Shown one piece after another: positions 1 to 64,000 of a stretch of 64,000 nt of DNA (positions within the stretch are counted from its first letter, which is position 1; each line of letters starts with the position of its first letter). The stretch is from assembly GCF_949628265.1 (NCBI RefSeq), contig NC_088789.1, forward strand, positions 30,683,883 to 30,747,882, given 5' to 3'. The translations under genes were made by a program, and so were the position numbers. The DNA comes from Cloeon dipterum. Its lineage: Eukaryota; Arthropoda; Insecta; Ephemeroptera; Baetidae. Under the pieces are notes generated by a model. That model searched no databases. It had not been told where the DNA came from and was given only the letters and a program-made list of their open reading frames with translations.

Positions 1-111
1 CTGTTGTGAAGAGTGACGGCTTCAAGCTCTGAATGGAGATATCGCCTCAGCAAATTATGAGATTTATTCTGCTGAGAGAAGCAGAAAATGTGGATCCTTA
101 TAACCAATAAA
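1..111 (+). other. possible 3' end of a gene entering from the left
   Basis: Frame 3 from base 3 is open for nine codons and stops at 28-30, and AATAAA lies at 106-111. This would fit the terminal exon of a + strand gene starting outside the window. The coding stretch is too short to identify and the signal could be chance. Confidence 0.2.
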
Positions 112-183
112 TAATGTTTTTCTTAGAACACGTGTGTTTTATCACTGTGAGTTTCCTCATGATGCTTGCTGCTGGGAGAATAA

Positions 184-200
184 CCCCCCCCCCCCCCCCC
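184..200. repeat. 17-bp poly-C run
   Basis: An uninterrupted run of 17 C residues, a simple repeat likely to vary in length between reads. The stretch 300-690 on its right is AT-rich with no gene that I can support. Confidence 0.8.
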
Positions 201-699
201 AGCCCCCACATTGCCATCCACAAGAGATCGAGGCAACAGTGCGGGCTTAGAGCTTCTCACTCTCCTTATATTCTACGTCAAAATATTTTCTGTTAAGCAC
301 AGGAATTTTTGTTCTGACTATTAATAAATATGATAAAATATAGGTTTTGTGAATATATAAAAAAATGAGACAGTAATAATTTTACACAAAAGAGGAGGCC
401 ATGAATAATTAAAACCCTCGGCGCAGGAGGGGAAAAACTACGGATTTTTCTCAAAAATATATAAAAGCACAAGCAAAGCGTGAAATTTCAAGAATAGATT
501 GTTTCTTGTCAGTCAATGGTATAATTTGCAAATTAATTAATTACAATTAATTGAAATAGGAGTGAAATAAATTCTTGGGGTTCCACACAGTGCAGCAATG
601 AGAGATTATATTAATTAGTTCATATTTTAGTGCACTTTTTATGCTCCGGTTGCGGGGAATATTCTAAAAACGTTACATTTGTGGAAGGAGAAAAAATTA

Positions 700-855
700 T
701 TTCTCTCCGTCTTGCTAGCGAACAGAATAAGCTCAAGCATCAGAGAGTGCGGCAGTGCGTCGGCAGCTTCTGTCAGAAAAACACTCACTCACTCACTCAT
801 TCCTGTCTCAGCGACGCAGCAGAAAAATTCTCGCCACAAACCGCATTGAAATATA
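700..855 (+). other. putative 5' UTR exon of ANK gene 1
   Basis: A GC-richer stretch ends in a good donor (A then GTGAGT at 856). The next strong acceptor is CTTTCAG ending at 1860, so intron 1 would be 856-1860 and would contain the foldback MITE at 1365-1800. If spliced this way, a TGA at 847-849 lies in frame upstream of the ATG at 1894, supporting that start. The 5' edge is a guess. Confidence 0.35.
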
Positions 856-1364
856 GTGAGTAAATTGTTAAGATTTTTGTCCAGGCATTTTTATGATTTC
901 TGATATCCAAAGAATTTTATTAATTGAAACGACTGACCAGTAGTTGGAATTTTTATTATTTTAAAGATTATTAAGATTTGAAGCAGGTAAACAGGTGAAT
1001 TAAAGAATTGTCGAAAAGTGCGAAAAACTTTCGAAAATTTCCATTAATAACTTGAATTTTTGAAATAATATAACGCCCGAGTATTTTCTCCATCCTTAAA
1101 TACCACGAAAAGTTGCTGTTGGGAAAGAATTTTCGAAAAATATTCTGACAAAATAACAGGCCCCTATATATCAATCATGTTCACTTTTGAATAGCCGCCT
1201 AGCGGCAGACGGGAAAACTAGCCAGCGGCAATATTATACAACTTATGGGTAATGAATTTTCTACAGGTTTGAACTTGAATAGGGTTGTAACCCTGATTTT
1301 CAAGAGAAATTTTTCAAAAAGGATTGAGGCCTTAGTATTCAGTGCTCTCTCGTTAAACTCTTCT

Positions 1365-1800
1365 ATTCACCAGTTGCATAAACCCTAAGTGTTCGAAGCC
1401 GCCAATTAACAGATGGCGCCAGCGTAGACTTTCGATTTTAAGGCACTTCCGCTGCGATTTCAGACTCAATCTAGCTACTGTGCATTCTTCAATTAATTTG
1501 CTAATTTTTGACGTACTGAAAACCAAAATCGGTTCAGCCAATCGCCGTAGAATCGTGAAAAACTATTTTTTGAAATAAAAAAATATTTTCCAACGTTTCT
1601 ACGGCGAATGGCTGAACCGATTTTGGTTTTCAGCTCGTCAAAAAAAGCAAATTAATTAAAAAAAGCAAAATAGCAGGATTGAGTGTGAAATCGCAGCGGA
1701 AATGCCTTAAAACCGCTTAAAACAAAATTTTTAAGAAAGTCTGTGGTTGCGTCATCTGTTGGCAGCTTCGAAAACTAAGGGTTTATGCAACTGGTCAATT
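1365..1800. mobile_element. foldback MITE, ACCAGTTGC family, copy 1
   Basis: A non-coding element of about 435 bp that is almost one long imperfect palindrome. It opens with ACCAGTTGCATAAACCC and closes with the reverse complement GGGTTTATGCAACTGGT, with arms meeting near 1580. Other copies are at 43187, 44143, 45196, 51593 (truncated), 57974, 61717 (right part only) and a relic at 40678. It would lie in the first intron of ANK gene 1. No transposase is encoded. The superfamily is unclear because the target duplication is ambiguous (AATT lies just outside both ends). Confidence 0.9.
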
Positions 1801-1893
1801 CTAATTTATTTTTATTTACAATAGGCACGTTTTTATAATTCGATTATTTTATTCTTTCAGTTTGCCAGGTTCAAAGCTACGAGAGTAGAACCT

Positions 1894-3452
1894 ATGGAAT
1901 TTTCCCTACGAAATATGGGCACAATGAGTGAGTTTAAATTAAAAAAGGTTTTCCAATAACATTTAATTATTTGTTGCATCTTTCAGGAAAGAGGCCCAGA
2001 GCAGAATCTTTCGATTCAGGAGAAAAAAACATTAAACAACGGAGAATGGACTCTGAAGCTTTTGACCTGCACGGTTTTCTCGAACGCATTTCCCGCGTGA
2101 GAAGGGATTATTATGGGTATGGGTCCGTCAGTAGCATCATGGGTATGGTAGGAATGATACGTGACTACTGCTGCGACGAAAACAGTGCCAATGCCATTCA
2201 CCACGCCGCCTCCGTCAAATTCGGATCCACCATGATCTACTCCATCCAGCCAGGTCCGAGGAGCTGCGACCGTCCAGACGCCAAAGGCAAAATTTCACTC
2301 GAACACGCGCTCGGTGCGAAGAACATCAAAGCTGCCAAGCTCCTTTTCAATCATATCAACACTTCCGCCTTGAATGTTCGCAGTCTGCTGGACTTTTGCG
2401 TAAGGTCCAACAATCTGGAGTGGGCAGAGTTTGTCCTCCAGTTTGACCGTGAGCAGTTAGTGAGCTCAAACACCCTGTTGCTGGCTGCCAGGTACGCAGA
2501 CGGAAAGATGTTCAAGTGGTTGTTCAGAAACACCGTCGACGACGGTTCCTTGGGCTCTCAATGGAAAAATTTCATCTTGCACTTCGCCGCCAGCAACAAA
2601 GAGCATGGACAAGACGTCATTCCCCTCCTTTCTCGCTACAAGTTCCACGTGAACAATTTGGTGGCCAAGAAAACTCCTCTGACCATCGCTCTGGCCGACC
2701 AGAACATCAGGGCGGCAGAGCAGCTGATCAAGATTGGAGCGAATTTAAAATTCAGAATCGAAGGCTACAATCTGCTGCAGATCTGCACCATCAACAGCCT
2801 GACGGACAGCATGACATTCCTGTACGAATTAAACAAGCGGGTTTTGGTCAAGCAGTCTTCAGTAAACGGAGAAAGCATTCTCATGGCGGCTGCCATGTTT
2901 GGGACCAAGGAGATGTGCGAGTGGCTCCACGACAAGATGGGAGAAAAGAAGGAGGCCATCTGCAACAAGTTCAACGCGACTGTCACCCACTACGCCGCGT
3001 TCAACAAGAAACGCGGAATTGAGATCATCGACTTCCTTGGTCGCGACGTTGTCCTTAAACAGGTGCACCACAAGAACCAATTCGGCGAAACCCCGCTGCA
3101 CTGCGCCCTCAAGTCGGGAAACGTCGAAGTGGCGAGCCATTTGATCAAGGAATACAACGCCGACCTGAGCGTCAAAACGCGCAAATTGAACCTGCTTCAC
3201 TTCTGCGTGATGCACAACCAGCTAGACAGCGCAAAATTGGTCCACAAACAAAATGGAAAGTTGATCCTGATCAGGGGCCCTGGAGGGAAGAATGCTCTGC
3301 ACGTTGCAGCTGAGCGTGCTGACCTGGAACTTTGCCTGTGGCTCGTGGAACAGGGCGTTAACCCGAAGCATACGACCTGTCAGGGAGAGACCGTACTGAA
3401 CCTGGCCAGGAAAAATGAAGACGTGTGGACGTATTTCAATGATCTGTCGTAG
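1894..3452 (+). CDS. ankyrin-repeat protein 1 (two coding exons)
   Basis: CDS join(1894..1927,1987..3452), 499 aa. The first exon is bounded by CTTTCAG at 1860 and a GTGAGT donor at 1928; the intron ends TTTCAG at 1986 in phase 1. The product starts with a short hydrophilic leader carrying a basic KRPRAE motif. The rest is a long array of ankyrin-type helix pairs: degenerate in the middle (SLLDFCVRSNNLEWAEFVL), closer to consensus near the end (ETPLHCALKSGNVEVASHLI, KNALHVAAERADLELCLWLV). ANK repeats bind other proteins, and no enzyme domain, signal peptide or membrane segment is visible, so a cytoplasmic or nuclear scaffold is likely. It is a paralogue of the loci at 4163, 6088(-), 12449, 24732 and 48132, all sharing the phase-1 intron. 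AATAAA lies at 3640. The partner is unknown. Confidence 0.85.
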
Positions 3453-3639
3453 AGCGGAAGATGGTACGAAAATATTAACCCTTTAGAATTACTTTGAAGA
3501 CTCGTGTGAATTCACATTTAAACGTAAAACATCTGGAGAAAACGTTAATTTCCCCCTTTCAGCTAAGATACAATAACAAATATCAGAAATAATTCATTGC
3601 TATGCACCAGAAACTGCATTAACTGTCCGAATTTCAGAA

Positions 3640-3645
3640 AATAAA
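3640..3645 (+). terminator. polyadenylation signal, ANK gene 1
   Basis: AATAAA about 190 bp past the stop codon of ANK gene 1. Confidence 0.6.
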
Positions 3646-3780
3646 AATATACGAATCTTAGAAAACTGGATTTTTCTTCTTATGCGCTCAAAGAACTGCG
3701 GGACATCTAGGTTTTGAATCTGAAATCAAAATGAAAACCCCGAATTTTGAAAATATACGATGGCGCCATCTATCGGCACA

Positions 3781-4162
3781 CAAAGAAGCCTTTCCCCGTG
3801 CTCGCAACGCCTGATAGGCCAGTCCGGCCGTGGATAATCCCTTCCACTTTGCAAGTTCAACTCCTGAGAAGCCCAGTCTTTATAGCTGAGTCGTGGAGAA
3901 GAGAGCAGGTCGTTCCTCTTTAATTGTCGGTTAAAAGCGTAATATTTGTTGTGAGTTATTCATGTTTGGGATTTTAATGAATTTGATAACGTTTTTATAT
4001 TTGTTTCCGCAGATTCTGCTTTGATTTAGGCTGATTGAAAGAAAAATTGAGCAGCAGTGAGTTGAATAGTAATTTATTCCAACATTCGTGAAAACTGTCA
4101 CAATAGAACATCTCGAGATTTGTGCATTGGAATCTAAAGAATCTGCTCTTGATGAACAAAGA
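3781..4162 (+). promoter_or_regulatory. probable promoter and 5' UTR of ANK locus 2
   Basis: The stretch between ANK gene 1 and the ATG at 4163 holds a TATA-like CTTTATAG near 3880 and a GC-richer segment. A possible UTR intron ends with TTTCCGCAG at 4012, and the rest of the leader runs to the ATG. No other gene is visible. The start of transcription cannot be placed. Confidence 0.3.
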
Positions 4163-5532
4163 ATGGAATCCAACAAGAAAACCCCAAAAGAAACTGGTAA
4201 ATGTTTGAAATATTTTCTTTTGTTCACAAATTCTTGAATTCTATTTTTCTGTAGACCAAACTCCCGACTCAGAGTATGAGAAAAGATTGGAATTCAACGA
4301 GTTAACTCGCTTGGATGAAAAACTGAATTTCATAGAAAAGAACAGGGGGGAAATTCCTCCATTTCTTTTCGCGGCGAAATACGCAGATGAGGAGGTTTGC
4401 CGGCAGCTCATCGCAGATGGCGCTGACGTTTCCAAAATCTTAGACAAAAATGGCGCCAACGCCTTGCACTACGTCGGCATGAACACCTCTGGGTTGGAAC
4501 TCGTAGAATTGTTCCACGGACACGGTGCAAAAATCAACGATAAGGACAAGAATAAAAAAATTCCACTCGAATACGCTCTTCAGATGAGAAATTTCGAAGT
4601 TTCTCTCAAATTGTTCGAGCTTCTGAAGCAGGAAATCGATTACAACGGAAATATTCTGGACTGGTGCATCGATATGAATGCTTTAGATTTCTGCAAATAT
4701 GTGTTTGAGAAAGGACGCATCGTTGTCCAAAGCTAAGACTGATAACCTCCTGATCAGAGCGGTGGAGCGTGCTGACGAGAAATTGTGCCAGTGGCTTTTC
4801 AAAGAATGCCTGGCCAACGTGGACCTGGACAGCGACCAATCCTCAAACTGGAAGGAAGAGATTTTGTTCGCCGCCACCAGAAACTTGAAGCACGGAGAGA
4901 AAATCACACGCTTCCTGCTGGAAAATTACAAAATCAACGTTGAGGAGAGGAGCTTGTTTTTGCACCACACGCCCTACAGCCACGCCATGGCGACGGGAAA
5001 CAGAGGCGTCGCCTTTGCTTTGCTAATACATGGCGCTATCATGGAAGTGGACATCGATCCGGAAACTGCGTGGCAAATCTACAGAAACAGGGCAAATGAG
5101 GAGGAGACACGCGAGTCTAGTTCGATCAGAAGCAGTCGTTATCCAAACGATATTGGAAGGGACCAAAATTTGCTGCAAGTCGCACTCGAACAGAAATGTA
5201 TGCCCTTAGTAGGAAAGTTGTTCGAGTTGAATTTCGACGAGAAGATGAACAAAATAAACTACCTGCACTTTTGTGTGGTGAAGAACAATTTGGAAAGTGC
5301 GAAGCTCGTTCACTCGAGAAACAAGGATCTGATAAAAGAAATGGGGCAAGATGGGAAATACGTCCTGCATCTGGCCGCGGAGCATGCCGACCTGGACATG
5401 TGTCAGTGGCTGATCAACCAAGGGGCTGACCTTGAGGCCCTGACCTCGGACGGAAGGTCCGTGCTGGACTTCGCGGCCAGCCAAGAAGTTAAGAATTTAT
5501 TCCACGCCGTACAAATGTCAAAAGAAATTTAA
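4163..5532 (+). pseudogene. ankyrin-repeat locus 2, single frameshift
   Basis: Reconstructed as exon 4163..4196, phase-1 intron 4197..4254, then a large exon to the stop at 5532. The frame from 4255 ends at 4734-4736, but the next frame continues the family alignment without a gap (EKDASLSKAKTDN against EKNASLVNVENK in the - strand paralogue). One surplus G at 4713-4714 explains the break. Upstream reads as an intact N-terminal ANK module (NRGEIPPFLFAAKYADEEVC); downstream reads as C-terminal ANK units ending GRSVLDFAASQE. Except for this base the gene looks healthy: start, splice sites, stop and AATAAA at 5596 are all present. It is either a very young pseudogene or a sequence error in an intact gene. 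Confidence 0.75.
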
Positions 5533-5595
5533 AACTCATCCAAGAAACACTTTAATGATGTCGTCTTTATTCGTGATTTATTTTGAGAAAAAATG

Positions 5596-5601
5596 AATAA
5601 A
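5596..5601 (+). terminator. polyadenylation signal, ANK locus 2
   Basis: AATAAA 64 bp past the stop. The interval 5650-6010 between this locus and the convergent ANK gene 4 is AT-rich with nothing recognised. Confidence 0.6.
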
Positions 5602-6017
5602 TTTGCGGCGTGTAAAATGATTCTTTTTAGACTCTTTTATTTAATAATACTTTGATCCACATGATTGGTGTTTTTGTTTTCAAAACAAGTCTAAAAGAAA
5701 TTCCAAACGGATATGGTCAATGCTTCATAATTAAATAATAGATTCTGCAATCCCCTCTGCGTGGGCTCCTTGTTCCTTTACATACCCTTCTTCGTTTCTT
5801 GTACGATCAAAAATTTCAGGTGTGAAAGACCTGATGGGTGTGACTGCCCTGATATCAATTCATTGACTCCTGAAAAGCCTTGAAACCCGAGTGCAAAGTC
5901 AAGAACTTTCGATCTCTTTTATCCCTCGATTTTTCTCTTTTTATGCCAGCTCCCAGATTTTAGAATGGACTGAAATCAAAGAGATGATTTGCATCTTGAG
6001 ATCATATTAGCTAAATT

Positions 6018-6023
6018 TTTATT
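6018..6023 (-). terminator. polyadenylation signal, ANK gene 4
   Basis: TTTATT on the + strand (AATAAA on -) about 65 bp past the stop at 6088. Confidence 0.55.
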
Positions 6024-6087
6024 TCAGGAATTTTAGTGTAAAGGATTACAGTGAATTTTCAGGACGGTTAAATATTGCCGGAGTCAT

Positions 6088-7661
6088 CTAGAGTGAGTGA
6101 ATATTGTTGAGAAAAATATCCCTAATTCTGGAGTTGAGGGTATCGTTGACGATTTTATTCAGCCACTGGATCATGGGCTTGTTTTCGAACTCGGTGGCGA
6201 TGTGCAAAGCGACCTTTCCTTCTGGTCCTAGTCCTTCGACCAGGCTTTTCTTCTTTCCGTATACAAACTTGGCGCTGGGGAACTGGTTTTTGCCCACGCA
6301 ATAAAGCAGCAGATTGCATTTTTTAAATTCGACGTCCAAATCGGCGCCGTATTTGATCAGTTCCTCGGCAGCGTCCAGTCTTGCATTGCCGAGGGCTACG
6401 TGAAGCGCCGTTTGGCCTTGCGAATCCTTTCGATTCACGTCATTCGCGGACATTTTCTGGGCAAAGAACCGAATGTGCGCCAATCCGTGAGACTCATTCA
6501 AAACAGCAAAGTGGAGAACCGTGCACAACGATTCTTTCACGACAGCGGCCACGTCCAAACCCTGACGGACCATCCATTCGCACACTTCAGGCCTCGAATA
6601 CTGAGAAGCAAAGTGGAGAGGATAGGTAAGGATATCATCCACCTTCTTCTCGACCAGGTTGAGGAAATCTCCAATGATCTCGGCCTTCACGAATTCATTG
6701 CAGATGAGTTCTTCCAAAAACGATTTTTTATCCGGTATACAAGCGCCATGCTTCTTCATAAGATAATCTGCCACGGGAATGTTTCCTTTCACAAATGCGT
6801 ATTTTAGAGGAGACTCCAAATCCCTCGGCAAAAGTTGCAGACTGTACTCATCCATTAAGAAACTAACGATTTGCTCGCCGTGCTTCATGTTGTCGCCGCA
6901 TGCCTTTATACCGTAATAGAGCACTTCGTTTCTTACATCTACATGATTTTCCAAGCTGCTTCTGCAGATCTCGATGACCCACTTCATGATGTCCAAGTCC
7001 CCGAACGCTGCCGTTACGGGAATCAGATATTTCAAGTCGAATTTGTTTTCCACGTTGACCAGGGACGCGTTTTTCTCGTATAAAGACTTCAATATGTCCA
7101 GTCCGATCGCTTTGCCGATGCAGTATGATAGGAAGCTCATATCCCGCAATCTTTTGTTGTACAGTGTGATGGCGAAGTCGAAGTTTCCCTCCTTAACGGC
7201 AACTTTGACTGCTTGCTCACCATCGTCATTTCTTCTTTCGATGTCTTCTCCGAGGCTTTCGAAGTATTCGAGCAGTTCTAAGCCGTGCGTGGCGTTTCTG
7301 GCGGCGTAGTGGAACACGTTGGAGCCTTTTTCGTCCACGGTGCCGACGACGTGGGTCCCTTTTCCCACGAAATGGCGGCAAATTTCCAAATCACCCACTT
7401 CTGAGGCGAAAAGCAGCATCGGAGTTTCACCTCTGTTTTTCAAGACGAATTCCTCCTTTTCTTCCAAAGATGCCGTCGCGGGGAACTCCAGTCGAGGAAT
7501 TTTCTGCTTCCCTGGACTAGAGGGTGTCTCAAGAGGTCGTTTTTCTACAATGTAAGGAATTGGAATGTTAGAATAAATTCGTCAATGAAAGGAATTTAAA
7601 ACTCACTGCTCGCCTTTTGGTTTGACGAGTCCGTCAACTTGGTCAATCGATCTTTTTCCAT
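6088..7661 (-). CDS. ankyrin-repeat protein 4 (two coding exons)
   Basis: CDS complement(join(6088..7544,7607..7661)), 503 aa. The first coding exon starts with ATG at 7661 and ends in a GTGAGT donor; the 62-bp intron ends TTGTAG in phase 1. The splice creates KKRPLE, matching the KRPRAE and KRQHE positions in the paralogues. Then come about ten ANK-like units, from KNRGETPMLLFASEVGDLEIC to GKVALHIATEFENKPMIQWL. The last 18 residues (LNSRIRDIFLNNIHSL region) differ from the SVL..A..E tail of the others. It is convergent with ANK locus 2, so one copy in this cluster was inverted. A UTR acceptor (TTTTCCAG) lies just upstream at 7696. Scaffold or binding role inferred; partner unknown. Confidence 0.85.
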
Positions 7662-8820
7662 TTTGTAGGGTTACGTCCAGAGAATTCAAAAATTCCTGGA
7701 AAATAAAAGATAACAATTTTAGTAAAAATCAAGGAAGAGGGTTGACATTTTGACAGGGTAGGATTGCATTCCTTTTAGAGTAAATTTACAAGGCAAAAGT
7801 AAAAAAATACCGCAATTTGTTGCTATAATATAATTTAAATTTTTAAACCGTCAAAATAACTTTATTTTTATTCGAGAATTTACCTGAAATTGCATTTCAT
7901 ATTCCATAAAGTTATGAATATAACAGCGGTGCCATCAGTGGGCCGTTTCGAACAATTAAAATTTCCCAACTCGTGATTTTTTAGCAAAAAAGTATTCTTC
8001 TGCAGTAAAAAATTTTAAAGATCAGCGGGGGCCAGATTCGTGCGACGCGCAGATATGGCGTCTGGTGGTGAATGGCGCGAAAAAACGGTCACGTGAAATA
8101 CGCGAAAAGAACCGAGTTTTGTTCAATATTTTGACACATAATTTGCATTAATTGTACTAATTGTGTCTTTTATTGGACCGTGAAAACAAACTCTTGAAAC
8201 TCGTACAACAATCCAAAGAGGGCTATTTTTCCCACATTCAGACGCCATCTTGCATCTGCGCAGTTGGAACTAATTTTATCGCACATCTGACTCCCGCTGT
8301 TAAAGATTTTCACCCTTAATCAGAATAAAATGTGTGAATAGTGGTAAGAAATAAACCTTCCAAGCCAAAATCAGCACAAATAAATATCTCAAGGATCTGA
8401 AATGGACCCTTAGCAGTCCTAATCTCAGGTTCTAAAGCGCCTTGAGGAACCGATTACACCCTAAAATTCACCCCTGCGTGAGATTTAAATTAAAGATACA
8501 GCGATATTGCGGCGTTATCCAAGATCTAAGGATGGCAATCTGATGAATCGATCACACAATTGTTAGTTGTAACAATCAAGATAGTGTTTACCTGCTGCGC
8601 AGCTGCAAACGGGGTTGCTCAGGGCTAGCTCAGGTTACTGCTGACTCAGCTTACGTGCTCACTCGCCTGCCTTCTTCTATCAGCTGGCTCTCACTCTCAC
8701 AATCAGCTGATTTTGAGAGAAATATCATTGGCGGAAGCGAGGGCGGGAAATACAAAAATAAAAATACGCGCGCATTTCATATCTGAAATTCGTTTAACTG
8801 AGAAACAATAATATGAGAAT
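7662..8820 (-). promoter_or_regulatory. upstream region and likely 5' UTR exons of ANK gene 4
   Basis: On the - strand the leader 7695-7662 follows the acceptor TTTTCCAG. Candidate upstream UTR exons end in donors at about 8590 (AGCAG then GTAAAC) and 7886 (TTCAG then GTAAAT); I cannot choose between them. A palindromic E-box TCACGTGA sits at 8089-8096. There is no convincing coding sequence. Confidence 0.3.
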
Positions 8821-8823
8821 ATC

Positions 8824-8988
8824 GTAAAAGAAATGGGGCAAGATGGAAAGTACGTCCTGCAACTGGCCGCGGAGTGCGCCGACCTGGACGCATTTGTGTC
8901 GGTGGCTGCTAGGGCTAAGGGGCTGACCCTGAGGCCCTGACCCTGGACGGAAGGTCTGTGCTGGATTTCGCGGCCAGCCAAGAAGTCA
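8824..8988 (+). pseudogene. C-terminal ankyrin gene fragment
   Basis: About 165 bp closely match the end of ANK locus 2 (5334-5490): a KEMGQDGKYVLQLAAECADL-like reading, then the GRSVLDFAASQEV tail. The middle has insertions that break the frame, and neither a start nor upstream exons are present. It is a relic of partial duplication. Confidence 0.8.
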
Positions 8989-9214
8989 GATTTTTTGTTT
9001 TTAATAGATGATTCCTAAGTAGAGTTGCGCCAACCTCCCGGTTTGATCCTGATATCTCCAGAAATAAAATTGGACTTTTATTGTTATCCGGTTCTGGTCC
9101 AAAATTTTCAAAATTTTGTTCAAGTACAGTACAACGGAACACGACAAAGTGCATGCAATGCAAACAAAAAGATTACTAACCTAAATGAATTGCAAGAATA
9201 ACAAACTGCCATCA

Positions 9215-9899
9215 GGCAGACCGCCCCTAATGATTATTATTTACCCCTCGTAAAATGTTGTTGTTTATAGTTGACCGTCAGCTGACGCTGCCGGCTTGGC
9301 TCACTTCCACTTGCACTTGTCTGGTCACGTTGGTGGTTGGTGGTTGGCGTGGTGTGTGGTTGTATGCGCGCCCTGTTGTGACGCAGAGGTTTTGGCGCCG
9401 CGAGCATTTTCCTGCATTATTTCCCTCAAGCCAGCCAATGAGAACGTGACGCGAAGGCCACGCCCATTGGCTGAACCAGCTGTCAGCTGTCAGCTGATGA
9501 AAACCAAAACACAGAGACAGAGACACGGACACAGGGACCGTATTCACGGCAATTTACGGTAAAGCGCGGCCCTGGTGCGCCCTGAGCCGCCTGATTATGA
9601 GCGTGGCCGCGGAAGAAAATTATGGATTTAAGAGGCGATTAATGATACTTCGGAAACACCCAAAAAGATTAAACGTAAATTAATAATAAATTGAACCTGC
9701 AGTATTCTCAATTTACATCGCAGCAAAATTCCTTCCTGGCGCCGTCATCCTAATAATGAAATCGACTCGACTTTCGTCCATCTTTGATTTTTCATGTCGT
9801 GATTTATTTATTCGCACTCTATGCGCATGTATTTGCAGCCTACGAATTTTCAGTAAAATATTCATTTAGTGCAATTATTATTTTTTTGTAAATATGTTT
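9215..9899. repeat. third, internally deleted copy of a segment of the tandem unit
   Basis: From GGCAGACCGCCCC onward this matches 14885-15525 (copy A) and 27167-28000 (copy B). It then jumps from about 15525 to about 16865 in unit coordinates (TTTTTTGTAAAT..CCAATGAAGGC), so roughly 1.3 kb holding the LRR-like pseudogene exons is missing. It ends exactly where copy A begins at 9900. Short overlapping reading frames on both strands here are not conserved in the other copies and are unlikely to be genes. Confidence 0.8.
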
Positions 9900-10161
9900 C
9901 CAATGAAGGCAATATCGATATTTTTTCAGACGATAAATATTGATTTATATCGATAGTCAGAATCATTTGGTGATGAGTGATGACTATAATCGTGTTTTTA
10001 GGGCCAATTTTTTAATATCAGTATTATCGTCTTCAAAATATCGATGTCCATGAGGCGGATCACGGAAATAACGCAACCTGTCAAAAAAAATGAATAAAAG
10101 ATGCAGTCACTGCGCCATCGTTTAACAACGCCAGTAGTCCGGCTCTGCTGTTGCTAACTCC

Positions 10162-11232
10162 TTAACAGCATCCGGCAGAGGTAAGGCCGTGTGGCCGCTG
10201 GCTGGCCGGCAAAAAGTTAGGAGAAAAACCTCCAGATGCGCTCAAGTCGCTGCAGCCGTGGCGAAAGTCGGCTGCTTGAGCAACGCAGAACGCAGGTAGA
10301 AGAAGAAAGCTCGTAAAAAATTGGTTTGCCTCAAAGGTTGGCAATTTATCTTGGAAGTCATTTACGGCAGCGAGACGTGCCGTGCCGATGCGACGCGCTT
10401 TCTTGGGCTGAAAATGCTGACTGGAACAAAAGCGACTGGACAATAGATCTTCTTACACTCAGGTAAAGGAACCCTCACGGAGAATGATAAAAGAGGAAAA
10501 AAGAATAAAAGGCCGTGTGACCGTGGGAAGAAGGAATTCAAGGAATAGAAACATAAAAGAGCATTTTTTCCCTTCGCGTGCTGCACTTATTTATGTCCAG
10601 CAACACATGAAAATAGGGAAAATAGTTTGTTTTTTAATATTCCTGATTAAAGTTTGGTATTTTTAATTGACCTACTATAACTGCACAAAAAATGTAAATT
10701 TATCTCGATACACATCTGGGACCAGTTTTTTTATTTATTTTTATAGAAAAGCTAGTAATAAAATGTAATTTTTTTATCCATTTTAGTTTCAAAGTAATAT
10801 TAAAAATTGAAACAAAATCTAATAATTACATCTCCGGACAAATATATCTTGAGCGAATTAATAATCCTTCTCCCTGATCAAATATTTGCCTTTCACGAGC
10901 ACGATTTTTATTGTTTTCGTTCTTTTACCCGGAGTTTCACTCAGAGTTTGATCAACGCCTAAGATGCCTCATGGTTTTCCTCTTCAAGGGCGTGGTGTGG
11001 TTTGTTGGATAAAGAAAACTGATTCTGTTCAGGTAGGAATGAAGGCGGAAGGGCCCAAAGAGACGATCTCTGCTCAGCTCAGTGCTTCCTCTAGAGTCCT
11101 CATTTTGAAACTGGGCCAAAAACGAAAAGTCTTTTAACATGGGAAAAGATTGATTTTGTGGATCTGCACAGGACGAATGCGCGTGACTCTGAATCGACTC
11201 TATTGGCTTTGTAGCATAATAGCCTGATCGTG
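10162..11232. other. non-coding leader-side region of ANK gene 3A
   Basis: No gene recognised. The stretch is nearly identical in copy B (22440-23510). A diverged version of its left part (CTGCTTGAGCAAC..GCAGCGAGACGTGCCG) recurs at 49230-49410, so it belongs to a repeated upstream module of this ANK subfamily. Confidence 0.5.
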
Positions 11233-11421
11233 AGAAGCCAGCGGAGCGCTGGTTTTCTCCTTAACCCTCATTCATCGCTCTCGCCACCGCTGCCGTCGGC
11301 TCAGGAGAATTCTCTCCTCTCTCCTCACACTTTAGAGTCAGCAGTCAACCTGTGTGCCTCGAGCAGCTATCGCCTCTTTCCTTGTTACATCTATTCGCCA
11401 GTCGCGGCCTCAATTATACTC
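11233..11421 (+). other. putative 5' UTR exon of ANK gene 3A
   Basis: GC-rich, CT-rich segment ending ACTC then GTAAGT at 11422. The intron would run to the CCCAG at 12432. Copy B has the same exon ending at 23699. Decayed relatives occur at 50.1-50.27 kb and 52.2-52.4 kb, also ending in donor-like GTAGGT and GTAAGT. The transcription start is not placed. Confidence 0.45.
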
Positions 11422-11524
11422 GTAAGTCAATTTTTCTTTACAGTTTTTAATTTAATTCATCTGCTTCTCTCTAACTATTATTGTTTCTTTTTAATATATA
11501 ATTTCCGTCTCAATAATTAAAAAA

Positions 11525-12148
11525 ACAAGCTCTTCGCGCTTGTTCGTGGGGGTAGGTGTGTTGTTTTTTAACGAAAAACTGTTGGCGATTATATAGGAGG
11601 GTGGCTGCGTCGGAAAAATCGCGAAAAATGGCCCCGGGATTGATCTCAGGGTGGGTTACCCTGAAAATAGTCGTCAGGGTAAGTCGGGTGGTAAGGGTTT
11701 GCGAGACCTTTCGTTTGAGACTTCGTGACTTGAAATCCATCAATCTGACGAATTTTTATAAAAGGTAAACCATTTTCGCCTGGGCGGCCATCAACGCCTT
11801 TTGGTAAACAATGAAAGTAAATGGAGAAAAAATCACCCTCTAGCTCGACCTTGAAGGTCAAGCTAGAAAACGTTGCCGTGATCTGCCGCAATGTCTATTT
11901 TTATTATTATAATTCGTACGCATTCGCATCATTGACCATGACCTCTCATCGGACAGGTCTTTTTTCCTAAATTTATTTGATCCACCCTGATGATCTTATT
12001 TAGGGTACCCCACCCTGAGGTCTGTTCAGGGGCACTTTTCGCGGTTTTTCCGATACCACCACCATGCACTTTTGCAACTCCGCTAACTTTTATCGTAAAA
12101 ACCAAACGACACACGACCCACGCCCATGCGCAAGCGCATAAAGCTTGT
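11525..12148. mobile_element. foldback element in the UTR intron of ANK gene 3A
   Basis: Two imperfect inverted arms of about 190 bp. The left opens ACAAGCTCTTCGCGCTTG; the right, read in reverse complement, opens ACAAGCTTTATGCGCTTG, and both continue through a CGGAAAAA..CGCGAAAA block and a CAGGGTGGGGTACCCT-like block. The copy B element is at 23803-24430. Left-arm-like sequence occurs alone at about 50370 and 52510. Confidence 0.65.
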
Positions 12149-12448
12149 AACTTGTTCATAATGGAGCAGCTAGGGTATGTGTCACTCAAACAAACATTTA
12201 TATTCTGTTTTACTAGTATATATATGTTCCTGTTTTTAAGTTACTGTTACGTTGAAAATCCAAATTTATAGTGGGTTGTTTTGAAAATAAATCGTAGGAG
12301 GGAAATCTCCCCAACAGTGCAATTTTTTGACATTGATTTTGGAACTTAAATAATTTAGACATGATAAATATTCAGTTTAAAACGTGTAATAATTGATAAT
12401 TAAGTTAATAATTTAATTCCTTTTGTTCCCAGTTGACACAACTACAAA

Positions 12449-14358
12449 ATGAATAACATAAAAGTGGAAGTAGAAAGTCCAGAAGATTCCAGCGCAAGCA
12501 GTGAGTATCGATTTTTATAGCCATTATACTACAAAGGCTTATTTTTGGTCAACATGGTCAGCCATCAACCATGGTTTGATAAGCGGGTTTAAAATTTGAT
12601 ACCGCGGAAAAATGACCCAGGAGCCAGGAATACATTTATTTCCGGCCCTCTGTGACGTTATATTGGCAGTAGCATAAAACGTAAAATAAAAAATTATAAA
12701 TTTGATTTTAATATCACATCCGGGATGAATTTAGCTTAAGCTTATCAGTGCATCCAAAACTTCGCGGCTTTATCAAAGATGCATATAGTTTAAATAAGTT
12801 TATTATTTCAGGAAAACGACAACATGAGACAGAGCCACAAACTCCGCGAGAGGAGAAGAAAATGACGTTAGATGAGCAGTACGAAAAGCTGATCAAGATC
12901 AAGCTGAAATTTGTCGAAAAGAACAAAGGTGAGATACCCGCTCTCCATTTCGCGGCAAGGGTGTCCGATGTTGACGTTTGTCGGCGCCTCGTGGAGCAGG
13001 GCGCCGACGTCAACGAAAAATACGGCGTTCGAGGCGCCACTCCCCTGCACTACGCCGCTATGAACGCATCCCACGGAGAAGGTCTGATCGATTATTTCCT
13101 TGAAAAAGGGTGCGACATTGATGTAGAAGATGCTCATTATGATAAAGCTATCAAGTATGCCCTCCGAGTTGAAAATTTCAAGCTTGCAATGCGAATGCAT
13201 ATGCTCTCTCAGAAACGCAATTCAGGAAAAGCAAGTATTCGTAGTGTTCTACGTTTTTGCTTGATGCACAATAGCTTGAACTTCGCGAAGTTCTTGTACA
13301 ATAATAAGAGATGTGAGATATTGAGCAAACGCCTATGTCATTTTTCCATGCTTGATATGGCTTGCAAGTTTGGAGATCTGGAGATGTGCAAGTGGTTGCT
13401 AGAAGAAGTCAAAATCGACGTCAACAAGTTTAATGAGGTTAATTGGAAAGACCAAGTTCTTGACCAAGTTGCCCATAATAGGCAAAACGAAGCAAGTAAG
13501 ATCCTCCGATACTTTTTCTCAAAGTTTGAATTCACCGCTGATCAACAAAGGAATGCCTATAAGTCAGCTTTTTTATATAAATTAGGTGAATATCCCTTCT
13601 GTGCAGAAGAGGCAGAAGAGTTGTTCAAGAGAGTTGCTGACACAAAGATCAAAATAGAGGGCAACAGTTTGTTGCACCATTGTTTTTCAAAGACTGTGCT
13701 TAGTTTAGACGCTGCAAAATTCGTGCACGAAAAGGACGGAGACCTCATCAATGAGATCAATGAAGACGGAGCGACAATTCTCCACCTCGCAGCACGATTT
13801 GCAGGCGTCGATGTGTGCCAGTGGCTGGTGGATCAGGGCCAAGACATCAACGCCGTGAACAAACAATCCTTTGCCAACTTTCTCCACTACGCTGCTCAAA
13901 ACAGATTTTTTGGAGATTCGATCATTCAAGAATTTGGACATAACTTGCGCGGAATCGTGAACCAAATCGACGAAAACGTCTACACTCCACTCCATTACGC
14001 CATACTCAACGAAAGACACGTTGAGGTTGCAGAGGTATTGCTTGAAGTCGGTGCTGATTTGAGCGTGAAAAGAAAAGGAAACAACTTCCTTCACTTCTGC
14101 ATCGTTATGGGCAAGTTGGAATGTGCAAAATTCGTGCATGCCAAGGATAAAAATCAGATCAAGGAAAAGGGAGAAGGAGGCAAAACCACACTGCACCTTG
14201 CTGCTGACAACTTTAATGAAGAAATATGCGCATGGCTGGTGAGGGACGAGGGAGCTGATCCCCAAGAAATTACCGTCGGAGGAAAATCGGTGCTTGAATC
14301 TACTTCCAGTGAGGAGGCCAAGAAGTGCCTCCAATCGTTGATCACAACTAAGAAATAG
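12449..14358 (+). CDS. ankyrin-repeat protein 3A (two coding exons)
   Basis: CDS join(12449..12500,12812..14358), 532 aa. The upstream exon begins after CCCAG at 12432 and has an in-frame TGA before the ATG. Donor GTGAGT at 12501, acceptor ATTTCAG at 12811, phase 1. The leader MNNIKVEVESPED is acidic (IKVE resembles a SUMO-acceptor consensus), followed by the family KR site. ANK units: ALHFAARVSDVDVCRRLVEQ and TPLHYAAMNASHGEGL near the N terminus, a diverged middle (residues about 150-310), then TILHLAARFAGVDVCQWL and TTLHLAADNFNEEICAWL to the end. It differs from 3B at 15 of 532 residues by eye. AATAAA at 14385. A protein-binding scaffold is likely. Confidence 0.88.
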
Positions 14359-14384
14359 AAATTATTTCAAGAATCAATTCAATG

Positions 14385-14390
14385 AATAAA
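14385..14390 (+). terminator. polyadenylation signal, ANK gene 3A
   Basis: AATAAA 27 bp after the stop. The following 14400-14880 is AT-rich with no gene seen. Confidence 0.65.
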
Positions 14391-15555
14391 ATCGCACTCT
14401 TCTCATGATTCAAAATAATGATGTTCTCTGATTAATAATATACTGGAATAAAAGATATATAAAAAATATTTTAAATTATTATTTTAAATCAACACCATTA
14501 AAATTGTAAAGTTAAACTTTTCTACTGAGCGCAGAATCGTATAGATTGGATGAATGCGTGGCCCACCCGGAGGATATTTCGGAAATTTGAAAAATATTTA
14601 CTTTCCTGCTGTGTACCTTTCTATGAATATCTTTGATTTTTTTTTAATCAACCTTTGATAAAAAATGGGTATTTTGCATAAAATTTAAAAAACGCTATAA
14701 TTTTCTGAGCAGAGATGAGAGCAAAATTCCAATTCGTTCAATAAAATATATATTTCAACTAATTTATCGGGATGATTATTATAAATTTAACGTTTAAGAA
14801 CCTTTTATTTGAAAATAGACTTTCTCCTTCAACAGGATCATAGAGCTGCTGGACTGGAGACAAAGCGAGGTAAGGACGGTACAGGGCAGACCGCCCCTAA
14901 TGATTATTATTTACCCCTCGTAAAATGTTGTTGTTTATAGTTGACCATCAGCTGACGCTGCCGCGCTGCCGGCTTGTCTCACTTCTTGCACTCTTGTCTG
15001 GCCACGTTAGCGTGGTGCGTGCCGTGCGTGCGTGGTATAATGCGTATGCGCGCCCTGCGGTTTTGGCGCCGCGGGCATTTTCCTGCATTATTTCCCCGAA
15101 GCAAGCCAGCCAATGAGAACGTGACGCTGAACCAGCTGTCAGCTGATGAAAACCAAAACACAGGGACACGGACACAGTGACGGTATTCAGGGCAATTCAC
15201 GGAAACGGTCAAGCGCGGCTCCGGCGCGGCCTGAGCCCTGATTTTACTGATTATGAGCGCGGCCGCGGAAGAAAATTATGGATTGAAGAGGCGATTAATG
15301 ATACTTCGGAAACACCCAAAAAGATAAAACGTAAATTAATAATAAATTGAACCTGCAGTATTCTCAATTTACATCGCAGCAAAATTCCTTCCTGGCGCCG
15401 TCATCCTAATGAAATCGACTCGGCTTTCGTCCATCTTTGATTTTTCATGTCGTGATTTATTTATTCGCACTTGTATGCATGTATTTGCAGCCTACGAATT
15501 TTCAGTAAAATTCATTTAGTGCAATTTCGTGCGCTCGCCCCTTGTTTTTTTTCAG

Positions 15556-16594
15556 GTCGTCTCGAGCAGGAGAATGGACTCGTCGGATGAAGAAGGCCAG
15601 AGGTTGCAAAATCTGAAGCCGCGGCGAGAGATGATGCTCAGGAAAAAACACCAGATTCGATTTGTTCGGAGACGGGGCACCACCTTCACCTTCACACCAC
15701 GTTGGACCATTCCCCCAATGGAGGAGACGAGCACATCAAGCTCCCAAACACCACTCATCTGAAGGTATCTGTTTATTTCACCCTTTTATATTAATTTCTA
15801 ATTAATAAACCATTTATTTTCAGATTATCTGCGCCAGGGTTGAAAAGTATCGGCCTGAGTCTGTGTTGCAGCTGACCAAAATCTGGGCCCTGGCGCTGGA
15901 AATTTCCGTGGACCAGTACGTCATGGATCATGGACCGCTTCCTGGCCACCTTTGTTCCGAATCTGCACACGCTACGTGTCAAGTACTTGCCGCTGGCGTC
16001 CGAAACTGGTGACTGGCTACAAGTGCGTTGTCTCATGAAGCTCTGTCCTCGACCGGAAAAGCTATAACTTTGGAAGGCGTCTTGCTCATAGAGGAAACTG
16101 ACGTGGACAACTTTCCTGAGCTTGGAGAGTTCGCGTGAAGAGTGTCCTCGTTGGTTTAATTTAGTTAATAAGGTTTTGAAATTGAAATAATTAAATTACG
16201 CAGTAGTGAGGCCTGCGAGATGGTGGCCAATATCCTGACTTCGCCCTAATTGCAGAAGGTTTGCCTGGAGGTGGCATTCAACCTGGACGCCCTGAAGAAG
16301 GTCACTGCTCAGATCAGGGAGAGAAAGATCCTGAGGTAGCACATTCTCCAGAGAGAATTCCGCCATTACAACTTGCAAACCATGTCTGACCAATTCAGCG
16401 CCTCTGCTTCTCTCGCAAAGGTTGCTTCGGCCTTTTTGCCCAGTACCTGATTGACGTCCAGTTCTCTGTGATGAAGTGCCTGCTTCCCTCTTTCCCTTTC
16501 AGTCCTTTATTCGGTGGACTCAGGAAAGACGAGAGCCTCGACAAATATTATCGACGAGTTCAAGAAGTTCATCAACAGAAACAAATTAAATAAA
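15556..16594 (+). pseudogene. leucine-rich-repeat-like pseudogene A
   Basis: Remnants of at least three exons with recognisable splice sites: TTTTTTTTCAG at 15555, TTATTTTCAG before the IICARVEKYRPESVLQL exon, and GATTGCAG before the KVCLEVAFNLDALKKV exon. LRR-like text (NLHTLRVKYLPLAS, MKLCPRPEKL, TLEGVLLIEE) is spread over different frames with stops, including a TAG after ERKILR. The last exon (FSASASLAKVASAFLP..IDVQFSVMKC) matches the locus at 58.6-60.5 kb. AATAAA ends the relic. Copy B (28031) shares many lesions and adds its own, so decay began before duplication. Family assignment is by LRR spacing only; no F-box is visible. Confidence 0.65.
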
Positions 16595-16599
16595 GGAAA

Positions 16600-17400
16600 A
16601 AATGTTTACTTGATACCTGAATAAGATAAATTTAATACATAAATATATTTATTTACAAAAAAGATTTAAAGATAAACTAATAATTAATGTTGTTCAGGCA
16701 TAATTAATTTTTACTTGAATTTTATAATTTTGCTGCCCGAGCTGTGCCCTATGCCGCACCATATGGCATTTTTAGCTTCACAATACATGTTGCAGTGAAA
16801 ACATCTTAATATTTGGTTAGGTGTTTTTATTTAAAATAATATTTTGCCCATTTAATAAAAAATTTATTATTTTTTTGCATTTTTTGTAAATGTTGCCAAT
16901 GAAGGCAAAAGATGCACTCACTCAGAGTCGTCGTAATACGTTCATTTAAAATTAGAAGCAGCTTCCTCGGTGTTTATTTTTATTCATTATATTTTTACAG
17001 AAATTCCTGCTAAACCAGAAGCCGAAACATATAGTGTGAGCATGAAATTTCTGCAGGAATAATGAAAAATATCAATAATATAGAGGCTTCCAGGTGTTGC
17101 GATGGTAAAATGCGGCTTATATTTTCCCGCCCATCAAGCTCAGGCAAACAACTGGCGTGACAATCCTAGGGATGCCACATGTATAAATCAGCATGAAGTG
17201 TTCTCAAAATCGTTAAAGGTTGAAGCAAAAGCCCAAAAATATGCTCAATGGAAATAGATTTTCCAGCTTTGACAGTAAAATGCCCGGTTTCAGGATTTAA
17301 ACACTTGGAAAATTCAGATTTTAAAGGTAACCCTAGATCCCTTGCTCTCACCATGCAGCGCCACCAAGTTTTAAAGTCGTAACTATACCGTTCGTGTTTT
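16600..17400. other. intergenic, no gene seen
   Basis: AT-rich region between the LRR-like pseudogene and the next UTR exon. It contains the CCAATGAAGGCAA motif at 16891 that is also found at the left boundary of the duplication. Conserved in copy B. Confidence 0.5.
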
Positions 17401-17515
17401 GTTTTTGTTTACATCATCTCCTGACGCTATCCGAGAGCAGTCCGAGAGTCGCGTGCTTGTTCGCTGGTCTGGCTTCGAATTTCTTTGATTTCAACAGAAT
17501 ATAAGGTAAGTTCTC
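17401..17515 (+). other. putative 5' UTR exon of proline-rich repeat gene A
   Basis: A segment after a T-rich stretch ends ATATAAG then GTAAGT at 17516. The matching exon in copy B ends at 29945. The next acceptor is TGTTTCAG at 18398. Confidence 0.4.
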
Positions 17516-18007
17516 AATTAATATTGATAAAATCAAATCCGTTAAGCCTCAGTGATTGCTAAAAACGTGAAGCCGGGTTCCTGCGGCGTCAAATATTGGC
17601 CAAGTGGATCAAAATCGTCTCGACTTTACGCACCATTATGTGCGTGATGTCGGACGGCAGAAAGCCGAAATTTCTGAAATTTCTAGTAATTCGAGGCTTT
17701 TACTGCAGTTTTTCTCCGTAGATATTATGTTTAGTGAAGGAATTACATCAGCGAAAGGATAAAAGTCAGGGAAATCATTGGATTCAAGGGGATATTCGGG
17801 ATAACGTTTTTAAATACGGATTTGTTATTTGCACGTAAGTTGGTGTGCATAAGAGGAGAAAACCTGCAGCCCGTCTTCCCATCACGTGATGTCGCCACTC
17901 TTTTTTTTCTATCTCAGTGCCCTGCTGTTGGTTCTATTGACTATTTTAATTTAGTTTGTGGCGTGCTGTGCGATTAAATTTGTATTTTTGCTTCTCGCCT
18001 CTGATTC

Positions 18008-18306
18008 CTACTATATGCACGTCAGCTTTATTTGCACGGTGTTAGTGTGTTGCTGAGCAATGCGACTGATTGTAAGTAAACAATCCCTGAAACCTCGCGT
18101 TTAAGACGGTGACAGACCTTCGGACAGTCGGATGGAACTCCCCAATAACAGCTTTAGTGTCCAGGTTATTGACGAGTTCCATCCGACTGTCCGAAGGTCT
18201 ATCACCGTCCCGAATGTGAGATTTCAGGGATTGTTTACTTACAATCAGTCGCATTGCTTAGCAACACACTAACACTGTGCAAATAAAGCTGACGTGCATA
18301 TAGTAG
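18008..18306. mobile_element. 299-bp foldback MITE in the UTR intron (copy A)
   Basis: An almost complete palindrome: CTACTATATGCACGTCAGC at the left and its reverse complement at the right, with the fold near 18156. The equivalent in copy B is 30471-30769, also 299 bp. It was therefore present before the duplication. Confidence 0.85.
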
Positions 18307-18412
18307 GGCATCAGCTCTGTTACCAAATTTAATACTCTCCTTAACCTGGACTCTTTTATACTAAATTTCATAGCGTCCTTTCTGTTATCCTGTTTCAGTT
18401 GCCGCCATCAAT

Positions 18413-20448
18413 ATGAGCGATACGGTCAATTCCGGAGCAACTGCGGACTCGCAAAATTCCCAAGATGTCTCGGTTAGTATGCTCGACGATAGCTTCAAAC
18501 CGAAAATAGTGTGTTGCCAGGCTTATTTAGTTTTATTTTGCCTCCTGGAATGTTAACAATATGGCAGGATTTCTATTATTACGCAATTATTAAATTCTTG
18601 TGGTGGTTCAGTGCACCGTGCGACGCAGATGACGTCACACAGTGCATTGCCCGCTCGCTCTAGCCTTCCCTTCCCACCCCGCTTCCCCTTTCACCTTGCA
18701 ATCTCAACGCTAGGCGTCGCAACGGCCTGGGGCCGCCCGGCACTCTTCCCTTCAATCTTGGTTTTTGGATATAAAGGCCGCCATGGACCATGCGTGGTAG
18801 TGGCACGCTGGGTTACAAGGACCACACATGTACGTTAAAGATTCTCTTCTAAATCGCCAAATGTAATCTGATTCCAGAATGCACCCCAACCGCTGATAGA
18901 ATGTTGCTTAAAACAGATAAGAGATGCTCCCACCATGGATGCGAGGGTTCATCAACCGTATTGTGAGTGATTACCTTAACATTTGAACAACTGAAACCCT
19001 TAAACATGAGAATTATTGGCCGCCTTTGTCAAAGGACTGACCACCAGATTAAAATGAACTAATTTAATCACTATCAATATCATCCCAACTCCTGTCCACA
19101 GAAGAAACCTTTTGGAACTACAAGAAGTGCGATAGATTAATACTTAAATGGATAAACAAAAGTCTGCAATTCTGCATGCCTTAAACAATTCATTGCTTTT
19201 TAATTTCTAAAGAACGGCCGTTTCCTTCTAAGTTTTTTTTTATAAAGCTAATCTACGCAGTCAACAAAAAAATAGCAACGTGTGTTTGTTGATGGTTAAA
19301 ATAAATTCCCAATTTAAATCAAATTCGGCACATTCGCTAGTTTTACGTCTCATGAAGTATATTTCATTTACAGACTCAGCACCTCCCACACTGTTTGGCT
19401 ACAGTGTTCCCCCGAGGCTAAGTCGCACGCTCCAGCCCCGTGTGATCCAAATCATCGATCCCTTAACTCTCAAACCTGTTTCAATTTTCATTCCGGGTGA
19501 AACGGACAGAGACGAACCTACAGACTTATCACCTCCCACACCGCCTGGCTACAGTGTTCCCCCGAGTCGAAGTCGCAGTGGTAGGAACCTGCCCATTAAA
19601 CCACGGCGCCGTCCGATGGAAATCGTCTTTCCCTTAACTCTCGAACCTGTTTCACTTGATACTGAGAGTGAAACGGACACAGACGAATCTACGCCGCCCA
19701 GCTCTGCAGACTCCAGCGCCAGGCAGACTCCTGAGCCGGTCAGTTTCAAATTTGAATGTAAAATTGTAAGCCCATAATAAACTTAAATTTTGAAACTAAA
19801 ATTAGGCTGTAGTTGAATTCCTCGATTGGGAAATTCTTTGCTCTGACACTTAAGGACCCTGTCTTTGACGAAGTTTCTGGACATACCAATCGATTCTGGA
19901 GGGTCGAATTAGGTAAAGTGGATGTTTTTCCAATCAAAGAGTGACTTTTTTCCCGCCAAATCGATATGAACGCACTTGCGAGAAGTGCGCATGCGTGAGA
20001 GCTGGTTGCAGAGAGACCGCTTGTACGAATAGCTACTTTGTTAGATTCAGCCAGCTCTCACGCATGCGCAGTTCTCACATTCATATTGTTTTGGCGGGGA
20101 AAAATCCACTTTATCAAATTCGACCATCAAGAATCGATTGAAGTGCTCAGATACTTCGTCGAAGACATTCTTTAAGAGGCTCATGGCAAACATGAGGGAG
20201 GTTTGAAGTTTTTTATCTAAAAATAAATCATCAACCTCATCCATTGTCTTTGATTCCCATCATTCTTGCCATGGCATCTTCTCTACTCGTATTTATTTTA
20301 ATTCAAGTCGCTATAGAGTCCCTAATCCTATAAATATTTTGACCTGACTTTCTTTTTTTTTGTAACGCAGGGTCAGGTGGATGACGACTTGTCTGCCGAT
20401 TTTACCGCCAAGGTGGAAATCGCTGCTAAGGACGTCTCAAAACCCTAA
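18413..20448 (+). CDS. proline-rich tandem-repeat protein, copy A
   Basis: Model join(18413..18472,18917..18962,19374..19765,20371..20448), 191 aa; all junctions are GT-AG with matching phase. The protein starts MSDTVNSGATADS, then has two diverged repeats of about 50 residues. Each has a GYSVPP segment, an SR-rich stretch, PLT-L-(K/E)PVS, and a Glu/Asp/Thr segment (ETDRDEP, ETDTDES). It ends with an acidic-basic tail stopping at DVSKP. Past this stop, a different frame reads an acidic run (EEPKPTKEALETVASEASKE), so the C terminus may have been cut by a frameshift. If the donor at 19766 is not used, the stop is at 19775. I recognise no family; it looks intrinsically disordered. Confidence 0.55.
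18630..18775 (+). promoter_or_regulatory. internal promoter candidate: CRE plus TATA box
   Basis: Inside the first coding intron of the repeat gene: a perfect CRE palindrome TGACGTCA (18630-18637), a pyrimidine-rich and GC-rich stretch, then TATAAA (18770-18775). The same pair is kept in copy B (31093-31100 and 31233-31238). It could start a transcript that enters at the exon at 18917, which contains an in-frame ATG. Confidence 0.4.
19867..20160. mobile_element. foldback MITE with CGCATGCGTGAGAGCTGG arms (copy A)
   Basis: Inverted arms: GACGAAGTTTCTGG..TCGATTCTGGAGGGTCGAATTAGG and ..CGCATGCGTGAGAGC on the left, with complements on the right ending CTTCGTC. Related copies are at 32320-32628 (copy B) and 38591-39068. 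It would lie in the last intron of the repeat gene. Confidence 0.75.
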
Positions 20449-21250
20449 GAGCCAGCCTTGGCGCCTGTGATCGTAGATATTCGGACGGACCGGTTGAAGA
20501 GCCCAAACCTACAAAAGAGGCGCTGGAGACTGTCGCGTCGGAAGCATCCAAGGAAGAGGAAAAACCACCAACACTCGGCACTGCCACCCTCCACGAAGAG
20601 CAGCACTGTCCTGAATGAGCATGCAGACGGCCAGTTTTTTTTACTCAATATGGATGAACAGCTTTCGATAATTTACTATTCCGCGATGAAACTTTAATAA
20701 TAATCCTGTCTAACTACTACGATACAACCTGAATATAATTTAGATCAATTAATCAGCATTTGAATCGTTGCGATTTTTTTAATATAATTATCCTGCAAGA
20801 CGTGATGCTTATTTTTTAAATAATGCAAAAGCACAGAAAGTTAGCTTTTAACTGATCACTGCGCGGAGGAGTTAAACTCTTATTTCAAACCTGAACTTTA
20901 AATTCCGTCGATTTCAATTCCAAAACACGTAAACTTTCCTAATTGGAAATTTTTGACAACTGAAACCAAGAAACCAACACCAATCTGAAATATTGAGAAA
21001 ATGTCAGCCTGCAGGCGTGCAGGGCATAATTTTAATTCAATTCAATCCTAATTCAATCAACGAGTGTGGATCATTTGGCTAACCGCGTTTTTGTGTGCAG
21101 CGCTGCGCCTTGCCTGGGCAAAAAGATCTTTTTATTTATGAGGAAATGCAAGTCACTCTCTGCACCGCCTAAAGGAAACAGCAGCTTAAAATTCAGCAGG
21201 ATTTTACACTCAATACAGAATTTTCCGAGCGCACTCGCTCGCTGATGGGA
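20449..21250. other. 3' region of repeat gene A and promoter-side region of the orphan exon
   Basis: Contains the out-of-frame acidic continuation described for the repeat gene (to about 20618), then AT-rich sequence, then a TATTTATGAGGAAATGCAAGTC core at about 21130 that is kept in copy B at about 34920. No further gene. Confidence 0.4.
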
Positions 21251-21354
21251 GAGTGAGGGAGCCGCAGCGTCCTCTTTCCTCTTGGGATCTCTGTGCTCCG
21301 GCAGTGTCTCGAGCGGTGGCGAGCCAGCATCACCAGGGATTATACGCGTCCACC

Positions 21355-21377
21355 ATGGACCTTCACCGGCATCTCAG
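21355..21377 (+). pseudogene. orphan copy of ADAMTS-like coding exon 1
   Basis: Identical in sense to 35160..35182: CACC-ATG-G start, the eight-codon beginning MDLHRHL, and a GTAAGC donor. The upstream leader is also duplicated. The matching second exon is not in copy A; the nearest one is at 36464, 15 kb downstream past the whole of copy B. It keeps an intact start and donor, so it may be a dead fragment or a usable distal first exon. Confidence 0.85.
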
Positions 21378-22178
21378 GTAAGCCCCCTTTTTCTTCTCTC
21401 GCCATTCTCAATGGAGATTTTTCGCGCCAATTTTTCCTGAGGAGATTATATGGGAAGTTGCAACTTTTACTGCTTCATCTAAGGGAATGAGATTCGATTT
21501 CAATGGGGTTGTTTATCATCCTTGGAAATTTTAACTGCAATAAAGTGTTGTTCACTTTATTTTCAAATCGCATTATAAATTAACGTTTAAAATTAAAATA
21601 TAAATTTATTGCTCAGCTTAGCGGTTGGAGTGAGTTAATTTTTTCCACCCAATTTAAATAGAAAAATCAATTATGCAAGGTGATGTTCCACCTTCTGGAT
21701 GCTGCGAATGAATCAATTATTAGTAAATAATTCCATCTGAAACCCGACGGCGTTAATTTCCGGCACATCCTAATTAAATTGACACATCAGTCATTCTCGA
21801 CGACGCATGAATACGCGAGGCGGGTTTCATTGCAAGCAAATTTTCCACGACCCTCCAAGAAGAAGAAATATGAATTTCAGTCAGCAGCTCATGGGGGAAA
21901 AAGCGGCCGAGAGGCTCTCTCTAGTCCCTTTCAGAGATTCGAGTTTATTCCAGACGGAAAAATGTGCCCTAATTATCGCGGCATAATAGTTCATGAGGAA
22001 GTGATTCGTCGTGTGATATCTCAGCGCCAGCTGAGAATTGAGAATTGACGGCAATGTTATCGACGGAAATCGTGACACCTACTAATACTGGAGGTTGTGT
22101 AATATTCGCTATTATATTTTCAAGGCGAGTAAACAAAATTGACTTGGTGTATAATTTAAGAATTAAATTATTCTTGCC
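21378..22178. other. truncated copy of ADAMTS-like intron 1
   Basis: Matches the first part of intron 1 downstream of 35182 and stops at 22178, where copy B begins. No gene. Confidence 0.7.
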
Positions 22179-23509
22179 CCAATGAAGGCAATATCGATAT
22201 TTTTTCAGACGATAAATATCGATTTATATCGATAGTCAGAAACATTTTGGTGATGAGTGATGACTAATCGTGTTATTTTTATGGCCAATTTTTTAATATC
22301 AATATTATCGTCTTCAAAATATCGATGTCCATGTGGCGGATCACGGAAATAACGCAACCTGTCAAAAAAAATGAATAAAAGATGCAGTCACTGCGCCATC
22401 GTTTAACAACGCCAGTCCGGCTCTGCTGTTGCTAACTCCTTAACAGCATCCGGCAGAGGTAAGGCCGTGTGGCCGCTGGCTGGCCGGCAAAAAGTTAGGA
22501 GAAAAACCTCCAGATGCGCTCAAGTCGCTGCAGCCGTGGCGAAAGTCGGCTGCTTGAGCAACGCAGAACGCAGGTAGAAGAAGGCTCGTGAAAAAAAATT
22601 CGTTTGCCTCAAGGTTGGCCATTTATCTTGGAAGTCATTTACGGCAGCGAGACGTGCCGTGCCGTGCCGATGCGCTTTCTTGGGCTGAAAATGCTGACTG
22701 GAACAAAAGCGACTGGACAATAGATCTTCTTACACTCAGGTAAAGGAACCCTCACGGAGAATGATAAAAGAGGAAAAAAGAATAAAAGGCCGTGTGACCG
22801 TGGGAAGAAGGAATTCAAGGAATAGAAACATAAAAGATCATTTTTTCCCTTCGCGTGCTGCACTTATTTATGTACAGCAACACATGAAAATAGGGAAAAT
22901 AGTTTGTTTTTTAATATTCCTGATTAAAGTTTGGTATTTTTAATTGACCTACTATAACTGCACAAAAAATGTAAATTTATCTCGATACACATCTGGGACC
23001 AGTTTTTTTATTTATTTTTATAGAAAAGCTAGTAATAAAATGTAATTTTTTTATCCATTTTAGTTTCAAAGTAATATTAAAAATTGAAACAAAATCTAAT
23101 AATTACATCTCCGGACAAATATATCTTGAGCGAATTAATAATCCTTCTCCCTGATCAAATATTTGCCTTTCACGAGCACGATTTTTATTGTTTTCGTTCT
23201 TTTACCCGGAGTTTCACTCAGAGTTTGATCAACGCCTAAGATGCCTCAAGGTTTTCCTCTTCAAGGGCGTGGTGTGGTTTGTTGGATTAAGAAAACTGAT
23301 TCCTTTCAGGTAGGAATGAAGGCGGAAGAGCCCAAAGAGATGATCTCTGCTCAGCTCAGTGCTTCCTCTAGAGTCCTCATTTTGAAACTGGGCCAAAAAC
23401 GAAAAGTCTTTTAACATGGGAAAAGATTGATTTTGTGGATCTGCACAGGACGAATGCGCGTGACTCTGAATCGACTCTATTGGCTTTGTAGCATAATAGC
23501 CTGATCGTG

Positions 23510-23699
23510 AGAAGCCAGCGGAGCGCTGGCTTTTCTCCTCAACCCTCATTCATCGCTCTCGCCACCGCTGCCGTCGGCTCAGGAGAATTCTCTCCTCTCT
23601 CCTCACACTTTAGAGTCAGCAGTCAACCTGTGTGCCTCGAGCAGCTATCGCCTCTTCCCTGTTTACATCTATTCGCCAGTCGCGGCCTCAATTATACTC
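23510..23699 (+). other. putative 5' UTR exon of ANK gene 3B
   Basis: Counterpart of the exon ending at 11421, with donor GTAAGT at 23700. The intron runs to CCCAG at 24715. Confidence 0.45.
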
Positions 23700-23802
23700 G
23701 TAAGTCAATTTTTCTTTACAGTTTTTAATTTAATTCATCTGCTTCTCTCTAACTATTATTGTTTCTTTTTAATATATAATTTCCGTCTCAATAATTAAAA
23801 AA

Positions 23803-24430
23803 ACAAGCTCTTCGCGCTTGTTCGTGGGGGTAGGTGTGTTGTTTTTTAACGAAAAACTGTTGGCGATTATATAGGAGGGTGGCTGCGTCGGAAAAATCGC
23901 GAAAAATGGCCCCGGGATTGATCTCAGGGTGGGTTACCCTGAAAATAGTCGTCAGGGTAAGTCGGGTGGTAAGGGTTTGCGAGACCTTTCGTTTGAGACT
24001 TCGTGACTTGAAATCCATCAATCTGACGAATTTTTATAAAAGGTAAACCATTTTCGCCTGGGCGGCCATCAACGCCTTTTGGTAAACAATGAAAGTAAAT
24101 GGAGAAAAAAAATCACCCTCTAGCTCGACCTTGAAGGTCACGCTAGAAAACGTTGCCGTGATCTGCCGCAATGTCTATTTTTATTATTATAATTCGTACG
24201 CATTCGCATCATTGACCATGACCTCTCATCGGACAGGTCTTTTTTCCTAAATTTATTTGATCCACCCTGATGATCTTATTCAGGGTACCCCACCCTGAGG
24301 TCTGTTCAGGGGCCACTTTTCGCGGTTTTTCCGATACCACCACCATGCACTTTTGCAACTCCGCTAACTTTTATCGTTAAAAACCAAACGACAAACTACC
24401 CACCCCCATGCGCAAGCGCATAAAGCTTGT
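23803..24430. mobile_element. foldback element in the UTR intron of ANK gene 3B
   Basis: Copy B counterpart of 11525-12148, same arms and orientation, with a few base changes. Confidence 0.65.
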
Positions 24431-24731
24431 AATTTGTTCATAATGGAGCAGCTAGGGTATGTTTCACTCAAATTAACATTTATATTCTGTTTTACTAGTA
24501 TAATATATGTGCCTGTTTTTAAGTTACTGGTACGTTGAAAATCCCAATTTATAGTGGGTTGTTTTGAAAATAAATCGTAGGAGGGAAATCTCCCCAACAG
24601 TGCAATTTTTTGACATTGATTTTGGAACTTAAATAATTTAGACATGATAAATATTCAGTTTAAAACGTGTAATAATTGATAATTAAGTTAATAATTTAAT
24701 TCCATTTGTTCCCAGTTGACAAAACTACAAA

Positions 24732-26645
24732 ATGAACAACATAAAAGTGGAAGTAGAAAGTCCAGAAAATGCCAGCACAAGCAGTGAGTATCGATTTTTA
24801 TAGCCATTATACTACAAAGGTTTATTTTTGGTCAACATGGTCAGCCATAAACCATGGTTTGATAAGCGGGTTTAAAATTTGATACCGCGGAAAAATGACC
24901 CAGGAGCCAGGAATACATTTATTTCCGGCCCTCTGTGACGTTATATTGGCAGTAGCATAAAACGTAAAATAAAAAATTATAAATTTGATTTTGATATCAC
25001 ATCCGGGATGAATTTGGCTTAAGCTTATCTCAGTGCATCCAAAACTTCGCGGCTTTATCAAAGATTCATATATAGTTTAAATTAGTTAATTATTTCAGGA
25101 AAACGACAACATGAGACAGAGCCACAAACTCCGCGAGAGGAGAAGAAAATGACGTTAGATGAGCAGTACGAAAAGCTGATCAAGATCAAGCTGAAATTTG
25201 TCGAAAAGAACAAAGGTGAGATACCCGCTCTCCATTTCGCGGCAAGGGTGTCCGATGTTGACGTTTGTCGGCGCCTCGTGGAGCAGGGCGCCGACGTCAA
25301 CGAAAAATACGGCGTTCGAGGCGCCACTCCCCTGCACTACGCCGCTATGAACGCATCCCACGGAGAAGGTCTGATCGATTATTTCCTTGAAAAAGGGTGC
25401 GACATTGATGTAGAAGATGCTCATTATGATAAAGCTATCAAGTATGCCCTCCGAGTTGAAAATTTCAAGCTTGCAATGCGAATGCATATGCTCTCTCAGA
25501 AACGCAATTCAGGAAAAGCAAGTATTCGTAGTGTTCTACGTTTTTGCTTGATGCAAAATAGCTTGAACTTCGCGAAGTTCTTGTACAATAATAAGAGATG
25601 TGAGATATTGAGCAAACGCCCAAGTCATTTTTCCATGCTTGATACGGCTTGCAAGTTTGGAGATCTGGAGATGTGCAAGTGGTTGCTAGAAGAAGTCAAA
25701 ATCGACGTCAACAAGTTTAATGAGGTTAATTGGAAAGACCAAGTTCTTGACCAAGTTGCCCATAATCTAAAAAACGAAGCAAGTAAGATCCTTCGATACT
25801 TTTTCTCAAAGTTTGAATTCACCGGTGATCAACAAAGGAATGCCTATAAGTCAGCTTTTTTATATAAATTAGGTGAATATCCCTTCTGTGCAGAAGAGGC
25901 AGAAGAGTTGTTCAAGAGAGTTGCTGACACAAAGATCAAAATAGAGGGCAACAGTTTGTTGCACCATTGTTTTTCAAAGACTGTGCTTACTTTAGACGCT
26001 GCAAAATTCGTGCACGAAAAGGACGGAGACCTCATCAATGAGATCAATGAAGACGGAGCGACAATTCTCCACCTCGCAGCACGATTTGCAGGCGTCGATG
26101 TGTGCCAGTGGCTGGTGGATCAGGGCCAAGACATCAACGCCGTGAACAAACAATCCTTTGCCAACTTTCTCCACTACGCTGCTCAAAACAGATTTTTTGG
26201 AGATTCGATCATTCAAGAATTTGGACATAACTTGCGCGGAATCGTGAACCAAATCGACGAAAACGTCTACACTCCACTCCATTACGCCATACTCAACGAA
26301 AGACACGTTGAGGTTGCAGAGGTATTGCTTGAACTCGGTGCTGATTTGAGCGTGAAAAGGAAAGGAAACAACTTTCTTCACTTCTGCATCGTTTTGGGCA
26401 AGTTGGAATGTGCAAAATTCGTGCATGCCAAGGATAAAAATCAGATCAAGGAAAAGGGAGAAGGAGGCAAAACCACACTGCACCTTGCTGCTGACAACTT
26501 TAATGAAGAAATATGCGCATGGCTGGTGAGGGACGAGGGAGCTGATCCCCAAGAAATTACCGTCGGAGGAAAATCGGTGCTTGAATCTACTTCCAGCGAG
26601 GAGGCCAAGAAGGGCCTTGAATCGTTGATCACAACCAAGAAGTAG
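24732..26645 (+). CDS. ankyrin-repeat protein 3B (two coding exons)
   Basis: CDS join(24732..24783,25099..26645), 532 aa, exactly the length of 3A with the same phase-1 intron, so it is intact. By eye the second exon differs from 3A at 21 bases: 14 change amino acids and 7 are silent. The replacements are concentrated in the diverged middle (residues about 155-260), including a two-codon change (RQ to LK) and LCHFSMLDM to PSHFSMLDT. The consensus ANK units at both ends are almost unchanged. AATAAA at 26672. Likely the same class of scaffold as 3A, perhaps with a shifted binding surface (inference). Confidence 0.88.
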
Positions 26646-26671
26646 AAATTATTTCAAGAATCAATTCAACT

Positions 26672-26677
26672 AATAAA
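26672..26677 (+). terminator. polyadenylation signal, ANK gene 3B
   Basis: AATAAA 27 bp after the stop, as in 3A. The stretch 26700-27166 is AT-rich with nothing recognised. Confidence 0.6.
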
Positions 26678-27530
26678 ATCGCACTGTTCTGATTCAAAAT
26701 AATGATGTTCTCTGATTAACTGTACTGGAATAAAAGATAAAAAATATTTTAAACTATTATTTTTAAATCAACACCAGTAAAATTGTAAAGTTTAACTTTT
26801 CTACTGAGCGCAGAATCGTATAGATTGGATGAATGCGTGGCCCGAACGGAGGATATTTCAGAAATTTGAAAAATATTTACTTCCTGCTGTGTACCTTTCT
26901 ATAAATATCTTTGATTTTTTTAGAATCAACCTTTGATAAGAAATGGGTATTTTGCATAAATTTAAAAAAAACGAGTATTTTCTGAGCAGAGATGAGACCA
27001 AAATTCCAATTTGTTTTATAAAAATTAAATATATTTATATTTCAACTAATTTATCGGGAAGATTATTATAAATTTGACGTTTAAGAACCTTTTATTTGAA
27101 AATAGACTTTCTCCTTCAACATGATCATAGAGCTGCTGGACTGGATCAAAGCGAGGTAAGGACGTGGGCAGACCGCCCCTAATGATTAATACCCCTCGTA
27201 AAATGTTGTTGTTTATAGTTGACCATCAGCTGACGCTGCCGCGCTGCCGGCTTGGCCTGGGCTTGGCTCACTTCTCACTTGCACTCTTGTCTGGCCACGT
27301 AGGCGTGGTGCGTGCCATGCGTGGTGGCATAATAATTATGCGTTTATGCGCCCTGTTAGTTGTGACGCAGAGGTTTTGGCGCCGCGAGCATTTTCCTGCA
27401 ATTATTTCCCTGAAGCCAGCCAATGAGAACGTCAGAACGTGACGCTAAGGCCACGCCCATTGGCTGAACCTGCTGTCAGCTGATGAAAACCAAAACACAG
27501 GGACACGGACACAGTGCCGGTATTCACGGT

Positions 27531-27694
27531 TAAGGAGAGTAAAGGTAGGAGATGCGAATAAACAGCCAGAGTCACCAAAAGAGGGGAAGGGGTGGGGGTG
27601 AACGTCGCTTGTTCGCTGGTTGTTCGCCCCCACCCCTTCCCCACTTTTGGTGACTCTGTCTGTTTATTCGCATCTCCTACCTTTACTCTCCTTA
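27531..27694. mobile_element. 164-bp MITE with 8-bp target duplication (copy B only)
   Basis: Arms of about 70 bp, nearly perfect inverted repeats, opening TAAGGAGAGTAAAGGTAGGAG and closing with the reverse complement. It is flanked on both sides by TTCACGGT (27523-27530 and 27695-27702). The sites in copy A (about 15185) and in the partial copy (about 9545) lack it. An 8-bp duplication suits a hAT-type non-autonomous element. Confidence 0.88.
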
Positions 27695-28030
27695 TTCACG
27701 GTAAAGCGCGGCCTGAGCCCTGATTATGAGTGCGGCCGCGGAAGAAAATAATGGATTTAAGAGGCGATTAATGATACTTCGGAAACACCCAAAGAGATAA
27801 AACGTAAATTAATATAAATTGAACCTGCAGTATTCTCAATTTACATCGCAGCAAAATTCCTTCCTGGCGCCGTCATCCTCATGAAATCGACTCGACTTTC
27901 GTCCATCTTTGATTTTTCATGTCGTGATTTATTTTTGTGCACTTCTATGCATGTATTTGCAGCCTACGAATTTTCAGTAAAATATTCATTTACATAGTGC
28001 AATTTCGTGTGCTCACCCCTTTTTTTTCAG

Positions 28031-29060
28031 GTCGTCTCGAGCAGGATAAAATTGACTCGTCGGATGAAGAGGGCCAGGTCGCAAAATCTGAAGCCGCGGC
28101 GAGATGATGCTCAGGAAAAACACCTGATTCGATTTTGTTCGGAGACGGAGCACCACCTTCACCTTCACACTACACGTTGGACCATTCCCACAATGGAGGC
28201 GGAGACGAGCAAATCAAGCACTCATCTGAAGGCATCTGTTTATTTCACCCTTTTATATTAATTTCTAATTAATAAACCATTTATTTTCAGATCATCTGCG
28301 CCAGGTTTGAAAAGTACCGGCCCGAGTCTGTGTTGCAGCTGACCAAAATCTGGGTCCTGGCGCTGAAAATTGTCTGTGGACCAGTACGTCATGGACCATG
28401 GACCGCTTCCTGGCCACCTTTGGTCCGAATCTGCACACGCTACGTGTCAATTACCTGCCGCTGGCGTCCGAAACTGGTGACTGGCTACAATAGTGTGTTG
28501 TCTCATGAAGCTCTGTCCTCGACCGGAAAAGTTATAACTTTGGAAGGCGTCTTGCTCATAGAGGAAACTGACGTGGACAACTTTCCTGAGCTTGGAGAGT
28601 TCGCGTGAAGAGTGTCCTCGTTGGTTTAATTTAGTTAATAAGGTTTTGAAATTGAAATAATTAAATTACGCAGTAGTGAGGCCTGCGAGGTGGTGGCCAG
28701 TATCCTGACTTCGCCCTGATTGCAGAAGGTTTGCCTGGAGGTGGTATTCAACCTGGACGCCCTGGAGAAGGTCACTGCTCAGATCAGGGAGAGAAAGATC
28801 CTGAGGCAGCACATTCTCCAGAGAGAATTCCGCCATTATAACTTGCAAACCATATCTGATCAATTCGGCGCCTTCTGTTTCTCTGGCAAAGGTTGCTTCG
28901 GCCTTTATGCCCAACCTGATTGACGTCCAGTTCTCTGTGATGAAGTGCCTGCTTTCCTCTTACCCTTTCAGTCCTTTATTCGGTGGACTCAGGAAAGACG
29001 AGAGCCTCCACAAATATTCTCGACGAGTTCAAGAAGTTCAACAGAAACAAATTAAATAAA
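28031..29060 (+). pseudogene. leucine-rich-repeat-like pseudogene B
   Basis: Copy B partner of 15556-16594, same exon traces and final AATAAA. The first exon has lost its ATG (ATAAAATTGAC in place of AGAATGGAC) and has other indels. The LRR-like end TLEGVLLIEETDVDNFPEL is open in one frame, and in the third exon the TAG seen in copy A is CAG (ILRQHILQREF). Still broken by several shifts. Confidence 0.65.
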
Positions 29061-29069
29061 GGAAAAAAT

Positions 29070-29945
29070 GTTTGCTTGCTACCTGAATAAGATAAATACA
29101 TAAATATATTTATTTACAAAAAAGATATAAGGATAAACTAATAATTAATGTTGTTCAGGCATAATGAATTTTTACTTGAATTATAATTTTGCTAACCGAC
29201 CTGCGCCCTATATGCCGCACCATATGGCATTTTTAGCTTGACAATACATGTTGCAGTGAAAACATCTTAATATTTGGTTAGGTGTTTTTATTTAAAATAA
29301 TATTTTGCTCATTTAATAAAAAAAAATATATTTTTTTGTAAATATATGTTGCCAATGAAGGCAAAAGATGCACTCAGAGTCGTCGTAATACGTTCATTTA
29401 AAATTAGAAGCAGCTTCCTCGGTGTTTATTTTTATTCATTATATTTTTACAGAAAATTCCTACTTAACCAGAAGCAAAAACACAGTGTGAGCATGAAATT
29501 TCTGCAGGAATAATGAAAAATATCAATAATATAGAGGCTTCCAGGTGTTGCGATGGTAAAATGCGGCTTATATTTTCCCGCCCATCAAGCTCAGGCAAAC
29601 AACTGGCGTGACAATCCTAGGGATGCCACATGTATAAATCAGCATGAAGTGTTCTCAAAATCGTTAAAGGTTGAAGCAAAAGCCCGAAAATCTGCTCGAT
29701 GTAATTATATTTTCCAGTTTTGACAGTAAAATGCCCGGTTTCAGGATTTAATCACTTGGCAAATTCAGATTTTAAAGGCAACCCTAGATCCCTTGCTCTC
29801 ACCATGCAGCGCCACCAAGTTGTAAAGTCGTAACTATACCGTTTGTGTTTTGTTTTTGTTTACATCATCTCCTGACGCTATCCGAGAGTCGCGTGCTTGT
29901 TCGCTGGTCTGGCTTCGAATTTCTTTGATTTCAACAGAATATAAG
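29070..29945. other. intergenic and putative UTR exon, copy B
   Basis: Counterpart of 16600-17515; the UTR exon of repeat gene B would end ATATAAG then GTAAGT at 29946. No other gene. Confidence 0.4.
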
Positions 29946-30470
29946 GTAAGTTCTCAATTAATATTGATAAAATCAACTCCGTTAAGCCTCAGTGATTGCT
30001 AAAAACGTGAAGCCGGGTTCCTGCGGCGTCAAATATTGGCCTAGTGGATCAAAATCGTCTCGACTTTACGCACCATTATGTGCGTGATGTCGGACGGCAG
30101 AAAGCCGAAATTTCTAGTAATTCGAGGCTTTTACTGCAGTTTTTCTCCGTAGATATTATGTTTAGTGAAGGAATTACATCAGCGAAAGGATAAAAGTCAG
30201 GGAAATCATTGGATTCAAGGGGATATTCGGGATAACGTTTTTAAATACGGATTTGTTATTTGCACGTAAGTTGGTGTGCATAAGAGGAGAAAACCTGCAG
30301 CCCGTCTTCCCATCACGTGATATAATTTTAGGATGTCGCCACTCTTTTTTTCTATCTCAGTGCCCTGCTGTTGGTTCTATTGACTATTTTAATTTAGTTT
30401 GTGGCGTGCTGTGCGATTAAATTTATATTTTCGCTTCTCGCCTCTGATAAGGCGACATTTTTTGGTATTC

Positions 30471-30769
30471 CTACTATATGCACGTAAGCTTTATTTGCAC
30501 GGTGTTAGTGTGTTGCTAAGCAATGCGACTGATTGCAAGTAAACAATCCCTGAAACCTCGCGTGCGGGACGGTGACACACCTTCGGACAGTCGGATGGAA
30601 CTCCCCAATAACAGCTTTAGTGTCCAGGTTATTGACGAGTTCCATCCGACTGTCCGAAGGTCTATCACCGTCCCGAATGTGAGATTTCAGGGATTGTTTA
30701 CTTACAATCAGTCGCATTGCTTAGCAACACACTAACACTGTGCAAATAAAGCTGACGTGCATATAGTAG
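30471..30769. mobile_element. 299-bp foldback MITE in the UTR intron (copy B)
   Basis: Counterpart of 18008-18306. Immediately left, copy B has about 20 extra bases (AAGGCGACATTTTTTGGTAT) absent from copy A. Confidence 0.85.
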
Positions 30770-30875
30770 GGCATCAGCTCTGTTACCAAATTTAATACTC
30801 TCCTTAACCTGGACTCTTTTATACTAAATTTCATAGCGTCCTCTCTGTTATCCTGTTTCAGTTGCCGCCATCAAT

Positions 30876-32264
30876 ATGAGCGATACGGTCAATTCCGGAG
30901 CAACTGCGGACTCGCAAAATTCCCAAGATGTCTCGGTTAGTATGCTCGACGATAGCTTCAAACCGAAAATAGTGTGTTACCAGGCTTATTTAGTTTTATT
31001 TTGCCTCCTGGAATGTTAACAATATGGCAGGATTTCTATTATTACGCAATTATTAAATTCTTGTGGTGGTTCAGTGCACCGTGCGACGAACCTGACGTCA
31101 CACAGTGCATTGCCCGCTCGCTCTAGCCCTCCCTTCCCACCCCGCTTCCCCTTTCACCTCGCAATCTCAACGCTAGGCGTCGCAACGGCCTGAGGCCGCC
31201 CGGCACTCTTCCCTTAAATCTTGGTTTTTGGATATAAAGGCCGCGCCATGGACCATGCGTGGTAGTGGCACGCTGGGTTACAAGGACCACACATGTACGT
31301 TGAAGAATCTCTTCTAAATCGCCAAATGTAATCTGATTCCAGAATGCACCCCAACCGCTGATAGAATGTTGCTTAAAACAGATAAGAGATGGTCCCACCA
31401 TGGATGCGAGGGTTCATCAACCGTATTGTGAGTGATTACCTTAACATTTGAACAACTGAAACCCTTAAACATGAGAATTATTGGCCGCCTTTGTCAAAGG
31501 ACTGACCACCAGATTAATATGAACAAATTTAATCACTATCACTATCATCACAACTCCTGTCCACAGAAGAAACCTTTTGGAGCTACAAGAAGTGCGATAG
31601 ATTAATACTTAAATGGAAAAACAAAAGTCTGCAATTCTGCATGCCTTAAACAATTCATTGCTTTTTAATTTCTAAAGAACGGCCGTTTCCTTCCAAGTTT
31701 TTTTAGAAAGCTATTCTACGCAGTCAACAAAAAAATAGCAACGTGTGTTTGTTGATGGTTAAAATGAATTCCCAATTTGAATCAAATTCGGCACATTCGC
31801 TAGCTTCACGTCTCATGAAGTATATTTCATTTACAGACTCAGCACTTCCCCTACCGTCTGGCTACAGTGTTCCGAGGCTAAGTGGTTGGATCCAGCCCGT
31901 TGTACCACTGCGCCGTGCGATCGATATCATCGATCCCTTAACTCTCGAACCTGTTTCACTTGATACTCAGGGTGAAACGGACAGAGACGAACCTACAGAC
32001 TTATCACCTCCCACACCGCCTGGCTACAGTGTTCCCCCGAGTCTAAGTCGCAGTGGTAGGAACCTGCCCATTACACCACGGCGCCGTCCGATGGAAATCA
32101 TCTTTCCGTTAACTCTCGAACCTGTTTCACTAGATACTGAGAGTGAAACGGACACAGACGAATCTACGCCGCCCAGCTCTGCAGACTCCAGCTCTGCAGA
32201 CTCCAGCGACAGGCAGACTCCTGAGCCGGTCAGTTTCAAATTTGAATGTAAAATTAGGCTGTAG
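30876..32264 (+). CDS. proline-rich tandem-repeat protein, copy B
   Basis: Model join(30876..30935,31382..31427,31837..32264), 177 aa. The first two exons are as in copy A. In the third exon both repeats read PLTLEPVSLDT, whereas repeat 1 of copy A reads PLTLKPVSIFI, so B repeats 1 and 2 are more alike. A duplicated SSAD stretch lies before the tail. The donor that ends this exon in A (ATT then GTAAGC) is missing, and the frame runs to a TAG two codons later, so the exon matching 20371 (32858..32935 here, still with its acceptor) appears cut off. No known family; probably disordered. Confidence 0.5.
31093..31238 (+). promoter_or_regulatory. internal CRE plus TATA promoter candidate, copy B
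   Basis: TGACGTCA at 31093-31100 and TATAAA at 31233-31238, same arrangement as in copy A although the surrounding bases have changed. Confidence 0.4.
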
Positions 32265-32319
32265 TTGAATTCCTCGATTGGGAAATTCTTTGCTCTATCA
32301 ACTTGAGGACCCTGTCTTT

Positions 32320-32628
32320 GACGAAGTTTCTGGGCACACCAATCGATTCTGGAGGGTCGAATTAGGTAAAGTGGATGTTTTTCCGATCAAAAAATGCTTT
32401 TTTTTCCCGCCAAATCGATATGAACGCACTTGCGAGAAGTGCGCATGCGTGAGAGCGGGTTTGAGCACTTGCAGAGAGACCGCCTGTACGAATGGCTACT
32501 TTTTCAGATTCAACCAGCTCTCACGCATGCGCAGTTCTCTCATTCATATTGTTTTGGCGGGAAAAACATCCACTTAACCCAATTCAGCCCTCGAGAATCG
32601 ATTGAAGTGCTCAGATACATACTTCGTC
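32320..32628. mobile_element. foldback MITE, copy B counterpart
   Basis: Matches 19867-20160 with small indels; same inverted arms ending CTTCGTC. Confidence 0.75.
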
Positions 32629-33637
32629 GAAAACATTCTTTAAGAGGCTCATGGCAAACATGAGGGAGGTTTGAAGTATTTTATCCTGAAATAAATCATC
32701 CCCCTCATCCATTGTCTTTGATTCCCATCATTCTAAGGTTTATTCCCTTAAAACAAATAATCCCTTTAGAATGAGCAGATTTTTCTCTACTGATCGTATT
32801 TATTTTAATTGAATTCCTATAAATATTTTGACCTGACTCTCTTTGTTTGCAACGCAGGATCAGGTGGATGACGACTTGTCAGCCGATTTTGCCGCCAAGG
32901 TGGAAATCGCTGCTAAAGACGTCTCAAAACCCTAAGAGCCGGCCTTGGCGCCTGTGATCGTAGATAGACGGACGGACCGGTTGATGAGCCCAAACCTACG
33001 AAAGAGGCGCTGGAGACTGTCGCGGCGGAAGCATCCAAGGAAGAGTTTCTGCCGCTCTCAAAACCACCAACACACAGCACTGCCACCCTCAGCAGCTTTA
33101 TCCTAAGTGAGCATGCAGACGGCCAGTTTTTTACTCTCAATATGGATGAACAGCTTTCGATAATTTTCTATTCCGCGATGAAATTTTAAAAATAATCCTT
33201 AATCCTGTCAAACTACTACGATGAAACCTGAATATAATTTTAGATCAATTAATCAGCCTTTGAATCGTTGCAATTTTTTTAATATATTAATCCTGAAAGA
33301 CGTGATGCTTATTTTTGTAATAATGCAAAATTATTTAAAGCACAGAAAGTTAGCTTTTAACTGATCACTGCGCGGAGGGGTAAAATTCATAAAAATCTAA
33401 AGAAAAATCGAAACCTGAACTTAATGGTTCATATTTAAAACCTGAACTTTAAATTCCGTCGATTTCAACGATTCCAAATTACGGATATTTTCCTGAGTGG
33501 AGAAATTTTTGACAACCGAAACCAACACCATTCTGAAATATTAAGAAATTTTCAGCCTGCAGGCGTGCAGGTCATAATTATTTTAAATTTAATACAATCC
33601 TAATTCAATCAACGAGTGCAGATCATTTGGCTAACCG
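32629..33637. other. 3' region of repeat gene B, no further gene seen
   Basis: Contains the stranded last exon (32858-32935) and the out-of-frame acidic tail to about 33110, then AT-rich sequence up to the transposon. Confidence 0.4.
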
Positions 33638-33645
33638 CGCTCGTG

Positions 33646-34872
33646 TAAAGTGTATAAATAAGTGAAGCGGAGTAAAAAGTGGGCTGGGCTGTAGCACTAC
33701 TCGGCTTTTTCTCCCTATGCTGGCCATGCAAAATGCCCTCGCGCAATCGCCTCTCAAAGCACTCTCGATTCGCGAAAAAAATTTTCGTTGGTACCAATGG
33801 ATAGCTGAAGATTTGCACTTCAACATGTGTCAAAACCAAAATCGAAAAAATGAACAGGTTTTGAGAAATCGGCGATTACATTTCATGCTCTTTCGCGCGA
33901 GAAGGCTCGGTCACGTGACTCGGGCGAGCGCGCTGATTGGTTGCTGGTCGCGCCTACATTTTCAGTCACAACACAGTCTCGGCAGTGTTTACATATTATT
34001 CAGTCAGATTTTCGGCTCTAATTTTGTACACGGCACGACCGTGCCCTGTATTTTTGTACCCTGCCCAAGGCAAACTTATAAACTGATTATGTATGTGCGT
34101 CATGTTTACACTGAAAAATACAAAAATATCGAAATAGTAATTATGTTACTGCAAGACTTTTTCGCTTAAATCGGTACGTCTGTTTGTATGCATCTCCGGT
34201 GTATCTCTAATATTTTTAAGACTCCAGCAAAAAGTTCTGCTCATGAGGCAAGGAAAAATATTTTAATGGCAATATTCTGAACAAAAATCAAGCAATAAAA
34301 TTTAATTTGCAACACAGAGAGTCACGGGCTCATGAAAAAATAACGGGAGAGAAAGTTATTACAGTACAAATTTTAATAGGCAAACAATCTACATGAAATA
34401 AATGTCCTCGAACCTGGTTACTTCCTTTTATCAATCTATCTTTTCTTACTCCGGGGTTCTGATGGCTTTGATTCATCATTCCTTTTTCTTTTTCCACTCT
34501 GCGCATTTTCTACGTATGCTTTTCCTCCAGCTGTTGAGCTTCCAGTCGCAGCAGGACAGATGTGCTGCGACCAGCAACCAATCAGCGCGCTCGCCCGAGT
34601 CACGTGACCGAGCCTTCTCGCGCGAAAGAGCATGAAAAGTAATCGCCGATTTCTCAAAACCTGTTCATTTTTTCGATTTTGGTTTTGACACATGTTGAAG
34701 TGCAAATCTTCAGCTATCCATTGGTACCAACGAAAATTTTTTTCGCGAATCGAGAGTGCTTTGGGAGGCGATTGCGCGAGGGCATTTTGCATGGCCAGCA
34801 TAGGGAGAAAAAGCCGAGTAGTGCTACAGCCCAGCCCACTTTTTACTCCGCTTCACTTATTTATACACTTTA
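33646..34872. mobile_element. 1227-bp hAT-like non-autonomous element with 306-bp TIRs
   Basis: Inverted repeats 33646-33951 and 34567-34872 differ by only about two bases by eye and open TAAAGTGTATAAATAAGTG. The 8-bp target duplication CGCTCGTG is at 33638-33645 and 34873-34880. Copy A has an uninterrupted site near 21100. The 615-bp centre encodes no transposase I can recognise. Reading frames start identically in both TIRs and diverge in the centre; the one read on - (34801 to 34436) ends in a Lys/Arg-rich tail (GKRKRNDESK). The element is 250 bp upstream of the ADAMTS-like start codon, so its right TIR may be part of that promoter. Confidence 0.92.
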
Positions 34873-34880
34873 CGCTCGTG

Positions 34881-35159
34881 TATGCAGCGCCGCGCCGTGC
34901 CGGCTGAGCAAAAAGGTCTTATTTATAAGGAAATGCAAGTCACTCTCTGCAGCTTAAAATTCCGCCGAGTGCGGCGAATTTCACACTCAATACAGAATTT
35001 GCCGAGCGCTCTCGCTCGCTCATGGGGGAAAGAGGGGGCCGCAGCGTCTCGCGGAGGCGCGGCGTCCTCTCGGGATCTCTCTGCTCCGGCAGTGGCCGCA
35101 GTCGAAGTGTGTGTCTCGAGCGGTGGCGAGCCAGCATCACCAGGGATTACGCGTCCACC
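34881..35159 (+). promoter_or_regulatory. promoter and 5' leader of the ADAMTS-like gene
   Basis: A TTATTTATAAGG core at about 34919-34930 is followed 10-15 bp later by AAGTCACTCTCTGC. Then comes a GC-rich leader up to CCACCATGG at 35160. The counterpart in copy A (21110-21354) keeps a weaker core (TTATTTATGAGG) and lacks part of the GC-rich leader. Confidence 0.45.
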
Positions 35160-38100
35160 ATGGACCTTCACCGGCATCTCAGGTAAGCCCCTTTTCTTCT
35201 CTCACCATTCTCAATGGAGATTTTTTGCGCCAATTTTTCCTGAGGAGATTATATATAGGAAGTTGCAACTTTTACTGCTGAATGAGATTTGATTTTGATT
35301 TTTTTGATAATCATCCTTGGAAATTTTAACTGCATTAAAATGTTGTTCACTTTTTTTTAAATCGCATTAAAAGTAAACGTGTTTGAAATCAAAATATAAA
35401 TTTATTACTCAGCTTAGCGGTTTGAGTGATTCATTTTTTTCCACCAACTTTATAAAGAAAAATCAATTATGCAAGGTGATGTGTCCACCACACATCAGTC
35501 ATACTCGTCGACGCATGATTTCCCTGCAGCCGCACGGCCCTCCAAGAAGAAATAGTAATTTCAGTCAGCAGCTCTTGAGGGAAAAAAGCGGCCGAGAGGC
35601 TCTCTAGTCCCTTTCAGAGATTCGAGTTTATTCCAGGCGGAAAAATGTGCCCTAATTATCGCGGCAAACTTATGCACAATATTTTACAAGGAAGTGATTC
35701 GCCGTGTGATATTTCAGCGCCGGCTGAGATTTGAGAATTGACGGCGGTGTTATCGACGGAAGTCTGACACCCACTTATACTGGAGGTTGTGTAATATTCG
35801 CTATAATTTCTAGGCGAGTAAAAAAATTGACTCTTCGCGAATAATTTAAGAATTAATTAATGAAATATTAATTTTAAGATGTTACGAGGTGGCTAGCTCT
35901 TGGATTTATGCTTCAATTTGCGCGTCATTTGTATGGATAATTAAAGAGCAGTCGAGAGCCTCATTTTGGCTTGGTTTGAATGCGCCCTGAAATGTTGCTC
36001 TGCCAATTACCCTGGCTAGGGAGACGAGACGTGTGCCAGCTCGGGTACTTGCAATAATTGCGTTCATCCATTGGGAGACAAAACGCGATCGCAGTCCAAT
36101 TTTCGCACACACGCATTATTTATCAATGAAGCAGACGGCGACTTCCTGCGAGCCGAGAGGATAATAATAATAGGACTGTGAATTTTAGGAGGTTATATCC
36201 GGGAAAATTGTCGACTATTTTAAGACGAGTTTTTTGATAAATTTAGACAGATATTTACGATTTTCTATATTTTTATTTTCACTGACAAAAACTATATTAC
36301 CATATTAAAATTTCAATTTAAATGAACATTCGCCTTCTTCCACTGTGAGAAATGTAAGATGATAGGAATAGCATTCCCTAAATTTTACGAGCAGCAATCT
36401 CTGTTCATTTAGCAGTAAATTATTCATTAACGATTGAATTTTAATGCCTGTTTTGCTCCACAGGTCACCGGCGCTTTCGATCTTGGTGCTGGCCACATGT
36501 TTCAGTGCGTCGCAGGCTAGACACGTGAGTGCATATTATTCCATGGCCTGGTTTTTTCCCATTAGAAATTTTTTGAGAGGGTTGGGAGCCTCAAAGGCTA
36601 GATTATATCATGACGGCAAAATAAAATCGACGTCCACCCTCAGCGCGCGCGGTCCCCTTTTTATATTCTAGCTTTGTCAATTGTCAAGGCGAAAGCAGAA
36701 CAAAGTTTTTAAGTTCGAATGATCAAAAAAGACCAAAATAAAAAAAAATTTAATCTGTCTACTTAAGTTCTTTATCTTATGCAATTAAAGTTGAGAAGGT
36801 TAGTTCATGTATGGATTAAATTGCCTGTTATTTACTCTCTCGTTATGAAATCACTTTATAATAATAAACAAATTGAGCCTATGTCTGCTTGCAGCACAAG
36901 GAAATGGCCAACAACACCGAATTCGTTTCAGTAAATTATGTGGTGCTGGACGAGCAACCCGACTTGGGGCCGTGGAGCGATTGGTCATTACCCAGCTCGT
37001 GTTCTCGCTCGTGCGGAGGCGGAGTCGCCTTCCAGAGCAGAAATTGCAGGTAATTGCTTTTATTTCTTACCTCTGCTGCTCCTAATAACTCTCGAGAGAG
37101 AAAAAATGACCTGCTGGTTATTATCTGATCATATTTCTCTCTCTAAAATATTCACCATTTCCAGTTTGATTTATTTACAAGTGCATATTATTTTCTCAGG
37201 CACGGATCTGCGTGTCAAGGGCCGGCAAAACGATACTTCTCCTGCAACACGATGGTACCGTAAGAGTCGAGTATTTAAAATTAATGAGAGTCTTGTATGC
37301 TCGTCGGTGGTCCATATGGCGACCGTAAAAATAAAACAATACTTTAGCAGTGGCCGAACAGTTAAATTAATAACCCCGAGAATGAACACAACGAACTGGC
37401 CATGCACTGAACTGAATATGTAAAATATATTTTGTGTATTATCGCGTGCTTTCAGCACTGTCCGCCGGGCTCGAAGGACTTCAGGTCGGAGCAGTGCTCC
37501 AAGTTCGACACCCAGGACTTTGGAGGCAATTTATATGAGTATGCGAGCATTTTCTAATATTTAAATGATTCAAATGGGAGGTTGTCAAGACACAAATACT
37601 GAAAATTTTGCCAATAATATTTATAGTCAATTTTTAATTATTATTATTAAATTAGCATCCAATTGTATGTATGGTCCATGATAGAATTGGAATCTTGATA
37701 ACGTTACAAAACAACGAGACAGTAATTAAAGCAATTAATATGTTTCCCCTCGCTCCATTTACATGCAGAATGCAACCTACATTATTTTGTGATCGCATTT
37801 ATTAACTTTAATGTCAGCCAGATTTAGCATGTGCGTGCTTATTTAGGTGGATTCCATACACCAAAGGCGCTAATGATTGCGAGCTCAACTGCATGCCCAG
37901 GGGAAAGCGTTTTAACGGATTTACGACAAAAATGGTGGACGGCACGAGGTGCAATGATGAGACGTTCGACGTGTGTGTTGAAGGCAGATGCATGGTAAAT
38001 TTTGTAAACAACCGACAACCGACTCCCTCGCAAATAATAATTTCAGCCCGTCGGCTGCGACTTTTTTCTCGGATCTTCTCTGCGCGAGGACAAGTGCAGA

Positions 38101-41100
38101 GACTGTGGGGGCGACAACTCGGGCTGCATCACCGTCACCGAGATCATTTCGTTTGAAACCGACTTAAGTGACGCTGAACCTGGTGTGTGATATTCTTTCT
38201 TGCCTCGGATATATTTGAATTAACAGAATTTTTGTTACTATATATGGTATTTTGGTCGTACCACGAGTAAGATTTAATTAAGTTGATGGTAAAATGCATT
38301 TACTGTCTTAATAGCTCCTGAGTGGGCCCACGGCTCGCTAACCCAGCAAGAAAATGGATATCCGAAGGATATCCAAAAAGGTATCCGGGATATCCATGGA
38401 TATCCGGAGGATATACATCTGTAACGCCCGATGTCATAGGGTGGATATCCCGGATATCCAATTTCTGGCTGGGAAAGTTTCAATGCCATACTTTTAATCC
38501 TTTTAAACAAGCCATTGAATATAACATACAAAAAGATAATATCAACAAAACGTTTCATTTTTTCGATTTTTATTGAAAGTGAACATTAAATCTGAGCACA
38601 CCGATCGATTCTTGAGAGTCGAATTAGGTTAAGTGGATATTTTTACGACCAAAAAGTCCAGCGCGACGTGCGAACTTTTTTTCCCGCCAAAACAATGTGA
38701 ATGCCAGAACTGCGCATGCGTCAGAGCTGGTTTGAGCACTTGCAGAAAGTAGGGCTGCCACTCTCCGGGTTTCGACCGGAGATCTCCGGGTTTGGGACTG
38801 AAAACTTTAACACGGGAGCATAGGGATCTCCGGGTTTTTGAGTCCAAAATCTCCGGGTTTTAGCTTTGGAAGTCTGGCCCTCCTAGCAGAAAGACCGCCT
38901 CTACGAATGTCTTCTTTGTCAGATCCAGCCAGCACTGACGCATGCGCACTTCTTGCATTCATATTGTTTTGGCGGGAAAAAAGTTCGCACGTCGCGCTGG
39001 ACTCTTTGGTCGGAATAAACATCCATTTTGTCTAATTCGACCCTCAAGAATCGACTGGTGGGCTCAGAAACTTCCCCAAAGATGGTCTTTATAAGAAAAG
39101 CACGTAATTATTATAAGGGCAACTATAATTTAAGTTATTTTGTCCGATGTTTGCACTCCTATTGCGTTCAATTATAGCCAGAGGATTGATTTTTTTGTCC
39201 CAATAGGCTACAACGACCTTCTTCTAATACCCGCTGGAGCAACAAATATCTTTATTAGGGAACTAAAGGACGCCAACAATTATCTTGGTAAAGAGTAGCC
39301 GCAATTTTATTGTCTTTAATTTTTAATCATTGCGCTTAATTAATCTTAAATATGCAGCAATTAGAAATGGAAACAATAGTTTCTACCTGAATGGAAACTT
39401 TAATATCAACTATCCCGAGGATTTCCATTTTGCTGGAACTGTTTTCCATTATGAGCGCCAGCCTAACAGCTTTTTGCTTGGTTCTGCAGTTATTCGAGCA
39501 TTAGGACCAACGAATGAGTCACTTTATATCGCAGTAAGTAGAATATTCTTAGATTATGCAAAAACATATTTCTATTAATAAAAATTAAAAGCGCAGATAA
39601 TGATAATTAAATTATACTAATATTGGAATTTTAAATATCAATTATTCCTTTCTCTTAAAATTATAGTTACTGTACCACGAAGACAGGAAGGGAGAAGGCA
39701 TTGAGTACGAGTATAGTTTCTCCAAGGAAGAGCAGTCAGACGATTCAGACCACTACTTTTGGGTTACGCACAATTTCTCGGAGTGCAGCTCCCCGTGCGG
39801 AGGAGGTTTGCGCCTTTCTCATGATAGCTCAAGCACTAAAAGCCAAACGTTTTAATACTGCAGGTAGTCAAAACCGCACGCTGGGTTGCGCCAAGAAGAG
39901 CGACAACTCGGCCGTGAGCCTGCGACTGTGCAACCCGGTCAAACGACCCGCTACAACACAGAGGTGCAACGAGGAGACCTGCGATCCCGAGTGGTTCGTC
40001 AGTCTCTGGAGCCAATTCAGGCGGGTTTACTGCCTGCAGAAAATTAGCAACAGGATGACGGTGATTGAGGATGACGTGTGCGTCAAGAAGCATGGCGAGA
40101 AACCAATCGCTACTCATCAGCCGTGCAATGAAGAGGTAATTTTCATCCTTGATTATACTCCTATATATATACGGACGCCGGTAACAAATATTTATTTATC
40201 ACACTGATTGAGCCACAAAATGTATGCTTGTAATCTTGGTGTAGCGATAGGAGAGCTGAAATTCTAGAGACTTTTTAATTAAAATTGAGATATAGCTGCA
40301 AAAAAAGAAAATTCTTGTATTCTTGGAATTTGAAAAAGAACGTTGTATTCAGGTTCAAACTAACACTATAGGATTTGAAGGAAAATATTTATTTAGGTTT
40401 ATTTTTATTCTGATAATCGCACAGATGTTAATTTTTCTAATGATATTTCTTTTGGATTGCATTGAATTATATTTCAACTTTCAGTGCAACGAAGGCAAGC
40501 AGTACCAATCCTCCTCGGAAGACTATGACACCACCGCGAAGACGACCGAATCTACAACAATCAGCAGTAAAGCTACGACAGCAAAGAGTGAACCAGTAAC
40601 ATCTTCCCAAATGGTACACGCGCCCATAACAACCTCAGGTAAATGTTGAAATTATTGAAACTCTTTTCCAAATAATTTTGTACGGCGAATGGCTTAACTG
40701 ATTTTGAATTACAATAAATCAAAAGAAAATTCAAATTAAGTCTGAAATCATAGCAGAAATGACTTAAAAATTAATTTATCACGAAGGTATACCGCGGTGT
40801 GGGTTAGCCTCTGTAACTCGCTCTTTCGAAATTTAATTTTACATTGTTATTAAATGTAATGGAGAATTGAAACGCAAAGACCCCCTGAAGCAACAAAGAG
40901 TCATCTTAAATATTGCTCTTATACTTTTCCTCGTGTAAGATCTTATTCTTGTTTCTGATCCAGTTTTGTTCACGAAAAATTAAGTTCAACCTAGGGATTT
41001 TCGGATTACAGCTTTTCTAATCAATTAATGAAAATTTTAACCTTCGTATAATGTTTAGAACTGTGAAAAGGATAATTCATTCTAAAATTTGAGCTGAAGG

Positions 41101-41355
41101 TCAGACCAAAAATTCGTTTAGTGGTTGTTATTTCTACTCTAATATAAATAAACAATTTTCCAAAATGTTCCAGCACTAGAAATTCACCCGAACTGCACGG
41201 ACACACCAATGTTTGCACAGTGCAAGGTTATCGTCAAGGGCAAATACTGCACGCACAAGTACTACTCCCGCTTTTGCTGCCGCTCGTGTACCGAAGATGG
41301 TCAACTGCCACTGGACGGTGCTCACCTGTACAGCAGTTTCCCCTCCCGAAAATAA
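35160..41355 (+). CDS. ADAMTS-like secreted matrix protein (13 coding exons)
   Basis: CDS join(35160..35182,36464..36524,36895..37049,37200..37254,37456..37538,37847..37994,38047..38182,39207..39287,39358..39533,39667..39805,39864..40135,40485..40638,41174..41355), 554 aa; all phases agree. Residues 1-27 are a signal peptide ([14 protein letters not shown]). TSP1 repeat 1 is near 52-103 ([14 protein letters not shown]); then the cysteine-rich region ([35 protein letters not shown]) to about 200; a spacer from [15 protein letters not shown] to about 320; TSP1 2 (ECSSPCGGG) at about 345-410; a reduced TSP1 3 ([11 protein letters not shown]); a Thr/Ser-rich linker at 450-490; and a PLAC domain ([25 protein letters not shown]) at the end. 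There is no protease domain, Kunitz or Ig domain, so this fits short ADAMTS-like proteins such as Drosophila loh rather than papilin. Expected role: extracellular matrix assembly. Confidence 0.9.
35183..36463 (+). other. intron 1 of the ADAMTS-like gene
   Basis: 1.28-kb intron, GTAAGC to TCCACAG. Its first 675 bp belong to the duplicated unit (to 35858); the rest is single copy in this window. No nested gene seen. Confidence 0.75.
38342..38473. mobile_element. 132-bp palindromic element built of GGATATCC motifs
   Basis: Inverted ends CCCAGCAAGAAAATGGATATCC and GGATATCCAATTTCTGGCTGGG. The interior repeats GATATCC on both strands at least seven times. It lies in intron 7 of the ADAMTS-like gene. 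Superfamily not assigned; no clear target duplication. Confidence 0.7.
38591..39068. mobile_element. foldback MITE carrying a nested MITE
   Basis: Arms TCTGAGCACACCGATCGATTC on the left and a reverse complement ending GGGCTCAGA on the right, with the CGCATGCG and CCCGCCAAAACAAT blocks in both arms. Same family as 19867-20160 and 32320-32628. Its centre is interrupted at 38750-38885 by another element. In intron 7 of the ADAMTS-like gene. Confidence 0.8.
38750..38885. mobile_element. 136-bp hAT-type MITE nested in another MITE
   Basis: Ends TAGGGCTGCCACTC and GTCTGGCCCTCCTA, with internal repeats of ATCTCCGGGTTT. Exact 8-bp target duplication GCAGAAAG at 38742-38749 and 38886-38893. A TAGGG-type end and an 8-bp duplication are typical of hAT elements. 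Confidence 0.85.
40678..40772. mobile_element. decayed relic of the ACCAGTTGC foldback MITE
   Basis: About 95 bp (TACGGCGAATGGCTTAACTG and AGTCTGAAATCATAGCAGAAATG) align to the right half of the family, with many substitutions and no ends left. In intron 12 of the ADAMTS-like gene. Confidence 0.6.
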
Positions 41356-41679
41356 TCACTGCACGCTGATAGTCTTTGCACTACCGAGAGCTATTCGCAA
41401 CGTACATTTATACAGAGACAGAGAAATGAAATAAGCACTGCAACGCTGTTCGAACAACGCAGAATTTAACAATTAGCTCTGACAATGAGTCATTTTTAAG
41501 CCGATGCAATTAGAGCAGGAAACGTGTTCAATCATCTTTTCTGGCTGCTACTGGTGTTGATGAGATCATTTATTTCTCGGCATAAAATCAATTAAAAATT
41601 ATATGTTTCTGTTAGTTTTATCTCTCTTGTTAAATTTATAAAATTTACTCTCGCCTTAAGAAATTTTTGACGAAAAGTG

Positions 41680-41685
41680 AATAAA
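41680..41685 (+). terminator. polyadenylation signal, ADAMTS-like gene
   Basis: AATAAA 325 bp after the stop, followed by a T/G-rich stretch. Confidence 0.5.
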
Positions 41686-41699
41686 AAAATGCTTCAAAT

Positions 41700-42540
41700 T
41701 GTGCCTTGATTAGCATCTGTTTTATTCTTCTGTATGAAAATATTCCTAACAAATAAAAATAATTTTAAATTAATTTCAAATTTGTTTTTCTTTAGAGGCC
41801 AAAAATTTAGCATTGTTGACCATAGCATGTAATACTAATTCGGTTGTCCTAGACTCTGCTCACCGCGCGCTTTTTATTTTTGACGCAACCCAGAAATTAT
41901 TGATCCTTTTGTGTAGGATACCCGTCTTCTTCGTTGCCTTCCCCTACTTTGAGAACTGTCGGACAAAAGAAATGCACTACCGTCATTATTTATTTTTGAC
42001 GTGTAGCCCAGAGGTTCGACTACAATACAATTAATGGAAATTAATGAACTTATAATAGCAGCAAAAAGGATAAAAGCGACCTCTTGTAGTCACCATAGTC
42101 GCTGCGGTGGTCTTTTCCTGACCCTTTCAAAACATAATTGTGCAAGCAGTATACGGGATTTTACATTTAAAAAGAATTTCTCAAAATGGGGTGTTTTTTT
42201 TACCTAAGCGCAGCACCTATATTTCACATCATCAGCGTGACGCAAACAAATAAACGACCTCGTCGGCGGAATTAAGAATTTAGTCAATTTCTCACTTCTT
42301 AATGAATTTTCAAATAATTCTCTGCTTGAAATTGTTTAAAATGACGTTGATATCAAAAAAATATTAATTTTGGAGCTATATATAAAAGACTTTTGTGTGT
42401 GCAGATTCAAAATTTGATTTAATTTACTTTTATCCAGTTTTAATATTGAGCTATTTTTAATCTCCAAAAAAGGATATTAGTGTAGCTTTACAATTATATT
42501 TTCCCCTTATAACTTCTCCCTCCCTTCGACAGTTACCTGA
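41700..42540. other. intergenic, no gene seen
   Basis: AT-rich spacer. A 73-codon frame at 41813-42034 has no start context, splice signals or similarity that I recognise. Confidence 0.4.
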
Positions 42541-42697
42541 AGAGCGAGGGGGCTGCGTTGCTGCTGCTGCAACCTGCTCCCTGACGTCAGTTCACGTGTG
42601 TGCATGAGGAGGAGAGCACACGCAATTGAACAAGCCTGCCGCACGGACCAGACAGACCAGCAAAAATCACCGTTTTGCCACAACTTATTACAATACA
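42541..42697 (+). promoter_or_regulatory. promoter and 5' UTR exon of the bZIP-like gene
   Basis: Perfect CRE TGACGTCA at 42582-42589, followed four bases later by the E-box CACGTG at 42593-42598, in a GC-rich stretch. The leader ends TTACAATACA then GTGAGT at 42698. The intron to 43741 contains foldback MITE copy 2. No TATA box is obvious. Confidence 0.5.
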
Positions 42698-43186
42698 GTG
42701 AGTGTTATTTTTATGCACGTTTTTTGCACCAATTTTTATTGCAGCCTTTGTTTTAATTTAATTACTATATATATGCTGTATATTCAATGATAAATTGTTT
42801 TTCTTAATTTATGCTGATGCTAGAAATTAAGACTGCCATCATCTTATTCTAAGAATTTATTTTAAAAATATCTCAAATTCCTGTGCACCTTACAGGAAAC
42901 AATTTTAAGCATTTGTAGAAACTCTTTTCAAGTGTAGTGATCTCTCATTATGTACTCCTTTATACCTGATTCCTCGAATTTTTGTTAAAGAAAATGTGGG
43001 GGGTCATGCAGTTCTCCATTTACTCGGGTTATAAGAGTGAATAAAGGAGGCCACTATGTATGCTCCTGCTCCAGGTAGAAAATTAACAACCAGGTGTTTG
43101 ACGAGAGATTTCATACCGTCGGCCGTTTTCCGCGACTCTTAGGAGCTGACAAAATTGAGATTCTAATTAAAAAAAATATGTCTATT

Positions 43187-43625
43187 AATTTACCAGTTGC
43201 AAAACCCCTTAGTTATTAAAGCCGCCAACAGATGGCGCAACCACAGACACTTTCTTAAAAAATTGGTTTTAAGCGGTTTTAAGGCATTTCTGCTATGATT
43301 TCAGACTCAAAATCTAGCTACTGTGCATTCTTCTATTAATTTGCAATTTTTTGACGTGCTGAAAACCAAAATCGGTTCAGCCATTTGCCGTAGAAACGTT
43401 GGAAAAGATTTTGTTATTTCAAAAAATAGTTTTTCACGATTCTACGGCGATTGGCTGAACCGATTTTGGTTTTCAGCACGTCAAAAAATAGCAAATTAAT
43501 TGAAGAATGCACAGTAGCTAGATTGAGTCTGAAATCGCAGCGGAAGTGCCTTAAAATCGAAAGTCTACGGTGGCGCCATCTGTTGGCAGCTTCAAACACT
43601 TAGGGTTTATGCAACTGGTGAATTA
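43187..43625. mobile_element. foldback MITE, ACCAGTTGC family, copy 2
   Basis: Full-length, both ends present (ACCAGTTGCAAAACCCC and TTTATGCAACTGGT). Lies in the UTR intron of the bZIP-like gene. Confidence 0.9.
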
Positions 43626-43767
43626 TTACTTATTTTTCCAATTCAACAAACAAATAGTTCCGTAAATAAAAGCATCGCTTTGCTTTTACAAGGTTTCTAT
43701 AAAATAAAAAATAACATTAAATATTTTCCATATTTTCCCAGAGTGTGCTAGATCGCATCTTTAAAGG

Positions 43768-45691
43768 ATGGATGCAGAGGATAAGAATAAGAGAGCATTG
43801 AAACAGCAGAGGAATAAACTAGAAAAAAAGGAAAAGATGAAATGCTGGACCATTAGGGAGAAAATTGACTTGCAGGCAGAAGTCGCACGACTTTCTATCT
43901 TTGGTACGGAACGAATTAAAAACAATTGTGTACGAGAGAAATGAAAATTGATTGATATATCATTATTCCAGGCCAACAATTGGTTTATCTTCGCCGTATT
44001 ATGTCGACAGACCCGAGGTGTCCTGCCAAGGCTGACTGCATCGACATAATTGACCTAAGTGACTTGACGCTCAACAAGCTGCGATTTTATGTCGAATCCC
44101 AAAAAATTAGTGAGTTCCATAAATTATGTGGATTTATAATTCAATTGACCAGTTGCATAAACCCTTAGTGTTTGAAGCCGCCAACAGATGGCGCAACCAC
44201 AGACTTTCTTAAAAATTTTGTTTTAAGCGGTTTTAAGGAATTTCCGCTGCGATTTTAGATTCAATCTAGCTATTTTGCTTTTTTTTAATTAATTTGCTTT
44301 TTTTTGACGTGCTGAAAACCAAAATCGGTTCAGCCATTCGCCGTAGAAACGTTGAAAAAGATTTTTTATTTCAAAAACTAGTTTTTCACGATTCTACGGC
44401 GATTGGCTGATCCGATTTTGGTTTTCAACACGTCAAAAAATAGCATATTAATTGAAGAATGCACAGTAGCTAGATTGAGTCTGAAATCGCAGCGGAAGTG
44501 CCTTTAAATCGAAGGTCTATGGAGGCGCCATCTGTTGGCGGCTTCGAACACTTAGGATTTATGCAACTGGTGAATTGAGAGAGCAACTCGAAATCCTTAA
44601 ATTATTCACACCTTTTACGTCTTTTTGTTTAATTTTAACCGTTTATATATAATTGTTTTTATTTTAATTCAATTTTTAGTGCATGCTTCAACCTCATCAA
44701 GCTCTTTGATGCCTCCCGAAAAACAGGCACCGCCGAAGGACACTCCAAATCTGGTTCACCAGAGCAGTGCTGCAGGTAAGAATAAATTTAAACGTGTTAA
44801 CAGCTTGAAAATAAAATGGAAAAGTACAAACGTATTCAATTTAGACGTGCAGAGAGTATAGAGGTGCGAATAAAAACTGCATATTAATTAGTGGTGTGCG
44901 GAGAAGTTTGCATCAATTTTCGTCGCACCAACTCAACATTACAAATAAATCATTTTCAATTTTATAGATATCAAGGCTAAAGAGGCTGTGCATGATCAAA
45001 GTACCAGCTCTTCGGTAATGGAGATCAGCCAGCGTGAGAATAAGGAATTTGCTAGGGAAGAATCTTCTCAGGAACAGTATGCAATAGAACCAATTCCTTT
45101 GAAGACACCGTCTCCAAAGGAAACTCTCCCTGTAAACCCGGCAAAGCCTGTCGATCCTCAAGCTTCCGCCCAACCCTGCTCCGGTTTGTTGACTTAATTC
45201 ACCAGTTGCATAAACCCTAAGTGTTGGAAGCCGCCAACAGATGGCGCCACCGTAGACTTTCGCTTTTAAGGCACTTCCGCTGCGATTTCAGACTCAATCT
45301 CGCTACTGTGCATTCTTCAATTAATTTGCTAATTTTTGACGTGCTGAAAACCAAAATCGGTTCAGTCAATCGCCGTAGAATCGTGAAAAACTATTTTTTT
45401 TTTGAAATAAAAAAATCTTTTCCAACGTTTCTACGGCGAATGGCTGAACGGATTTTGGTTTTCAGCACGTCAAAAAAGCAAATTATTTAATAAAAGCAAA
45501 AAAACTAGATTGAGTCTGAAATCGCAGCGGAAATGCCTTAAAACCGCTTAAAACAAAATTTTAAAGAAAGTCTGTGGTTGCGCCATCTGTTGGCGGCTTC
45601 AATAACTAAGGGTTTATGCAACTGGTCAATTGCATTTTTTATTTTTGCCCTGACGAAATTAAAATGTTCATCAACAGGTCATAATCAATAG
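43768..45691 (+). CDS. small basic coiled-coil protein, bZIP-like
   Basis: CDS join(43768..43903,43972..44109,44680..44775,44968..45183,45678..45691), 199 aa; every intron is in phase 1. A TAA lies in frame before the ATG in the same exon. Residues 5-20 are very basic, with N-x7-R spacing (NKRALKQQR) as in bZIP DNA-contact regions. Residues 25-60 are helical with heptads Leu-Leu-Leu-Met (DLQ, RLS, QLV, RIM). The rest is Ser/Pro/Glu-rich (SSSSLMPPEKQAPPKD, PLKTPSPKE) and looks like a disordered regulatory tail. The register between basic region and zipper is about 3 residues off canonical bZIP, so DNA binding is only a suggestion; a plain coiled-coil protein is the alternative. The last exon adds only GHNQ; if the last donor is skipped, the stop is at 45195-45197. 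Confidence 0.6.
44143..44576. mobile_element. foldback MITE, ACCAGTTGC family, copy 3
   Basis: Full-length, flanked by CAATTG and GAATTGA. In intron 3 of the bZIP-like gene, 34 bp after the donor. Confidence 0.9.
45196..45631. mobile_element. foldback MITE, ACCAGTTGC family, copy 4
   Basis: Full-length. Its left end lies 13 bp after the donor of exon 5 of the bZIP-like gene, so the unspliced reading ends at the TAA formed at its edge. Confidence 0.9.
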
Positions 45692-45921
45692 AAGGTGCAT
45701 GTTCTTCGTGGAACTCTGCAGATCTGATCTCTTATTGGAACTGTTTGAGGAGACCTTTTATTCAATACGGCGGAGAACAAACCTATATATTTAGACTATA
45801 CTGAACCCGCACTATTCGGAAATTTATTGCAGACTTAATTGGATGGTCTTTCGAAGGTAATTTGACCTATTTAAAAAAATGTGCAATAATCTGTAAAATA
45901 TTTTATCCATTTTAAAGCAAC

Positions 45922-45927
45922 AATAAA
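45922..45927 (+). terminator. polyadenylation signal, bZIP-like gene
   Basis: AATAAA about 230 bp after the putative terminal stop at 45691. Confidence 0.5.
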
Positions 45928-45949
45928 TAAATTCAATTCGTGTGAGAAT

Positions 45950-48130
45950 TATTCTTGGTTAATTATTTTCAAATCATAAAAAGGACACTTATATGACTGA
46001 AATCACCTTTTTAAATTATATTTGAGAATAAAAATCATGAAAGTGGCGATAAACATTGTAAATGAACGCAGCTATTTCAATTGTAGGAAATTTTCACCCT
46101 TCCAACCTTTTGCTTAACTGCTATTTTACGACGGAAAAAATTAAGTTCAATCACTGAGGCTATTTAATATCAACTATTTATTTAGCGCATAAAATTTAAA
46201 AAAAAAATTATTTACTCGTACCTATTGGCACAAATCTCCTCTCCTCCAAGTCCAAATTTGTCGGCCACTACTTCAGAGAGTCTCCATATCTTGAGTTCGT
46301 TCTAAAAACTAAATGTGCTGGAATGCTTCGGACTTTAACTCTGTTCTTTTTATTCCTGAATTCGAAATTCAGCGATAATTGGCAAGTGGCGTTGAAAACC
46401 TAGAAAAAATATGCCGTTTGAAAAATTATATAGATATTAATAAATCGTCGGTTGTATTATCTTTACCATTGGGTGAGCAATAAGGAGATCATTTTCTACC
46501 TGCTGACAGTTGAAACGTTAGAATTAAAAAAACAACTCGTGCACGTTCGATTGACACCAAGAAATCCGCGGATGGCTTCATAAATTTAGCTGTAGCGCCA
46601 ACCGCGTGCGCTCACTTTAACATATGGGAAAGAGATAGGGAAGCGGCAGTGTTGCAGGCCACAGAGGCACATTCTCATCAGGGTCCACCGCACACTCTCG
46701 TTATTACTCGCAAGCAGCGGAGGCGAAGAAAGGGAGGAAGGAGGAAAACTTAACAAGGCACGCACAAGCCGCTCTCATGGAAGGAAGGTCCAAAAGATTA
46801 CTGGTTTTAGTAAAGATATTACAATTATAAGTCCTACCCTGAGATATCTCAGCGATTAATTATTTTTAGAGGCAGAATAAGTGTCTGCATTTTAAGGAAG
46901 AAATTTGGAACGCTATTTTAGTGGGGGAAGGAAAGGGTCTAGATTAATCCATCTTTAGAACTGAATTTCAAACCAATTACTCCATAAAAATATTTAAAAT
47001 TTGATCAAGTCAGGGACGTACACCGTACACATCGTCACTGATGCTGCAACAGGCGAGAAAATTCTTGTGATAATGACACACGGGGTCGCCATGTTCAGCT
47101 CGATGCTCTGACTGACAATGAGAAGCACTGACAATGAGCTGCAGATGCAACAAGCGAGTAGAGGGAGGCGGGAGGGTGTCTTTATTTTCACTGTGCTTCG
47201 AAAGGCAGCTGCAATGCCCAGGATGGAACGATCCAAAAGCAGCGGGTGTGTGTGGGGGTGTTTGGCGATTCGGAAAGAAGCTGGCCTACGAAAGCGCGGG
47301 GAGAAAAAATTGAGCAATCCGTTTTTTGTCACTAATACACATTATTTTAATATCTTTGAACTTTTAAAAAGGGAAAGATGCTTAGAAAAATGCCTTTGGC
47401 CGGAAAATATCGAAAAATCGGTCGTTCCCCGAATGAAAAGGAAAACGCGCGTGTTTCTGTGTTCTGTGTCGGTCGTTGCTCTCTCTCTTTCTCTTCTGCG
47501 TGGGCAGCGATTCATCACAAAGGATGGTGAGAAAGAATTTTAGCTGTTTCCCTCCCTCAGTTCTCGCTGCATCATCCCTCTAACTCGCCGGACTGCTGCC
47601 GCCTCGCTTTATTTATTGAGAGAAGCGGCCGCTCGCCGCGCCTTGAATCTGCACATCGGCAGGCGCGCGTCAGGCCGCAATTTGCGCACGTCCTTTGGCA
47701 CCCTGAGGCCGACCTTATCAGGGGAGGTTCACCTCGCTCATAATTTTGTGACTGCGGCGAAACAGTTGCAAAAAAGCGTTGAACTATATTATTGTTCCTC
47801 TGCGTACTCTTCTGTCTGGTTTTGATGCTTCCAACTTCCAAGTACATTTATTTTGAACCATTTTTAATATTAAAAAAGTGAAAATAATTAAGCATCCTCT
47901 TTAATAAAATTTATTTGACAATACGGATGCCGCAGGAAGAAATATATTTTCATCCTTGTGGGATGTTTGGAAGTAAAGCTTGAAAAATGAAAAGAACCAA
48001 ACTGATTTTTTAAAATTTGTCAGCCGCCTCAGCCGGAATAAAATTTAGATACGGCTGAGCATTCAAAACTACGTGGTTGAGACATCCAGCCAATTTAAAG
48101 ATACTCAGATTAAATATGTCAAATATTTCA
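45950..48130. other. gene-poor interval
   Basis: No supported gene. It contains an inverted copy of a promoter-like segment (46525-46705, see 60994). A GC-richer stretch at 47100-47550 has a 141-codon frame ending near a donor-like GTGAGA at 47530; composition and lack of similarity argue against a gene. 47580-47760 is another GC-rich stretch of unknown role. Confidence 0.4.
46525..46705 (-). repeat. inverted copy of the segment at 60994-61165
   Basis: Read on -, it shares TGTCAATCGAACG, GGTTGGCGCTACAGCTAAAT and CACTGCCGCTTCCCTATCTC with the right-hand copy, in the same order. Roughly 170 bp, diverged. Confidence 0.8.
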
Positions 48131-48131
48131 G

Positions 48132-48565
48132 AAAAACGACAACTTCGGAGAAAACAAAAAATTCAGCAGGAGAAGTTAATGAAATTGGATGAGCAATACG
48201 AAAAGTGGATCACAACCAAGCTGAGATTTGTCGAGAGGAACAAAGGTGACTTACCCGCTCTCCACTTCGAGGCAAGGGTGTCCTATGTTGACGTCTGTTG
48301 GCGCCTCTTGGAGCAGGGCGCTGACTTCAACGAAAAATGCAGCATTTTTGGCGCCACTCGTCTGCTCTACGCTGCCATGAACGCAGCCCACGGAGAACAC
48401 CTGATCGAATTATTCTTACTTCGAAAAGTGTGCCATTTGGATGCGGAAGACGCTTATCGTAACACAGCAATCAATTATGCTGTCCAAGCTGGGAATTACA
48501 GGCCTGCCATGCAATTACATGTTTACTCAAAAATACTTGAAAATAGGCACCGACTGCCTATGTAG
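48132..48565 (+). pseudogene. truncated ankyrin gene, N-terminal part only
   Basis: Begins right after a TTTCAG acceptor at 48131 with the family splice sequence (..EKRQLRRK), then LDEQYEKWITTKLRFVERN, ALHFEARVSYVDVCWRLLEQ and ATRLLYAAMNAAHGEHLIEL, closest to genes 3A and 3B. Similarity ends near 48545 and the frame stops at 48563-48565. About 145 of some 515 expected residues remain. No first coding exon was found. Loss of HFAAR to HFEAR and TPLHYAA to TRLLYAA suggests relaxed selection. Confidence 0.8.
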
Positions 48566-48569
48566 CTTT

Positions 48570-49230
48570 AAAGTGGAATGATACTGGGCAACAATTGAAA
48601 ACTATTTAAATTGTTGGATGCCTTAAACAATTGACCGATAAACAATTTGTTTAACAATTTGCAATAATAAAAAAGGACCTTCCTACAATAAGAATTCAAA
48701 TTTTTCCAATTTTCTCAAAACTTTCGAGTGCTTGAACATATTTTGTTGGCATATTCCGATTCCTCTCGTCGAGATCTGTCCAATTGTGTACGGGAAACTC
48801 TTGGTTTTGAAATTAAATCGGATTTCAAGTAAAGAGACAGTCATTACCATTTGAAAAGCACGCTAACTTTCCAGCCAATTTTCTCAAAAAAATACAGTGC
48901 TTCTTAGGTCAATTTAGGCTTTAACTGAATCCTAAGGGATGGGTTTATGCATTGGCAACAAGCATTTTCCAGGCTTTTCCAGTATCAATCCTCTTTAAAT
49001 GTATTGAGGTCAAAGTGTTACATTATTACAGAGAGCGCGTCAGCAGATTCTCTCCTTGAATCTGACGAGATTTCAGTTCGAGTGCTAGTTTCCAGAATAT
49101 ATTCGTAATCACTGCATATATGGTTATTTAAAAGATCAAATTTAATGTTTGTCTGCGGCCCTGATCCCTGATCCCTCAACAGCAAGCATAACAGAGAGTG
49201 GACCGAATCACGCTGAATAACAATGGAGAG
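48570..49230. other. intergenic, no gene seen
   Basis: AT-rich; no recognisable ANK exon remainder follows the truncated gene. Confidence 0.4.
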
Positions 49231-50880
49231 GCGTGAGTATATAGGTGAAAGCGGCGACTGCAAAGCGACCGCTGCTTGAGCAACAATATGTATAACAGCA
49301 ACGCAGGTAGAAGAAGAAAAGGCTTAAAAAGAACAAACAAATTTTTTTGTTTCCTTCACGGTTGGCAATTTTTCTTGGAAGTCTCATGAACGGCAGCGAG
49401 ACGTGCCGATACAAATGTTTTTTTTATATTCATATTGAAAGTGGTGTATTTTTTATTGACTGCATAAAAAAATTATAAATTTATCTAAGTTAACATATCT
49501 ATATCTAGCACAAGGTTATTTTTATTTTGTTTTTAACAAAAACTAATACAATGTGGGGGTTGTACCTGACGTTGTTATCACGATCGCATTAATAATTGTT
49601 TTGCACCGATATGTATGGACGTGAACTTTCGGGCGCCCACACGCGAGAGCGGAGGAAGAAAGTCAGGTATCAATAAAGGCGTCTCGCGAGCGCAACACCT
49701 GCTCGCACACACACTTTCGCTCTCCTGACGGCTCGCGAGCAAGAGGGTAATTCTCTCGCTCCCCCGCTCGTCCCTCTGAGTAGCCAAGCTTTACAATCGC
49801 CGCTTTCAACGATAAACTGGCGTCGTATTCCTCTATAAAAGTCATATTAAAAATTGGACGGTTAATTGTCAACTCTTTCTCGTATCTTTAATTAATTCAA
49901 TTCTTTTCATCTATTTTTTTAAGAAAAAGATTATCATGAGCTATTTATTATTTCTTCTTCCTGAACAATAATTATTAATTTTTTGCCTTTTCCGTGCACG
50001 ATCTTCGACCCTGCAATGTCGCTCTGCAAGACGCTGAAGGGCAGCGACCCTGAATTTAAAGGAAACTGTTATTAGCAGGGTAACTGGCGGAGCGTTGGGG
50101 CCGTGCAGCTGCCCTACTTGCGCATCGCACTCGCATTCGCCTCCGCTGCAGTCGGCGAAGGAGATCTCTCCTCACACTCACACTTTACAGTTCGCAGCGA
50201 TCGTCTCTTTCCCTGAAACTTCCCTGCTGATATCAATTCTCCTGTCGCGGCATCAGTTTAATTCGTAGGTTACTTTTTTCTTACGGTTTTTTATTTTTTT
50301 TAATTCATCTGCTTCTCACTCACTAATATTTTTTCTGTTTAATCTTTAATTTTCGTCTTTATTGTTTATAAAAAAGCACTTTGCGCTTCTTCGTTAAGGG
50401 TAGGTGGATTGTTTTGGAACGAAAAAACGGTCGGCGACGTTGTAAAAGAGACTGCGCCGTCGGAAAAATCGCTAAAAGTGGCTCCGGGACCCTGAAATAG
50501 GTCGTCAGGGTAGATCAGGTGGTAGGGCTAACCTTTTGTTGGAGACTTCGTGACTTACAATCCTTTAAGCCGTCGATTTTTAACAAAAAGAAAACCATTT
50601 TTATGCACTTTTCCATTTCGAAAGCAACAATCGCGCAAAAAAGTCAAAAATTAATTTTTGCATGTGCGCGAAAAAGCCAAAAATCAGTCTCCAGACTGCC
50701 GTTTAGCCTGTTTGTGCGATGAAACAGTAAAGAGCGCAATCTGGGGCTATTTGCATAAGCGTATTATTATTGGAAACAAAATATCAGAGAGCCTCTAGAT
50801 TTTATTTGAAAATCGAGGGGTCTGCCGTGAATCATGAGCCATTGGACTCGTCTTTACCTTCCCTGAGCAGCTGAAGGGTT
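49231..50880. repeat. diverged copy 1 of the ANK-3 leader region
   Basis: Segments match the upstream region of ANK genes 3A/3B in the same order: CTTGAGCAAC..GCAGCGAGACGTGCCG (49275-49408), the TGCATAAAAAAATTATAAATTTATC block, the CT-rich UTR-exon-like segment (about 50096-50267, ending TTCGTAGGTT), and the AAGCACTTTGCGCTTCTTCG foldback-arm block (50374). No ANK coding exon follows. Confidence 0.7.
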
Positions 50881-51419
50881 TAGGGGTTCTTACCCTCCAC
50901 CCCTATACTTTAAACCCTTCGAAAATGAATAACATTTTATAGCTCTGGATAATTTTATTAATTTACATTTTTTAATTTTGGTTGAATTTACGGGGTGGTA
51001 ATTCAGTAGGAATATATGTAGGATGATTTTAAATATTTTGAAGCCAAGTCGATACAAATGGGAGCATGTTAATTTTTTTATTAAAATTTTTGCAATGGGG
51101 TTGAAAGGGGATGAGGGTAAGCTCCCCCTAAACAATTTGGCTGTTTAGCGAAGGTCAAGGCGAGTCTAACAGTGGGTAGTTTTTTCAATTCCGATTGTGA
51201 GAACCCGAGATTTGGAGGTGCAAATTATTCAACAAAATTTAAAAAAAGATGTTTTATTTATTTTTGTTGAGGAATTTCTAGAAAACTTAAAATAAAGCAA
51301 CTCTAAAATATTCAATCTGCTTTTTTTCTGGTTCCATCTAAAAAACCAGAAAAGGACCGGATTCCTGTATCCAGTTTTGGTCTCCTCTCTTGAGATACGC
51401 TCTTGTTGACTGATAGGAA

Positions 51420-52900
51420 ATACAAATATACTGACTGCATAAAAAATGACAAATTTAACTGAATCTAGATATATCTGGTACCAGTTTTTGTCAGTTTTTA
51501 TGATGTCAGGGTTTGTTTTATTTACGATATTACGATCGCATTAAAAATTGTTGTGCACCGATATGTAGTGACGTGAATTTTCGGGCGCCCACATTCTTAA
51601 AAATTTTGTTTTAAGCGGTTGTAAGGCATTTCCGCTGCGATTTCAGACTCAATCTAGTTTTTTTTTGCTTTTATTAAATAATTTGCTTTTTTTAGCGTGC
51701 TGAAAACCAAAATCGGTTCAGCCATTCGCCGTAGAAACGTTGGAAAAGATTTTTTTATTTCAAAAAATAGTTTTTCACGTTTCTACGGTGATTGGCTGAA
51801 CCGATTTTGGTTTTCAGCACGTCAAAAAATAGCAAATTAATTGAAGAATGCAGAGTAGCTAGATTGAGTCTGAAATCGCAGCGGAAGTTCCTTAAAATCG
51901 AAAGTCTACGGTGGCGCCATCTGTTGGCGGCTTCGAACACTTAGGGTTTATGCAACTGCAGTGAATTAATTGTCATCTCTTTCTCGGGGCAATAATAATA
52001 TCTTGAATAGTTAATTTGGCGCTTCAATTCTTTCCGTCGACTTGAAGAAAAAAATTATCATCAGGTTTTTTATCATTTATTCTTCCGGATCAATTAACAT
52101 TTATTTTTTTTCTATTTTCCGTGCAATCCCTTGCAATGTTGCTCTGCAAGATGCAGAAAGTGCAGCGACCCTGAATTACAGGACTCTGTTTTTAGCAGGG
52201 AAACTGGCGGAGCGCTGGGGCCGTGCAGCTGCCCTGCTCGCGCATCGTACTCGGCACTCGCTCTCGCCACCGCTGCTAAGGAGAATTCTCTCCTCTCTCC
52301 TGATCAAACGTTTCAGTTAGCAGTCTGCTTGCTCTGCGCCTCAAGAGCAGCCATCGCCTCTCTCCTTGAAACTTCGCCTGTCGCGCGGCATCAGTTTCAT
52401 TTGTAAGTCGCATTTTTCTTACGGTTTATAATTTTAATTTTTTTAATTCATCTGCTTTGTCACTCATTCATATTTTTTTCTTTTAAATCTTTAATTTTCG
52501 TCTCTTCGTTTGTAAAAAAAGCACTTTGCGCTTATTCGTGGGGGTAGGTGGATTGTTTTTGAACGAAAATCAGTCGGCAAAGATGCAAACGGGGCGCGGC
52601 GCCGTCGGAAAAGTCGCGAAAGTGACTCCGCCGGGACCCTAAAAAAGTTCTTCAGGGTGAATACGTGATATGGCAAAGTTTTCGTTTGAGACCTCGTGAC
52701 CTATTTTGAAAGCGACTATCACGCGCAGAAGATCGAAATTTTATTTTTCTATGGGCGCAAGAAAGAAAGGCGTCGTCACGTCGTCAGGCCTGTTCGTGCG
52801 ATGAACGGTGAAGCTCGCAATCTGCGGGTCTATTTGCATAATTCATTTCTTTGTAAAAAAAAATATCAGAAAGTCTCTTGATTTAATTTAAAAATCGAGG
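51420..52900. repeat. diverged copy 2 of the ANK-3 leader region
   Basis: Tandem to copy 1: matching blocks include GACTGCATAAAAAA, CACCGATATGTA..TTTCGGGCGCCCACA, the UTR-exon-like segment (about 52195-52402, ending TTTGTAAGTC) and AAGCACTTTGCGCTTATTCG (52520). It carries the truncated MITE at 51593. The interval 50880-51420 between copies holds AT-rich unique sequence with no gene. Confidence 0.7.
51593..51967. mobile_element. foldback MITE, ACCAGTTGC family, copy 5 (left end missing)
   Basis: Starts inside the left arm (TTCTTAAAAATTTTGTTTTAAGCGG) and runs to the right end, where GCAG is inserted in the terminal motif (CAACTGCAGTGAATT). Confidence 0.85.
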
Positions 52901-53246
52901 GGTTTGTCGTCAAGAATCCCTTTAGTCGCAGCGCTTCTTCTTCCCTAAACCCCCCACTCAAACGCTGCTTGGAATTTTGTTTGTTATCTTGGGCCTTGCA
53001 GATGCAGGGTACGCTCGCCTCGCCTTTCAAAGCTCAGTGAAAAAAGGTCGCTTATTGTTACTGCAGCAGAGTGCAGTTCATTGTCAGCCAGAGCAGCGTC
53101 GTGCACATGACGCGGCTTCTCCTTGTAGTTTCCTCTTCTCTCACAACAGTTTCTCTTGCTGTTGCAGCATCAGTATATTCTGTCAGTCGCCCCTACTAAA
53201 TCACATTTTAAGTATTATTTATAAAGCGTACAAATGCTCTACAATT

Positions 53247-54274
53247 TGTGACAGAAAAAAATCCAGGGGGTGCAGTTGTCGTTCAGGAAAAATCACCTGT
53301 TTATTTATCAGGAAGCTGTGACCGTGAAAAATTGAGGCATTCAGGCAGAGAGCACACACGTGTTCGGCCAGGGTTGAATGACAAGAGGAGGGAGCGAGGC
53401 TTTGAAAAAGAGACAATAGACCGCTTGCTCGCTCGCTTGCTTGCTCGCTTGCTTGCTCGCTCGCTCGCTCGCCCGCTCAGCCAGTTTATTTCGGGTAAAA
53501 ATCTCTTTCCAAGACTTTGAGCATTTTTGCTGTCGCGCGCGTTACATTTTGAAGATTAATTATTTTTAATTCAAATTTTATAAATAAAAGTGGACTAATT
53601 TTGAAAAACATTAAAAAATAGAGAAAACTCACTTCTTTTCCCTGGTTTCATGTTGGGGTAACTGGTTTTCATGTTCATTAAACCAGAAATGATGCGTGCG
53701 ATTTAATAAAATAATAGAAATAACCAAAAATACAAATATCACCCCAACCTTTTGAAGCTTATATCTTGCCTTCTGTTAGCTCAAATTCAATCAAACAAAC
53801 ACAATGAAACTCAGGATCATCAGTTCTAGCAAATTCAGCAATAAAAAAGAGGCTAAATATTTTTTCTCATATAGATAATTAAATTTATTAATGTCTCAAT
53901 TTGATTTTCACATTGAAAAGAAGTGAATTTTCTCTATTTTTTAATGTTTTTCAAAATTAATCCACTTTTAACAAATTTTAATTAAATTTTAATTAAAAAT
54001 ATTTAATCTTCAAAATGTACCGCGCGCGACAGCAAAAATGCTCAGAGTCTGGAAAGATAATTTTATTCGAAATGAACTGGCTGAGCGGGCGAGCGAGCGA
54101 GCGAGCAGCCTATTATTTCTTTTTCACAGCCTCGCTTCCCTCCCCTTCTCATTCAACCCTGGCTGAACACATGTCATGTGTGCTCTGCCTCAATTTTTTT
54201 ACGGTCAGCTCCCTTGATAAATAAACAGGCGATTTTTCCTGAACGACAACTGCACCCCTGGATTTTTTCTGATA
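53247..54274. mobile_element. 1.03-kb foldback element with microsatellite arms
   Basis: Left arm about 53247-53640 and right arm about 53917-54274 are inverted copies: AAAAAAATCCAGGGGTGCAG, CCTGTTTATTTATCA, the CTGAATGCCTC / GAACACATG block, then CGCTTGCT / AGCGAGCG runs and GCGCGCG..TTTGAAGATTAA. The centre (53640-53917) is AT-rich. No protein recognised; arms differ by many substitutions and indels, so it is old. Confidence 0.8.
53413..53474. repeat. CGCT/TGCT microsatellite
   Basis: Run of tetranucleotides alternating GCTC, GCTT, in the left arm of the foldback. The right arm has a shorter complementary run (54080-54104). Confidence 0.85.
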
Positions 54275-54439
54275 TCTTTTGACTCCAATAAATACAAAGG
54301 GATGTGTGGAACTTATGCGCAGCAGTAAACCCCCAAATGCAGCTCAGGTTGCGTAAGTTCAACCAGTTCACCCAATTATTTTCAATCACATATATTGCTA
54401 TTCAGAAGAAATAATGTTTTTATTAATAACATATTTCAA

Positions 54440-55830
54440 CGCCGGAAACGCGGAGATATCCTGCTCAATGAGAGATTTCGGGTCGGCCACCCTGAGAAAG
54501 GTCGGTGGAGCGGTTGGGGGAAGGGGGGGATCGCGCACCGGCGAGACGCCTCCGGGGAGGGGTCGCGCGCGAAAATCGCTCCGCCGGTCCGGTCTTCGGG
54601 CGGCGAAGACCGTGGCGCTCCCTCCGAGGGTTTCAGGTCGGGGGACCCTGAGAAAGGTCGGCCGGTTGCGGCAGGTTAAAGTGCTTGGCGGGCACTTTCG
54701 AATGAGGGGTCGCGGTCAACGCTGCGGTGAAAACTCGAATTTTGGCAAAAATAAAACTATTCCGCTCGGTGCCGCGCCGCACGCTGCTTCTGCACCGTGC
54801 ACGCCTTTTGCACACCCAAAACCGAAAATCCCTTATAAAATGAATTTGGGCAGAGTTAGACCGGTTAAAATTCGGTTTCAGACACCCGCGCACTCAGTCG
54901 TGTGTGTCCGATGGTCAAATTCGAGATTAAGTGCCCGGCGGCTCCGCGGCGCCGCCGCGCGTATTTTCAGCCTGGCCATTCGCGTGCTGAGCAAAACGCG
55001 GATTTTCAAAGCTCCGCCGTAATTCGCCTATGGCACGGATTTCCGCCAAAATCGGTTTGCATGGACTGTTCACCGAGTGGAAGAGTGTGAGGTGGTCGTC
55101 GTGGCCGAAAAGAATTTTTTTCTGCCCGAAATCCAAATTCGAAATTCCTATGTTAAGCTTATGGGAGGCGAAAAACTCTTCCGCGCCGCGCGCCAAACCT
55201 ATCTCCTCCCAGGTTTTTCATCCGATCAGGTCGAATTTGGTCTTAAAATGTTTGCAGATAAATGGCGCATCGATGATCAAGCCATTTTTTTTATTTTTTG
55301 CTCAGGTCTGGAGATATACCTGCCGAAAAGTACAAAGTGGAAAATGGGCAAAATTTGCCCGTTTAATAACTTTTTCGCTATGGGCCGGAAAAATGCTTTC
55401 CGCACACCGTTGGCTTTGTCTACTCTCCGCCTGCTGGAATCTCGAGTTTGGGGGCCCTTGGGCCCATAGGGACCCCGCGGAGGGGCCGCGAGTACCGAAA
55501 AATCGCGTTTTCGAACTTTGAAGGGTCACCGGTGACCCTGAGAAGGTCACCAGGATTTCATACTCGCTGGGCCTTAGTTTTTTGGGCAAACTTAAAGATT
55601 GGCTATCTTGGAATTTTGATCCCAAACAAAGTGGGCTCCCGTGTTAATAAGGGAATTTCGACTTTTGCATGTTTTTAACCCTTTCGGCACTTCTAGCTCC
55701 GGCGGCGTTCAAGCAGGATGGCGGTACTACCCGTCAAAATGAAGCTAATTGCAGCCTCTTTCGAATGAGTTGTCGCGGTGGACCGTCGGGCCTCGTGGGC
55801 CTTCGCGGGGGCCCCTGGAAAAAAATAATT
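54440..55830. other. GC-rich block of unknown nature
   Basis: A 1.4-kb island of GC-rich sequence in AT-rich surroundings. It has recurring ACCCTGAGAAAGGTC motifs (54491, 54646, 55535) and long frames on both strands (up to about 200 codons) that are low-complexity Arg/Gly/Pro text with no domain, start context or splice pattern. It may be a repeat family or a piece of an unrecognised transposon. I see no gene. Confidence 0.5.
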
Positions 55831-57040
55831 ATTAATTCATATTTCCTTTTCTATCAGTCGCATTTGCACGAAATTTGCTCGATTTTTATAACTTACTTAA
55901 AACTGCAATTTATTCTTAAATAATTTGACCATTTACCAGCAGCAATAAAATTTTAATTTTGTTTTTAATCCGAGTAATTTTTTATGGTAAAATTATTATT
56001 GGTATATTTTTTGTATTGCGCCATATTAATTTTCCCTAATTGATTTTTCTTTGCTACTGCAACACTTGAATTAACTGGTTTTCCCCGAAAGAATTAATTT
56101 TTTTCGATTTCTTTTGAATCGCTCTCGGATCACTCTGGTGCGCGTGCACATGCACTCGGCCTGAACTTTGCCTGCAGCCCCCAAAAGCGATAAAGAAGTT
56201 GCTGTCAAAAGAAAATTTATGACCCATCCATGAACGGATATAGGCAAACACTGCGCTCTCTCCAGTATGACCTCACCAAAAGACAATAAAGATAATTTTA
56301 ATTTAATAATTAATTTTTATTTCTCTTCTAAATTATTTCTCATAAAAAATTGATTCAAAAAGAGGAAATAACTATACGATCGAGAGGAAAAAGTGTTCGA
56401 AATGTGTTTCTGATGATATTCGGATTAACAAGTGGCTTACCAGCGGCCGACCGGTCGCGAGCGGCCCGCCGTCCGGCCCTGCGGGCGATGGACCGCCGCG
56501 ACGTCGGACGCGCGCACCGAAAGGCGAATCGAGCGCCCCTGCGTAACACCTTGTAACGCCGCCGCTCAAAATCGTCAAAAGGCAAATATACTTCCAACTG
56601 GGTATTTTTAAGGAAAAAATTAATAATATATGATTTTTCTCTCGTTTTACGCTGACCCATGATTGCGTGAAAAAGCTAATCATTTTCTGTACGAACATAT
56701 TATGGTGCACAACAATTGGGTATATTTCGTAAAACACCATTTTTCAAATTTTTGGGTTTGTGGCACCCCCCCCCCCTATCTCGGGTTCTAACTCTCAGAA
56801 TTGCGAAAGCTACCCACCGTTTGGCTCATCTCGACCTTCTCTGACCCGCCGAAGGGTTAAGGAGGTGTATAAACCCATCCTCATAGAATCAAGCGACGAC
56901 CGTTATGGCGCCGCTCGCGTTTGCATATCTTTCACTGCACTGTATGGCAACTAAGGGGTGGAGAGCGAACACCCACAAACCCTTCAGTTACTTAGAGTAG
57001 TTTGAGACGAGACCAACGGTGGGTAATTTTCGCAATTCTG
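55831..57040. other. intergenic, no gene seen
   Basis: AT-rich with a short very GC-rich patch at 56445-56560 and a poly-C run at 56767-56777. Confidence 0.45.
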
Positions 57041-57049
57041 ATGCTTAGC

Positions 57050-57385
57050 TCTGGAGAATATTCGTGGCGGCGCCTGCCCAACAGCCACAGCGGCGCCTGC
57101 CCATCGAGCTCTTCGTTGCTCCGCTTCGGAGAATCTTTATGGCGGCGCACTGCTCCGGCGAATATTCGTGGCGGCGCCTGTCCATGAGCCACAGCGTCGC
57201 CTGCCCATCAAGCTCTTCGTTGCTCCGCTTCGGAGAATCTTTATGGCGGCGCACTGCTCCGGCGAATATTCGTGGCGGCGCCTGTCCATGAGCCACAGCG
57301 TCGCGCTGCTCCGGAGAATATTCGTGGCGGCGCCTGTCCAACAGCCACGGCGTCACGCTGCTCCAAAGAATCTGCGGCGCCTGAT
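57050..57385. repeat. minisatellite, 104-bp period made of two 52-bp halves
   Basis: GAATATTCGTGGCGGCGCCTG recurs at 57056, 57160 and 57264 (exact 104-bp spacing) and again at 57316 (52 bp). Within each period the second half is a variant (GAATCTTTATGGCGGCGCAC). Apparent Arg/Ser/Ala frames on both strands are by-products. Confidence 0.9.
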
Positions 57386-57973
57386 TATGTCAGCCATGTT
57401 GAAACTTGCGCGGGAACTGCTGACGTGCGTTTGTTTTATAAGAATATTCTTGCTGCTTGCTCTAAATTGCGTGACTTCAGTCGTATTTTACCGATTAAAA
57501 AAAAAAAAAAAATAATGTGTTGAATGCTTTTGGCGGCATTTATGAGTACGTTTTGTCTCTTTTTAACTCTAGTCTCTGCTATATTGTCAGTGAAAAACAT
57601 AACTGTGATGCAGAGGCTTTATAATTATAGTCTCAGATCAGATGACAGTTAAAAACAAAGTTTATTTTCCTGCAAGACAAGTTATTCTCGGAAGAGTCCG
57701 AATTGGACAGCGGTGGCATAATTTTGTCATTTCTGGTCAATCAGAAATAAAATAGATCGCGTTTTGACTTGTTAGCTTCCCAACCGTGAAAAATTCGCTT
57801 TCGAAGGAAGGAAATAAATGAGGTTGTTTTTTTTATTTTAAAATTAAACCCAAATTGGATGGGTTTCAAGCAGTGTTTAATCTCATAAAACCTAAATTTT
57901 ACACTGAAAATTACTTAATGAGCTTAAAGTTGTGTGCGGATTCCTCAGATGTTTTACAATAAGCAATTTTTTT
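57386..57973. other. intergenic, no gene seen
   Basis: AT-rich, with a poly-A run of about 16 at 57497. Confidence 0.4.
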
Positions 57974-58405
57974 AATTCACCAGCTGCATAAACCCTAAGT
58001 GGTCGAAGCCGCCAACAGATGGCGCCACCGTAGACCTTCGATTTAAAGGCACTTCCGCTGCGATTTCAGACTCAATCTAGCTACTGTGCATTCTTCAATT
58101 AATTTGCTATTTTATGACGTGCTGAAAACCAAAATTAATTCAGCCAATCGCGTAGAATCGTGAAAAACTATTTTTTGAAATAAAATAATATTTTCCAACC
58201 TTTCTACGGCGAATGGCTGAACCGATTTTGGTTTTCAGCACGTCAATAAAAAGCAAATTAATTAAACAAAAGCTAAACAGCTAGATTGAGTCTGAAATCG
58301 CAGCGGAAGTGCCTTAAAACCGCTTAAAACAAAATTTTTAAGAAAGTCTGTGGTTGCGCCATCTGTTGGCGGCTTTAATAACTAAGGGTTTATGCAACTG
58401 GTCAC
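57974..58405. mobile_element. foldback MITE, ACCAGTTGC family, copy 6
   Basis: Full-length with one change in the left terminal motif (CCAGCTGC). Located downstream of the - strand LRR-like pseudogene. Confidence 0.9.
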
Positions 58406-58624
58406 TTAGAAACAGTTCTGCTACCTTCATTAGAGGTTGAGGAGATAAATTTGCAATTCTTTGGGCACCTAAAGAATCTTTAACTTGATTGCCACTTAAT
58501 TTGCACCTAATTCTGGAGGATGCCTGGTGGGCGGATTCGTGCATTTACTTAAAAACAAAAGCAGGTTTTTAAAAAAAAAAAAAAAGATCCATCAATTTTT
58601 CAATTCCACATCACAAAATTAGAT

Positions 58625-60451
58625 CTATTCACAGACTAAATATCAAAATTTATGGTTTGAAACCAACAAACACCTCTGAATTTCTCAAACTCCTTGATCA
58701 CCTTGTCTAAAGCCTCATCTTCAAAGTCATCGCACAAATCCTGTTGTGCTTGGCGACTACGGAGATGTCGGAGATGGAAGCAGTCGTAACTCATGGAGAG
58801 AGAGATGTCAATCAGTGAAGGAAGGATTACAGAGGCCATCTTGGCCAGGCGTGCGGCAGCCCTAAAGTGGACAAAATTAAAGACTCGGTCCATGGTGTAC
58901 ACCGGGAACATACGCTAGGACTGCAACTGCCTCAGGATCTTCTTCTGCTCAATAAGTGTGGCTACGCCCTTCAAGTCCTTCACCTTGTAATTTCCTTCCA
59001 GAGTAATCCCCTCCAGTTTAGGCGAGGACAGGATGCTCGATCGCAGAAATCATCACTGTGGATAAAATATTATGCTATTTGTGATGACATTTTGAAACAA
59101 AAATTAACCCATTTCGCCAGATGAAAGAGAGATGCGCAGGGAAGGGATTCGCGACTTCATTTGGAATGATGACGTTTTGCAAGCAAAGTACTTCCAGTCG
59201 CGGACAGCATTCCAAAATGCGTCCGAACGTGAGTCCTTCCATTGCAGTGTCCCAGTCGTCCACGATGTGGAGTGTGCGTGTGCGCAGGTTCCCTCCATAA
59301 ACTCTCATCATGTTATCCATGTCAGTCAATGTGCAGGTGTCCAACACCAAAGTCTTGAAAACTTATCCAAGGTTTCCACTCCAAATTTTGTGATGAAGGA
59401 GCCGTCCACCTAAAAAAAAGATTAATATTCACGCAAAATTGTTTATTGCAATAACAATTGCCTGAAAGTAAGTCATGAATGGGTGCTTGCCAGGGAGGTC
59501 CTCCTTGCCATCCAAAGATCTGAGCAGCCGTGTACAAATATAATAATTTTCTTCGCTGATTAGGCGTTTTGCCCTCCTCGTCCTCTTGCAAGACGGGCAG
59601 TTGTGTCTTTTCCCCACTGCCAGGTGTGTCAATTTAGTCCAGCTGAGGGGCAGCCCTTGAGAAAAGCGATAGGTAAATGGGGTTCCAAACACCTACTTTC
59701 AACACTCAGGTGCTGCAGATCTCTTGAAATATTACTGTTATCCCAAAATCCCCAACCAGCGAGGTATTTGACGCCTAACATAACACCCGAAGGCTTGGCA
59801 CAGCTCCAGTCATCCTTTATAATCAAATTCGCATCATCCAAGCTGCAAAATCTGCAGCTTAATTCTTCTGCATTCTTGTAAGCGGCTGCATCAGGTCCTG
59901 ATGATGATCTCGAGACAGACGAGAGCACTCTTCATCGACAGTTCTTCGATGTTTGGCGCTACTCGAGACAACAGCTCACAGACCTTTAACAGAGCCATGT
60001 TAAAAAATCATAATACATAATTAAAGATGAAATAGAAAATCTGCACACCTATGGATACACAAGCTCTTGAATTTTCGAGTTGGGCAAAAGGAGAACATGT
60101 TTGAAAAGTCGACCTAGACGGTCCTCTCGCCGACCAGGTGTGGCATCAACTGCATCGTCCTTTCAAACTTCTCCAAATTTCCTTCACATAGGACAAACCA
60201 TCTCCACCGCAAAATCCTTTGCAATAATTTTTCGCGAATTTCCGTAGCTGTGAAACAGACAGAAATTTAAAATCTAGGCGTACAAAACTGATAATGAACA
60301 TACGCAGGTTGGAGTCTTTATAAAGTTGGAAATTTGCAGCAATGAACTGCAGCGCCAGATTCTCCAGCCTTTGCTTCCTCGCCAGCAGATTCTGGAGCCT
60401 GACTTTGGTCAACTCAACCAACTGACCGTCTTTTCGTTGCTCGGCGCTCAT
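58625..60451 (-). pseudogene. leucine-rich-repeat-like pseudogene C
   Basis: The start exon 60304..60451 (MSAEQRKDGQLVELTKV) is intact with a phase-1 GTATGT donor; the next exon begins at 60247 but meets TAG at 60114-60116, while DRLGRLFKHVLLLPNSKIQEL continues in another frame. The third exon shifts twice (MALLKVCELLSRVAPNIEEL; KNAEELSCRFCSLDDANL; FGTPFTYRFSQGLPLSWTKL). The fourth has KTLVLDTCTLTDMDNM and CPRLEVLCLQNVIIP after a shift. The last exon has TAG at 58915-58917 between KKILRQLQS and MFPVYTMDRVFNF. LRR-type text (PRLEVLCL, PKLEGITLEG) and the end AARLAKMASVILPSLIDISL tie it to pseudogenes A and B. Neighbouring genes are intact, so this is probably true decay. Confidence 0.7.
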
Positions 60452-60993
60452 ACTGTGGAAAATTTACATATAAATTAGTCAATCTATCTATGTACTGCTA
60501 TTTTATTGACGATCGAAACGATCTAGCCTCCAGCATTAAATTTGGTGATCTTAGTAAATTCTCTCAATAATCACAGAATCAGAGAAAAGCACACGAGGAT
60601 CGCAGCTGATAAGGTTTTGGGCATTTACGCAGCAACATATTTACCTGAACTGACGCAAGATAATGCTCAAATTCGTGAGAGAATTTACAGATAAAATTGT
60701 ATCAGTATCAATCAATCGTAAACACAAACACAATTGTTATCAAACATGGCCGACGCCCACAAGCCGATACAAGGGATTTGAAATAGGAGTATAAGAGTGA
60801 GGCTTTAAGAATCTCCAAAAAACATCAAATTTAGATTGAAAATGTCAAACTTACAGAGTGAACAATAAATTCTCAATATTATAAAATGAAATAAAACTCA
60901 TTAATCATTCTTGGAACTCACATAAAAAGCTGCTATACTCTTCTCCGCAACACACACCCCTACACCAAAAGTAGTTAGTTCTGAATAGAGTGA

Positions 60994-61165
60994 TTATAAC
61001 GAGAGTGAGATGGCTAGGCCGACCGACGCGACTGTGTCCTGCGCACTGCCGCTTCCCTATCTCTCCCCATGTTAAAATGCGCGCACGCGGTTGGCGCTAC
61101 AGCTAAATTCATGAAGCCACCCGCGGACTGATTGGTGTCAATCGAACGCGCACGAGTCGTTTTAT
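60994..61165 (+). repeat. promoter-like segment, inverted copy of 46525-46705
   Basis: See the partner entry. Here it lies upstream of a CRE-containing region, between the start of pseudogene C and the small ORF at 61557. Confidence 0.75.
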
Positions 61166-61480
61166 CACATAACTCGGAACCGAGCCTGAAAACAAAAGCG
61201 CTTTCGAGAATTCCACCGCTGAAATCTGCCCATTTCGCTGCGAGCTCCGACAGCGACGATCGCACCCGAGCGCCAGCGGCTGTCGGCGAAGCACGCATCA
61301 CCATGGCAACCAGACAACAAGTGACGTCACCGAGCGATTTCATTGGTCCGCCGTGTGTCACAACTGCTTGGGAAAGAAAACAATAGTGAGAACACCAAAA
61401 CATAACAATCTCTTCTTGCTCTTCTTGTTTTTGTAACCCATCGTTTCGTGCCTTGTGTTGGTTGGTCCTGATCTTAGAAA
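61165..61480 (+). promoter_or_regulatory. CRE/CCAAT promoter-like region
   Basis: TGACGTCA at 61322-61329 and an ATTGG (CCAAT) box at 61342-61346, in a CpG-rich stretch. A donor-like AAAA then GTAAGA lies at about 61480. It may start a + strand transcript toward 61557, but no clear gene follows. Confidence 0.35.
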
Positions 61481-61556
61481 AGTAAGATTATGACCTATAT
61501 ATTATTATTTTATAGAAGCAGAAGCCGGTGGGCCGGTGCCGCCGACACCAGCGGCG

Positions 61557-61688
61557 ATGCAGGCGGCCGCCGTGGCCCGCGCAAGCATTCAAGAAGAAGC
61601 ATTAAGAGAATTTATGAGAATTAACTTGAGCGTGGCCTTCAGTCAACTACTGTCCATTTTCTCAGATGTTTTATTTGAAATGTGTTGA
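61557..61688 (+). CDS. possible 43-aa protein or terminal exon
   Basis: An open frame after ATTTTATAG at 61514, first AEAGGPVPPTPAA then from ATG MQAAAVARASIQEEALREF and an aliphatic helix-like end (SVAFSQLLSIFSDVLF), stop 61686-61688. GC-rich codons in its first half stand out from the AT-rich surroundings. It could be a micro-ORF, the last exon of a gene whose first exon is near 61300-61479, or chance; an intron of only about 35 bp makes the direct join doubtful. I recognise no family. Confidence 0.25.
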   Translation: MQAAAVARASIQEEALREFMRINLSVAFSQLLSIFSDVLFEMC

Positions 61689-61716
61689 CATGCTTCAACA
61701 TGTTTAAGTTTGAATG

Positions 61717-61946
61717 AAACGATGGAAAAGATATTTTTATTTCAAAAAATAGTTTTCACGATTCTACGGCGATTGGCTGAACCGATTTGGGTTATCAGCA
61801 CGTCAAACAAAAGCAAATTAATTGAAGAATGCAAAATAGCTAGATTGAGTCTGAAATCGCAGCGGAAGTGCATTAAAATCGAAAGTCTACGGTGGCGCCA
61901 TCTGTTAGCGGCTTCGAACACTTAGGGTTTAAGCAACTGGTGAATT
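61717..61946. mobile_element. foldback MITE, ACCAGTTGC family, copy 7 (right part only)
   Basis: Begins at the fold region (GGAAAAGATATTTTTATTTC) and runs to the right end (AAGCAACTGGTGAATTG). The left arm is gone. Confidence 0.85.
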
Positions 61947-61949
61947 GAA

Positions 61950-62720
61950 AAATATAAATTAGTAGGCTGATGCGGTGCGATTTTTCTGCAAAGTTATACC
62001 AGAATTTCTGTTATCCTGCAATTAGATTTGCCACAATTACATCGCGGGATTAAAGGAAAATGAATCAGACGCGTTTGTTTACTTCTAGGTTCTTGGCAAA
62101 TGCTGAATTGCAGTTTTCGGCCTTAAATTACGTGGCTGTGACACTTTTGATGATGAATAAATTTTTTCTTCCTTGATATCGTTTAAAAATTTAATAAAAT
62201 TTTTATTTTCGCATGTATTTTAGCTAAAGGAAATAAAAGAGCCACATTAAAACATTTTTAACTATTTGGCAGCTGGTAAACAGCTGTAGAGTTGAGGGAT
62301 GAATAATGAAATCGCAAAAAAAGAGTGAAATCAGAGCTCTGCTGCTGCCACTGCAAGAGATCCAATTTCGCAAGTCGTCGCGCATATGCGGTAGTCCACA
62401 GTGCAGTTATGCAAACTCGAGAGTATTATTTAATAATATGATCGTGTAATTTCATCACGATTTAAAAGAGGGATTCACGATGGCGATTTTTTTCAATAAA
62501 ATCATGAACATATTCGAGGATTGAAAGACGCAGTCTTTTAATGGGGCTAAAATTAATTTCTACACTTAATACTACTGGCCATTACAAATCATTTAAAAGT
62601 AATTTTTAGTTTTTTGGCTGGAACTATACACTATACACAATATTCATGAATATTTCAAGCTTTTTACTGAAAATTGAGTTGTGCAGATTGGTAAAGAAGT
62701 TCTCAGAGTTTGAAACTCAC
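61950..62720. other. intergenic, no gene seen
   Basis: AT-rich 3' flank of the DM9 gene. Confidence 0.4.
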
Positions 62721-62728
62721 AAAAACCA

Positions 62729-63561
62729 CTATTTCCTTTTCTTGCACAAAATCTCATATCTCTCCTTGATTTTTAGAACCTCATCATTCTTCCGAATGTA
62801 GAGAATCTCGCGAAAAATCATGCCGACAAGGAAGACGCCGTCGACTTCGCATCGGCCAATTAGATACCATTCGTGCCCTTTGTTCTTGATGGCATATCCG
62901 TCAGACGGAATGCAGTTCCATTTTTTAGCATCGTACGGCCGCCAGAAAAAGTCCTTTCCGATCAAAGCAAAGTATTGCTGCCTCTCGATGAAGGGGCTTT
63001 TAGCGCAGTCGGGCAAGACCCCGACCACGCCCACCTCGGGCAGCAGCATGCCAGGCACGTAGCCGTAATAGGGAGTCAAGATGACCCCCACGTGGGCTGG
63101 GTGAACAAAAATGTCTTCGTCGTCGATGCAGAATGCGTTCGCAGGCACACAGCCGTTAGCCGCGTAGGCCCAGTCTTCTGTCTTTTCGTTGTCCGTAGAT
63201 TGCCCGTGAACTGAAAATTAATGAAGTGGGATGTTAGACTTCCTGGATAATCCCTCAAATAGCATACCTGCATGAGAAGTAGGTCGCTCAAGGTCAAGGA
63301 GATGCTTAGAATTAATGGAATTGTCCATGGGCGAATCTATCGAGAAGAAAAATAATTGTTATTAGCGTACAAGTGGTTAAGATTATCCGGCAGCTTTTAT
63401 AATTTGAAAATTAATATTTAATGCGAAAGGTTTCAACGGAAATTGCCTCTGATCAAAATTATAAGTCCAAAGAAAATCCCCTAAATTCAGCTTTAACTTT
63501 TGTAGCCCGCAGTTAATAAATTCAGGAATTACTTACCGTCACAATACTCAAATGAGGCCAT
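62729..63561 (-). CDS. DM9 (DUF3421) domain protein, two repeats
   Basis: CDS complement(join(62729..63210,63268..63336,63537..63561)), 191 aa; donors GTAAGT and GTATGC, acceptors GATAG and TTTTCAG, all junctions phase 1. About 40 hydrophilic residues lead into DM9 repeat 1 (WAYAANGCVPANAFCIDDED .. GYVPGMLLPEVGVVGVLP). DM9 repeat 2 follows (NCIPSDGYAIKNKGHEWYLIGRCEVDGVFLVGM .. ERYEIL). The W..g.(V/I)P..A, the GR.e.dg core and the closing YE(I/V)L are DM9 hallmarks. DM9 proteins bind mannose in molluscs and are upregulated on infection in mosquitoes; that role here is inference. There is no signal peptide, so the protein is probably cytosolic. Repeat 1 has lost the usual lyvGRa text. Confidence 0.82.
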
Positions 63562-63964
63562 GATAGATGTGTGGTTAACGTGGGTTACAGGAGCACCAAT
63601 CAATCGATCCGGTCACGGTCAGGCCGCCGTACAGCAGGAGACAGGAGACTGCGGTTGCTGGATCGCTGCGAGATTCTCTCCACTTGGAAATAGTGATCTT
63701 TCCAGAGAGACGCGCATAAGTTAAGCTCTGCGCATCCAGCGCGCGCACTTTGCTCTCTATTATCACAAGTTAAATTTCAGAGTTTTTACCACCGGCGCCG
63801 TTATTTGATGGTGTCAAAAGGGCGCACAAGTTGACCTAAAACATAAATCATGACCACAGATTATAAAGAGACCGAGAAATTCGCGTGCAAAGTGTAAAAG
63901 CAGCGAGAGTAGTGACATCTGCCATTCAACAGCGAGAGCAGAGAAGTACAGGCAATCCGATCAG

Positions 63965-63994
63965 TCACGTGACTCAACTCTGCGATCTGATTGG
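63965..63994. promoter_or_regulatory. E-box and CCAAT module
   Basis: TCACGTGACTC, an 11-bp spacer, then CTGATTGG. The same motif pair with the same spacing occurs in both TIRs of the element at 33646. It lies 400 bp upstream of the DM9 gene start, so it may belong to that promoter or to a gene to the right. Confidence 0.4.
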
Positions 63995-64000
63995 CCAAGA

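Follow-up and report, generated by a model that had tools for sequence, protein, structure and literature searches.

In the 64,000-nucleotide stretch of the Cloeon dipterum genome analysed here (the window), an ADAMTS-like gene (ADAMTSL) carries its promoter and first coding exon twice, ahead of a single second exon. The layout results from tandem duplication of a 12.3-kb unit whose right break, placed by self-alignment, lies inside intron 1 of the gene. Both promoters contain a module whose homologues lie between the genes of a zinc-finger cluster elsewhere on the contig, and the two have changed unequally. The distal copy, A, has departed from the module far more often than the proximal copy, B, which is split by a transposon. 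We lean, slightly beyond an even chance, towards B as the main promoter and A as a surplus promoter that has been wearing since the tandem duplication of a captured module.

Two first exons ahead of one second exon

Contig C4, on which the window is located, measures 36.4 Mb, and the genome searched comprises 190 Mb in 10 contigs. The features of the locus are as follows.

9900 to 22178, forward strand: duplication unit, copy 1, with ankyrin gene, other sequence, promoter, exon 1A and start of intron 1 (self-alignment and divergence profile)
21055 to 21216, forward strand: A promoter module, with homologues in the C4 zinc-finger cluster; no insert, many private changes
21294 to 21400, forward strand: tract free of substitutions between A and B, covering leader, exon 1A and donor; 103 columns
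21355 to 21377, forward strand: coding part of exon 1A, MDLHRHL plus 2 nt; donor GTAAGC at 21378
22179 to 35870, forward strand: duplication unit, copy 2, holding the transposon; right end approximate, last aligned base 35856 (self-alignment)
24732 to 26645, forward strand: second copy of the ankyrin-repeat gene, on the same strand as ADAMTSL, which any transcript from A must cross
33590 to 33645, forward strand: B module, distal half, cut off by the transposon; left limit approximate
33646 to 34872, no strand assigned: inverted-repeat transposon of 1,227 bp, ends TAAAGTG...CACTTTA, 8-bp target duplication CGCTCGTG
34873 to 35000, forward strand: B module, proximal half, opening with 8 bases that form the second copy of the target duplication
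35160 to 35182, forward strand: coding part of exon 1B; donor at 35183
36464 to 36524, forward strand: ADAMTSL exon 2, common to both possible first exons, starting after CTCCACAG
36464 to 41355, forward strand: ADAMTSL exons 2 to 13, hand-read, frame open as far as the stop; TSP1, cysteine-rich, spacer, TSP1 and PLAC domains

Because the unit breaks in intron 1, promoter and exon 1 are present twice ahead of the single exon 2, with exon 1A about 14 kb upstream of exon 1B. A duplicated promoter and signal-peptide exon had been proposed in a sequence-only reading of this DNA and is confirmed; the real unit is larger than that reading gave, at 9900-22178 versus 22179 to about 35870, and includes the ankyrin-repeat gene. 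Substitutions between the two copies are unevenly distributed. They amount to 0.2-3.5% in nine 500-bp bins over 10000-14499, to 0 to 14.5% in the bins over 14500-20599 and to 9-13% in four bins over the alignment of 20600-22166, and the ankyrin gene copies show a dS of 0.027. Promoter and exon 1 sit in the more diverged, older-looking part of the unit. The unevenness would fit patchy gene conversion.

Exons 1A and 1B read alike, ATGGACCTTCACCGGCATCTCAG followed by GTAAGC. Since both end in the same phase, a splice from A to exon 2 is predicted to give an identical protein start, which bears out the proposal that joining A to 36464 would yield the identical protein. Leader, start, MDLHRHL exon and donor have indeed been kept in A, free of substitutions against B across 103 columns. 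This is the longest clean run among 1,331 aligned columns with 139 substitutions, and a run of this length was reached in 17 of 20,000 shuffles; part of it may reflect constraint on B. The two leaders do differ by indels, such as a private 2-bp insertion in A inside the tract, and these would distinguish transcripts of A from those of B. On the A branch, 79 leader, exon and donor columns show 0 changes against an expectation of about 2.6 to 4 (P about 0.07 to 0.02; 20 A-derived intron changes were used where the count is 21, which hardly alters the range). The intact state of this part of A is a weak hint at continued use. Genome-wide, the exon 2 DNA has 4 matches, one per ADAMTSL gene of this type. 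None of them lies between A and B, so that A was correctly described as having no second exon of its own.

The gene has 13 hand-read exons, and the hand-spliced model comprises 554 amino acids. It carries the spacer (1.7e-21), TSP1_ADAMTS (1e-14), PLAC (1.5e-9) and CR_3 (1.9e-7) domains, together with a first TSP_1 that at 18 bits stays under its cutoff of 21.6. No metalloprotease domain is among the five families detected in the model. With TSP1, cysteine-rich, spacer and PLAC domains and no metalloprotease, the host gene is ADAMTS-like; among solved structures, the first part of the model matches ADAMTS13 (7.8e-22). Three close paralogs are located on C4 at 32.773 Mb (forward strand), on C4 at 32.714 Mb (reverse strand) and on contig C1 at 23.70 Mb. 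Over nine exons, dN/dS is 0.28 against the C1 paralog (302 codons) and 0.39 and 0.45 against the C4 paralogs (403 codons each), and these values indicate that the protein is under constraint.

Several further observations concern the paralogs and the surroundings. The 32.714-Mb and 32.773-Mb copies (L045-L048) are inverted relative to each other, with start codons about 53 kb apart. They are 92-97% identical in most aligned stretches and 83% in one 2.1-kb stretch, and self-complementary sequence lies upstream of their promoters. Within intron 1 of the window gene, a block at 35812-36115 is 85% identical to the intron of the C1 paralog, while the other aligned intron pieces reach 68-80%, save one 60-bp piece at 90%; the block is a possible regulatory element. 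Self-alignment also shows a self-complementary repeat, at most about 440 bp long, at no fewer than seven sites in the window:

1365-1800
43187-43625
44143-44576
45196-45631
51591-51968
57974-58407
61716-61946

Ankyrin-repeat genes or fragments are found on both strands, at 1938-7581, 12712-14358, 25086-26645 and 48059-48565 (five open reading frames called by Pfam, the 48-kb piece by DNA similarity only).

A zinc-finger module in the ADAMTSL promoter

About 160 bp before the ADAMTSL leader match the intergenic modules of a C2H2 zinc-finger cluster on contig C4. One module query gave at least 14 matches and a second at least 19, and all 14 and all 19 listed lie on C4. These matches correspond to eight zinc-finger module loci (29.59-32.31 Mb), to the ADAMTSL copies and to some fragments. 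Over the same columns, the 32.314-Mb module is matched at 135/152 (89%) by B, at 127/163 (78%) by A and at 52/129 (40%) by the C1 paralog, and the other two C4 ADAMTSL copies are 66-68% identical to it; in the alignment behind these figures and the module tree, the joined B flank is short. The module is absent from the C1 paralog, and inspection by eye reveals a sharp junction where C1 homology takes over from module homology. In the 32.773-Mb copy, also by eye, the zinc-finger match ends at about ...GCAGAATTTGCATTATTT and the C1 match starts directly after it, near GCCTAGCGCAC.

At 6 of 8 distinct loci the module is followed downstream by a zinc-finger coding block, oriented as ADAMTSL is; at L016 the block is deduced from the alignment at the edge of the fetched piece, and L050 does not fit. 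In four loci the first zinc-finger coding exon lies 1.2-2.3 kb from the module, which may thus be an upstream element or else a promoter followed by a long first intron. A reading of the modules as bidirectional promoters of divergent gene pairs was set aside, as gene directions do not support it in general. One query found no zinc-finger gene beside the ADAMTSL copies at E 1e-3, in the window and in 20-30 kb round the three paralogs. A search of 20000-37000 against Rfam returned nothing at gathering scores; the two module copies are thus not known RNA genes. Within the cluster (L049-L053, L011-L016), modules are 72-77% identical in nucleotide sequence to the 32.314-Mb one; despite this, the encoded zinc-finger proteins resemble those of L051 at a level of only about 40%.

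In an unrooted tree from a short alignment, the ADAMTSL copies adjoin the 32.314-Mb module with bootstrap values of 69-80. A C4 ADAMTSL copy has apparently taken over a zinc-finger promoter module; given the unrooted tree and these bootstrap values, we infer the direction of the transfer.

In B the module is interrupted. The arms of the transposon pair at 304 of 307 bases, and CGCTCGTG is found on both flanks. Its right end lies 287 bp before the start codon of B; a 1.2-kb transposon had been noticed here and stands, whereas the 250 bp given for its distance from the start codon needs correction. At the equivalent site A has no insert, so the insertion is most simply younger than the duplication. 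The 8-bp target duplication and the terminal inverted repeats of the window copy are hallmarks of hAT-type elements. Both ends were found at three of seven related loci examined (L055, L056, L057), all three with an 8-bp duplication; L055 and L056 share the same flank. The end sequences of the 1,227-bp element, together with the 8-bp duplications, suggest a non-autonomous element of hAT origin.

Unequal change of promoters A and B

With the majority base of the eight zinc-finger modules as reference, A has 17 derived changes and B has 2 (p = 0.0007, with the full join of the B flank). The majority base at the 17 places is held by 5 to 8 of the aligned modules, and without an ambiguously aligned stretch at 21113-21132 the count is 10 versus 1. 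Measured against each zinc-finger module singly, A has 14-18 changes and B 1-4 (p 0.0003 to 0.03). The proximal part at 21217-21303 adds 8 changes in A and 1 in B, which together with the module without the ambiguous stretch gives 18 versus 2 (p = 0.0004). Intron 1 has 21 changes in A and 14 in B, and its contrast with the promoter count of 18 versus 2 gives p = 0.03. With the paralogs as outgroups, the promoter has 15 changes in A and 3 in B, which does not differ significantly from intron 1 (p = 0.12).

Each copy has also suffered losses. A lost 9 bp including half of a short palindrome that B keeps, part of which is also missing in two of the eight zinc-finger modules, and a 19-bp stretch of the module retained in A has been lost from B. 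The CGCTCGTG motif, altered in A and duplicated as the transposon's target in B, was not observed in the other C4 copies, a pattern which suggests that the distal half of the module may be dispensable for ADAMTSL. The sequence-only reading had suggested that, with the transposon in B, the two promoters may now behave differently. The difference in sequence stands, and the damage to B is real in the form of the insert and the 19-bp loss. Its hint that B is the damaged copy is only half borne out, as the aligned promoter bases changed mostly in A, which also lost the 9 bp. Having lost conserved bases more often (18 versus 2), the A promoter looks relaxed. Even so, A at 64-78% identity stands closer to the zinc-finger modules than do the other two C4 ADAMTSL genes (58-68%), which have one first exon apiece; change of this kind therefore need not mean lost function, nor must A be dead.

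We propose the following course of events. A module of the zinc-finger cluster would have been joined to an ADAMTSL gene on the same chromosome as its promoter. The tandem duplication would then have copied the 5' end of the gene. B, which adjoins exon 2, would have retained the more conserved module, whose two halves a recent transposon insertion would have parted, and is most likely the main promoter. A would be left as a surplus first exon with leader, start codon and donor intact below a decaying module. As these elements are intact, any transcript starting at A could join exon 2 by a splice across 15 kb and encode the same protein. The output of A, if any, is probably weak or tissue-limited.

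Against this stands the possibility, which we hold only tentatively, that A is a maintained distal alternative promoter of ADAMTSL, perhaps with its own expression pattern. The 103-column clean run over leader, exon and donor, the same-phase route to exon 2 and the even greater distance of the other C4 ADAMTSL promoters from the module all speak for it, as does the PEP1 gene of Arabis alpina, where both copies are transcribed with differing expression (PMC3527215). A maintained promoter is harder to reconcile with 17 departures from the zinc-finger majority at places where B keeps the base, the reverse being found twice, and its transcript would have to cross the same-strand ankyrin gene and 16 AATAAA hexamers. 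In the most elaborate version of the case, C4 ADAMTSL duplicates took a zinc-finger promoter and one of them doubled it, leaving a transposon-split B and a fast-changing distal A with its own expression for the same secreted protein; taken whole, we regard this version as improbable.

The clean exon could also belong to a dead A, kept alike by a short gene-conversion tract from B. The contrast of 0.2-3.5% with 9-13% across the unit and the low dS of the ankyrin copies fit local conversion. We nevertheless consider it unlikely, for the clean tract coincides with the functional leader and exon, many of its bases are also conserved in the C4 and C1 paralogs so that constraint alone explains much, and A has its own 2-bp insertion within it. 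An assembly of two haplotypes, with the second copy as a false duplication, could account for the parts that differ as little as alleles could; the window contains no N, and the 9-13% difference over 20600-22166 makes such an origin very improbable. Equally little weight is given to a chimera in which A would drive the second ankyrin gene (24.7-26.6 kb). That gene does lie 3.4 kb downstream on the same strand, but a join from exon 1A to ankyrin exon 2 (at about 25099) goes out of frame, and by hand reading the copy appears to own a first exon. Surplus A with main B thus remains the reading that we prefer.

Relation to known systems

The locus is a compact natural case of promoter change following duplication, in which the relative wear of each copy can be read from sequence. 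Of the four genes of this ADAMTSL type, all but one carry a promoter that appears to be borrowed, and in one of these three it is doubled. If A is used, a single locus would combine promoter capture with subsequent promoter duplication. No report of this ADAMTSL locus was found in the literature searched, which leaves most subscription journals outside its coverage. Embryonic ATAC-seq data are available for Cloeon dipterum (PMC11491810). The Drosophila gene lonely heart is reportedly an ADAMTS-like gene, and the likeness to it is one of protein kind, both encoding insect ADAMTS-like matrix proteins.

What is less expected here is that the promoter itself has apparently been borrowed. A parallel is human HYDIN2, which was copied without its own promoter and supplied with one from its new surroundings, as a fusion with demonstrated expression (PMC5345166). 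Both are duplicate genes with a promoter from elsewhere, apparently so for ADAMTSL; the difference from HYDIN2 is that ADAMTSL retains its leader and coding exons.

For the doubled first exon, the closest match is PEP1. A partial duplication in tandem there took in exon 1 together with parts of the promoter and of intron 1; either copy of exon 1 is joined to a single exon 2, the proteins predicted in accession Paj are identical, and two start sites with differing expression are demonstrated (PMC3527215). The ADAMTSL locus likewise has exon 1, its promoter and the beginning of intron 1 in duplicate ahead of one exon 2. As this layout is known and active in PEP1, the kind is not new. The two loci differ in that an ankyrin gene lies between the copies at ADAMTSL, and in that both promoters are shown to be active in PEP1, those of ADAMTSL being candidate promoters.
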